DNA from: Amia ocellicauda
Lineage: Eukaryota > Chordata > Actinopteri > Amiiformes > Amiidae
Direction: 5' to 3'
Length of the DNA stretch: 64,000 bases
NCBI RefSeq assembly: GCF_036373705.1
Contig: NC_089850.1
Location: forward strand, 64,089,602-64,153,601
Under the pieces are notes generated by a model, which was not told the DNA's origin, did not search any database, and was given only the letters and a program-made list of their open reading frames with translations. The position numbers and the translations under genes are program-made. This document shows, in pieces, positions 1 to 64,000 of this stretch (its first letter is position 1; each line of letters starts with the position of its first letter).

Positions 1-1608
1 TTGGCATTCCCGAACGCCTCCAGGATGGGGTTTGCCTGCAGCAGCTGCTTCTCCAGCTCTCCCTGGTGGACAGATGGTAGAATTACAGCCTGTATTTCTG
101 CTACTGTAACTACATCCCTGTTACTGCTCATGCTATTGTGTACATAACAATGAAACGGTCTCCCTGTCTCCCCCATGTGGACCTACTGGGAATTACACCC
201 TCTAGTGTTTCTACTACTGTATCAATAACAATATTGCTTATATTACTGTATCCTTAATAACACTGTTACTACAACAGTATCAATAACAATGTTACTACTA
301 TTTTATATATAATAACACTGTTACTACTACATTATCAATAACACTGTTACTACTATTGTATCTATAATAAAAACGTCACTACTGCACTATAAATAACACG
401 GTTACTACTACTCTATCTATAATAACACTGTCACTACTACTGCATCTTTAATAGCATTGTTACTACTTTGTATCTATAATAACACAGTTACTACTACAGT
501 ATCAATAATAACATTGTTAATACTACTGTATCCTTAATAACAATGTTACTACTACTGTATCTAAAATAACATTGTTAATATTACTGTATCTATAATTGCA
601 CTGTTACAACTATTGTATCTATAATAACAGTTACTACTACAGTATCAGTAACAATGTTACTAATATTGTATCTATAATAACACCATTACTTCTACAGTAT
701 CAATAATAACACTTAATACTACTGTATATTAACACTGTTACTACTATTGTATCAATAATTACACTGTTACTAATAGTGTATCAATAATAACAATGTTACT
801 ACTACTGTCTATATTATAACACTGTTACTACTACTGTAGCAATAATTACACTGTTACTACTACTGTATCTATAATAACATTATTAGTACTGTATCAATAG
901 TATAATTGTTAATACTATTGTATATATAATAACATTGTTACTGATATAGTATACTGATAATACTACAGTCTCTCTGTTTGTCCCTGGTGGACAGACAGTG
1001 GAATTGTACCCTGTATTAGTGCTACTCTAACTGCAGTAATATCTCTGTTACTGTTACCTGTATTGTCTTTTATAGTACTATAGTATACTATTATAGTAGT
1101 ACTGTGTCTCTATGTCCCCCTTCTGGACACACCTGGGAATTGCACCATGCATTTTTACTCCTACTGTAACTAGAACAATAAAGCTGTCATCCATGGGACA
1201 CACACACACATTACATACAACATAATAATAACACAAAACCAGACATAAGACAGAATGTACTTACATAATGGTCTGTCGGCTGCAAGAGACGGAGGGATGA
1301 GGGAGTGAGGGGATGGACAGGGATGAACGGAGGGACATGGCACACAAGGGCAGAGAAACAGAACAAAGACAAAAATACGAACAACTGATTAAACGAGAGA
1401 GAGAGAGAGAGAGAGGTGGTGGTGTAGATACTACTGGTTTACACAGAGACACACACAGAGACAGAGTCACACAGACAGAGACCAGCAGTAACTGTACACC
1501 TATCCTTCCTCCTCCCTCCTCTCTCCTCCCCCCATCCCTCACTCACTCTGTGCACAGACATCCCCCCCCTCTGGCCAGAGCTTGTCAGAATATCAGCCTG
1601 AGAGAGAT

Positions 1609-1640
<32 letters not shown>

Positions 1641-1676
1641 GGGGGCAGTGAGAGAAGGAGAGAGAGAGAGAGTGTG

Positions 1677-1710
<34 letters not shown>

Positions 1711-2207
1711 GAAGGAGAGACAGTAAGATGACAGTAAGTGCAGTACAGATCCAGAAATGTCAGAAGATAGATGCATGTACTTTCTTTCTCTCTGTGTCTT
1801 GTGCTCACTCTCTCTCAGATTCAAATTTTAATTAAAACCATCTTGATTGGCTTGACAAGTTTACACAAGTGTTGCCAGAGCATTTACAGACCACAATAAA
1901 CACATTGTGGTAGAAAAACAGTGTCAGATTCATTCTCTCTCTTCCTCTCCCTCTCTCTCTCTCACCCTCTCTTGCTCCCTCTCTCTCCCGCTCCCGCTCC
2001 CTCTCTTCCTCTCCTTCTCCCTCTCTTCCTCTCCCTCCCTCTCTCTCTCTCACTCTCTTCCTCTCCCTCTCTCTCTCTTGCTCTCTCTCCCTCCCTCTCT
2101 CTCAGTGTACCTGTGTCTTGTTCTGTCCACGGTGCGATGAAGCCACACTGGCCAGATACTGAATCACCTTCTTTGTGTTCTCTGTCTTCCCTGCACCTGA
2201 CTCTCCC

Positions 2208-2262
<55 letters not shown>

Positions 2263-3189
2263 GATAGGGAGAGAGGGTCATTACAGTACAGACACAGACA
2301 CAGACACACACAGTACACAGAGACAGTACACTCACGTGCACAAAATAGATTGATCTTCGCGGTCTGTGGAGAGAAGGAGAGAGAGAAAAGGAGAGAGGGA
2401 GAGGGAGAGAGAGAGGGAGAGATAATTTAATTAATCATTATATTCAGTTCAATGGTATGCTCTGTGTAAAACTGCATTGGCAACACTGCCGATAAAGCAA
2501 CCATTGAACTGAATTGAGTTTAATTCAATATACAGAACAATCACTTACTATTGTCATTAATTGACATATTAATCTTGATAACATTAATTAATTGTGTAAG
2601 TCGCCCTGGACAAGGGCATCTACAAAGAAAAAAATAATAATCATCATCATCATCATCATAGTAATAATGTGAAATGACACTATGTCTCCGTCTAGTGGAC
2701 AGTTTTATTACTGCTCCAGTTTATACCTACAGCAGTCAGGGTATGGGAGGGCTGTATTAACACTTCTCCTCTCTTCACACCCACACACTGAGACACTCAG
2801 ACTATGTGCCCTTCACCACCCCCGACCCCCGGCAGCCTATCGGACTGGCACAGTCACATTCCTGCCCCTCCCAGAGAGACGGAGAGAGAGAGAGACTGAC
2901 ACACTGACTGACTGACTGACACACGGACTGGTTGGCCGACACACTGCCTGAGTGGCTGACTGACATGCTGACACACTGACTGATGCCCCCATGGTGCCCA
3001 TGCAGGCCGGGGGTACAGCACCTTGCAGCATGCTCTTGTAGGCCGCCTCAGAGATGGCGTAGATGTGGGGGGGCATCTCATGGCGCTTCTTGCCCCGGTA
3101 CATCTCCACAATGGAGTCGGTGTAGATAGGCAGGTTCTTATAGGGGTTGATCACGACACAGAACAGCCCTGAGTATGTCTGAGAGAGAA

Positions 3190-3233
<44 letters not shown>

Positions 3234-6200
3234 GGAGAGAGAGGGTAAATATCATACATTAACAGTGACTGATTATTAACAGAGTCCTTCTCTGTCTCCA
3301 CCCCCTCCCCCTTAGATAGATCAGTCCAGAGTAGTACCCCCCCCCCCCACACACACACACACACAGGCTGTATTCAAAACCGTACACAACCCTACTGCAT
3401 ACTGCACACTGCATGAGTACATACTACACACACACAGAGTAATATCCCCCCGCACCTCACACACATACAGCTCTGGAATACATTAAGAGACTACTGCAAA
3501 TTATTCTTAAATCAGCATCTCTACATGTATGGCAGCCATTCCATTCCAGTGTCTGTTGAATTTGTTGAACACAGGCCTACCTCATTCTACTGAATGAGCT
3601 ACTGATTAGGTGATCACCTGAACCAAATCTTATTTAACGAGGAAAAGTATAAAATCCACTGCTGTGGTCATCACTATCCTCTTGCAATAGGACCAGCTTG
3701 GATGGCAAAAACAGTGCTAGTAGAACCTCAAAAGTAATTGGAATCAAAAATAACTATTGACCATGGCAAAAGAGTTGAAAAGGAAAGTTTTGAGTGAGGA
3801 AAAGAAGGGTTCAATTCTGGCTATACTGGCAGAAGGATACAGTGAGCATCAAGTTGCTTCCATCCTTAAAATTTCAAAAATGGCAGTTCATAAGAACAAG
3901 GTCAAGCAGCAGACATTGGGGACAACAAAGCTACAGACCGGCAAAGGGGCGAAAACGACTCTCCACTGACCAGCTCATTCGAATGCCACTCAACCACCAC
4001 AGGATGACATCAAGTGACCTACAAAAAGAATGGCAAACGGCAGCTGGGGTAAAGTGCACGGCGAAAGACCATGACCATGAGGATTGGACCATAGAGGACT
4101 GGAGTAAGGTCATCTTCTCTGATTAGTCCAATATTCAGCTTTGCTCAACACCTGGTCGTCTAATGGTTAGACAGAGATCTGGAGAGGCCTACAAGGCACA
4201 GTGTCTCACACCCACTGTGAAATCTGGTGGAGGATCGGTGATCTGGGGGTGCTTCAGCAAGGCTGGAATCGGGCAGATTTGTCTTTGTGAAGTATGCATG
4301 ACATACAAGCCAAGCGACATACAAGGTTGTCCTGGAAGAAGACTTGCTTCCTTCTGCTCTGACAATGTTCCCCAACTCTGAGGATTGTTTTTTTTCCAGC
4401 AGGACAATGCTCCATGCCACACAGCCAGGTCAATCAAGGTTTGGAAGGAGGACCAACAGATCAAGACCCTGTCATGGCCCGCCCAATCTCCAGACCTGAA
4501 CCCCATGGAAAACCTCTGGAATATGATCAACATGAAGATGGATGGTCACAAGCCATCAAACTAAGCCAAGCTGCTTGAATCTTTGCACGAGGAGTGGCAT
4601 AAAGTCACCCAACATCACTGTGAAAGACTGGTGGAGAGTATGCCAAGACGCATGACAGCTGTGATTGAAAATCAGGGTTATTCCACCAAATAATGATTTC
4701 TGAACATTGACATTGAACATTGTGTTTAAAAATGAATATTAACTTATTTTCTTTGCATTATTCGAGGTCTGACAACACTGCATCTTTTTTGTTATTCTGA
4801 CCAGTTATCATTTTCTGCAAATAAATGCTCTAAATGACAATAATTGTATTTGGAATTTGGGAGAAATGTTGTCAGTAGTTTATAGAATAAAACAAAAATG
4901 TTCATTTTACTCACATACCTATAAATAGTAAAACCAGAGAAACTGATAATTTTGCAGTGGTCTCTTAATTTTTTCCAGAGCTGTAGATCAGTCCAGAACA
5001 GTATACCCCCGCCCCTCACAAACATAGATCAGTCCAGAGTAATATCTCTCTATCTGCATAGACATCATTCTAATTTACACACTAACTCCCCCCAAACCAT
5101 CCGCCAGACAGCAGGAAGCAGCAATGTATTCTTGTCCCAATGAAGTCGACCGCCTGGCTGCTCTCCCTTAAATCCAGCTGATGAGCCAGTTCGTGATCAA
5201 CAGATATTCTATTCAGTTGTTGCTCGGTCATGGTCGAGTGCAAGGAGTTCAATCAGCTGTAGTTTTGAAAAGCTGCGCCACATACAGTGCCCCCGATCTG
5301 ACTGTCATCAGTGCATCACTGTCAAGCAGCCAGCCACTGAATGGTGCGGTTTGGGGTCCGTTTGGTGATGAAGAACGTCAGCTCTCTGCCTTTCTGTCCC
5401 AACACTCACTCCTCAATCCTCTGCAATCCAGCTTCCGCACAGCTCACTCCACTGAGACGGCTCTCCTGGCAGTCACTGACTCCCTCAGCTGTTGGTGGCC
5501 TCCCTCTCCTCAGTCATCATCCTCCTTGATCTCTCTGCAGCATTTGACACCATCGATCACTCCATCCTCCTCTACGAGTCGATCCTGCGCACTCCTACTC
5601 CCAGCACATCACCACGCTGACACGCACCTGCAGATTCTTCTGAGCAACATACGACGAATCCGTCCCTTCCTCACCGACTACTCGACTCAGCTGCTCGTCC
5701 AGTCACTGGTCCCTCCTGGCCGGCCTGCCTGCAACTACTACCCACCGCTCCAGCTCATCCAGAACTCTGCGGCTCGTCTGGTATTCTCTCTGCCCCGATT
5801 CGCACACGCTACTCCACTGCTCCGCTCCCTCCACTGGCTCCCGATACCAGCATACATTCAGTTCAAGACATTAACCCTCACCTACCGCTGTCTTGACAAC
5901 ACTGCACCAAGATACCTTCAGTCCCTTGTCTCCCCATACATCCCCTCCAGACCACTAAGGTCTTCCTGTGCCAGAAGACTAACTCCACCTCCTCTCCACT
6001 CCCATTCCTCCAGAGCCACTCCTTCTCATCCCTGGCCCCTAAATGGTGGAACGACCTTCCCACCGAAGTCAAAAGAGCAGAGTCCTTGACCTCTTTCTGG
6101 CGCTTACTCAAGACACATCTTTTCAGACAGTACTTGTAATATTAGTCCTTTCAATTCCCGTTAGATAGTACTTCACAGCATTTTAAAATGCTTCTTGCGT

Positions 6201-6488
6201 TACTAATACTTGTATTATTGATTGATTTTCCTCCTTGCTCCCTTTCCCGTAACCCTTGACTGTGACCTAACATCTTGACAGCACTTAGCTTTACTTTCCA
6301 GGATGTATGACCTCAATTACTGTACTTACCTGTGTAAATTGGAAGTTGTAAAATGTATTATACTTTGAATTGCTTGGTATTATGTAAATTTGAATTTGTA
6401 ATGTTTGATGCCTTGTACTGAACTGTATTCTTGCACTTTGTATTGCACTTATGTTGTAAGTCGCCCTGGATAAGGGCATCTGCCAAGA

Positions 6489-6554
<66 letters not shown>

Positions 6555-8559
6555 TGAATGGCATTCACAGTATTCACACTGCATCTGATCACTATATTAA
6601 ACTCATATTTCACAATGAAGATCTTCAGCCGATCGCTGCTTCCACAGCATTTTCAAACTCCTGTATCACTTTCTCCTGGCTTTTTCTTTTAAATAATTCT
6701 AACCTGTCACAGGCTCTAGACTGCCTCTTTGCTTAGTCCTGCCTTCAAGCAGAAGTAAATGACCAATCCATGAAGCAAGGTTTTGGAAACTAACTCTGTT
6801 AGGACAGAACTGCTCTGGGGGCAGAACATATCTGATGCGTCTGATTGGTTACTTGCCTTTAGAAGGTGGGACATACATCAAGCGACCTTACTTTTGATAG
6901 GTTAGTAAACCTTGCAAGGAATAATGTAATTGCTGAAGCGGGGGAAATTCCACCCTGGTAATATTACACAGTTTAAAGTCTTCTCCTCAAATGTTCGTGG
7001 GTATTGTCCTCATTCACAGCAGGTAAACGAAGATGGCTGAGGAAGGGGGGTCTCTGGTATCAATATGATAACAAATGGTAGGTGAGGAGAGTTTGCTTAC
7101 CAGTCTTGTATCAATAGCATATCAAAAGATATTGATAAAGATGAGTAAGGAGACAGTCTGTCTCTGTTGGGAGTGAGTTAATCACCTCAGAGAAAAGTAT
7201 GGGTGAGGGCTCCATTGTCACTTGGTATACTAATAGGCAGCTGCCATTGGATACTCTGGTGGGTGGGGTGGTCACTCTGGAAGGTGGAGTTGGACAGGGG
7301 TTCAACTCATAAAAGCTGACTTGTCCATAAAGTCCTTGTATCAGTTTTGCCTTGCTGTACCCGGTATACTTGTATACTGTGATCTATATTCTGGATTCTG
7401 TAATAAATCAAATTGAACCTGAATTGTCTTAGTTCCAGTCACTGCTACAGGAGGGTCCATTTTCATACAACCTGGAGATGGACACTCGCACAATGGGCAG
7501 CCGGTCCTGTATATCATGGAGTCAACGCGATAAAACAGTGACCGTGATTTTAAAAAGATATGTTCCATTTTCATGTCATGAGGAGGGGCCAGAGCTGTAC
7601 TTTAAACCTTGAGTACACCCCTCTCCCCCACACACACATAGATCAGTCCACAGTGCACAACCCCCCCTTACACACATAGATGAAACTGCAATACACCCCT
7701 CTCACACACATAGATCAGTCCACAGTGCACAACCCCCCCACACACACACAGATGAAACTGCAATACACCCCTCTCACACACATAGATCAGTCTGCAGTCG
7801 CATACCCCTCTCACACACATAGATCAGTCTGCAGTCGCACACAACTCTCACACACATAGATCAGTCCGCAGTCGCACACCCCTCTCACAAACATAGATCA
7901 GTCCGCAGTAGTACACCCCTCTCACACACAAAGATCAGTCCGCAGTCACACACAACTCTCACACACATAGATCAGTCCGCAGTAGTACAGCCCTCTCACA
8001 CACATAGATCAGTCCACAGTAGTACACCCCTCTCACACACATAGATCAGTGCGCAGTGCACCCCCGCCCCTCACACACATAGATGAGTCCGGAGTAGTAT
8101 CTCTCGCGCAGGTTGTGCAGCACCGAGGCCGGGTTCAGGCAGGTCAGGTCGGCCATGTCCTCCGTCTTGCTGAACCGGGGGGGATTCATGCGCTGAAGCT
8201 CCGCCTTCTGCACCCGAAGCCGCCGCCCAGCGCCGCTCCCAGTCACGCCCCCTGCCTCCACAAGCTCCACCTCCACCTCCTCGCCCTGCTCCTCCAGCAC
8301 ACTTCCAGCCTGTACAGATACACAATACACACACAGTATAGACACAGTATAGATACACAATACACACACACAATACAGACACACACAGGACAGCACTGAC
8401 CTCGAACCCATGTTTCTCTGAGGGAACCCAGACCAGTCTCTTTGCTGCCCAATCAGCTTGGCTGGAAGCGGAGAAGCCGCTGCCTGGGGAGGCCGGACCC
8501 ACCCCCTTGTAGAGGAACCGAGTGACATCACTCACACTGCCCCCTGCTGGCCTGGACAT
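1..8559 (-). CDS. myh14: Non-muscle myosin II heavy chain, N-terminal exons (myh14-like), 3' part outside window
   Basis: Six coding exons, read on the minus strand: 8559-8401, 8309-8079, 3178-3022, 2363-2336, 2207-2111 and 62 to beyond base 1. Junctions are GT-AG and phases match (0,0,1,2,0). The product is the start of a class II myosin motor, an actin-based ATPase of the cytoskeleton. Seen: N-terminal SH3-like region with [59 protein letters not shown]; the 28-nt exon [10 protein letters not shown]; the P-loop [13 protein letters not shown]; and [23 protein letters not shown]14 is preferred over MYH9/10/11 because of the extended N-terminus (FLYKGVG..GSG before the WVPSE block), [10 protein letters not shown] and [14 protein letters not shown]14 identity is inferred from remembered family sequences. 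The ATG lies four bases into its exon, so a noncoding 5' exon is expected upstream. The 28-nt exon and its neighbours are ordinary for the family; the intron between 8078 and 3179 is heavily invaded by repeats. Confidence 0.88.
200..960. repeat. Degenerate ~30-bp minisatellite (AATAACACTGTTACTACTACTGTATC type)
   Basis: Over 20 imperfect copies of an AT-rich unit built from 'ctgtatctataataaca' and 'ctgttactacta' fill the myosin intron downstream of the P-loop exon. Unit length varies and copies are diverged, so this is an old array. Confidence 0.75.
1396..2110. repeat. Purine/pyrimidine low-complexity tracts in a myh14 intron
   Basis: Runs of (GA)n at 1396-1730 and (TC)n with CCCT interruptions at 1930-2104. 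The latter reads up to the splice donor of the P-loop exon at 2110. No coding signal; long open frames here are SLSLS/RERER artefacts. Confidence 0.8.
2211..2272. repeat. (GA)n microsatellite forming the polypyrimidine tract of a myh14 acceptor
   Basis: A nearly pure (AG)n followed by G9. Read on the minus strand it is the (CT)n tract immediately upstream of the acceptor at 2208. Confidence 0.85.
2590..2662 (+). mobile_element. L2-type LINE/SINE 3' tail fragment
   Basis: Contains 'gtaagtcgccctggacaagg', then a short A-rich and ATC/TAA tail. This matches the conserved 3' stem-loop tail seen on the other L2 copies in this window. Only the tail remains. Confidence 0.7.
3181..3242. repeat. (GA)n tract at the myh14 acceptor
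   Basis: Serves on the minus strand as the polypyrimidine tract before the acceptor at 3179-3180 (exon beginning TYSGLF). Confidence 0.8.
3305..3366 (-). repeat. Remote relic of the exon-derived myh14 minisatellite
   Basis: On the minus strand this contains TACTACTCTGGACTGATCTA, close to the coding end of the exon at 8079, followed by intron-like bases. A second relic at 3430-3466 abuts the Tc1 element. It shows the array once extended across the intron. Confidence 0.6.
3468..4983 (+). mobile_element. Tc1-like DNA transposon (defective), 1.5 kb
   Basis: Flanked by TA on both sides. The terminal inverted repeats read 'cagctctggaa' at the left and its complement 'ttccagagctg' at the right, extended by imperfectly matching sequence (ttaagagac..). 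Transposase remnants read on the plus strand: a helix-turn-helix-like start ([16 protein letters not shown]), then after frameshifts and stops [16 protein letters not shown] and [13 protein letters not shown], the DDE catalytic-domain landmarks. The reading frame is broken several times, so it is dead. It is inserted in exon-derived minisatellite DNA of the myh14 intron. Confidence 0.88.
4985..5052 (-). repeat. Relic of the exon-derived minisatellite with a longer exon portion
   Basis: Minus strand reads GAGAGATATTACTCTGGACT then GATCTATGTTTGTGAGGGG. This resembles the myh14 exon end encoding ERYYSGLIY plus the first ~20 intron bases. It lies between the Tc1 right end and a dispersed repeat (element B). 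Confidence 0.65.
5053..6895 (-). repeat. Dispersed repeat 'element B' copy, interrupted by an L2 fragment
   Basis: 5053-5372 plus 6554-6895 match, in reverse complement, the stretch around 26280-26870. The two halves are contiguous there. No transposase or RT frame is recognised in element B itself, and its class is unknown. Confidence 0.7.
5373..6553 (+). mobile_element. L2-type LINE fragment, 5'-truncated and internally deleted
   Basis: Translates to pieces of an L2 ORF2: [15 protein letters not shown] (RT), [35 protein letters not shown] and [17 protein letters not shown] (C-terminal region). It ends in the tail 'gtaagtcgccctggataagg' and (TAA)n at 6490-6553. Several deletions remove most of the RT domain. 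It sits inside element B. Confidence 0.88.
7080..7450 (+). mobile_element. Possible solo LTR-like block
   Basis: Contains a TATA-like 'cataaaagctg' near 7308 and, ~95 bases on, a polyadenylation signal 'aataaa' near 7402 followed by a T/G-rich stretch. This spacing resembles U3-R-U5 of an LTR. No internal retroviral frame and no convincing terminal repeats were seen, so this is weak. Confidence 0.25.
7600..8078 (-). repeat. Minisatellite made of duplicated exon 3' end plus splice donor of myh14
   Basis: About a dozen ~37-bp units follow the exon ending at 8079. On the minus strand each unit reads approximately TACTACTGCGGACTGATC then TATGTGTGTGAG. The true exon end reads TACTACTCCGGACTCATC then TAT|GTGTGTGAG. 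The units therefore repeat the last ~21 coding bases (YYSGLIY) and the intron start, each keeping a GT that mimics the donor. Confidence 0.8.
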
Positions 8560-8639
8560 GGTACTGCCATGAAAAAGAGGGAGAGAGAAAGAGGGAGAGG
8601 GATGAAGGGTTAAGAGAGAATAGTGAATTAACACTGACT

Positions 8640-9358
8640 GACTGGACACTACAGCACATTAACACTGACTGACTGACTGGACACTACAGCACATTAACAC
8701 TGACTGACTGGACACTACAGTACATTAACACTGACTGACTGACTGGACACTACAGCACATTAACACTGACTGACTGGACACTACAGCACATTAACACTGA
8801 CTGACTGAACACTACAGCACATTAACACTGACTGACTGACTGGACACTACAGTACATTAACACTGACTGACTGGACACTACAGTACATTAACACTGACTG
8901 ACTGACTGGACACTACAGTACATTAACACTGACTGACTGACTGGACACTACAGTACATTAACACTGACTGACTGGACACTACAGCACATTAACACTGACT
9001 GACTGACTGGACACTACAGTACATTAACACTGACTGACTGACTGGACACTACAGTACATTAACACTGACTGACTGACTGGACACTACAGTACATTAACAC
9101 TGACTGACTGGACACTACAGCACATTAACACTGACTGACTGGACACTACAGCACATTAACACTGACTGACTGACTGGACACTACAGTACATTAACACTGA
9201 CTTACTGGACACTACAGCACATTAACACTGACTGACTGGACACTACAGCACATTAACACTGACTGACTGACTGGACACTACAGTACATTAACACTGACTG
9301 ACTGACTGGACACTACAGCACATTAACACTGACTGACTGACTGGACACTACAGTACAT
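8640..9358 (-). repeat. ~31-35 bp minisatellite, unit CAGTCAGTGTTAATGT..GTAGTGTCCAGT
   Basis: About 20 well-conserved units. On the plus strand they read 'attaacactgactgactgg' and 'acactacagtac'. It lies in myh14 intron 1, just upstream of the acceptor at 8564. The same unit occurs at 18.5-19.2, 23.3-23.6 and 46.0-46.2 kb. Unit length differs by one CTGA tetranucleotide between copies. Confidence 0.92.
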
Positions 9359-9475
9359 CTTCTCCTTCTCCCTCTCTCTCTCTCTCTCTCCCCTTTCTAT
9401 CTGTGCAACTCTCCGAAAATCTCAGAGAAAACTGGAATCAACTCCGAGTTCCGCCCAGTTACTCACGACAGCGAT

Positions 9476-9509
<34 letters not shown>

Positions 9510-9660
9510 GCAATAATTCCCATCGCTTTGTTGCATGAAATCCACATGCAAACACCGATCTCTCAAAAAATAAAATTTAAAATAATAATGAAATATAAAA
9601 ATGTAACAGTCAATAATATGATCTGTGTAATGTCGCTATAGCGGTGCCTGCCTGCCTGCC

Positions 9661-9702
<42 letters not shown>
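9359..9702. repeat. Microsatellites (CT)n, (ATC)n and (CT)n
   Basis: A short (CT)n at 9370-9390, (ATC)n at 9476-9510 and (TC)n at 9664-9700, in myh14 intron 1. The bases between show no gene-like signal. Confidence 0.85.
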
Positions 9703-9789
9703 GTCATCTCCATCCATCTCTCATCCCTCCATCATTTCTCTATAAATAAACGCACAAGTGTCACCACTTAAATATACCTGTTTATGGCA

Positions 9790-10130
9790 GCGCCCGTCTA
9801 TGTGTGTGTGCGTTGGTGTGTTCATTTGTGCATATCTGTGTGTTAATGTTATTATGTGTTATAATAATATATACACATATAATAATATGTGTGTACTGTG
9901 TGTGTGTGGTCATGCGAGTGTTAATGTGTGTGTATGTGTATTAATGCGTGTGTACTGCGTGAGTGTGTTAATGTGTGTGTTCATGTTAATATTATTATTT
10001 ACTATTATTATATATACAAATATATTAACGTGTGTACTTGTGTGTTAATATTATGATTTAGGATAATAGTATATATAATACTATGTGTGTACTGTGTATG
10101 CGTGTGTCAATATAATTTAGTATTACAGTG
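9790..10130. repeat. TG-rich / AT-rich low-complexity stretch
   Basis: Loose repeats of 'gtgtgttaatg' and 'ataatatatac'. The ~96-aa open frame here (MCVCVGVF..) is a repeat artefact. Confidence 0.6.
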
Positions 10131-10311
10131 CTTGCACATATAATCATGTGTATTAGTGTCCCGCATCGCGGGGGGTGCAGTACGGCTCCTCTGAAAGGCG
10201 ATCCCCGGACACAATGTAGCAACCATCCCCAGGCAGCCCGCAGTCCCGCATTATCGCACAATACCCCGCAGTGCAGCCCTCAATTCAACACAGACACGCA
10301 TAAGCGCTTAC

Positions 10312-10520
10312 CTTCGTGTGCGGCGGCGGAGGGGGTGGGAGGGGAAGAGAAAAGAGCTGAAAACGGCGGATGATGACTTCGCAGCCCGAGTGTCGGTGCC
10401 TCGCAGCCGCTGGTCGCAGGCGGGTCACAATTGTGACAAGTGAGGCGAGCGGCGCCACAGACACAGAGTGAGGGCAGGCGAGTGAGGGCAGCGCGGCTTC
10501 AGCAGCTCCGCCCGCTTCCG
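10312..10520 (-). other. myh14: Candidate noncoding exon 1 (5' UTR) of the myh14-like gene
   Basis: On the minus strand a strong splice donor (AAG|gtaagc) ends at 10312 inside a GC-rich stretch. The ATG exon begins with a good acceptor at 8564, only four bases before the ATG, so a 5' UTR exon is required upstream. The 5' limit is a guess; no transcription start can be fixed from sequence alone. Confidence 0.5.
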
Positions 10521-10640
10521 CGCTGCGCACCAATCAGCAGGCGCGTCCAGGCGCGCCGCCCCGCCCACCGCACCGCGGAGCCTCGCTCCTGTACGCCCGC
10601 TGCACATCGCTAGGGGCCGAGCAGCCAATGGGAGATCCGG
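10313..10640 (-). promoter_or_regulatory. CpG-rich promoter region upstream of the myh14-like gene
   Basis: This is the most CpG-dense stretch in the first 50 kb, with many CG dinucleotides and several CCAAT-type boxes (near 10529, 10622 and 10661). It directly overlaps the candidate first exon. The flanks are AT- and TG-rich. This is a typical vertebrate CpG-island promoter; the assignment to the minus-strand myosin is inferred from the donor at 10312. Confidence 0.5.
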
Positions 10641-10954
10641 ATCAGGAGACGGACGGATGAATGGCCAATGGAGAGGGTGAAAAAGTGTGGAAGGCGGGCC
10701 GTGGGTGTTGATTGAAAGGGGGTTCGGCCACCCAATACAAAGGAGCAGGTGTCTTTGTTAGCTGTCTGGCGCTCCGTCTCTCTGTCTCCGCGTATCCATC
10801 TCTCCCTCCCTCTCTTTCTCCCTGTCTCTCTAAGAGCCTCAGTGCAGCCTGATGGAGGCTTCATCACTGACTATCAATACTGCATTATTATTATTATTAT
10901 TATTACAACAGTGATCATGATAACAATAAGAACCGTGTTTGAAATGCTTGTGTA

Positions 10955-11000
10955 AACTGTAAGTCGCCCTGGATAAGGATGTCTACTAACACATCAATGC

Positions 11001-11042
<42 letters not shown>
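10955..11042 (+). mobile_element. L2-type 3' tail with (TAA)n
   Basis: 'gtaagtcgccctggataagg' then 'atgtctactaac' and (TAA)n. Only the 3' tail of an L2 or a SINE sharing that tail remains. Confidence 0.75.
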
Positions 11043-11043
<1 letters not shown>

Positions 11044-11339
11044 AAATGATAATGATAATAAGGATGATAATGATGATATGTAATTTGTTGAGGTCGTGAT
11101 GTAGCTGTAGTGTAACAGCAGGTCGCTCATTGTCGCAGTACTGGGCTACAGCAGGAATTCACCCCGTGCGCTACACCTGCACATTCTGACTGACACAACC
11201 TCCTCAATGGGGGGAACAACTCAATTAAAAAAGTATTCACCCCTGTCATTCAGTGTGTGTATGTGTGTGTGCGTATCCTTCAGTGTGTGTGTGTTTGTCA
11301 CTGAGTGTGTGGGTGTTTGTGTCTATACTATACTGGGTG

Positions 11340-11580
11340 TGTTGTATGGGACAGTTTATACGTTGATTTTACCACATTTTTACCATGTTTTTACTATGTT
11401 TATACCTTTATTTTACCATGCTTTTAACATTTTGTTTTGTTTATTCCATGTTTTTATCATGCTTTACCACATTGTTACCTTGTTTCTTCCATGGTACACC
11501 ACATGTTAACATTGGAAACCCTATTTATACCATGGTAAAGTATACTTGATCAAGCATTTACCATGCTATGCCACCCTCCT
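11340..11580. repeat. Imperfect 'ttttaccatg' repeat
   Basis: Many short copies of 'accatgtttttacc' and palindromic 'accatggt', giving local inverted repeats. From 11580 to about 12430 nothing could be identified; short open frames there resemble no family I know. Confidence 0.5.
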
Positions 11581-12439
11581 CCTCACTGTCTGTACCAGAG
11601 CACCCCACACTGTGGGCCACAGCCTCAAACTGGGCTGAAACAGACTAATCACTCTTGTGGCTCTTTCCAGTGTATGATCAATAATAATAATAATACCTAC
11701 ATATGTGAATAGTAACTGACACACTGTCATGATGAACACACCTGCTATTACACCTCAGGACTGACCTGCTCACTTTGACACACTATTACTGACGCACACG
11801 ACTCCTAACCTCCATGATACTGCACAACAGCACAGAGAGTGGAGCGCAGGGCGGCGGTCTGAGCCCAATGCTGGTGACTGGACCCTGGTGCTGGAGCCGT
11901 CCGGGCCCTGAGATCCAGCTCCTCTCCACATGGGACGTGGCGCTGCTGTCGCCCACAGCGACACCGGGCCCTGCTGGAGCCAAACTGTCAGTCCTGGGCC
12001 CTGAAAGTGAACAAAAATAAAACCTTAATCTATCAGAAAATGGCCAGCTGGTCCTGCAGTGCCGGCCCCCACCTCAGCTGCAGGTCACACTGCTGACCAG
12101 CCAGTCAACCAGACTGTAAACCACATCGCAGGCTCCTGTCTGGAGCAGCAGGACAACGACACTGAAGTACAGAACCAACTGGCCCTGAACAGAGAGTCCA
12201 CCCCGGCAGAGACACGAAGCAGAGACAGTGACCCAGTTCCAGCTTAGTGACCAGAGCTTAATTTGTGCGGGATCCAACCAGACTTGGAGGCTCTGATCTC
12301 TCATAGTGGGACCTGCAATTATTTGGACAGACACGTCTCTCTCTTCAACAACAATACATGTATACAAATTAAAACATGCAATGAGAACAAAAATGTTAAA
12401 GATAATTAAAATAATGAAGAGCAGGGCATGTGAACGTCA

Positions 12440-13985
12440 CTGGTGGTGGAATTTGGTGGCGAGCTGGAAAGATAGAAATAATGTCTAAAGGGCAATCAAA
12501 TGTTTTTTCCTTTTTCAACCCAGCAGGCCAGCCTGGAGTCAATGTGGATTCAGAAGATACTCAGAATTCAAAAGAGAGTCTCGTAAGTGTGGCGATACGA
12601 GAGCAAAGAAGCGCCTGATGAGCTCATTATCATCGTTGATGGACATGAACAGCACAAGCAGCAGCAACGGGACGGGCTTCTCATGTGGCTCAGGAGAAGA
12701 GGATTTACCACTACTGGGGATGGATGAGGACCACGGGGATGAATTCGGAGGTGCAGCTGCTGGGCACATCTGAACAGCAGCAGAGGTAAACAATAAGAAA
12801 GCCTGCTACACTTAGCTAGTTCTCGAAAAGTGACGCCTGGGTTTTCAGCACAGCTTACAAGGAAGCAAAACGCCACAGGCCAGCTTATGATTTGAGAGTG
12901 AATGGACTGTCATGAACTGGACAGTGTGGACATGAGGAGGACTCTCCACTCCAGCGTGGCGTGTTCAAATATTCAACAGCACATACCATCGGAAATGAAA
13001 AGGAAATTATGTGAGCGGTTGTTGAGTGTGTGCCTGAACTCAGCGTTATTCCTGATGAGGCCACTAGTTCAAGCAAGAAGAGTGCACTGATTATCCATGT
13101 GAGGCTTCAGCTGCCAGATATGGAGTCGCCTGGGAACATTTATGGTGAACTGGTTGAACAAAATAATTGAAGGCATCATCCGTCAAATTTTAACAGCTCT
13201 TGAACAGGTCAACTCTACGCAAACCTTTCTAACTGAAACACCTGTTGGCTTGTCATGTGATGTTGCGTCTGTCATGCTTGGCACAAAGAGCGGGGTGGCG
13301 TCCAGGCTTAAGGAGCCATTTCCCAACATCGCCATGTGGCTTTGCTCCACGCATTGCCTTGAGCTTGAGGTCAATGATGTCATGAAAGAGGTGTGGGTGA
13401 TTAACCATTTCATGATTCTCATAGGTAAAACTGTATTCTATATACAGCTATATACATCTACTAGGAACAAAGCAGAACTGAAAGAATGTACTGACAGTTT
13501 AGATATCCAGCTTTGTAAAATTGGCCGAGTCCTGGACAACAGATGGGTAGCATCTAGGTTTAGAACCATCCAAGTTGTGTGGAAAAATGACCCTGCGCTT
13601 TACAAGCACTGCGATCAGGCAGCAGAAGAGGGTTCACGTGACAGCTCTGCCTTAGAGCTACAGGGGCCTATCTCGACTTCAATCCTCACACACCTTTGTA
13701 CACAATCTGCGCCTTATGTATGATGTGCTTCAGGCAGTGTCTGAGCTGTCACTGGAGCTTCAACAGTGAGATCGTATGTGCACACAGAGCCATTTGTCGA
13801 AGAGTGTTTGAAGCCACAGCGTGAAGCGTGAGCGAGCAGGTAGTTAAACCAAAGTGGCCAGAGGGCAATTCAAGAGAACGTTTTTCAAGGTGTTCCATCG
13901 CTTGCTGGATGGCCTTAATGATAGAATCATGAACTAAGAGAGTGTTCTTCAGGAGTCTGATGAGAAACCTGTGGGACAAGACAGG
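12440..13985 (+). pseudogene. hAT-type transposase relic (KIAA1586/ZBED-like)
   Basis: The plus strand reads, with frame breaks, a N-terminal part (SNVFSFFNPAG..) and a 193-codon open segment at 13142-13723. The latter contains SCDVASVMLGTKSGVASRL, WLCSTHCLELEVNDVMKEV and KIGRVLDNRWVASRF. These match the hAT transposase core as found in KIAA1586-like genes (usual pattern: D-GASVM-G-KSGV..RL; W.HC..HRLEL; RVLD.RWVASS). Several stops elsewhere show it is inactive. No clear terminal repeats were located. Confidence 0.75.
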
Positions 13986-13989
13986 CTAC

Positions 13990-16350
13990 AGCAAGTTCAC
14001 TGAGGATTGAGAAGAGCTGTACTCTCAGCACTGGCCCCTGGACAAGGGGACAAACCGGCATGCATCCACTTCAAGACATTGACCCTCACCTACTGCTGTC
14101 TGGACCAGACTGCACCTCTACCTTCAGACCCTGACCTCTCCGTACATCCTCTCCAGACCTCTCCGGTCTTCCGGTGCCAGAAGACTGACTCTGGCTCCTC
14201 TCCACTCCCTTTCTTCCAGAGCCGCTTCTTCTCATCCTTGGATCCTAAGTGGTGGACCAACCTTTTATTATTATTTTTTTTATTTCTTGGCAGACGCCCT
14301 TATCTGGGGCGACTTACAACATAAGTGCAAAAAAAGTGCAAAAATACAGTTAAGTAAAAGGCATCAATCATTACAAATCATTTACAATTTACACAGGCAA
14401 GTACAGTAAGTGAGGTCCTACATCCTGGACGGTAAAAGCTAAGTGCTGTCAAGATGTAGGGTCACAGTCAAGGGCTACGGGAAAGGGAGCAAGGAGGAAA
14501 ACAAATCGGAGACACAAGAAGCATAATGAAACTGTGAAGTGCTATCTAACGGGGATAAAAGGACTGATATTACTGTACAGAAGTACTGTCTGAAAAGATG
14601 TGTCTTGAGTAAGCGCCGGAATGAGGTCAAGGACTCTGCTGTGTTGACTTCAGTGGGAAGGTCGTTCCACCATTTCGGGTCCAGGGATGAGAAGGAGCGG
14701 CTCTGGAGGAGGGAGAGTGGAGAGGAGGCAGAGTTAGTCTTCTGGCACTGGAGGAGCGCAGTGGTCTGGAGGGGATGTATGGAGAGACGAGTGTCTGAAG
14801 GTAGCTTGGTGCAGTGTGGTCGAGACAGCGGTAGGTGAGGGTCAGTGTCTTGAACTGAATGCGTGCCGCTATCGGGAGTCAGTGGAGGGAGAGGAGCAGT
14901 GGAGTATCATGTGTGAATCGGGGCAGAGAGACACCAGACAAGCTGCAGAGTTCTGGATGAGCTGGAGCGGCGGGTAGAAGATGCAGGCAGGCCGGCCAGG
15001 AGGGAGTTGCAGTAGTCCAGGCGGGAGAGGACCTGTGACGAGCAGCTGAGTCGAATAGTCAGTGAGGAAGGGACGGATCCGGCGTATGTTGCTCAGGAAG
15101 AATCTACAGGTGCATGTCAGCGTGGTGATGTGCTGGGTGTAGGAGAGGATCGAGGGTGACTCCTAGATTTTTAGCTGAAGAAGAAGGAGAGAGTGTGGTG
15201 AATTCCAAGGGGATCCAGATGGAGAGGTCAGCAGAAGGTGAGGAAGAGTGGGGGAAGAACAGAAGATCCGATTTGAAGAGGTTGAGCTTGAGGTGGTGTG
15301 AGTGCATCCAGGCAGAAATAGCAGACAAGCAGGAAGAGATGCGTGAGGGGATGAGAGGGTCAGAAGAGGGAAAAGACTGGAAGATCTGGGCATCATCTGC
15401 GTAAAAGTGGTAGGAGAAACCATGGGATGCGATGAGGGGGCCCAGGGAGCGAGTGTAGAGAGAGAACAGGAGCGGGCCCAGGACAGAGCCTTGGGGAATG
15501 CCTGTGAGGAGAGGTTGGGGGGTGGATAAGGAGCCTCGCCATGTCACTTGGTAGGTCCGGTTGCTGAGGTAGGAGGAGAACCAGGTGAGAGCAGTCCCAG
15601 AGATTCCAAGGTCAGCGAGGCAGGAGAGGAGGATGGAGTGATCGACGGTGTCAAATGCTGCAGAGAGGTCAAGGAGAATGAAGACTGAGGAGAGGGAGGC
15701 TGCCTGAGCACGGCTGAGGGAGTCAGTGACAGCCAGGTGAGCCGTCTTAGTGGAGTGAGCTGTGCGGAAGCCGGATTGCAGAGGATCAAGGAGCGAGTGT
15801 TGGGACAGAAAGTCAGAGAGCTGACGGTGGACTGCCTGCTCGAGAGTGTTTGACAGGAAGGGGAGTAGGGAGACAGGGCGGTAGTTCTGAGGAGAGGTGG
15901 CGTCAAGGGTTGGTTTCTTGACCTTCCCACTGAAGTCAAAACAGCAGAGTCCTTGACCTCATTCTGACGATTACTAAAGACACAGTTATTCACACTGTAC
16001 CTGCAACTCAGCTGTTATTCCACTGTGTGGCTCAGCTCTGCTGTAAAATTGCACTTTATCTATTTTTTGCTGTACAACTTGCTGTTACATTGCTAGAACT
16101 CATGTTGTTTATATTGTTTACCCCTATGTCCCTTTCCCTGGAGCTATTAACTATGACTTCACATCTTGTCTGCAATTATTAGCTCACAATCTAGGATGTA
16201 GGATTGTATTAACTGTATATTTCTTATGCACTTGTGTAATTTTGAACTTGTAATTTGTACCTTGTCTTGATCTGTAATTCTAGACTATATTGCACTTTGT
16301 ACTGCTCTTATGTTTTGCATGTCGCCCTGGAAAAGGGCGTCTGCTAAGAA
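13990..16350 (+). mobile_element. L2 LINE 3' fragment, split by an inverted L2 insertion
   Basis: The outer plus-strand copy is 13990-14265 ([17 protein letters not shown]..) and resumes at ~15913 ('gaccttcccactgaagtc'). It ends with the 3' UTR and the tail 'gtcgccctggaaaagg' near 16330. The two halves join cleanly when compared with the L2 copy at 5.4-6.5 kb. Confidence 0.8.
14266..15912 (-). mobile_element. L2 LINE, 5'-truncated, inserted in another L2
   Basis: On the minus strand this encodes RT pieces [19 protein letters not shown] and [13 protein letters not shown] (catalytic YADD intact), [13 protein letters not shown], and the C-terminal region. Its (A/TAA) tail and 'gttgtaagtcgcc' lie at 14266-14320. 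A deletion near 15100 and frameshifts make it inactive. Confidence 0.85.
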
Positions 16351-16617
16351 AAATATCATAATAATAATTATAATAATCCCACAATTTAATAATGTGGGTG
16401 CAGACCAGTTATGTCAGTATTATGGCATTGTGCTTATTATATTAATCTTCTCAATCTTTATCAAATTGACGTTATGTGCATCTGGCTGTTATTTCAGCAC
16501 CGCACTGCTGTTCACCTCTAAATTTACAAATTAGGCACTGTCAGTGACCTCAGCCTGGCCAGAGAAACAGACTGACACTGGCAGACTCAGCTGTACACAG
16601 AGGACTAACGCTTGAGA

Positions 16618-17197
16618 CAGGAGAGGGCGACACAGAGATGAGTGGCGCTGCGGTCACTAAGAGACAGGAGAGGTGGACACAGAGAGGACTGGCGCTGTGT
16701 TCACTGAGAGACAGGAGAGGTGGACACAGAGAGGAGCGGTGCTGTGGTCATTGAGAGACAGGAGAGGTGGACACAGAGAGGAGCGGCGCTGTGGTCACTG
16801 AGAGACAGGAGAGGTGGACACAGAGAGGAGCGGCGCTGTGGTCATTGAGAGACAGGAGAGGTGGACACAGAGAGGAACGGCGCTGTGGTCATTGAGAGAC
16901 AGGAGAGGTGGACACAGAGAGGAACGGCGCTGTGGTCATTGAGAGACAGGAGAGGTGGACACAGAGAGGAACGGCGCTGTGGTCATTGAGAGACAGGAGA
17001 GGTGGACACAGAGAGGAACGGCGCTGTGGTCATTGAGAGACAGGAGAGGTGGACACAGAGAGGAGCGGCGCTGTGCTGTGGTCACTGAGAGACAGGAGAG
17101 GTGGACACAGAGAGGACTGGCGCTGTGGTCACTGAGAGACAGGAGAGGTGGACACAGAGAGGAGCGGCACTGTGGTCACTGAGAGACAGGAGGGGTG
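16618..17197. repeat. 47-bp minisatellite
   Basis: About 12 copies of a 47-bp unit containing 'gagagacaggagaggtgg' and 'acacagagaggaacggcg'. One copy carries an extra 'tgctg'. The unit is not a multiple of three, so the apparent repeated frame (MDTERNGAVV..) shifts between copies and is not coding. Confidence 0.9.
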
Positions 17198-17739
17198 CTG
17201 CCACCCACACAGTGAGCGACACAGGGGTGCTGCTGAGAGGGAGGAGAGGAATTCAGCACTGCTCTGTATTCATGCGCTGTATACATGTATGTTTTTATGT
17301 TGATGTAAGTATGTGTATATTTGCATGTATGTAGGTGTGCGTGTATTGTATACATATGTCCGGCCCCTCTGTGTTTGCTGCCTTATCCCACTCCCCTGTG
17401 TTCAGGAGTGGCCAATGTGTTCAGATGTTTACTGGTGCTGTTGATGTGTGTGTATGGAACTGTTTAAATCTGAATCTGAATTCTGATACAGGGGGGGACT
17501 ATCAGTAACCTGAGTACAGAAGGGGGTCTATATTTAGCAGTGACTCACAGCTGCCTGACTGACACAGAGCACTTTCTGACAGACATTCCAAGGGAGAGAG
17601 AGTTCATGTTGAGCTCATCTACTGTGGTGAGTTCATTAATAATGACAATAACACTCATAATGAACAACAAGAATAATCACCATAATAATGATGGGGTTTA
17701 TAACAACAGGAAAGAGAGATAAATGTCTTAATATTGTAG

Positions 17740-17815
17740 AATAATGTGCCTGTACTGTGTCTGTACTGTGTGTCTGCACTGTGTGTCTCTACTGTACTGT
17801 GTGTGTGTGTGTCTG

Positions 17816-17858
<43 letters not shown>

Positions 17859-18050
17859 TGTACTGTGTGTGTATGTGTCTGTACTGTACTGTGTGTGCGT
17901 GTCTGTACTGTACTGTGTGTGTGTGTGTCTGTACTGTACTGTGTGTGTGTGTGTCTGTACTGTGTGTGTGTCTGTACTGTGTGTGTGTGTGTGTGTGTGT
18001 CTGTACTGTACTGTGTGTGTGTGTGTGTCTGTACTGTGTGTGTGTGTCTG

Positions 18051-18089
<39 letters not shown>

Positions 18090-18172
18090 TGTACTGTGTG
18101 TGTGTGTCTGTACTGTACTGTGTGTGTGTGTGTGTCTGTACTGTGTGTGTGTGTCTGTACTGTGTGGAACTG
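17740..18172 (+). repeat. Compound TGTGTCTGTACTG array
   Basis: Alternating (TG)n runs and 'tctgtactg' modules, 430 bp, upstream of the mpv17l 5' exon candidate. It creates overlapping Cys/Val-rich open frames in all three frames, which are artefacts. Confidence 0.92.
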
Positions 18173-18339
18173 TTTTGCAATGTCTTAAATGTCTTTGAAT
18201 GTTTTAAATCTATATATCAGCTCTACCTCTGTTTGAACTTTGAACCTTAACTTCCCAAAGTGACCTAAGCAGGGGGGGGGTTAGTCTCCAAGTGTGTGTC
18301 TAGTGGATAAGGAGTCTGACAAGCCACGTCCCCTTCTGT

Positions 18340-18441
18340 CCCCTGTAGCCAATCAGAGAGGGAGAACTGGGATCCAGTTCTTATTGACAGTCTGCTGACC
18401 AGGACAAAGGTCAGAGGTCGAAAGATTGATACAGGATTGAG
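18340..18441 (+). other. mpv17l: Candidate 5' UTR exon and promoter of mpv17l
   Basis: A non-repetitive island with a CCAAT box near 18350 ends in a donor-like 'gattgag|gtgagc' at 18441. The mpv17l ATG exon begins with an acceptor only one base before the ATG, so a noncoding exon must lie upstream; this is the best candidate in the preceding 5 kb. It would give a 4.46 kb first intron holding a minisatellite and a Tx1 LINE. Confidence 0.35.
18401..18413 (+). promoter_or_regulatory. DR1-type nuclear receptor half-site pair
   Basis: 'aggacaaaggtca' is two AGGTCA-like half-sites spaced by one base, one mismatch from the PPAR/RXR or HNF4 consensus. It lies in the candidate mpv17l 5' exon. Short motifs occur by chance. 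Confidence 0.25.
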
Positions 18442-18529
18442 GTGAGCTGACAGACTGAGGAGAAAAGTAAGAATGTGTCTGTCTGTCTTCTCTCTCTTTC
18501 CCTCTCTCTCACTCGCTTTCTCTTTCTCT

Positions 18530-19202
18530 GTTAGTGTTAATGGACTGTAGTGTCCAGTCAGTCAGTCAGTGTTAATGTGCTGTAGTGTCCAGTCAGTCAG
18601 TCATTGTTAATGTACTGTAGTGTCCAGTCAATCAGTCAGTCAGTGTTAATGTAGTGTAGTGTCCAGTCAGTCAGTGTTAATGAGCTGTAGTGTCCAGTCA
18701 GTCAGTGTTAAGGAGCTGTAGTGTCCAGTCAGTCAGTCAGTGTTAATGTGATGTAGTGTCCAGTCAGTCAGTCAGTGTTAATGTGCTGTAGTGTCCAGTC
18801 AGTCAGTCAGTGTTAATGTACTGTAGTGTCCAGTCAGTGTTAATGTGCTGTAGTGTCCAGTCAGTCAGTCAGTGTTAATGTGCTGTAGTGTCCAGTGAGT
18901 CAGTCAGTGTTAATGTGATGTAGTGTCCAGTCAGTCAGTCAGTGTTAATGTGATGTAGTGTCCAGTCAGTCAGTCAGTGTTAATGTACTGTAGTGTCCAG
19001 TCAGTCAGTCAGTCAGTGTTAATGTGCTGTAGTGTCCAGTCAGTCAGTCAGTGTTAATGTACTGTAGTGTCCAGTCAGTCAGTCAGTGTTAATGTGCTGT
19101 AGTGTCCAGTCAGTCAGTCAGTGTTAATGTACTGTAGTGTCCAGTCAGTCAGTCAGTGTTAATGTGCTGTAGTGTCCAGTCAGTCAGTGTTAATGTGCTG
19201 TA
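18530..19202 (+). repeat. Minisatellite, GTCAGTCAGTGTTAATGT..CTGTAGTGTCCA
   Basis: About 18 units, the same family as at 8640-9358 but on the opposite strand. This puts it in the sense orientation relative to mpv17l, just as the other is in sense relative to myh14. Confidence 0.92.
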
Positions 19203-19204
19203 TC

Positions 19205-22200
19205 TATTGTTATCATTGTTTTTTGTTTACTGTTGTGTTTAAGGGGAGTTTGGGTTTTTTGTTGGGGCCGTTATGGGCGCCTCGGGGGGGGGTGTTGCCC
19301 TGGGATCGGATTTTGAGAAACAGACTCGGCGTCATGGAGTCATGTTTCCTCCGGACGTATTCTGTCCACTAGAGCAGTGTGGGCGGTGGGAGACGTGGTT
19401 GTGTGTAAGAATATAAGATCCGTGTGTCAGATGAGTGGAGCCGATGTGCTGTTTCTGGACGAGACTGACAAGGTATATAAGATCATAGAGCAGGGAGTGG
19501 TAGTGAATGACACGTTTACTGCGGTGGTGGTGCTGGCCCGGCCGGTACGACGGGTTACCATCTCCAATGTGCCCCCATCCGCAGGATCGTCCTGGGGTCT
19601 GAGCCGCAGCTCAGGCACATCGTCACGGTCAGGAGGCAGGTGCACGTGGTGCTGAAGGACATGAATCAGGAGCTCAACATCACCCTCGAGTTTAAAGCTG
19701 ACAAGCATGATTATGTGATTTTTGTTACCACTGAGGGGATGCAGTGTTTTCATTGCGGGAGCGAGGGGCATGTTATCAAGAACTGCCTGGAGCAGAGAGA
19801 GTGAGGTGCCCTACGGCAGAGGAGGCAGACTGCAGACACTGTGCAGGGAGATACAAGGAACGGCGGCTCAGACGAGCTCGCAGGAAGCGGGGCCGAGTGC
19901 CGGGGAGACCGGGAGTGGGGCTGGGGAGCCGATTGACCCTGCGGGAAGGAGCGGACAGGTAGAGGGTGCAGCAACGGAGGGGAGTGAGGGTGTGGCGGCT
20001 GGTGGGGTGGGGGGAGACACGGTGCAGAGCGACTAACTCTTCGATCAGCCCTGATGATGACTATTTTTGTTTAGGAGGGGATTGTAACTGTACCGCAGAA
20101 GACCGGTTTGATTGGAATCACATAGAGCCACATGCCTCGTCTAAAAGGCTGCTGAGAGGCGTGATTGGAAAGTATGACCTTTGTGACGTGTGGAGAGAGT
20201 GTCACAGTAATGCGCGACAGTACACATGGGCGCAGGTCAGAGGTCACTCCCTCTCTCTTGCAAGGCTGGATAGGTTTTATTGTTTTAAACACCATTTTAG
20301 TGTTTTTAAGGCCTGTTTTATTGTCCCAGTCGTCTTCTGATCATAGTTTAGTTTCATGTAATGTTTTTATTCAGTCAGTCAGATCTCGCAGTGCTTATTG
20401 ATGTTTTAATACGGTTTTATTGAAAGATATTGAAAGTGCTTGGAGAGTTTTTGGCAGAGCTGGTGAGCACAGAAAGGGAGTTTTAGTTCTTTGGCACAGT
20501 GGTGGGATGTGGGCAAGCTGCAGATTTGTCAGTTCTGCCAACAATACACTCTGAATGCCTCGAAGAACAGCACCCAGTCAGTGAGAGGTCTGGAGACAGA
20601 GATGGTGGAGCTCCAGCATGCTGGAATCCACAGGAGATCGAGAGCGGATTGAGGCTCTCAAGGCAAAACAGGTATCACTAGCTGACCTGCTGAGCGTGAG
20701 GGCACAGGGGGCGTTGCTGAGGCCAGGTTTCAGGGTGCGGCACAGATGGATGCCCCCACGCAGTTTTTCTTAGGCCTGGAGAAGAAAACTGGCCAGAGCA
20801 AGCTGTTCCACTGCTTGCTCTCGGAGACAGGGCAGGAGCTGCGCGGCCCTGCGGACATCAGGAGGAGGGCACGGGAGTTTTATTCCCAGCTCTTTCCCAG
20901 TGACCTGCAGCAGGGCACAGGCACAGCAGAGGCTTTTACACTGGGCTGCCACAGGTCTCTGAGGAGGACAGGGCCGGTGTGGAGAGGGAGCTCTCCCTGC
21001 AGGAACTGCACTCTGCTTACCGGGGTCTGAATAGCGGTAAAGCCCCGGCATTGATGGCTTCCCTGTTGTGTTTTTTAAAAGCTTCTGGTCTCTGCTGGGG
21101 GCAGCCCTGCTGGCCGTGCTGCAGGAGAGCCTGGCGAAGGTGGAGCTGCCCCTGAGCTGCAGGAGGGCAGTGCTGGCTTTACTGCCTAAGAAAGGCGATC
21201 TGTGTGAGATCAAGACCTGGACCAGTGGCCTTGCTCTGTGCCGACTATAAGATCTTCTCCAAGGCTCTGGCGGTCTGGCTGCAGGGGGTCATGGGGGCGG
21301 TGACACTCTGACCAGTCCTACTGTGTGCCTGGCAGGTCGATACATGACAATATCTCTCTGATTCAGGATGTTATGGGCATTTCTAGACTATTGTGTTTAG
21401 ATCCTGGTCTGAATTCACTGGACCAGGAGAAAGCTTTTGACCGGGTTGACCGGGTTGACCAGGCAGTATTAGCACGCTGCAGGCCTTTGGGTTCAGCCCT
21501 GGTTCTGTAGCTCGACCCGGGTGCTGTACAGTGACATCCAGAGTGTCCTGGAGATGAACGGCGGCTTGAGTGCTCCTTTCAGGGTGGGCCGTGGGATCAG
21601 GCAGGGCTGCTCTGTCAGGGATGCTCTGTTCCCTGACAATCGCGCCCCTGCTCTCGGGGGGGCGTGTCCTGGGGTGCCCCGCCTCTCTCCGTCTCTCTGC
21701 GTATGCTGACAATGTTGTGGTTATAGTGGGGGTGTGCAGGATGTGCAGCTGCTCTTGAGGGTTTTTAAGGACTTTGCAGCAATCTCTTCAGCAAGGGTGA
21801 ACTGGAGCAAAGAGGGAGTGGAGAGGCAGGCGTCCAAGTCTCCCCAGGTACTTCTGGGTTTGTCTTGGAGATGACGCCACAGACGGGAAGAACTGGCACG
21901 GGGTGATTGTCTCAATAGGTGGCGCTGACTGAGGCAGGGGGTGCTGTATCTGCCCCGTGAAGAGTGGGGGCAGGGTCCCGTGCACCTGGCCAGCTGTGTG
22001 GCAGCATTTAGACTTCAGTGTATTCAGCAGTTGCTGTACGGCCTGGACAGCTTGGCCCGGAGGCCTGTAGCCTGTGCCCTGCTGTGCCGAGCCCCCCCCG
22101 CAGCTGGACCTGCCTCTGTTTCTCACCGACTGCGCAGCCAGGATTTGAGCGCCCTGCCTCCTTTCTTCCACAGCCTGACGCAGGCAGAGAGGGCCCAGGG

Positions 22201-22880
22201 GGACCGCTCCTTACACTGCTGCACAACCCCTGTCTGTGCACACCCTGCGATGGGCTGCCTGCCAGGATGACCGCTAAAGGCATTACACAACTGCGTCATC
22301 TGCCGGACACGGATCATCGGGGCTGGTGTAGTGCGGACAGTGTGGCCACAGTGCTGGGTCTGTGATCCCGACGCCGTGCCGCCGGGATACTGTCGCTGGT
22401 GCGCGCGGCATTACCGGCGGAGGAGACTCTCCTGCTGGAGCAGTTGTTTGAGGGAACAGTGTTCCTCGTGACCCCTTCCCCACACAGCTGGTGAGCCCTG
22501 CTTTTAAACAGGGTCCCTCTCGTGGGCCCGTGCTGGACTACACTGCTCTGTCCCTGGACCTGGCGACCTGGACCCGACCCAATGTTTTGAGTGGGAAGGC
22601 TCAGATGGCCATCCGTGTGAGCAGGAGAAATAAGGTTGAGGGGAGGACAGGACATGCTGGAGGTGTTTAGGGTGTTCATCAGGTGCTGAGTGAGGATTGA
22701 TTAGGGTTGTGATGCAGTGGTGTGTTGGGGGGACCAGTATGTGCTCCTGTTGATAGAGAGCTGTGTTTTGCCACTTTAATGGAGTGGTGGGGGTTAAGGC
22801 TCTTGTTTTCTGTTTTATGATGTTTTTTCTGGTGCTAATTGTTTGGTTTGATTTTGGTTTAATAAAGGCTTTGTTAAAAA
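19205..22880 (+). mobile_element. Tx1-type (L1-like) LINE, near full-length but inactive
   Basis: ORF1-like part: a gag-like protein with the zinc knuckle CFHCGSEGHVIKNC (CX2CX4HX4C) near 19745-19790. ORF2 part: endonuclease remnant (VSCNVF..), then RT motifs PGRSIHDNISLIQDV, LDQEKAFDRVD, APFRVGRGIRQGCS and AYADN. The catalytic YADD has become YADN, and frameshifts and stops interrupt throughout. It ends with 'aataaaggctttg' near 22860, directly before the acceptor of the mpv17l ATG exon. The RT motif set is that of Tx1-clade elements of fish and frogs. Confidence 0.85.
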
Positions 22881-22902
22881 TCAATCTCTCCCCTCTCTCA
22901 GG

Positions 22903-24736
22903 ATGTACCGACTTTCTCAGCCATGGCTGTACAATGTAGCCGGATACACTGTCCTCTTCGCCACTGCTGATGTCATACAGCAAAGCATGCTGGGAAAGCA
23001 GAGCGAGGGCAAGCTGAACACAGAGGGGGCCAGGGCGGGTGAGCACCGTAGAGCTGCAGATGCCTCGGCCAGAGGGGCGATAGACTGGATCCAGATGGGC
23101 AGGGTGGCTCTGATTGGCTTTGTCTTCCACGCCAACTTCAACTACCATTGGCTGAGGGCACTGGAGAGGGCGTGGCCAGGGAGTGGGGCCAAGAGAGTGG
23201 TGGTTAAAGTGATTGCTGACCAGTTAGTGGGGGCGCCGGCCACCATTACAGCATTCTATACTGGTAACGTTGGGACAGGACTGTCAGACTGTAGTCTGTG
23301 TTAATGTGCTGTAGTGGCTAGTCAGTCAGTCAGTCAGTCAGTCAGTGTTATTGTACTGTAGTGTCCAGTCAGTCAGTCAGTGTTAATGTACTGTAGTGTC
23401 CAGTCAGTCAGTCAGTGTTAATGTACTGTAGTGTCCAGTCAGTCAGTCAGTCAGTGTTAATGTGCTGTAGTGTCCAGTCAGTCAGTGTTAATGTACTGTA
23501 GTGTCCAGTCAGTCAGTCAATGTTAATGTGCTGTAGTGTCCAGTCAGTCAGTGTTAATGTGCTGTAGTGTCCAGTCAGTCAGTCAGTGTTAATGTGCTGT
23601 AGTGTCCAGTCAGTCAGCATATTAATCAACCCTATCTCTCTCTCTTTCTCTCAGGCCTCAGTGTGTTGGAGGGCCGGGAGCCATTTGGAGACTTGAGGGA
23701 CAAATTCTGGACCTCATACATGGTACTGAGATACATCATTGCCTTCAGTTCTGTGCGGCTGGGCTGGGCTGGGAGTGTTGAAGGGTGTCCCACTGAGCTC
23801 TTTTCTTTCATTCCTGTACCCCTTTCCCTTGATTACTCCCTTCTCACTTCCTCTGTCCCTCCCTCCTCCCTCCTCCCTCATTCCCTCCTCCCTCACTCCT
23901 CTCTCACTACTTCACTCACTCTAGTGCACATCCCTTGACTTCAGTGAAACTGCATACTCTCCAAAGGGAGGAGGGAGCAGACTGGAACCTATAACTACTG
24001 CTAATAAATTGATCGGTTGCTCTCCTCTCCCTCTCTCTCTCCCTGCAGACTGGGCTGTTGTACTGGAGCACAGTGCAGGTAAAGTATAACACACCTGTAC
24101 TGTGTCTGAACTCTCCTTTACTGTGTGTGTCTGTACTGTGTGTGTCTGTACTGTACTGTGTGTGTCTGTACTGTGTGTGTGTGTGTGTACTGTACTGTGT
24201 GTGTCTGTACTGTGTGTGTCTGTACTGTGTGTGTGTGTGTACTGTACTGTGTGTGTCTGTACTGTGTGTGTCTGTACTGTACTGTGTGTGTCTGTACTGT
24301 GTGTGTGTGTGTACTGTACTGTGTGTGTCTGTACTGTGTGTGTGTGTGTACTGTACTGTGTGTGTCTGTACTGTGTGTGTCTGTACTGTACTGTGTGTGT
24401 CTGTACTGTGTGTCTGTGTGTACTGTACTGTGTGTGTCTGTACTGTACTGTGTGTGTCTGTACTGTGTGTGTGTCTGTACTGTACTGTGTGTGTCTGTAC
24501 TGTGTGTGTGTGTACTGTACTGTGTGTGTCTGTACTGTACTTTGTGTCTGTGGTGTTGGGCATTGTTGCAGCGCGTCTGTGTTCACTGTGTCTCTATCTC
24601 TCTCTCTCAGGTGGTGAACTTCTCGCTCATCCCTCCCTCCGTCCGCACGGTGTTCGTGGGGGGGGCTTCCCTGCTCTGGACAGTGTTCCTCTGTAACCTA
24701 CGGCAACAACAAGCGGGCGGGGCGAACAGGCACTGA
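22903..24736 (+). CDS. mpv17l: Mpv17-like protein (Mpv17/PMP22 family)
   Basis: Four coding exons: 22903-23263, 23655-23722, 24049-24078 and 24611-24736, with matching phases and GT-AG junctions. They total 585 nt, giving 194 aa; human MPV17L is about 196. Mpv17 family members are four-pass proteins of the inner mitochondrial or peroxisomal membrane; MPV17L is linked to reactive-oxygen handling. Diagnostic residues: HANFNYHWLRALERAWPG, DQLVGAPATITAFYTGLS, LRDKFWTSYMTGLLYW and VVNFSLIPPSVR. The ATG lies one base after the acceptor, at the same point as in the family (MYRLSQPWLYNVAGYT). The 30-nt exon is unusually small but encodes the conserved TGLLYWSTVQ. The intron after it is one compound TG/CTGTACTG array. 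Confidence 0.92.
23285..23625 (+). repeat. GTCAGTCAGTGTTAATGT minisatellite in an mpv17l intron
   Basis: About nine units between the first and second coding exons, in the sense orientation. They end about 30 bases before the acceptor at 23654. The last unit grades into 'cagcatattaatcaaccc', a plausible branch-point region. Confidence 0.9.
24095..24545 (+). repeat. TGTGTCTGTACTG array after an mpv17l splice donor
   Basis: Starts within about 20 bases of the donor at 24079 and fills nearly all of the 532-bp intron. Units of 'tgtgtctgtactg' alternate with 'tgtactgtactg'. Repeat-derived open frames over 200 aa on both strands are artefacts. Confidence 0.92.
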
Positions 24737-24865
24737 GTGACAGCCTGTCAAAACGTTTCTCTCTCCACATCTCTACCTCTGTATTGTAGGTGGTGTATTG
24801 TTGTGTGTTGGTCTGCATTGTTGTATGTTTTTGTGTTGTGCTGTTGTCATATTTCTGCCTTTATA

Positions 24866-24871
24866 AATAAA
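24866..24871 (+). terminator. mpv17l: Polyadenylation signal of mpv17l
   Basis: AATAAA 130 bases after the stop codon, followed by a GT/T-rich region. It is the first canonical signal downstream. Confidence 0.7.
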
Positions 24872-25029
24872 CACAAGTAGAAGACGATCTTGTTCCTATC
24901 CTTCCTCTGTCCTCTCCTCTGGGCAGTAACTCAGTCTCAGAGCAGAGTGATGTAGTAAACTACTTTATTAGTGTCTAAGTCAGTCACAGTTCAGATCAAC
25001 ATGTAATAATACAGGATATTAATCAACAG

Positions 25030-25690
25030 AACAGAGACAGGGAGAGGACAGAGGAGAGAGGGGAGAGTGGAGAGGGGAGATGGAGAGAGGAGAGAGGAAA
25101 GAGAGGAGAGAGAGGAGAGAGGGGAGAGATTAGAGAGAGGAGGAGTTTATTTGAATGCACTTCCCAAGCCAACCATGTGGGGGCAATGAATCCCCATTTA
25201 GAAAATTAGGTAAAATTAATGTACAACAATAATACTCATAGAGAGACTGAGAGACTTAGAGGGAGAGAGAGAGAGAGAGGGTGGGAGGGGAAGAGAGAGA
25301 GCGAGACATATTACTCTTCACCTCACAGTCCTCCTACACTTCCTCACTCTGTCCTCAACGTCCCTTCCTCTTTCCTCCTCTCTCTTCCCCCCTATCTCTC
25401 TACCTCTCTCACTTCCTCTCTTTCTCTCTGTCTTTCACTCGTCATCTCTCCCTATCTGACTTCTCCATGTCTGTCCCTCCCTCTCTGTCTCTCTATCTCT
25501 CTCTCTCCACCTATCCTTCTCTGTTTCCTTTTCTCCCTCCTCTCTCCCTGCTCTCTCCCTCCCTCTTCCTCTCTCCATCCCTCTCTCTCTCTCTCATTCT
25601 CCCTCCTCTCTCTCTCTCCCTCCCTCTCTCTCACTCCCTCTCCCTATCAACAAAACTGTTATACATTTTCCTCTCTCTGTGACCTGAGAT
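25030..25690. repeat. Purine- then pyrimidine-rich low-complexity DNA
   Basis: GA-rich to 25140 and again 25240-25310, then CT-rich 25320-25690. No gene signal between the mpv17l 3' end and 26 kb. Confidence 0.7.
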
Positions 25691-25764
25691 AGAGAATGGA
25701 ACTATGTCTCCCTTGAGCGCTTGCTGCAGCTCTGAGTGTAGCAGTGTGCAGAGAGCCAGACGAG

Positions 25765-25935
25765 TGCTGTGGGAGTTGTAGTTCGCTCTGCAGTTCTCTT
25801 GCCCTATTCACAGACACACCCACACTCACGCACTCCTGTAAACAATCTACAGCTCCCATGAACCCTAGCAGCAGTAATACTGTTTGTGTGGCTGACTGTG
25901 GCGCTCCCAGTGCACTCTGGGAGCTGTAGTCGTTC
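25765..25935. promoter_or_regulatory. Two ZNF143/Staf-like motifs flanking a short segment
   Basis: 'gggagttgtagtt' near 25771 and 'gggagctgtagtcg' near 25919 resemble the ACTACAACTCCC core bound by ZNF143/Staf. Similar motifs occur near 27591, 27851, 32121 and 33771, some next to element A. They may be part of a dispersed repeat rather than a promoter. Confidence 0.3.
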
Positions 25936-26022
25936 AACACTAGAGGAGTCTCTTACTAGCAGACAACATGAGGTGGAAGAAAAAAGCAGTACAGATGGTT
26001 GCACATGAGTGCGTTGTTTCAT

Positions 26023-27352
26023 TCACCAGATGCCCCACCGGTGAGCCCCTGTGACCTCCAAACTGTGATTAAAGTCACCAGGCGGCGCTCAGCGAACTGT
26101 ACTTTAACAGATCAGTGAGTCAACAACTCACCAGACAGAGAGCCGGAGACTCATCATAAACACTACGGACAACATGGCCACCAATTGAGAGCCTCGAGCC
26201 TGGACTGGGGAGCCCCGGCCCATTGATCAAGTGCACAGGGCGGCATGACGTGGGGGGGGCCCTGTCTCCAAGTTAACTAACCTTTGGTCGCGTCATGTAT
26301 GTCCCGCCTCCTAAAGGCAAATAACCATCAGACGCATCATATATGTTCTGCCCCGGATCAGTTCTGTCCTAACCTCACTTCACCGATTAGTCAGAAAAAG
26401 CCAGGAGATAGTAATACTGGAGTTTGGAAACACTGTGAAAGCAGCGATCGGCTGAAGATATTCATTGTGAAATATGAATTTAATATAGTGATCAAGTGCA
26501 GTGTGAATACTGTGAATGCCATTCAATGCGTTCATCATCACCAAACGGACCCCAAACTGCACCATTCAGCGGCTGGCTGCTTGACTCTGTCCCATCAGTG
26601 ATGCACCGATGACAGATCGGGGCACTGTATGTGGCGCAGCTTTTCAAAATTACAGCTGATGGAACTCCCTGCCCTCGACCATGACCGAGCAACAGCTGAA
26701 TAGAATATCTGTTGATCACAAACTGGCTCAGCAGCTGGATTTAAGGGAGAGCAGCCAGGTGGTCGACTTCATTGGGGCGAGAATACATTGCTGCTTCCTG
26801 CTGTCCGGCGGATGCTTTGGGGGGAGTTAGTGTGCAAATTAGAATGATGTCTATGCAGATAGAGACAGAATCCAGAGTCAGAGACATGATTGTCCAGGGA
26901 TATGTCAGTGACTGGAGAGCTAGAGACATGAGGAGCACAAGCCCCCCAATCTCATCACGAGTTTAAAGCATCAATCACTCGAGCGTGTGACAGAGACCGG
27001 TGTTTAACAATTAAGTCATTAAGAGTCTTCAATATCATTTAAAATCAGGCAAAGTCCGTACAAAGCAGAAATTAAAAGATATAAAATGGCACGTTATAAA
27101 GTGAAGACCAGCGGAGTACCAAAGTCAAGGCTCGGTCTCAGTGCAGTCTCTTCATTGTGTGTGTAACCTTATTGTACAGTTGTGTAGATGCTGCTGATGC
27201 TGGGGATTGTGTAGCAGCTGCTCCCTTCCATGAGTGTCCCAGTCTTCATGCGTCTATAGCAGCTGGGTCAAATTCCCCGTAAACACAACACTGGGTTTCA
27301 TGTTTATGCAGTTGACACACACATTTATATTCGATCTCGAACAGACTGTAGT
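26023..27352 (+). repeat. Dispersed repeat 'element A', interrupted by element B
   Basis: Its two ends match 33144-33732 in reverse complement, sharing for example 'gatgccccaccggtgagccc' and 'tatattcgatctcgaac'. The match breaks between ~26212 and 26893. A further ~43 bases near 27110 are absent from the other copy. No coding frame; class unknown. Confidence 0.7.
26212..26893 (+). repeat. Element B, uninterrupted copy inside element A
   Basis: Absent from the second element A copy and present, inverted and split by an L2, at 5053-6895. It is therefore a mobile or duplicated unit of about 680 bp. Short open frames here show no known domain. Confidence 0.65.
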
Positions 27353-28387
27353 CGATCAGTCTCTGATCTTCCATCCTGTCCAGCAGATATAAAGTCATGG
27401 ATGAACAGAAATGTTCCTGCGTCTACAGCAGCCGGGGCTGCGGCTCAACACAGCTTCTCCCTTGAACCCTTGTTCACTCACCAAACTGGGATTTTAATTC
27501 CTTCATGGGATGACGTACTTCCGCGTCACCGAGGAGTTTGCATTGGTGAATAAAACAACGCGTTAATGGCTGTGGTGTCCTGGTGCATCATGGGAGTTTT
27601 AGTTCCCTCAGCCTCCAGACCATAACCTCCTCTACATTCGCTAGCTTATCTCTTGGCATTTCTTATACAGCACTTAAAATATAAAATTAGTTATTTAAAT
27701 TTTTTTGGGTGTGATTTTCTTTACATTTTATCAACACTATCTGATAATTTGTGAGTTTCTAAGGCCTTTCACATGTTACAATTTTCAGTTCATTGAACAG
27801 TATTCAATTTTAGTAGAACCTAAAACAAAATAAAAAACATAAACAAAGACCTACAAATCCCATGAGGCGTTGCTATTCAGGCCTATAGAAGGGAATTCTG
27901 GGATATGTACTCTCCCTGATTTGCTGTTGTATCACCAGCGCTCAATGTAACACTATCAGGTAAGGTCAAGCAACAAGAATGTATCAATCTTGAACCTTCT
28001 ACAAGGTTCTCATTGATCCAATCAGAGTTAATCACTTATAATTAACTAATTAGAGAGTAAACTCAATTTGTAAACACTGCAATAATTATAATTATTTTTG
28101 TTTTAATACTAGGATAATGCTGATCAGTGTCCAATCAGAATACAGCTTTCTAGTAGCCTCTCCCACCAGACGCTGCTGTGGTAGCCACGCCCCTTCTTCT
28201 TAATAATTACTTAATTAACTAATGATCAAAAGTGCCTCTTTATCTCCCCCTACAGGTAATTAGTAACTAATGATTAATCCAGTGGGGCAGGAGACTAAAG
28301 CCCAGTCCTGAGCTCCAGATTGGCTCAGAGGCAGCGTCAGTATCCTGGGGCTCCCTGATTGGCTGGATGGGAGGCAGTTGCAGCCTC
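27353..28387. other. Intergenic / 3' UTR side of the baiap2-type gene
   Basis: AT-rich DNA holding one short LINE-like piece near 27370-27420 (reads SWMNRN, a motif of L2-type RTs) and motifs like ACTACAAATCCC near 27851. The 3' UTR of the minus-strand gene must begin here. I see no convincing minus-strand AATAAA close to the stop. Confidence 0.4.
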
Positions 28388-31300
28388 TTATTGGATGAGA
28401 GGGGCGGAGCGGTCATTTGTCACAGTTTTCCTCAGACGCACATGAGCGAAGGGATTGGTCCTGAGAGAGAGGGAGAGGTAGAGGGAGGGAGGGAAGGGGA
28501 GAGAGAGGAGGATTTGAGATTAAATCTGTATAAAAACACTGAATAATGACCTACTGACTGATTGATACACTGAGATATACAGAGAGAGAGACAGATGGGG
28601 AGAAACAGAGAGAGACAGACGGAGCGAGAGACAGAGAAACAGGAAGACAGAGAAAGAGAAAGAGCGAGACAGACGGAAAAAGACTAAGTACAAAATATCA
28701 ACAATTAACAGAAATTCTGTCTCAGACAACATCAAGTGTCCCCAACCTGCCAGTTGCCCAGAGACCCCCGCTCCTCCTGGGGGAGACAGCAGCACTGAGA
28801 CCCTGCAGCCCAGGACAGTCACAGCCTGAAGGACAGGGGCCACTGGGACTCCGCACCCGGGGGCAGAGAGAAACTAACCCTCATCGCTCCTGTGACACTA
28901 TTCCACTATATAGATGTACCTCCTGTTCACATCACTATTGTCATTAAACTGTAATTATTGTTTACGTTTATCATCATTATTGCCTTGGGAAGACTATCAT
29001 GTTTTGCAAATAAAGCTTTTAGAATTTGAATTGGAGAGTGACAGAGTGAGAGTAAGGGAGGGAGAGAGAGACAGAGGGACAGAGGGACAGAGTGACAGAG
29101 AGAGAGAGAGACAGAGGGAGAGATAGAGAGGAGGGGGAGAGAGGGACAGAGGGAGAGAGACAGGGAGAGATAGATAGGGGGAGAGTGAGCTAGAGGGACA
29201 GAGCGACAGAGGGAGAGAGAGGGGGGGAGAGAAAGACAGACAGAGAGTGATAGAGGAAAAGAGGAATAGTGCTCTCACCTCATGGGAGAGGAGGGGGGCA
29301 ACACCAGCTCCGCAGACAGCTGGAGAGAGAGAGAGAGTGTTTTTATTATTATTTATAATTTATATCCTACATTTTGTCCTTTAATATATTTTATAAAACA
29401 TTGTGATTTCTTATTTTTCCACAAATATATGTGATGTTCAATTGTTTTGGCACAGAGAGAGACACAGTTAATACACTGTGCTGTACCTCTCCCTCAGTGT
29501 GAGCGAGTGTGAGACAGTGAGAGTGAATGAGAGTGTGAGTGTGTGTGAAAGAGTGTGAGAGGATGAGAGTGTAAGTTTGTGAGAGTGTCAGAAACAATGA
29601 GGCCACAGTCATCACAAAATTGCAAGAGTGGATTAATGAAGACTGAGCTACTGACGGGCTGATGACCCCTCTGTGCTGTAAATACACTGTACTGTCTGTC
29701 TCTACACTGTATACATACTGTACTGTCTGTCTCTCTACACTGTATATATACTGCACTGTCTGTCTCTCTACACTGTATATACACTGCACTGTCTGTCTCT
29801 CTACACTGTATACACACTGTACTGTCTGTCTCTACACTGTATACACACTGTACTGTCTGTCTATACACTGTATACACAATGCACTGCCAGTCTCTACACT
29901 GTATACACACTGTACTGTCTGTCTCTCTACACTGTATACACACTGTACTGTCTGTCTCTACACTGTATACATACTGTACTGCCTGTCTGTACATTGTATA
30001 CACACTGTACTGTCTGTCTCTACACTGTATACACACTGTACTGTCTGTCTCTCTACACTGTATACACACTGTACTGTCTGTCTCTACACTGTATACACTC
30101 TGCACTGCCTGTCTGTAAATTGTATACACACTGTACTGTCTGTCTCTGTACATTGTATACACACTGTACTGTCTGTCTCTCTACACTGTATACACACTGT
30201 ACTGCCTGTCTGTACACTGTATACACTCTGCACTGCCTGTCTGTACATTGTATACACACTGTACTGTCTGTCTCTCTACACTGTATACACATTGCACTGT
30301 CTGTCTCTACACTGTATACACACTGTACTGTCTATCTCTACACTGTATACACACTGCACTGCCTGTCTCTACACTGTATACACACTGTCTGTCTCTCTCT
30401 CTCTGTCTCTCCGTGTCTCTGTGTCTCAGTGCTGTCCTCGGCTGTCTGACCGTGGCAGTGTCGGGGTTGACCATGCTGTAGGGCCGCGGCCGGAAGGTGC
30501 TAACTCTGGGTGGGGGGGTGTGCCAGTCTTCCCCAACGTCAGCGCCGCAGTGTGCTGACCCGGAGAGCCCCAGCCGGTCCAGGTTAGTGACACTGGAGCT
30601 GCTCAGCTTAGAGAGAGGAGGAGGAGAGCTGGAGAGAGACAGAGAGAGAGAGAGAGGAGAGGGTTAACAGAGTACAGCACAGACACACACGCAAAGTACA
30701 GTACAGTTCAGACAGATACACACACACACACACACACAGGACAGACTCACACACAGTATTGTACAGAAACACACACACACAGTACAGACACACACAGTAC
30801 AGTACAGACACATACACACACAGGACAGACTCACACACAGTACAGACACACACACACACACACCTGTCAGCCTGCTCAGGGGAGCTCTGGTAGGGTTGAG
30901 TGTAGGAGAACGGGAACCACCCTTTTCTGAGAGAGAGAGAGAGCGAGTCGGTCAGTCAGTGTATCAGCTGGTCAGTGTGTTATCCAGTGTATCGGTCAGT
31001 GTTGGTCAGTACCGTCCAGTCCTCTCATTGTGTCCGTAGTGCCAACCCTCCCTGGGCTCAGAGATCAGTAGGGTCAGAGTGTCTCCAGGCAGGAATGACA
31101 GCAGACACGCACCCCCAATTGAGGCCATGCCCTCGGGCACCTCGCTGCTGCTGCCCTCCGCTGGGCAGTGAGGGAATAGAGCCTCGACTCTCACCGGAGG
31201 AGAGAGAGGGAGAACACGAGGAAGTGTGCAGCCTGAGAGAGGAGAGGGACACACAGATTGATCAGGCAGCTGACTTACACACTGACTGACTGACAGACAC

Positions 31301-31962
31301 ACTGACTCACTGACACACCGACTGAATGACTGATACACTGACTCACTGACTGACAGACACACTGACTCACTGACTGACTGGCACACTGACTGATTGACTG
31401 ACTGACTGACACACTGACTGATTGACTGACTGACTGACACTGACTGACTGACACACGGACTGATTGATTGACAGGTGTCTCTTACCTAGGAAGCCCAGTC
31501 TGGCCTCACTGGCTGGTCTCCGTGGCAATGGCAAGGTGGAGGTGGCGTACAGCTCTGCTGCTCTGGGCAGTGCATTGTGGGAAAGTGGGGCCATGTCTTG
31601 CAGGGGGGGCACGGGGGTGAGCGCCCGGGATAGAGGGGCACTGTGGGATTGAGGAGGACTGTGGGGCACAGAGTGGGAGAGCAGAGGTGCATTGTGGGAA
31701 TGTGGAGGACTGGGAGAGAGGGACAGAGGCTGGGGGGCTGGGCTGGCAGAGAGCAGAGGGGGGGGTGGCTGCTGGGCAGGGGGGCGGGAGGCTGGCCCCA
31801 GGGTATGCTGGGAGGGGGGCTCAGGGTGAGTAGAGGAGGAGGAGGAGTGGAAGGAGGATGTGGGGGGGCAGGAGGCAGAGGAGGAGGAGGAAGATGGCTG
31901 GACTCTGGTGCGGGACTGGGAGTCGCCATTTGGTAGGGGTGGGACTTCCTGGACAGACAGGC

Positions 31963-32029
<67 letters not shown>

Positions 32030-32366
32030 AAATTGTGCTTTTGTGACAGACTTTCTGCAGCTCTCACAGCTTCCCCTCCATTTCCCCCAGAGCCCTCACT
32101 GCTGTGCCCCACTGCATTATGGGAGCTGTAGTCCTGTCTGACCCATCCACACACACACATCTACATCTGTGTCTCACTCTCTTCTTCTCTCTCCACAGAC
32201 TGTGAAGATCAGTCTATTCTGTGCCTGAGGATTAATGTACTTAATATACTAATGTACTTCCCCTCCTCTAACCCTCACCTTCCTTTTCTCTCTCCTCTCT
32301 CCCACTCACTCTTTCTCTATCCCTCACCTTCCTTATCTCTCTATCTTTCTCTCTCTCCCTCACCTT

Positions 32367-32409
<43 letters not shown>

Positions 32410-35400
32410 TGCTCCAATGTGGCGCCCCCGCCGGCCCCACCCAGTTTTGCAGCTCGGAGGACCTCTGCTATCCCAGCAGCACCCGGTCCTGGTGCTGTGA
32501 GCCTCAGCAAGGCCAGGGCTCGTTCAGGGAGGCGCGTCGGGTGTGAGCAGGACTGTTGCCACGAGGACAGCTTCTGGGACAACAGCTCTCTGACCTGAGA
32601 GAGGGGAGAGGGAGAGCGAGGGAGAGAAGGAGGGACAGAAGGAGGGAGGGATGGAGAAAGAGAGTATATGCTTAAAATCTGTTTCCTTGTGTCGCGTCAA
32701 CTTTGTGAGATGAACTCCCAGAAGTACTTGCAGCACCCCCAAAAAGTAAAATAAAAAAGGAGTTTATAATAGCAAGAGCCACACATAATGACTAGCATGC
32801 AGGATAAGCGAGAGTATAGTAATATGTCTTCAGTTGTGTGTTAAATACATTGACAGATGTACACAGTCTCATGTAAGTTGGAGGGCCATTCCAATGAGTC
32901 AAAAAGCCCTCAGTCTCAGCTGAGCTCAGACGCAGTGTAAGGGTGCAGCGATTCAGAAATATAGCTGAGGGCTCATCCATGCCGTGCTTTTAAAGTGAGA
33001 AAAAGAATCTTAAATGTGACTCTAAAACGCACAGGTAGCCAATGCAAAGGGGCCAGCACAGGAGTGATACGACCATACGACCATATTTCCTGGTTCCTGT
33101 TAAGTCTGTTAAGAGATTTGGACGAATTGCAACCTAAGTCTGTTCGAGATCGAATATAAATGTTTGTGTCAGCTGCATAAACATGAAACCCAGTGTTGTG
33201 TTTACGGGGAATTTGACCCAGCTGCTATAGACACATGAAGACTGGGACACTCATGGAGGGGAGCAGCTGCTACACAATCCCCAGCATCACCAGCATTTAC
33301 ACAACTGAACAATAAGGTTACACACACAGCTGGTCTTCACTTTATAACGTGCCATTTTATATCTTTTAACTTCTGCTTTGTACGGACTTTGCCTGATTTT
33401 AAATGATATTGAGCACTCTTAATGACTTCACTGTTAAACACCGGTCTCTATCACACACTGCATGATGCAAACTCGTGATGTGATCCGGGGGCTTGTGCTC
33501 TCGCCTCTCCAGCTTTCCAGTCACTGATATATCCCCCGGCTCCCCAGTCCAGGCTGGAGGCTCCTAATTGGCAGCCACATTGTCTGCAGTGGTTATGATG
33601 AGTCTCCGGCTCTCTGTCTGGTGAGTTGTTGACTATCTGATATGTTAAACTACAGGGTGCTGAGCACCACCTGGTGACTTTAACCAGAGTTTGGTGATGA
33701 CAGGGGCTCACCGGTGGGGCATCCGGTGAATATAACCATGCTGAGTCTGAGTGCGGCCCCTGTGCACTGTGGGAGCTGTAGTCCCTCCCTCACCTTGCAG
33801 TGGTAGTTAATGAGCAACTTGGTCACAGCGCACTGTCGGTCCACCAGGAAGCAGTATCTTCTCCTCTCCTCCGTGAGCGCCGAACGATAACCCACCGCAA
33901 CCAGCGTGTCCAGCTCGCCCTGGCGACGGCTCATGAGCTCCACGTACTGAGAGAGAATGAGAGAGAGACATGCAGGGCATCAAGAGAAAAATTAAAAATT
34001 CTATAAAAATTTGGCTCATATTTTGACTGCATAATCCGGCCCACTGCTCTCTCTGGCAGTGAAGTGTGAGAGTCCTGCACAAGGACGGCAACACAAATAC
34101 ACACAAACACACAACTATTCATTGAACAGAACCTTCATTCGGTAATGTGTTCTGAACCTTCAAAGGTAAAAATGGACCCTTCGGGACAGCCTGACTGCAG
34201 TACACAATCAGAGTAAAGCAAGTAATGACCCAACACTAAAAGTTGGCACCCATGGGGATGCGCATAAACACAAACTGCAGGGCCAACGGGCCCTAAAAAC
34301 ACACACTAGAAGAATTCTAGAAGAAAAACACAGAAACATCCTCCATGGAGTCCAAACAGCACAGGTAGACCCTGATGCCCAGAGCGGACCAGCCCCTGTC
34401 AACTCCACTCCTCCAGGGGAGACCGTGCAGCCCAGGACAGTCACAGCCTGAGGGACAGGGGCCACTGGGGCCCCTTACACAGAGGCAGAGAGAAACTAAC
34501 CCTCATCCCTCTTGTGCCACTATTTCACTGTGTAGATGTACCTCCAGTTCACATCACTTTTGTCATTACACTGTAAGTATTGTTTATGTGTATTGTTTAT
34601 GACCCTTGTCATCACTGTATGGGCAGAGTGTTCCACAGGCATTATGGGGCTCTGAATGGGGGTTGAATGTGAGGGAGAGCTGCGGGAGGGAGGGAGGCAG
34701 GCAGGCAGGCAGGCGGGCGGGTGAGAGCTCAGCTGAGATTTCTCATTCCTCATTAATCTGATCCGATTTTCTCAAACAGAAAACAAAGACATTGTGTCTG
34801 AGAGAAAGAGAAAGACTATTCATATTGCTGTTGTTATATTAATATTTTAGTTTTAATATGATTGATATTATTTATTACTTTATCTATTATTTATTTTTAC
34901 AATGTGTTTAAATGTATTCGTTTACTTCATTACATTAATTAATTGACCTGTTTATAATTGAATACATACTGTACACCGATCAGCCATAACATTATGACCA
35001 CTGACAGGTTAAGTGAATAACACTGATAATCTCGTTATCATGGCACCTGTCAGCGGGTGGGATATATTAGGCAGCAAGTGAACATTATGTCCTCAAAGCT
35101 GATGTGTTAGAAGCAGGAAAAATGGGCAAGCGTAAGGATCTTAGCAACTTTGACAAGGGCCAAATTGTGATGGCTAGATGACTGGGTCAGAGCATCTCCA
35201 AAACTGCAGCTCTTGTGGGGTGTTCCCGGTCTGCAGTGCTCAGTACCTATCAAAAGTGTCCAAGGAAGGAAAAGCGGTGAACCGGCGACAGGGTCATGGG
35301 CGGCCAAGGCTCACTGATGCACGTGGGGAGCGAAGGCTGGCCCGTGTGGTCCGATCCAACAGACGAGCTACTGTAGCTCAAATTGCTGAAAAAGTGAACG

Positions 35401-38400
35401 CTGGTTCTGATAGAAAGGTGTCAGAACACACAGTGCATCGCAGTTTGTTGCGTATGGGGCTGCGTAGCCGCAGACCAGTCGGGGTGCCCATGCTGACCCC
35501 TGTCCACTGCCGAAAGAGCCTACAATGGGCACGTGAGCATCAGAACTGGACCACGGAGCAATGGAAGAAGATGGCCTGGTCTGATGAATCACGAGTTCAA
35601 GGTGTTGACTTGGCCTCCAAATTCCCCAGATCTCAATCCAATCGAGCATCTGTGGGATGTGCTGGACAAACAAGTCCGATCCATGGAGGCCCCACCTCGC
35701 AACTTACAGGACAAGATCTGCTGCTAACGTCTTGGTGCCAGATACCACAGCACACCTTCAGAGGTCTAGTGGAGTCCATGCCTCGACGGGTCAGGCCTGT
35801 TTTGGTGGCAAAAGGGGGACCTACACAATATTAGGCAAGTGGTCAAAATGTTATGGCTGATCGGTGTATGTATGTATATATGTTTGTGTACAGGTGACAC
35901 TGTTTGACATTTACTACTAATGCTTTGGTAATGCTTATTGTGGTCATGCCAATAAAGCAATTCGAATTTAAATGTAGAATTTAGAAGTATTGTGCAGTGT
36001 TAGAACATAAGAACATAAGAAAGTTTACAAACAAGAGGAGGCCATACGCCCCATCGTGCTCGTTTGGTGTCCATTAGTAACTAAGTGATCCAAGGATCCT
36101 ATCCAGTCTGATTTTTAATGTTCCCTAATTGTCTCTTAAGCCACATCGCTGGGGAGTTTGTTCAGATTGTGACGCCTCTCTGTGTGAAGAAGTGTCTCCT
36201 GTTTTCTGTCTTGAATGCCTTGAAGCCCAATTTCCATTTGTGTCCCCGGTTCTGTGTGTCCCTGCTGATCTGGAAAAGCTCCTCTGGTTTGATGTGGTCG
36301 ATGCCTTCATGATTTTGAAGACTTGGATCAAGTCCCCATGTAGTCTCCTCTGTTCCAGTGTGAAAAGGTTCAGGTCCCTCAGTCTCTCAGTAGGACATTC
36401 CCTTCAGACCTGGAATAAGTCTGGTTGCTCTCCTCTGAACTGCCTCTAGAGCAGCGATATCTTTCTTGAAGTGTGGAGCCCAGAACTGTCCACAGTATCC
36501 AGATGAGCTCTAACTAGCACATTGTACAGTCTGAACATCACTGCCCTTGTTCTCAATTCTACACTTTTGACAATATACCCTAGCATTCTGTTTGTCTTTT
36601 TTATTGCTTCCCCACATTGTTTGGATGGAGAAAGTGAGGAGTCCACGTAGACTCCTAGGTCTTTCTCGTGCGATACTTCATCTAATTCTGTTCCTCCCAT
36701 AGCGTAATTATAGTGGACATTTTTGTTACCTGCATGTATTACCTTGCACTTGTCCACATTGAATTTCATTTGCCAGGTGTCGGCCCACAACTGAATATTA
36801 TCTAAGTCCCTCTGAATAGCCTGTGCTGCCGAGATTGTATCTGCTGAGCCGCCTATTTTAGTATCATCTGCAAATTTGACAAGTTTGCTAACTATCCCAG
36901 AGTCCAGATCATTAATATAGATTAGAAAAAGCAAAGGCCCTAGTACTGATCCCTGTGGAACTCCACTAACAACCTCACTCCAGTTAGAAGCAACTCCTCT
37001 AATCGACACCCTCTGTTTCCTAGACATCAACCAGTTCATAATCCATCTACTTACATTACCCTGAATGCCTGCAGCTTCCAATTTGAGGATCAGTCAGTTG
37101 GCACACCCCCAGTGTCATTTGGAATATTTGAGTTAGCGGCCTAAAAATAATTTCACTAATTTCTTTAAGTACTGTTGGAAATATCCCATCTGGCCTAGGT
37201 GATTTGTTTTTAATTCTGCTAGTCACTTTAGCACCTCCTCCTCATTTATCCTGATCTCTCTTAGGGTTTGACTGGACTGATTGTTAACCTGTGGCATGTT
37301 ATCTGTCTTTCCTTTTGTAAAAACCTCTATGAAATACTCATTTAGCGCAGTGTTGCACAGTGTTGCACAGTATTGTGCAGTGTTATGCAGTGTTGTACAG
37401 TGTCATGCAGTGTGTACCTGCATCTCTCTGTCTCCGTACTTGTTGGGGTGCCGGCTGCCCTGACTCTTCCTGCGCAGCTTCTTCAGCTCTGATTGGCAGC
37501 GCTCGATTGACTCAACCTTTGACCTGCGCTCTGATTGGTACTTCTTCAGAGTGGCCTGAGAGGGAGAGAGAGAGAGAGAGAGGGAGAGAGAGTCAGGGCA
37601 TCACTCTGTCTGTCATTCAGGCAGTCAGTCAATGAATTGGTCATCATCAGTCTGTGTACTGGTCAGTGCAGTGGTCAGTGCGGTGGTCAGTATTAGTCAG
37701 TACAGTGCAGTGGTCAGTATTGGTCAGTGCAGTGCAGTGGTCAGTATTGGTCATTACAGTGGTCAGTATCGGTCAGTTTTACTCACAGTCAAGTATTTGA
37801 CGTCCAGCTCCAGCTTCTGTTCCAGCTGTGACAGAAGCTCCGAGTGGAAAAGCTTCAGCTGAGGAGACAATCAGATAATTAATCAATTAATCAATTAATT
37901 CAACACACAGTACAGACACACAGTACACACACACACCGTATAGTACAGACACACACACAGTACAGTACAGACACACACACAGTACAGACATACACACACA
38001 GTACAGACACACACACAGTGCAGTACAGACACACACACAGTACAGACACACACAGTATAGTACAGACACACAGTACAGACACACACACACACAGTACAGA
38101 CACACACAGTACAGTGCAGACACACACACACAGTACAGACACACATGGTACAGGCACACACAGTACAGACATACACACACACAGTACAGACACACACAGT
38201 GCAGTACAGACACACACACACACAAACACACACACACAGTACAGGCACACACAGTACAGACATACACACACACACACACACACACAATACAGACACACAG
38301 TGCAGTACAGACACACACAGTACAGACACACACAGTGCAGTACAGACACACACACACACAGTACAGACACACATGGTACAGGCACACACAGTACAGACAT

Positions 38401-39001
38401 ACACACACACACACACAGTACACACACACACACACAGTACAGACACATACACACACACACACACATAGCAGTACAGACACACACACAGTACAGACACACA
38501 CAGTACAGTGCAGACACACACACAGTACAGACACACAGTACGGACACACACACAGTGCAGACACACACAGTACAGACACACATGGTACAGGCACACACAG
38601 TACAGACATACACACACACAGTACAGACACACACACACATACACACACACACACAGAGTACAGACACAGTACAGACATACATACACACACACAGTACAGA
38701 CACACATGGTACAGGCACACACAGTACAGACATACACACACACAGTACAGACACACACACACAGCAGTACAGACACACACACACAGTACACACACACACA
38801 CACAGTACAGACACACACACACAGTGCAGACACACACACAGTGCAGACACACACATACACACAGTACAGACACACACAGTACAGTGCAGACACACACACA
38901 GTACAGACACACAGTACGGACACACACACAGTGCAGACACACACAGTACAGACACACATGGTACAGGCACACACAGTACAGACATACACACACACAGTAC
39001 A

Positions 39002-39040
<39 letters not shown>

Positions 39041-40013
39041 GACACAGTACAGACATACATACACACACACAGTACAGACACACATGGTACAGGCACACAC
39101 AGTACAGACATACACACACACAGTACAGACACACACACACAGCAGTACAGACACACACACACAGTACACACACACACACACAGTACAGACACACACACAC
39201 AGTACAGACACACACACACAGTGCAGACACACACACAGTACAGACACACACATACACACAGTACAGACAAACACACACACAGTACAGACACATACACACA
39301 CACACACACAGCAGTGCAGACACACACACAGTACAGACACACACAGTATAGTACAGACACACACACACAGTGCAGACACACACACACACACACAGTACAG
39401 ACACACACACACAGTGCAGACACACACACAGTACAGACACACACACACACACACACACACACAGTACAGACACACACACACACACACACACACACAGTGC
39501 AGTACAGACAGAACAGACACACACAGTGCAGTACAGACACACACACAGTACAGACACACACACACAGTGCAGACACACACACACAATACAGACTCACACA
39601 CACACACACACAGTGCAGTACAGACACACACACACACAGAACAGACACACACACACAGTACAGACACACACACACACACACAGTACAGACACACAGAACA
39701 GACACACACACACACAGTACAGACACACACACAGTGCAGTACAGACACACACAGTGCAGTACAGACACACACAGTGCAGTACAGACACACACCACTTCTT
39801 CAAGTTGAACCTGTATCTGTCGATGGACCTCTGCCATTTGAAACAATGTATCACCTGCAAATGATACAGAACAGTGTTTAATGAGACTTTGAACAGAATT
39901 TTAATTTTGTCGAATTCTGAGCTCTCTCTTTCCCCCTCTCGCTGTGTCTCTCTCTCCCTCCCCCATTCCCGTACACAATAAAGTCAGGCACTGTTGTTAA
40001 TCTCCTAACAATA

Positions 40014-40071
<58 letters not shown>

Positions 40072-40778
40072 CTCTCGCTCTCTCTCTCGCTCTCTTTCCC
40101 TCTCCCTCTCTCTACCCCAGCCTCACTCCCCCTCTCTCTCACACACAGACAAACGCACACTACAGTACAAACACATACGGCACAGTCTTTCTCTTACCCA
40201 GCTCTTTTGAACCTTGGCTGTCACTGGCCAATTCTCCCAGTTTGACCAGAGAGTCGAAATAACCCTTTGCAGCAACTGTCACTCCTGATAAAAAAGGAAA
40301 TTCATATAATTCACACTGACTGACTGACAGGACAGTACAGTACATTAACACTGACTTTGTGTGTGTGTATGTATGTATGTATGTATGTATGTGTGAATTT
40401 TAGACAGGCAGAGCTCAGGACTCACCAGTGAGGGCCTTCTCATACTGTTTCCCCATAGCAACAAAGCTCTTCAGTGTGGGATTGAACTGGTCCAGAATGA
40501 CCTGTAATACACACTGACACACTGACACACTGACTGACACACTAACACAATACACACTGACACACTGACTGACACAGTCAATACACACTGACTGACTGAC
40601 TGACACAGTGACTGACACAATACACACTGACTGACATAATACACATCAACTGACTGACTCACTATCCCCAAAAAACTTCGACCAGGAAGTAAATAGTCCA
40701 AATCCCATAATTCACCGGGGCGGCTCTTACCTTGTAGACGTTCTCTGTCATCTTATTGACCTCGTCCGAGCGCGACAT
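28388..40778 (-). CDS. baiap2: BAIAP2 (IRSp53) family I-BAR/SH3 protein
   Basis: Fourteen coding exons on the minus strand: 40778-40731, 40501-40426, 40284-40198, 39854-39793, 37858-37787, 37555-37418, 33946-33794, 32594-32409, 31963-31486, 31232-31013, 30926-30864, 30628-30451, 29319-29279 and 28460-28388. All phases agree; total 1875 nt, 624 aa. The family links Rho GTPases and membrane curvature to actin. Residues ~1-250 form the I-BAR domain ([71 protein letters not shown]). Exon 9 (~275-433) is Ser/Pro-rich. The SH3 spans exons 10-11 ([32 protein letters not shown]). The C-terminus [20 protein letters not shown] is the WH2-like end of the family. The I-BAR is nearer BAIAP2 than BAIAP2L1/L2. 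I saw no clear partial-CRIB motif. The exon 12 donor (ACG|gtcaga) is non-ideal. Confidence 0.9.
28720..29035 (+). repeat. Dispersed repeat shared with 34340-34590
   Basis: The two loci share stretches such as 'cccaggacagtcacagcctg' and 'gagaaactaaccctcatc' in the same orientation. This copy ends in 'aaataaagcttttagaattt', resembling a retroposon 3' end. It lies in the last intron of the baiap2-type gene. Confidence 0.65.
29036..29262. repeat. (GA)n-rich tract
   Basis: GAGA with GGGACA interruptions. It lies within the last intron of the baiap2-type gene. Confidence 0.8.
29685..30385. repeat. ~31-bp minisatellite with 'ctacactgtatacacactg'
   Basis: More than 20 units joining 'tgtactgtctgtctct' to 'acactgtatacacac', in the intron after exon 12. 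A palindromic 'gtatac' recurs in each unit. The ~300-aa open frame ([11 protein letters not shown]..) is an artefact. Confidence 0.92.
30675..30862 (-). repeat. TGTGTCTGTACTG array starting at a baiap2 splice donor
   Basis: On the minus strand the array begins right at the donor of exon 11 (GACAG|gtgtgtgtg..) and fills most of the 235-bp intron. Confidence 0.9.
31262..31475 (-). repeat. (CAGT)n-type repeat in baiap2 intron 9
   Basis: Minus strand reads 'gtcagtcagtcagtgtg' repeats from near the exon 9 donor to ~30 bases before the exon 10 acceptor at 31233. It is related to the CAGTCAGTGTTAATG minisatellites. Confidence 0.85.
31967..32022. repeat. (GA)n microsatellite at the exon 9 acceptor
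   Basis: A 56-bp uninterrupted (AG)n is the polypyrimidine tract of the baiap2 exon 9 acceptor on the minus strand. Confidence 0.9.
32300..32408. repeat. (TC)n tract at the exon 8 donor
   Basis: A pyrimidine-rich plus strand abuts the donor at 32408. On the transcript it is a GA-rich intron start. Confidence 0.8.
32760..33143 (-). mobile_element. Unclassified LINE-like fragment
   Basis: Translations such as [18 protein letters not shown] and the wording of the DNA ('gtagccaatgcaaagggg') resemble LINE-derived 3' regions common in fish, but no catalytic motif remains. It abuts element A at 33144. Confidence 0.35.
33144..33732 (-). repeat. Dispersed repeat 'element A', uninterrupted copy
   Basis: About 590 bp and without element B; it therefore defines the empty site. 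It lies between exons 7 and 8 of the baiap2-type gene and ends about 60 bases from exon 7. Confidence 0.7.
34340..34590 (+). repeat. Second copy of the 28.7 kb dispersed repeat
   Basis: Same orientation, diverged by scattered substitutions and small gaps. It lacks the A-rich 3' end seen at 29.0 kb. Confidence 0.6.
34974..35866 (+). mobile_element. Tc1-like transposon with internal deletion
   Basis: TA-flanked. The terminal repeat 'caccgatcagccataacatt' is mirrored at the right as 'aatgttatggctgatcggtg'. Transposase pieces on the plus strand: [19 protein letters not shown] (HTH region), [23 protein letters not shown], then an abrupt jump to [25 protein letters not shown]. The central DDE segment is missing and frames are broken. 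Confidence 0.9.
36001..37285 (-). mobile_element. CR1-like LINE, 3' half, inactive
   Basis: A minus-strand open segment of 211 codons holds [32 protein letters not shown] (catalytic FADD), [18 protein letters not shown] and [18 protein letters not shown]. The downstream part covers the typical C-terminal and 3' region. It ends with an octamer-like repeat 'cttatgttcttatgttc' at 36001-36020, the CR1-type 3' end. Confidence 0.88.
37575..37780 (-). repeat. CAGT-rich simple repeat in baiap2 intron 5
   Basis: The plus strand reads 'gcagtggtcagtattggtca' with variations, filling the short intron between exons 5 and 6. A GA tract precedes the exon 6 acceptor. Confidence 0.75.
37905..39792 (-). repeat. 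1.9-kb TGTGTCTGTACTG array filling baiap2 intron 4
   Basis: On the minus strand it starts at the exon 4 donor (GAAGAAGTG|gtgtgtgtc..) and runs almost to the exon 5 acceptor at 37859. Higher-order blocks (for example around 38120-38230, 38560-38700 and 38940-39130) recur with 'atggtacaggcaca' variants, implying segmental duplication within the array. Open frames up to ~650 aa on both strands are artefacts. Confidence 0.95.
40018..40120. repeat. (TC)n microsatellite in baiap2 intron 3
   Basis: Pure (TC)n to ~40070, then interrupted by CG-containing units. Confidence 0.9.
40505..40660 (-). repeat. CAGTCAGTGTGTATT repeat before the exon 2 acceptor
   Basis: Minus strand reads 'gtcagtcagtgtgtattgtg' units right up to the acceptor 'gtgtattacag' at 40502. 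A further related unit lies at 40312-40350 before exon 3. Confidence 0.85.
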
Positions 40779-40827
40779 GGTGACCCACAGAATCTCCTCA
40801 CTTCCCAGAACTGCACACTGTGTCCAT
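40779..40827 (-). other. baiap2: 5' UTR part of the baiap2-type ATG exon, with a short upstream ORF
   Basis: An acceptor 'ttttccacag' ends at 40828, so the exon starts at 40827 with ATG GAC ACA..., a nine-codon upstream ORF ending in TGA before the true start. A further 5' exon must lie upstream; a donor-like GACT|gtgagt ends at 41651. Confidence 0.5.
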
Positions 40828-40854
40828 CTGTGGAAAACAGACACTATCAATAAC

Positions 40855-41262
40855 CTGTACTGTATGTGTCTGTGTGTGTCTGTACTGTGTGTGTGTGTAC
40901 TGTGTGTGTGTACTTTGTGTGTGTGTGTGTGTGTGTGTCTGTACTGTGTGTGTCTGTACTGTGTGTGTACTGTGTGTGTCTGTACTGTGTGTGTACTGTG
41001 CGTGAGTCTGTACTGCGTTTGTAAGTGAGTGTGTGTACTGTATGTGTAAGTGTGTGTGTGTCTGTACTGTGTGTGTGTGTCTGTGCTGCGTGTGTTTCTG
41101 TACTGTATTGTGCGTCTGTGCTGTGTATGTGTGTGTCTGTACTGTGTGTGTGTCTGTACTGTGTGTGAGTCTGTACTGTGTGTGTGTCTGTGCTGTGTGT
41201 GTGTGTGTGTGTGTTACTGTGTGTGTGTCTGTGCTTTGTGTGTGTGTCTGTACTGTGTGTGT
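40855..41262 (+). repeat. TGTGTCTGTACTG array upstream of the baiap2 ATG exon
   Basis: Same unit as elsewhere, but here it reads on the plus strand, antisense to the flanking gene. Confidence 0.9.
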
Positions 41263-41650
41263 GATGTACATCACTCCATATTCTCAATCTCTCTCCGTCT
41301 AATCTAACCTTTATTACCCAGTGCTAGATCATTCCATCCCTTTCTTTCTCTCCTCCCTCTCTACCTCATTCCTTCCCATTCTTCTCAGCTTTTATGGCTG
41401 TGTATTACATTTGTCTCTCACCCTGCCCCCCGGGTCTCTTCTCTTCCTCTTTTCCCCACACTGCACACAACACCCAAGAAAGTCAAATTCACTACAGTCT
41501 GCAACACTACACAGCAGTACGATAATAACACTTCACAGCAGTGCCATACAACATTACACAATAAACCTGTTGCATTATTATTTCCTCACTTTTGCTCACT
41601 TCTCTCCCTCTCCCTCTCTCCCTCCCTCTTTCCTCGTCTCAGTCACTCAC

Positions 41651-41692
41651 AGTCATCGTCGACAGTAGAAATCTCTCCACTCCAGTGTGTTA

Positions 41693-41728
<36 letters not shown>

Positions 41729-41835
41729 CTCTGTCTCCCTCAGCCTGTGTCTCTCTCTCTATTCCTCGTAGTCGCTGTCTCGTCCTTCCCCGGGGCTGTG
41801 AAGGGATCTGCCGTCCATATTCTCTCCTTCTTTCC

Positions 41836-41876
<41 letters not shown>

Positions 41877-41910
41877 TACAATGCTGTTGCCGTGGTAGCG
41901 TCCGTTCAAA
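41651..41910 (-). promoter_or_regulatory. Candidate first exon/promoter of the baiap2-type gene
   Basis: A less repetitive, GC-richer island between CT tracts holds a minus-strand donor (gatgact|gtgagt) and 'gttgccgtggtagc', close to an RFX X-box. Its position fits a noncoding first exon about 0.8 kb upstream of the ATG exon. Not decisive. Confidence 0.3.
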
Positions 41911-41993
41911 GAGGGAGGTGGCGATAGAGGAAAGGGGGGGTTGTTATAGTCTCGGTCACACTGTTGAACTCTTACCACCTCCCCCTCTCTCTC

Positions 41994-42059
<66 letters not shown>

Positions 42060-42066
42060 TCTCTGC
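41697..42066. repeat. Series of (TC)n microsatellites
   Basis: Pure CT runs at 41697-41728, 41840-41872 and 41985-42066, separated by the candidate promoter island. GA-rich DNA follows to 42355. Confidence 0.9.
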
Positions 42067-42359
42067 TTCTCACCAAGTTAACAAGAAACACAGATTCTTT
42101 GACAACCTGTTAGAGTTAGTGTGGAGAGAGAGAGGAGGGGGAGAGAGAGAGAGAGGCGGAGGGGGAAGGACAGGAAGACAGAGAGAGCGTGGGGGAGGAG
42201 AGGGGAGAGAGAGAGTAGGGGGATGTGTGTATGAGAGAGAGAGAAAGTGAGAGAGAGGGCAAGAGAGGGGAGAGAATATAGTGTGTGAGAGAGTGAGTTG
42301 TGGAGAAAAGGAAGAATATTGAGAGAGAGAGATGGGGAGAGAAAGAAAGAGAGAAAACA

Positions 42360-42436
42360 ATAATGTAGTGTAGTGCAGTGTAGTGCAGTGCAGTGCAGTG
42401 TAGTGTAGTGTAGTATAATGTAGTGTAGTGTAGTAC
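42360..42436. repeat. 'tgtagtgtagtgcag' pentamer-like repeat
   Basis: Short (GTAGT/GCAGT)n tract; a related one occurs at 43720-43785 at the end of an L2-like element. Confidence 0.75.
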
Positions 42437-42644
42437 AGAAGCGGTTACATTGGAGGCTGTCATTATTTAGCACTAGTGTGAGCTATTGATCAGTGTAACT
42501 GTGTGTGTCCGGCACTGTACTTGTCCGCATTCAGATCTAAAGCGGCCATTAATTGTGCTATTAGCAGTCCTGCCTGGGAGGGATTGTGCCATCACAATAG
42601 CCTTGTTATGCTTTAACTTCTCTCTCTCTCTCCCCCCACTCACA

Positions 42645-43640
42645 GGGCTGGCTGCCAGTTAGACCTGTCTCCCCCTCCACCCTTGCCTCCACTGCCCTCA
42701 CTCTTACCTTCCATTGACTGTTTTTCCCATCTATCTATCAACTGTGCTACCTCCTCTTTGTTCTCCTCCCTCACCTCCTCCCTTGACTGTCTCTGTCCTC
42801 TCATGTCTCGTCCTGCCCGTCCCTCCCATCCTCATCCTTAGTTCTCTTCCATTCTCCACTTAACCCGATCCAGTCTGCGCGCTGCTGAACAGAAGTGGAA
42901 AAGGACCAAACTCCCAGCTGCCCTCGAACTCTACCGCTCTCTACTGTCCACATTCTCGTCCTCTCTCACCTCAGCCAAGAAGTTTTACTTCCAATCACTC
43001 TTCGAATCCACTGTCAACAACCCCCGCAAACTCTTCTCCACCTTCTCCTCCCTCTTTGCCCCCCCTCCCCTCCTCCTCCCTCATCTCTCACTGCTGATGA
43101 TTTCACCTCCTTCTTCTCCTCCAAGATTGCAGACATCTGCAGGCTCTTCAATACTCCACCCTCATCTCCCATCACACCGAAACCTCCCACCGACCAAGCT
43201 TCCTTTTCTTCATTCTCACCTCTCTTAGATGCTGAAGTTTCCGCTCTCCTCCTACGTCACGAACCTACAACGTGTGCCCTGGACCCTCTCTACTCTACTG
43301 CCCCGCTCCCTCCACTGGCTCCTGATAGCGGCACGCATTCAGTTCAAGACACTGACCCTCACCTACCGCTGTCTCGACCACACTGCACCAAGCTACCTTC
43401 AGACACTCGTCTCTCCATACATCCCCTCCAGACCACTGCGCTCCTACAGTGCCAGAAGACTAACTCTGCCTCCTCTCCACTCTCCTTCCTCCAGAGCCGC
43501 TCCTTCTCATACCTGGACCCTAAATGGAGGAATGACCTTCCCACCGAAGTCAACACAGCAGAGTCTTTGACCTCCTTCTGGCGCTTACTCAAGATGCATC
43601 TTTTCAGACAGTACTTGTAATTTTAGTCCTTTACTCTCCT
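42645..43640 (+). mobile_element. L2 LINE with the RT core deleted
   Basis: The pre-RT part of ORF2 (RSLRAAEQKWKRTKLPA-like, then TADDFTSFFSSKIADICRLF) jumps near 43280 to the C-terminal region ([39 protein letters not shown]). The whole palm domain is missing. The 3' UTR is cut short near 43640. Confidence 0.82.
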
Positions 43641-43789
43641 GTAAGATAGCACTTATACAACGTTTTGTCATACCCCTGCCTTTGCTTAACTAGCACTCAT
43701 ATTGTTTATTTTGCAGTTAAGTGTAGTGTAGTGTGATGTAGTGCAGTGTAGTGTGATGTAGTGCAATGTGATGTAGTTCAGTGCTGGCG

Positions 43790-45205
43790 TGTGACAATGA
43801 AGGACAAAGTCTGGAGATGTTGCAGAGGTGGAAAAAAGATGTCCGGGTAATGGCTTTTATATGGGGTTCAAAAGAGAGCATACTGTCCAAGATGACGCCA
43901 AGGCTTTTGACTTGTGATGAAAGTGGAACTGAAAAACCATCAATGTTAATATTAAGGTTGTGCTGTTTAGAAAGAATAGATTTAGAGCCAATAAGCATGA
44001 CTTCCGTCTTGTTGCTGTTAAATTTGAGGAGGTTTGAGCTCATCCAGCTCCTAATATCTTGGAGACAGTTAATAAGGGAAGTGGGAGGGAGGGGAATGGT
44101 GGGTCTGGTGGAGATGTAAAGCTGCATATCATCAGCATAGCAGTGAAAATTGACTTTGTGATGACGCATAATCTTGCCCAGTGGTAGGAGGTAGATTATG
44201 AAAAGAAGAGGTCCCAACACTGACCCCTGGGGGACACCCTGTGAAACAGCTGCACACCCTGATCTGTGTTTTTTAATTTGCACAAACTGTTGACGGTCAG
44301 TGAGGTAAGAAGAAAACCAAGAGAGCGCAACACCCGTGACACCAACACCAGCTAAACGTTATATGACGAGTGGATGGGAAATGGTATCAAAGGCTGCACT
44401 CAAGTCAAGAAGGATGAGAATGGATAGTACCCCTGAGTCAGCTGCACAGAGAAGGTCACTGGTGATCTTAACTAGGGCTGTTTCAGTGCTGTGGTTGGAG
44501 CGAAAACCAGACTGGAATGGTTCATGAAGGTTATTGGAGCTGAGATGGAGTTGAAGCTGAGTAGCCAAAACCCACTCAAGTGTTTTGGAAAGGAAGGAAA
44601 GGTTTGAGATGGGACGGAAGTTGTTCAGGTCATCAGGGTCAGCATTCAATTTTTTAAGGATGGGGGTAACAGCAGCAACCTTAAGTGTGGAAGGTACAAT
44701 GCCAGTAGTGAGGGAGGAATTCATTATGCCAGTAATCAGAGGAGAAAATGCAGGCAGACAGGTTTTAACAAGGCTAGTGGGCATGGGGTTAAGTAGACAA
44801 GCAGATGATTTGGATCTACAGATAAGTTCAGTGATGGAATGCTCAGTGACTAGAGTGAAATCAGAGAGACAGGTAGTGTAGGCTGAGCTATGTGTTGTAT
44901 TCATCCAAGACAGATTATCAGGCAATATTGTTAGATATTGGTGGATATTATGGATTTTTGTGTTGAAAAAGTTGAGGAACTTCTTACATTGTTCAGGGGA
45001 GGGGTCAGAAGGGAAGTTATCGGGTGGCTGAAGTAAACGTTTTACTGTGGAAAAGAGGACTTTTGAGTTATTTTTACCATAATTGATGCTAGAGTAGTAT
45101 AATGTTCTGGCAGGTGAGAGGGCATTCTTGTAAGTCAACAGGTGATCTGTGTATGCTTGGGAGTGAATTACCAGGCCTGTCCTTTTGTCTTGTTCCATTG
45201 GCAAA
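43790..45205 (-). mobile_element. L2-clade LINE, long RT remnant
   Basis: The minus strand, with a single main break near 44340, reads [110 protein letters not shown] (YADD intact) and [11 protein letters not shown]. It is distinct from the other L2 subfamily here and is the best-preserved RT in the window, but truncated at both ends. Confidence 0.85.
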
Positions 45206-45440
45206 TTTTTTCACTAATTTTAAGCTATTTTTGCTTGAAATTTGCTTGAAATAAGTGAAAAAATCTGCCAATGGAACAATACAAAATACAACATATTCAA
45301 GGCATATTTTCTTAGAAACAAGTGTTATTATCTTGCTTGTTAAGGAAATGTATCTTATTTTAAGGATGGTTAGATTTTTTTGCCTGGAATCAAGATAAAT
45401 ACACTTGATAAGACTTGTATTTTTTGCAGTGCACACACAC
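45182..45440. mobile_element. Small nonautonomous DNA element (MITE-like) with a hairpin
   Basis: 'attggcaaattttttcacta' and 'agtgaaaaaatctgccaat' form a stem at 45195-45283. The rest is AT-rich, with direct repeats of 'cttgataagacttgtatttt'. No coding frame. It abuts the 5' end of the L2-clade fragment. Confidence 0.45.
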
Positions 45441-46009
45441 ACACTGACTCAGAGTTCAGAGTCAGAGTTCACTAACACTATTATTGTTCTCACAGCTCTC
45501 GGCCTTATTCCTCCTCAGACTCAGCAGCTGCTCATATTCTACTAAATCATTCACATCTGAAAAACTGGGGAAAGAAGGAGCTGTAATTATATGATACAGA
45601 CACTAGAGGGCATACATTCCCATTACATCACCCCTTCTGGAACAGCACTGCTCTGCTACACTGTTACTACAGCACAGCCCCCTCCATTACAAAAGCGTCT
45701 ATCCGTCTGTGTCTCTCTCTCCTCGTCTCTGAGTGTCAATCTGATCCACATGTCATATCTGGGTCCTGGGGAGGATTACTGATTCTGGGGGGGATGGAGG
45801 GGACAAGGGATAACTGTTGTAATTAACACTGTTTGTACTGTGTGTGTTTCTGTATTACACTGTAATTAATAACGTCAGCCTGACTGATGATGAAGGGGAG
45901 AGTAAGAGAGAGAGAAGGAAAGACAGAAGGAGTGACAGAACCAAGGAGAGATAAAGAGATTGACAATGAGGAAGGAATATTGTTAATATCCCTCCCTCAT
46001 TCTCTATAA
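45441..46009. other. No recognisable feature
   Basis: Mixed-composition intergenic DNA with a GA-rich patch near 45900-45960. I see no exon, RNA gene or mobile element. Confidence 0.4.
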
Positions 46010-46215
46010 GTCAGTGTTAATGTGCTGTAGTGTCCAGTCAGTCAGTCAGTGTTAATGTGCTGTAGTGTCCAGTCAGTCAGTCAGTGTTAATGTGCTGTAG
46101 TGTCCAGTCAGTCAGTCAGTGTTAATGTACTGTAGTGTCCAGTCAGTCAATCAGTGTTAATGTGCTGTAGTGTCCAGTCAGTCAGTGTTAATGTGCTGTA
46201 GTGTCCAGTCTTGTA
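46010..46215 (+). repeat. GTCAGTCAGTGTTAATGT minisatellite (intergenic)
   Basis: Six units of the same family as in the myh14 and mpv17l introns, plus-strand orientation. Confidence 0.9.
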
Positions 46216-46453
46216 TCTCTGTGTCTCTCCCTGTCTGTCTCTGTGTATTCCTGTGATGTATGGAAAGAGATGCAGGTGCAAAGTGTAGAACTCTCTCTCT
46301 CTCTCTCTCTCTCTACTCTTTGTGAGTCACTCTGGTCTAAACCATCTAATCTGACAGAGGAGCTGAACTGATTAGCTCTGACAAGCCTTGCTCCACCCCT
46401 CCCTCCCTTGCTCCACTATTATTGTTACTATTTTATCATTATCATTATCATTC

Positions 46454-46454
<1 letters not shown>

Positions 46455-46519
<65 letters not shown>
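46455..46519. repeat. (TTA)n microsatellite
   Basis: 21 perfect or near-perfect ATT units directly before a CR1-like element. Confidence 0.95.
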
Positions 46520-49470
46520 GGGAAGAGGGGTTTAGGTTTATGGAGCATTGGTCTTTCTTCTGGGACAGATGGGACCTGTACAAACCGGACGGTCTACATC
46601 TAAACAGAAGGGGGGCTAATGCATTGGAAGAGCATATGGGCAGAGAAATTGAAAGTCATTTAAACTAGGGACCAGGGGGGCAGGGAGCTCTGACAATGGG
46701 AGATATTCCTCTAAGGAAAGAAAACCAAGGGAAACTGCTAGTTTGTAGTCCTGAAATGTTTGTACCTCAGTGCCAGGAGCATAAGGAACAAGATGTTAGA
46801 CCTAGAAGCCACAGTGCTGGCGGGTGATTATGTTGTAGGAGTGACAGAAACATGGCTTAAAGATGCTGCATTGTACAGTGTAATCAGGACTGCATGTAGC
46901 AAGGATGTGGCTGTTATAATGGGGGATTTCAATTTCCCAAACATAGACTGGGAAAGCCCGGTTGGGACTACAGAAGCAGAAATAGAAATGGTTGAGATGG
47001 TAAATGACTGCTTTCTAACTCAATTTGTCAGGAAACCAACCAGGGAGAGAGCATGCATTGACTTGATCTTTTCAAATGACCAAGATAGAGTCAGAGGGAC
47101 ACTAGTTAGAGAACCAATGGCAAATTGTGATCACAACATGGTTAGCTTGGAGGCATTCTTTCAAAAAACAAGGTCCAAGTCTAAAACAATGGTCTACAAT
47201 TTCAGAAAAGCAAACCTTGAAGGTATGAGGCAGCACTTAGAAGAGGTAGACTGGAGCACAATGGATACAGAGTCAGTTGAAAATGGATGGGTATATTTTA
47301 AGAATATACTACTTGAGGCTCAGGAGCAATTTGTACCTAAACTTAGCAAATTGAGGACCAAAAAACAGTGGCCAAAATGGTTTAATAGAGGTATGCAAAA
47401 AAATATCAAGAGGAAGAAAATGTTGTATAGCACATACAAAAGGGACGGAGACGAAACAAAATACATAGAATACGTTGAGCTGCAAAGAGATCTTAAGAAA
47501 GGGATCAGGAAAGCAAAGAGGGAAATAGAAAGAAACATAGCTCTTGGAGCTAAAACTAATGCAAGAGATTTTTTCAATATTACAACAGCAAGCGGTCAAT
47601 AAAGGAGGAAGTGAAACAGATAAAAGGCAAAAATTGAGGTATCTTGGAAAACGAACAAGATGTAGCAAATATTCTAAATGAGTATTTCACAGAGGTTTTT
47701 ACAAAAGAAAAGACAGATAACATGCCACAGGTTAACAATCAGTCCAGTCAAACCCTAAGAGAGATCAGGATAAATGAGGAGGAGGTACTAGGGAAGTAAT
47801 GTTAAGACTGTACAATGTGCTAGTTAGACCTCGTCTGGATACTGTGGACAGTTCTGGGCTCCACACTTCAAGAAGGATATCGCTGCTCTAGAGCCAGTTC
47901 AGAGGAGAGCAACCAGACTTATTCCAGGTCTGAAGGGAATGTCCTACTGAGAGACTGAGGAACTGAACCTTTTCACCCTGGAACAGAGGAGACTACGTGA
48001 GGACTTGATCCAAGTCTTCAAAATCATGAAAGGCATCGACCACATCAAACCAGAGGAGCTTTTCCAGATCAGCAGGGACACACGCACCCGGGGACACAAA
48101 TGGAAATTGGACTTCAAGGCAATCAAGACAGAAAACAGGAGAATCTTCTTCACACAGAGAGGCGTCACAATCTGAACAAACTCCCCAGCGATGTGGCTGA
48201 AGAGACAATTTGGGAACATTCAGAAACAGACTGGATAGGATCCTTGATCACTTAGTTATTAATGGACACCAAACAAGCACGATGGGGCGAATGGCCTCCT
48301 CTCAATTATAAACTTTCTTACTGTATGTTCTTATGTTCTTATGTACTAAAGGGACTAGCAGAATTAAAAACAAACAAATCACCTGGGCCAGATGGGATAT
48401 GTCCAACAGTACTTAGAGGGAAATTATTTATAGGCCGCTAACTCAAATATTCCAAATGACACTTAGAACAGGGGATGTGCCAACTGACTGGAAGACAGCA
48501 AATGTCATACCAATCCACAAGAAAGGGGACAAAACTGAGCCAGGAAATTACAGACCAATCAGTCTCACCTGCAACACCTGTAAAATGTTGAAAAAAATGA
48601 TTAGACAGAAAATAGAGGAGCATCTCAATGAAAAACATATTCTTGGAGATAGTCAACATGGGTTTAGACGAGGCAGATCATGTCTTACTAATTAATTAGA
48701 GTTCTTTGAACATGCAACTGCAGCTGTAGATCACGTGAAAGCATATGATATGATATACTTAGATTTTCAAAAAGCATTTGATAAGGTTCCACACCAAAGA
48801 CTGATGCTCAAATTGGAAGCTGTAGGCAGGGTAATGTAAGTACTAGGGCCTTTGCTTTTTCTATTCTATATTAATGATCTGGACTCTGGGATAGTTAGCG
48901 AACTTGTCAAATTTGCCAATGATACTAAAATAGGTGGCTCAGTAGATACAATCTCGGCAGCACAGGCTATTCAGAGGGACTTAGATAACATTAAGGTGTG
49001 GGCTGACACCTGGCAGATGAAATTCAATGTGGACAAATGCAAGGTAATACACGCAGGTAACAAAAATGTCCACTATAATTACACTATGGGAGGAACAGAA
49101 CTAGATGAAGTATCGCACGAGGAAGACCTAGGAGTCTACGTGGACTCCTCACTTTGTCCATCCAAACAATGTGGGGAAGCAATAAAAAAGGCAAACAGGA
49201 TTTTAGGGTATATTGTCAAAAGTGTAGAATTGAGAACAAGGGCAGTGATGTTCAGACTGTAAAATGCACTAGTTAGAGCTCATCTGGATACTGTGGACAG
49301 TTCTGGGCTCCACACTTCAAGAAAGATATCGCTGCTCTAGAGGCAGATCAGAGGAGAGCAACCAGACTTATTCCAGGTCTGAAGGGAATGTCCTACTGAG
49401 AGACTGAGGAACTGAACCTTTTCACCCTGGAACAGAGGAGACTACGTGGGGACTTGATCCAAGTCCTGCC
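46520..49470 (+). mobile_element. CR1-like LINE, nearly full length, with a nested CR1 3' end
   Basis: Endonuclease domain remnant 46760-47602 (VAVIMGDFNFPNIDWESP, CIDLIFSNDQD, NCDHNMVS). RT part 48456-49262 ([69 protein letters not shown]). The catalytic FADD has become FAND, and a deletion near 48835 removes the VSGVPQGS segment, so it is inactive. The 3' region continues to 49470. Confidence 0.88.
47790..48346 (+). mobile_element. CR1-like 3' end inserted inside the CR1-like LINE
   Basis: Begins 'gaagtaatgttaagactgta' (C-terminal region) and ends with the tail 'gttcttatgttcttatgt' at 48330-48346. 'gaggaggtacta' before and 'tactaaagg' after show that it splits a continuous frame and suggest a short target duplication. 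Confidence 0.75.
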
Positions 49471-50148
49471 AGTTCAGCGACCCAACAGGGGCAGACGTCC
49501 CAGTCCAGTCCAGCTCTACAGGCCCAGTTACAGTGTAGTGACATCAGCGCTCACAATACATACGTTAGCAGGGTCAAGAGGAAGGTAGTTCAATTCCTCC
49601 CTCCGTCTCTCCCAGTCCACTCATCAATCTATCCACCCCCCCACTGCCCAGACACCAGCACTGCAGGGAACTATGTGATAAACTATTGAAGATAACTGCA
49701 CTGTGTTTTCAGTGTATACTGCATTACACTGTATATATGTCACGTACCATCGAGGGTTAATACACCGCCGTGTCCAATCTCTCTCACTCCTCTCTCTCTC
49801 TCCCTAATCTCTGGTGATGTCACAGGAAGTGCTGTGTCCTGGTTTCGATCTCTGCTTCCTGTTCAGTCAACACCTCTTCCTGTTTACCTGGTGACCTTGT
49901 TAACCAGTTAGTGTCTCTGTGTCTCTCTGTGTCTCTGTCTCTGTATTTCTGTGTGTGTCTCTCTGTGTCTGTGTGTAACAGAGAGAGCTGGGGACACCAG
50001 CTACAGTACAATAACACACTGCATAGGCAGACAGAGAGAGAGAGCGACAGAGAGACAGACAGAGGCGCATTTCTCTCTGACCTGCAGCAAATACACACAG
50101 ATCAGAGGTGCCTTCCTCCCCAGATTCAAATTGAATTTGAATTTGAGG

Positions 50149-50200
<52 letters not shown>

Positions 50201-50482
50201 ATCTGTGTTATTAGCAGGGCTGCGTCTCTAATCCAGGATCAGTCTATACCAGGAGCAGCTCTGATGCAGGACACCAAGAGACACCGACAACACAGGTGAG
50301 ACAGAATGACACACAGGGACACAGGGACCGAGAGACACACAGGGACACGCATACACACAGAGACAGAGAGACAAAGAGACACACAGGGACAGAGAGACAC
50401 ACAGAGACACACAGAGGTGTGGAGATACAGCCACACACAGAGGATGAAAGAGACGCAGTCACATAGAGAGATAGACAGGCAT

Positions 50483-50513
<31 letters not shown>

Positions 50514-50990
50514 GAGATAGAGACACACAGATGGAATTGTAAACACACTCTGTCTCCTCTGTCTCTGTCCAAAGCTTTCCCTCTCTCTCTCTCTCTCCTG
50601 TATTATGTATAGAGTACTGGTGTGCCGCTGTACTGTAGTATACTGTGTTTTACTGTGCTGTAGTTCAGTCTGCTGTGCTGTGCTGTGCTGTGTTGTGTTG
50701 TGTTGTTCTCTATTGTGTTGTGTACTATGAGGTTGATTCCTTGGGTAACAGGGAGACAGTATAGACAGTACAGTACACCCCCCTCCCTCCTCTCATCTCT
50801 CTCTCTCGCTCTCTCTCAGACAGTTAATTCTGGGGCCAGATGGACAGTCTGTCCCCTTTCATTCTTCTCATTGTTCCAATCCACGATAATTAAACAGTTA
50901 ATTGTAATTCTTAATCACTGAGCTCATTAAGACAGCTCTTTAGTGAATTAATTAGTGAGACTAATTAGTCTAGTAAATTAACCACCACAC
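49471..50990. other. Low-complexity intergenic DNA
   Basis: (TC) near 49770-49800, GTCTCT repeats 49905-49975, (GA)n 50150-50198, GACACA repeats 50290-50530 and (TC)n 50580-50600. No gene or mobile-element signature was found; repeat-derived open frames were ignored. Confidence 0.5.
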
Positions 50991-50994
50991 CCAG

Positions 50995-51316
50995 TACAGT
51001 GTGACAGAGTACAGTATTATGTACAGTATTATTATGCTTCTCGCGTTCTTGATTGTTTTCCTCCTTGCTCCCTTCCCATAGCCCTTGACTGTGACCCTAC
51101 ATCTTGACAGTACTTAGCTTTCACCATCCAGGATGTAGGACCTCACTTACTGTACTTGTGTAAATTGTAAATTGGAATTTGTAAAATGTATTATTTTGTA
51201 TTGCTATGTTTTAGTTACATTGAATTTGTATTGATTGATGCCTTGTACTTAACTGTATTTTTACACTTTTTTTGCACTTATGTTGTAAGTCGCCTGGATA
51301 AAGGCATCTGCCAAGA

Positions 51317-51368
<52 letters not shown>

Positions 51369-51379
51369 TTAATAATAAT

Positions 51380-51435
<56 letters not shown>
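50995..51435 (+). mobile_element. L2 3' UTR and tail with long (TAA)n
   Basis: Matches the 3' UTR of the L2 at 6.2-6.5 kb, including 'cccttgactgtgaccctaca' and the tail 'gtaagtcgcctggataaagg'. An unusually long (AAT)n of ~117 bp ends at 51435. Confidence 0.85.
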
Positions 51436-51438
<3 letters not shown>

Positions 51439-51496
51439 AGTACAGTGTGATGTGATACAGCGAACTACAGTGTGACACAGTACAGTGTGATAGAGT

Positions 51497-52085
51497 GCAC
51501 AAGGTTCCGCACCAAAGACTGATCCTCAAATTGGAAGCTGCAGGCATTCAGGGTAATGTAAGTAGATGGATTATGAACTGGTTGATGTATAGGAAACAGA
51601 GGGTGTCGATTAGAGGAGTCGCTTCTAACTGGAGTGAGGTTGTTAGTGGAGTTCCACAGGGATCAGTACTAGGACCTGTGCTTTTTCTAATCTATATTAA
51701 TAATCTGGACTCTAGGATAGTTAGCAAACTTGTCAAATTTGCAGATGATACTAAAATAGGCGGCTCAGCAGATACAATCTCGGCAGCACAGGCTATTCAG
51801 AGGGACTTAGATAATATTCAGTTGTGGGCCGACACCTGGCAGATGAAATTCAATGTGGACAAGTGCAAGGTAATACATGCAGGTAACAGAAATATCAAGA
51901 CAGAAAACAGGAGACACTTCTTCACACAGAAAGGTGTCACAATCTGAACAAACTCCCCAGCGATGTGGTTGAAGAGACAATTTGTGAACATTCAAAAACA
52001 GACTGGATAGGATCCTTGGATTACTTAGTAATTAATGGACAACAAATGAGCACAATGGGGCGAATGGCCTCCACTCGATTGTGAT
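51497..52085 (+). mobile_element. CR1-like LINE fragment with internal deletion
   Basis: RT part reads [51 protein letters not shown]. Near 51895 it jumps directly to the 3' portion ([16 protein letters not shown]). Confidence 0.85.
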
Positions 52086-52735
52086 ACAGAACAGTGTGAT
52101 ACAGTACAGTACAGTACACTACTGTCTCTCTCTCTTTCTCTCTCTCTCTCTGTAATAACAATACATCATTACCTCATTAATCCTCCGATCCAATTAATAA
52201 ACTGACCTTGGGATGAGATGACACTGTGTCCATTCTGTCACAATGACAACACTGCTACAAACACACACACATATATATACAGTATTGTTCTGTGTGTGAC
52301 TGTACTGCACTATACTATTGTTATATCTGGTGTTGTACCTCTCTCCACCCTTACCAATGCTTTATCTTTTGCAGGGCAAACTCTCAGATGAAAGGAGAGG
52401 AGTGTCTGCTCTGACAGACTCAGAGAGAGACTCAGAGACGGACAGAAGAGCCTTTCTATGAAGGAGCACTACTACCACTCCAACAACTGTTACTGTTAGT
52501 ACTACTGCCGCTACTACTACTTCAGCTACTAATAATACTGCCAGTTTTATTACAACTACAATTACTACATCTACCACTATACTACTACCACTTCAATTAC
52601 TGTGACTTACTACGCTCCCACTACACCAAAAAATAACTCCTGGAGAAAGGCAGAATAGGAGAGAGCGAAAGAGAGAGAAAGAGAGAGAGAGAAGGGGATC
52701 ACCATCCCCTCCCATCCCCCCATCCTCTCCCAGCC

Positions 52736-55700
52736 ATGCCCTCCTGCCCTCTCCTCATTCCTCTCCTCCTCTCCCTCTCCTTCTCCCCCGGACGGGTGTC
52801 TTCCTCCCTTTCTGCGGCCGCACAGCCGCCACCGCCCCCCCCACACCCCGCCTCCCCCGCCCCCCCGCAGGACTATGAGTACGGGGTGCCGCCCCCCCAC
52901 AGCGGCCCCGTCCCCAAGTTCGTGTGCACCCCCATCCCGGCGGAGGCGGAAGCAGGTTGCCTGGGGGCGCTTGGCGGGGGGCGTGCGCCGGGGCCCCAGC
53001 ACTGGTGGGAGGGGCCTGGGGGGGGGGCGGAGGACTCCCAGAGCACCATCATCCACCTGCGGGAGAACCTGGTGCAGCAGAGGGAGACCATCCTGGACCA
53101 GAGGGAGACCATCCGCGAGCTGACGGCCAAGCTGACCCTGTGCGAGGGCTTCGGGGCGGGCGGGGGTGCAGGGCGAGGGGGCGGGGCTTCCCACGGATAC
53201 CCCCACCACCCCTCTTCCTCCCACCACCCCCCCGCTGCCTCCTCCTCCTACGCTCTTCACCACGGGATCCACAGCAACCACCTGCATCCCTTGGACTTCC
53301 ACTACCAGCACCGAGGGAAGGGAGGGGGAGGGAACACTGGGAAGCATGGCGGGGGAGACCACGTCTTCTCCTCCTCCTCCTCCTCCTCCTCCTCCTCTCC
53401 AGAGCAGATGTCCCGAATGCTGCAGGCAATGAAAGACAGATTGGAGAATTTGCAAGTAAGAGAGAGGGAGAGGGGGAGGGAGCGGGAGAGAGGCTGTATG
53501 CGCTGTGCGAACTTGTCGTGCCAATAAAGTTAATTTTTAATGTGAATTGGGGGCAGAGGGAGAGAGCTGCCCTGGCTCTGTAATCTCCCTCTGGGACAGG
53601 ATGCTCAGAGTGACGGGGGAGGGGTAATTGTCCAATCAGGGTTAATTAGCCAGATCCCAGCCGAAGCCTGTTTAAGCAGGGGCGCTTTGGGGCAGCTAAT
53701 CGCATTAGTTCACTGGGGGCAGGCAGAGGCAGAGCGGTCAGTCGGTGTTAATGCACTCCCTCCCCCTCTCAGAGCAGGAACTCCTCCAGCTCATACTCCG
53801 CCTCCCTCAGGGACCTCCTGCAGAGGAAGATTATCGCCTTGGAAACGCAGATCCTGCACCGCTCCCACGGCAACGAGGGAGACCACCATGGGGACGGTCG
53901 CCATGACGACGACCACGAGGATCACCGCCGTGGCCACCCTCACCATGACGACGAGCACCACGGCCCCCACGACGACCATCACCACGACGACCACGATGAC
54001 CACCGCCACGTCGACGAGCACGACGCCAGTCACCACAACGACCACGAGGCGGCCGGCCACGCCCAACCGCACCCCCAGCCGGCCTATCACCAGGGCCCGA
54101 GAGCCGCCGCCCACGGGGTCCACGCCAACAAGCTGGACGCTGTGCTCAGTCACCTGCATCACCGCAACTCAGACACGGGTTAGTGGACAGAGCTGACTGG
54201 ACTCTACACACTGGACAGAGCTGACTGGACACTGCAGACTGGACTCTGCGGACTAGACACAGCTGACTGGACACTACAGACTGTACTCTACAGACTGGAT
54301 TCTGCAGACTAGACTCTGTGGACTGGACAGAGCTGACTGGACGCTACAGACTGGACTCTACAGACTGGACTCTGCGGACTGGACTGCATCTAACTGGACT
54401 GGACACTGCTGGACACTGCTCGACTGTAATGAACTGCACGGACACTGGTGAGACTGGAAGCCTTGGCAGTGGTCAGAATGGACACTATCAGATAGACTTG
54501 TGGTACTCAAGTCCGGGACTAGGATTTGGGACTCGGACTCGGACTTCGTTTAACATAAGCTATGATTTCTTTCCCCGCCCCCCAATACACGTGCACAATT
54601 TGTTTTTAAACAAATACATTACAAATGTTTTGTGTATGTGTCATAAAAAAAACGTAAGATTAAAGATTATAAGCTGTGTGCAAAAAAACAAACGGCTGTC
54701 ATACTACAACTGATTAAGGATACAGTAGAGCATGACTGTGCAATGAAAAGAATACCGCAGGCAAGTCTTATTCTGGGACTCACAGTAATATCAATGGCCA
54801 CTGCTCTTCCTCCCATTACAGTGGTTAAGTACACTGCTCAAAAAAATTAAGGGAACACTTAAATCACACATCGGATCTCAATGAACGAAATATATTAAAG
54901 ATCAAAATCTTTACTGTACATTGTGTTATTCGTTGAGAACAAAATGATGTAACAACGGTCAATGGAAACCAAAATCACCAACCGATTGGGGGCTGGATTC
55001 AAACTTGCACCGAAAATCAAAGTAAACAATTGAAATCACAGGCTGTTCCAACTTGGGTGAATTTCATCACGGCAACTCATAATGTGACTCAGTAGTGTAC
55101 ATGCCCCCCCCATGCCTGTATGCACTCCCAACAACGTCTGGATGGTGTCCTGGGGATCTCCTCCCAGACCTGGATCAGGGCATCAGTGAGCTCCTGGACA
55201 GTCTGTGGCGCTACTTGTCGGTGTCGGATGCATCGATACATAACGTCCCAAAGGTTCTCAATTGGATTCAGGTGTGGGGAACGTGAGGGCCAGTCAATGG
55301 CATCAATGCCTTCGTCATCCAGGAACTGCCTACACACTCTGGCCACATGAGGCCGGGCATTGTCCTGCACCTGGAGGACCCAGGGCCCACTGCACCAGCG
55401 TAAGGTCTGACGATGGGTCTGAGGATTTAATCTCAGTACCTAACAGCAGTCAGGGTACCGTTGGCTAGTATGTGGAGGTCTGTGCGACCCCCCAAGGATA
55501 TGCCTCCCCAGACCATCACTGACCCACCGCCAAACCGGTCATGCTGGATGATGTTGCGGGCAGCATAACGTTCACCATGGTGTCTCCAGACTTTTTCACG
55601 TCTGTCACATGTGCTCAGTGTAAACCTGCTCTCATCTGTGAAGAGAACGGGGCGCCAATGGCGGACCTGCCAATTCTGGTGTTCTCTGGCGAATGCCAAT

Positions 55701-57844
55701 CGAGCTGCACGGTGCTGGGCTGTGAGCACAGGTCCCACTAGAGGACGTCGGGCCCTCATGGAATCTGTTTCTGACAGTTTGGTCAGAAACATGCACACCA
55801 GTAGCCCGCTGGAGGTCATTTTGTAGGGCTCAGGCAGTGCTCCTCCTGTTCCTCCTCGCACAAAGGAGCAGATACCGGTACTGCTGCTGGGTTGAGGCCC
55901 TTCTACGGCCCTGTCCAGCATTCCTCGTGTAACGGCCTGTCTCTTGGTATCTCCTCCATGCTCTTGAGACTGTAGTGGGAGAACAGCAAACCTTCTTGCG
56001 ACAGCACGTATGGATGTGCCATCCTGGAGGAGCTGGACTACCTGTGCAACCTGAATGGGCTGCAGGTACCGCCTCATGCTACCAGTGACAAGGACACTAG
56101 CAAAACTCAAAACTATAGAACAATCAGTCAGGAAGGATAAGGAGAGAGCAATTGTCTGTGGCCACCTGCAAACTTCCATTTTTGGGGGTTGTCTTGCTGT
56201 TGCCCCTCCATTGCACCTGTTGTCACTTTCATTTGTACCAAAACAGGTGACATTGATTCACAATCGCTTAGGCTTCCTAACTGGACAGATTGATATCCCT
56301 GAAGTTGAATTGACTTGGTGTTATACTGTGATGATTGTGTTCCCTTAATTTGTTTGAGCAGTGTATATCATCGGGACAATTGACAGTGGACATTTTTGTT
56401 TAGATTTTAATTTTATTTCATGTTGATAATGGTAAGAAACATAAATAAACAAAAAAGATAAATGGAAACACAGACCAACTAAACTTTAATCTTTGTAATC
56501 TGGACTTTCTCTGGATCGTTAATGTTGTTCATTAATTTAATTAAGATTTGAGTCTCCAAAACTCGGATGGACTCGGACTATGGTGACTCGGACGCAACTA
56601 CAAGTCTGCTATCGGACAACAGACTGCATTACACCAGACTGGACTAGATTGTACTGGACTGGAGTGGACTACACTTTACAGCACTGGATTCTCTTCTACT
56701 GGACTGAACTGGACTGACCAGCTCTCTCTCTCCTTCTCTCAATTCAATTAAATTCCTTTCCTTCCCCTTCTCCCTCTCTCTCACTGCCCAGTCCCCAACG
56801 GCAGCAGCTCCCTGAAGAAGCCGGCCAACTCTCCCGATGGCTTCCAGGTGGGCTTCCCCATGCGCACCAACTACATGTACGGCCGAGTGAAGCGCACGCT
56901 GCTGGAGGAGATCTTCGCGCTGACGCTGTGCCTATGGCTGAAGGGTGGCGCCGGGCCGGGCCTGGGGACACCCTTCTCCTACTCCGTCCCGGGGCAGGCC
57001 AACGAGATCGTGCTCATCGAGTGGGGCAACAACCCCATGGAGCTTCTGGTGAACGACAAGGTGGGAGAGAGAGTGTGTCTGTACTGTGTGTGTGTGTCTG
57101 TACTGTATGTGTGTGTCTGTACTGTGTGTGTGTTGTGTATGTGTACGGTACTGTGTCTGTACTGTAGTGTGTACTGTGTGAATCTGTACTGTGTGTGTGT
57201 ACTGTCTACTGTACTGTATCTTTCTTTCCTCCTTTAGTAACCACTGTATGAACTAAATATCTTCATCCATTCAGAGCTCAAGATTTTACGTTGTATTGTA
57301 TTGAATTGTATGTTGTACTTACTGCATTAACCCCATCTCTTTCCCGCTCTCCCCCAGGCGGTCACCCTCCCTCTCTCGCTGTCGGACAGTAAGTGGCACC
57401 ATGTGTGTGTGTCCTGGTCCACTCGGGACGGCCAGTGGGAGGCGTTCCAGGATGGCGTGAAGAGGGGCGCCGGGGAGAACCTGGCCAGTTGGCATCCCAT
57501 CAAGCCAGGGGGCGTCTTCATCCTGGGCCAGGAGCAGGTACGACCTCTGACCTCTGAAGCAAGCAACCAGTCAGTCAGTCAGTCAGTCAGTCTGTGTTAA
57601 GGTACTGTATTAACCCATGTGGACCCCCTCTCAGGACACGCTAGGGGGCCGCTTCGACGCGACGCAGGCGTTTGTGGGGGAACTGGCCGGAGTGCAGCTG
57701 TGGTCGCGCGCCCTGTCTGCCCACGAGGTGTACAGCCTGGCCTCCTGCACCAGTCACATGACGGGGGACGTCATCGCCTGGACTGAGTCTGCCGTCGAGC
57801 TGCACGGTGGTGTCACCAAGTACCCCTTCGACCCCTGCCACTGA
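52736..57844 (+). CDS. nptx1-like: Neuronal pentraxin family protein (NPTX1/NPTXR-like), secreted, with His-rich insert
   Basis: Five exons: 52736-53455, 53773-54178, 56792-57060, 57358-57537 and 57635-57844. Phases match; 1785 nt, 594 aa against about 430-500 for known NPTX proteins. Neuronal pentraxins are secreted or membrane-tethered synaptic proteins that cluster AMPA receptors. Residues 1-26 form a signal peptide (LLIPLLLSLSFSPG). Then come a Pro-rich tract, FVCTPIPAEAEAGC, and a coiled coil (LRENLVQQRETILDQRETI). Exon 2 encodes a short helix then a His/Asp-rich tract (~265-330). The pentraxin domain spans exons 3-5: FQVGFPMRTNYMYGRVKR, GTPFSYSVPGQANEIVLIE, the signature HHVCVSWST, and the Ca-binding QEQDTLGGRFDATQAF. 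The C-terminus (EVYSLASC..VIAWTES) is closest to NPTX1, while FQVGFPMRTNYMY recalls NPTXR. Exact orthology is open. Intron 2 holds a Tc1 element. Confidence 0.88.
54181..54420. repeat. CTGGACT/CTGCAGA repeat at the start of nptx intron 2
   Basis: Imperfect units of 'gactggactctgcggactgg' begin at the exon 2 donor. A related stretch lies at 56570-56720 just before exon 3. Confidence 0.75.
54832..56363 (-). mobile_element. Tc1-like DNA transposon in nptx intron 2
   Basis: TA-flanked; terminal repeats 'cactgctcaaaaaaattaag' and 'cttaatttgtttgagcagtg'. On the minus strand the transposase reads MRRYLQPIQVAQVVQLL and GTSIRAVARRF (HTH), REHQNWQVRHWRPVLFTDES (first D), GGSVMVWGGISLGGRTDL, then after a break MQDNARPHVARVCRQFLD (second D) and SPHLNPIENLWDV (E). 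Frameshifts near the middle and at 55400-55440 inactivate it. Confidence 0.92.
57070..57220 (+). repeat. TGTGTCTGTACTG array at the nptx exon 3 donor
   Basis: Begins 14 bases after the donor (gacaag|gtggga) in the sense orientation. The same intron in the second copy carries it at 61626-61776. Confidence 0.9.
57565..57620 (+). repeat. (GTCA)n with TGTGTTAAGGTACTG before the nptx exon 5 acceptor
   Basis: A 97-bp intron made largely of 'cagtcagtcagtcagtc' followed by 'tgtgttaaggtactg', then the acceptor 'ccctctcag'. It is related to the CAGTCAGTGTTAATG minisatellites. Confidence 0.8.
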
Positions 57845-57899
57845 CGACCCCTGACCTGCCCTCCTGTGTGTAACTGCTATAGTATTATACTATGGTGCA

Positions 57900-58012
57900 G
57901 TCCAGCAAACAAACATAGTACAGACACACAGTACAGTACACACACACACAGTACAGTACAGTACAGACACACACACACACACACAGTACAGACACACAGT
58001 ACAGTACTCTAA
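57900..58012 (-). repeat. CAGTACAGACACAC array in the nptx 3' region
   Basis: Same family as the intron arrays but antisense to nptx. The second copy is a few CA units shorter. Confidence 0.85.
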
Positions 58013-58485
58013 CACAGACGTGTAAAATGGTACGATATGCATTTCACACTATATAATAAAATAATAATTGTAATTATAATATAATCAAAATCTTTATTGT
58101 CTTCCTTGAACTGTATGACAATGTGTTCTTTCTACAGTATTACTCTCGCGCGGCAACAAAGGGGCAGACTGACAGTACCAGTGCTGAGAGAGAGAGAGAG
58201 AAAGAGGGAGAGTGGGGACAAGAGGATGTCTCTCTAGTTGTCTATATATCCATCCAGGCGTCATCTCCCTCGCTCTCTCCAGAAGGCAATATCTTTCTCT
58301 CTTTCAGGCTGTTGCACTATTTTTCTAACTTTTTCTCTCCCTCTGAGTTTAACCAACAGTCTCTATATAAGGCTTCCTCCACACCTTCTCTCCCTTCCCC
58401 CTCTCGCCAGTGTGTTACCTGCAGAATTAAGCTCTAGTTACACAATGTTAAAATAATAAGTGGGTGTCAATCCCCAGGGTTTGTA

Positions 58486-58491
58486 AATAAA
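58486..58491 (+). terminator. Possible nptx polyadenylation signal
   Basis: AATAAA in 'tttgtaaataaagtttc', ~640 bases after the stop; another AATAAA lies at 58055-58060. Which is used cannot be decided from sequence. Confidence 0.35.
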
Positions 58492-59066
58492 GTTTCAACT
58501 TTTGACAAATTGGAGCGTCATTTCATCTGATTATTTTCAGCTCAGATAGACGAGACACACACACACACACACACACAGATAGACACAACAGAGAAACACA
58601 CCTACAACACACAGAAATACAGGCACACTGACACACAGATAGACACAGAAATACAGAGACACACTCCGACACACACGACATACACAGAATCTGACACACA
58701 CACACTCTCTCCGATGTCACGTCAACATCAGGGTGTGCTAACGAGGCCTAAGGAGATCAATTCGCACTAATAAGCTACTGACGTGCCTCAGAGTCAATTA
58801 ATGACACAGAGAGAGTATGAAGGTGAATCTCTCCGTCACAGAGAGAGACACACTGAGAGGGACACAGAGACAGAGACCAACACACACACAGGCAGAGACA
58901 GAGACAGACAGACAGACAGACAGACACACACACACACACTACCAATGAACAGCCAGTAACAGACTGTGAATTCAATAATACATCTTTAATGAGCGACAGC
59001 AGCAGCCAATTACAGCGACAGAGGGGCGTGGTCTGTACAGGAAGCACAGGAATTGGGGGGAGGGCT

Positions 59067-59148
59067 CTACATCTTCTTCATCCAATCGAGCGAGGGCCCC
59101 TGGGGGTCGCAAGGGTGACTGGGGACGTCTGGGAGTCGCCCATCATCT
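59067..59148 (-). CDS. Candidate last coding exon of an unidentified minus-strand gene
   Basis: The minus strand has an acceptor 'gttcctctcag', then an open stretch [26 protein letters not shown] and TAG. ATTAAA, a polyadenylation signal variant, follows near 58992. I do not recognise the protein. With upstream exons beyond or hidden in the window, this could be a real terminal exon or chance. It is repeated at 63619-63700. Confidence 0.35.
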
Positions 59149-59279
59149 CTGAGAGGAACTGAGGGACAAAGGGGACAGGGTTCGGTGTCATTAATCAAAT
59201 CAAAGCCATTAGCTTCACATGCAGACACTTCTCTGCTGTTCGAAGTCACTCGTGTAGCGTTATGTTGGGTGTATTTTGA

Positions 59280-60631
<1,352 letters not shown>

Positions 60632-61347
60632 ATGCTACCAGTGACAAGGACACTAGCAAAACTCAAAACTATAGAACAATCAGTCAGGAAGGATAAGGAG
60701 AGAGCAATTGTCTGTGGCCACCTGCAAACTTCCATTTTTGGGGGTTGTCTTGCTGTTGCCCCTCCATTGCACCTGTTGTCACTTTCATTTGTACCAAAAC
60801 AGGTGACATTGATTCACAATCGCTTAGGCTTCCTAACTGGACAGATTGATATCCCTGAAGTTGAATTGACTTGGTGTTATACTGTGATGATTGTGTTCCC
60901 TTAATTTGTTTGAGCAGTGTATATCATCGGGACAATTGACAGTGGACATTTTTGTTTAGATTTTAATTTTATTTCATGTTGATAATGGTAAGAAACATAA
61001 ATAAACAAAAAAGATAAATGGAAACACAGACCAACTAAACTTTAATCTTTGTAATCTGGACTTTCTCTGGATCGTTAGTGTTGTTCATTAATTTAATTAA
61101 GATTTGAGTCTCCAAAACTCGGATGGACTCGGACTATGGTGACTCGGACGCAACTACAAGTCTGCTATCGGACAACAGACTGCATTACACCAGACTGGAC
61201 TAGATTGTACTGGACTGGAGTGGACTACACTTTACAGCACTGGATTCTCTTCTACTGGACTGAACTGGACTGACCAGCTCTCTCTCTCCTTCTCTCAATT
61301 CAATTAAATTCCTTTCCTTCCCCTTCTCCCTCTCTCTCACTGCCCAG

Positions 61348-62400
61348 TCCCCAACGGCAGCAGCTCCCTGAAGAAGCCGGCCAACTCTCCCGATGGTTTC
61401 CAGGTGGGCTTCCCCATGCGCACCAACTACATGTACGGCCGAGTGAAGCGCACGCTGCTGGAGGAGATCTTCGCGCTGACGCTGTGCCTATGGCTGAAGG
61501 GTGGCGCCGGGCCGGGCCTGGGGACACCCTTCTCCTACTCCGTCCCGGGGCAGGCCAACGAGATCGTGCTCATCGAGTGGGGCAACAACCCCATGGAGCT
61601 TCTGGTGAACGACAAGGTGGGAGAGAGAGTGTGTCTGTACTGTGTGTGTGTGTCTGTACTGTATGTGTGTGTCTGTACTGTGTGTGTGTTGTGTATGTGT
61701 ACTGTACTGTGTCTGTACTGTAGTGTGTACTGTGTGAATCTGTACTGTGTGTGTGTACTGTCTACTGTACTGTATCTTTCTTTCCTCCTTTAGTAACCAC
61801 TGTATGAACTAAATATCTTCATCCATTCAGAGCTCAAGATTTTACGTTGTATTGTATTGAATTGTATGTTGTACTTACTGCATTAACCCCATCTCTTTCC
61901 CGCTCTCCCCCAGGCGGTCACCCTCCCTCTCTCGCTGTCGGACAGTAAGTGGCACCATGTGTGTGTGTCCTGGTCCACTCGGGACGGCCAGTGGGAGGCG
62001 TTCCAGGATGGCGTGAAGAGGGGCGCCGGGGAGAACCTGGCCAGTTGGCATCCCATCAAGCCAGGGGGCGTCTTCATCCTGGGCCAGGAGCAGGTACGAC
62101 CTCTGACCTCTGAAGCAAGCAACCAGTCAGTCAGTCAGTCAGTCAGTCTGTGTTAAGGTACTGTATTAACCCATGTGGACCCCCTCTCAGGACACGCTAG
62201 GGGGCCGCTTCGACGCGACGCAGGCGTTTGTGGGGGAACTGGCCGGAGTGCAGCTGTGGTCGCGCGCCCTGTCTGCCCACGAGGTGTACAGCCTGGCCTC
62301 CTGCACCAGTCACATGACGGGGGACGTCATCGCCTGGACTGAGTCTGCCGTCGAGCTGCACGGTGGTGTCACCAAGTACCCCTTCGACCCCTGCCACTGA
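61348..62400 (+). pseudogene. Partial duplicate of nptx exons 3-5 (no exons 1-2)
   Basis: Exons 61348-61616, 61914-62093 and 62191-62400, all splice sites and the frame intact, the protein sequence apparently unchanged (the one coding difference noticed, GGC to GGT, is silent). It lacks the signal peptide and coiled-coil exons, so by itself it cannot make a secreted pentraxin. It could serve as alternative downstream exons of the same transcript, or be an assembly artefact. Confidence 0.8.
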
Positions 62401-63618
62401 CGACCCCTGACCTGCCCTCCTGTGTGTAACTGCTATAGTATTATACTATGGTGCAGTCCAGCAAACAAACATAGTACAGACACACAGTACAGTACACACA
62501 CACACAGTACAGTACAGTACAGACACACACACACAGTACAGACACACAGTACAGTACTCTAACACAGACGTGTAAAATGGTACGATATGCATTTCACACT
62601 ATATAATAAAATAATAATTGTAATTATAATATAATCAAAATCTTTATTGTCTTCCTTGAACTGTATGACAATGTGTTCTTTCTACAGTATTACTCTCGCG
62701 CGGCAACAAAGGGGCAGACTGACAGTACCAGTGCTGAGAGAGAGAGAGAGAGAAAGAGGGAGAGTGGGGACAAGAGGATGTCTCTCTAGTTGTCTATATA
62801 TCCATCCAGGCGTCATCTCCCTCGCTCTCTCCAGAAGGCAATATCTTTCTCTCTTTCAGGCTGTTGCACTATTTTTCTAACTTTTTCTCTCCCTCTGAGT
62901 TTAACCAACAGTCTCTATATAAGGCTTCCTCCACACCTTCTCTCCCTTCCCCCTCTCGCCAGTGTGTTACCTGCAGAATTAAGCTCTAGTTACACAATGT
63001 TAAAATAATAAGTGGGTGTCAATCCCCAGGGTTTGTAAATAAAGTTTCAACTTTTGACAAATTGGAGCGTCATTTCATCTGATTATTTTCAGCTCAGATA
63101 GACGAGACACACACACACACACACACACAGATAGACACAACAGAGAAACACACCTACAACACACAGAAATACAGGCACACTGACACACAGATAGACACAG
63201 AAATACAGAGACACACTCCGACACACACGACATACACAGAATCTGACACACACACACTCTCTCCGATGTCACGTCAACATCAGGGTGTGCTAACGAGGCC
63301 TAAGGAGATCAATTCGCACTAATAAGCTACTGACGTGCCTCAGAGCCAATTAATGACACAGAGAGAGTATGAAGGTGAATCTCTCCGTCACAGAGAGAGA
63401 CACACTGAGAGGGACACAGAGACAGAGACCAACACACACACAGGCAGAGACAGAGACAGACAGACAGACAGACAGACACACACACACACACTACCAATGA
63501 ACAGCCAGTAACAGACTGTGAATTCAATAATACATCTTTAATGAGCGACAGCAGCAGCCAATCACAGCGACAGAGGGGCGTGGTCTGTACAGGAAGCACA
63601 GGAATTGGGGGGAGGGCT

Positions 63619-63700
63619 CTACATCTTCTTCATCCAATCGAGCGAGGGCCCCTGGGGGTCGCAAGGGTGACTGGGGACGTCTGGGAGTCGCCCATCATCT
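63619..63700 (-). CDS. Second copy of the candidate minus-strand last exon
   Basis: Same 82-bp open segment, acceptor and stop as at 59067-59148. Conservation here reflects the recent duplication, not selection. Confidence 0.3.
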
Positions 63701-64000
63701 CTGAGAGGAACTGAGGGACAAAGGGGACAGGGTTCGGTGTCATTAATCAAATCAAAGCCATTAGCTTCACATGCAGACACTTCTCTGCTGTTCGAAGTCA
63801 CTCGTGTAGCGTTATGTTGGGTGTATTTTGATAAGAGCATTTTAGCTCTGAGCTGAAGCACTGATATAAAGAAGACCTCTCTCCCCCCCAAAGTTATCAG
63901 ATTTCCTAAACTCATCAGCTTGGAACTGGTTTACATCAAAGTGACAGTTTTGGGGAGGATGGCACCGAGAAAAGGCCAAATAGTTTGGAATCCTGCTATG

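Follow-up and report, generated by a model that had tools for sequence, protein, structure and literature searches.

A probable mirage-type minisatellite derived from an exon/intron junction of a nonmuscle-type myosin gene in Amia ocellicauda

INTRODUCTION

Minisatellite-like tandem duplications of exon/intron boundaries are described in amphioxus globin genes, where they are called "mirages," a name taken from the Adh3 case (PMC3087553). The mirage globins are BflGb6 and BflGb9, many mirage units carry splice signals, and unit lengths range from 10 to 72 bp (Adh3) to 150 to 160 bp; splicing is reported as normal, and the units show concerted evolution that spares the cluster boundaries (PMC3087553). 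PGBD5 and TnC have been added as amphioxus cases (PMC3902484). Related situations are described in human genes: units of a minisatellite in IFI6 are used as splice donors, giving isoforms (PMC4526556), and repeats at exon-intron boundaries may form novel introns (PMC2812944). Novel introns are also attributed to tandem duplication of coding sequence (PMC4974935). A search of the open-licence literature for a vertebrate "mirage" found none, the cases there being from lancelets.

Here we analyze a window of 64,000 nucleotides (the whole stretch presented) of Amia ocellicauda, on whose minus strand a nonmuscle-type myosin heavy chain gene begins. The original prediction, made from the letters alone, held that a minisatellite in this gene was built from the 3' end of a coding exon and its splice donor. 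Length variation between haplotypes or cells counts, like normal splicing, among the marks of mirages; we compared the array with them for boundary-spanning units, adjacency to the parent exon, kept splice signals, and concerted evolution.

RESULTS

Host exon and native donor

The features of the junction are as follows.

8079..8309, minus strand: myh14-like exon, ending in ERYYSGLIY at 8079; its final 23 bases are the repeat source
8073..8081, minus strand: native splice donor TAT/GTGTGT (slash, splice point), assigned by reading frame
8046..8048, minus strand: TGA in the exon frame, at intron positions 31 to 33, upstream of every decoy donor
7638..8078, minus strand: junction-derived minisatellite of 12 units, period mostly 37 bp, a mirage-type array that directly adjoins the exon
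3022..3178, minus strand: next exon, with its acceptor, ending in SMLQ (Myosin_head, E 2.5e-21)

The sequence of exon 8309-8079 corresponds to conserved myosin protein, and its best match among solved structures is Myosin-14 (E 4.5e-20). Myosin-11 follows closely (E 1.7e-19), so that the label myh14-like is likely but not proven. A Pfam search with this short exon alone matched no family. TAT/GTGTGT was taken as the native donor because the reading frame into the next exon (TYSGLFCVV) requires it. The site TGT/GTGAGG, 4 bases past it, pairs better with U1 (-4.9 versus -0.5 for the native donor) and would shift the frame. By a donor matrix, the native donor ranks 28th (tied) among the 362 GT sites of the intron.

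A 12-unit array continuous with the exon

About a dozen units of approximately 37 bp had been predicted, and 12 were counted, with their last exon-like bases at 8041, 8004, 7967, 7930, 7893, 7856, 7819, 7782, 7748, 7710, 7676, and 7638 and with lengths of 38, 37 (seven times), 34, 38, 34, and 38 bp; TRF reports 7631-8095, period 37, 12.6 copies. The exon runs directly into the array and can itself be read as its first unit. Exon-only DNA (31 nt) scores 17 against the array, where 500 dinucleotide shuffles reach at most 11, and 21 against 3179-5060, where 300 shuffles reach at most 12. A profile for which only the 12 intronic units were used also picks up the exon (8099-8067, E 2.3e-8). Similarity this far above shuffles, in units that adjoin the exon, bears out an origin from the exon end and its donor.

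The units do not all resemble the exon equally. Of its 21 exon-like bases, each unit shares between 12 and 19 with the exon (187/252 summed); the predicted "few changes" overstates the likeness of units 9 and 11, with 12/21 and 13/21. The first 9 intron bases are identical at 8 or 9 positions in every unit (104/108 summed). The rotated exon junction is 83% identical to unit 1 and 63 to 80% identical to units 2 to 12. Units 2 to 8 are 81 to 97% alike, and units 9 to 12 consist of a 34/38-bp dimer present twice, with 95 to 97% identity, so that the far end is not a diverged edge.

In the searches described here, the array was found in this intron only. When the whole window was scanned with the 34-nt junction, all 60-base segments scoring at least 13 fell within 3281-8140 of the minus strand; outside, the best score was 12, and a reversed-query control reached 13. 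A 471-base query against the 988-Mb assembly hit both the array and a relic in this intron, as well as three C21 arrays rich in TG. When aligned to the exon junction, these three score 12, 12, and 14, near background, compared with 17 to 26 for the relics described below, and the two examined for tandem repeats are TG/AC arrays. A 21-base core, with up to 2 mismatches, occurs at 13 places in the 988 Mb; 12 lie in this exon and intron (10 units, 1 relic, and the exon), and the 13th is on C11 with two mismatches. The core pattern read backwards occurs once. Neither of the two findings that the original prediction named as fatal to it, a better-matching dispersed repeat or the same array at an unrelated locus, turned up genome-wide; because this search skips very common words, the uniqueness is strong rather than absolute.

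Relics of an older array and the order of events

Outlying copies had been predicted at 3305-3366, 3430-3466, and 4985-5052. They belong to the array, with limits refined to 3316-3342, 3427-3467, and 4984-5050, and are interspersed with inserted DNA.

5015..5050, minus strand: relic unit whose exon-like part (27 bases) spells ERYYSGLIY, with a donor copy, from profile and comparison with the exon
4984..5014, minus strand: relic, remainder of an older 41-bp unit broken by the Tc1-like element, from joined flanks
3427..3467, minus strand: relic unit on the opposite side of the Tc1-like element, from joined flanks
3316..3342, minus strand: relic unit with exon-like YYSGLIY, its differences from the exon synonymous, from profile and alignment
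3468..4983, strand not given: Tc1-like element inside an array unit, with inverted terminal repeats and a TA target duplication
5051..7625 (right end putative), strand not given: element B, composite inserted DNA, left end at approximately 5047-5051

Two relics, 5041-5012 (E 2.5e-6) and 3342-3316 (E 3.7e-4), are matched significantly by the 12-unit profile. Its match to 5011-4984 is poor (E 0.2), and taken singly the pieces 3467-3456 (E 1.5) and 3438-3427 (E 9.2) lack significance. The weak pieces beside the Tc1-like element are nevertheless convincing, because the joined flanks of the element read as continuous array. They rebuild an older 41-bp unit of 23 exon-like and 18 intron bases, which shares 85% identity with today's exon junction in rotated form. 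The Tc1-like insertion is thus later than the array. The predicted age order therefore stands for this element; for element B it is consistent with the sequence. Element B, parts of which recur at 26286-26865, 14265-15826, 43290-43654, and 51046-51380, starts at about 5047-5051, where its copy at 26865 begins matching, and may therefore have truncated relic 5024-5050. By arithmetic, the array-bearing intron was originally about 0.7 kb, most of its present length being inserted DNA, and the array did not once spread over an intron of about 4.9 kb, as had been proposed.

As predicted, some relics carry a longer exon portion. The exon-like part at 5024-5050 still spells ERYYSGLIY, although 3 of its 27 bases are not those of the exon. 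All 3 differences are synonymous (probability 0.009 for 3 random changes), which is what drift of the exon under coding constraint since the copying would produce.

Decoy donors and their predicted products

The prediction that each unit keeps a near-native decoy GT is upheld: 9 of the 12 decoys carry the native 9-mer, over which the native donor has no advantage, and the 3 others are near copies. The accompanying idea, that decoy use would add exon-like sequence to the myosin motor domain, does not survive translation. The first decoy donor lies at intron position +38, the in-frame TGA precedes every decoy, and the translated products contain a stop in 12/12 cases, as do those of the near sites +2 and +4. 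In-frame lengthening of the motor is ruled out, and decoy use would truncate the protein instead. Transcripts with an early stop are usually marked for decay, and this is probably the fate of decoy-spliced transcripts.

Junction copies elsewhere are rare

Paralogue copies of the myh14 exon, in which this sequence is uninterrupted, match at 65 to 72%. In five paralogue loci (L007, L008, L009, L011, and L016), the same junction reads GTGAGT or GTAAGT and has no copies. A different junction, after AYRSMMQ, has been copied with its donor in a myh9-like gene on C6 (L007/L018).

G000 C6:48689489-48689650: second junction duplication, with exon end and donor repeated approximately 83 bp downstream and a degraded third copy

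This copy comprises the last 36 exon bases and the donor (score 24 over 36 bases; TRF period 83, 1.9 copies), with an in-frame TAG ahead of the copied donor. In a first pass over 8 distinct junctions (identical copies dropped), 2 had copies, those of myh14 and the C6 gene; the ends of myh14 exons 1 and 3 had none.

Among 27 machine-called exon ends in four genes, 4 were starred, 2 of them being the myh14 and C6 cases; the others, C5 9042 and myh14 9080, were rejected as mis-called intronic positions. Two unstarred ends also exceeded the best of 60 shuffles, myh14 6036 (16 versus 14), an intronic mis-call, and C6 6074 (13 versus 11). On the acceptor side, 0/27 were starred. For kinesin genes, 0/30 exon ends scored at least 15, compared with 8/300 random positions, several of the kinesin donor calls scoring poorly and perhaps not being true junctions. 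With 2/27 machine-called myosin ends and 0/30 kinesin ends, no burst of mirages at myosin junctions could be demonstrated. When 36-mers were sampled every 97 bases, a nearby copy scoring at least 20 was found for 42/288 in the myh14 stretch (array included), 2/312 on C6, 0/96 on C5, and 0/96 on C23. With local repeats so frequent in this gene, there is no need to regard splice junctions as privileged seeds. Overall, junction copies are rare, without demonstrable enrichment over ordinary local duplication.

Two further loci were noted among the relatives. An intronless myosin heavy chain head at G000 C27:5088380-5090479 (L010) has a frame that stays open for 666 codons, as far as the retrieved locus extends, and is possibly a retrocopy; its reported open frame of 1949 aa is unreliable, the same figure being given for two myh14 exons. 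At G000 C6:27186806-27292676 there are four tandem nonmuscle-type myosin copies that score equally when compared over this exon; a fifth relative is at 29640255.

Other features of the window

The intron at 8310-8400 (minus strand, 91 bp, GT-AG) lies between HGFE and AGSV, where the exons of L007, L008, L009, L011, and L016 are uninterrupted. It is made up of a TG-type satellite that recurs many times in the window (72 to 84% identical among the copies listed), and a satellite-built intron gain is possible. One 35-bp satellite family forms four arrays in both orientations (8633-9358, 18533-19202, 23331-23617, and 46009-46210), one of which sits just upstream of the myh14 start. A tandem duplication (56076-59448 / 60632-64000) shows 99.6% identity over 3375 aligned bases and reaches the window end. 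Pfam searches of 20 open frames, 18 of them from 441 complex frames, found families in 8, all of them transposon, reverse transcriptase, nuclease, or myosin.

DISCUSSION

The array originated from the exon junction, and we consider it a mirage-type product of slippage at a splice boundary that is nearly neutral (probability about 0.85, the mechanism and neutrality being the inferred parts). Replication slippage or unequal exchange would have placed head-to-tail duplicates of a 41-bp segment astride the donor (the last 23 exon and first 18 intron bases) in the intron. These would then have multiplied, most of the surviving array taking a shortened 37-bp form and unit 1 and the distant relics staying nearer the original sequence, and transposons would have split the array afterwards. 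The native donor is presumably still used in normal splicing, with stray decoy use leading to early-stop transcripts that would decay; near-neutrality of the copies is the most likely state.

Two other accounts of the tandem region fare poorly. Tandem arrays are prone to assembly error, and the copy number here could be wrong, but the units differ from one another, the relics extend to a distance of about 4.8 kb, and the array encloses a transposon with its target duplication, making an artefact very unlikely. Even less credible is a dispersed satellite that landed in the intron and matches the exon by coincidence or secondarily. The intron does lie in a minisatellite-rich region and TG-rich arrays elsewhere match weakly; however, the genome search found no better-matching repeat, the C21 scores are near background, 12 of the 13 core places are in this exon and intron, exon-only similarity far exceeds that of shuffles, and the exon is tied to a conserved myosin protein.

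A functional array deserves somewhat more weight, although it too is unlikely. Its decoy donors would form a bank, tunable by unit number, that reduces the productive splicing of myh14 through early stops. The frequency of the native 9-mer among the decoys, the low rank of the native site, and the stop in every product fit such a role, as does the better conservation of the donor part than of the exon part, which could hint at constraint, with shared unit ancestry as a caveat. Against it, amphioxus mirages are described as leaving splicing undisturbed (PMC3087553, PMC3902484). A broader proposal is similarly doubtful: that junctions are recurrent minisatellite seeds in this lineage, as in lancelets, the array being a length-variable decoy bank that diverts part of the transcripts to early stops and the relics keeping, in codons such as TCT and CTG, an earlier state of the exon.

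The preferred reading, a nearly neutral slippage product, places the locus beside several known systems. Repeats that give novel introns also bring splice signals into a gene at boundaries; unlike those, the myh14 copies fill an existing intron and create no new one. IFI6 is similar in layout, with minisatellite units serving as donors after an exon, but its donors are used to give translatable isoforms, whereas decoy use in the myh14 array would truncate the protein. With 9 copies of the native 9-mer and 3 near copies competing with the true junction from no more than about 450 bases away, the array is a natural test of how the spliceosome chooses the correct site. Its closest counterparts are the amphioxus mirages: tandem units span the exon/intron boundary (exon end and splice site), adjoin the parent exon within its intron, and keep splice signals. 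We class the array with mirages on this anatomy; the concerted-evolution pattern, with units 2 to 8 alike, unit 1 and the relic nearer the exon, and the far end a repeated dimer, agrees only in part. The myh14 array differs in occurring in a fish, with 12 standing units, a stop codon before all decoys, and older relics separated by transposons. Within the open-licence literature, it extends a phenomenon described in lancelets to a vertebrate-type gene, in an intron that shows ordered layers of old relics, transposon, and standing array.
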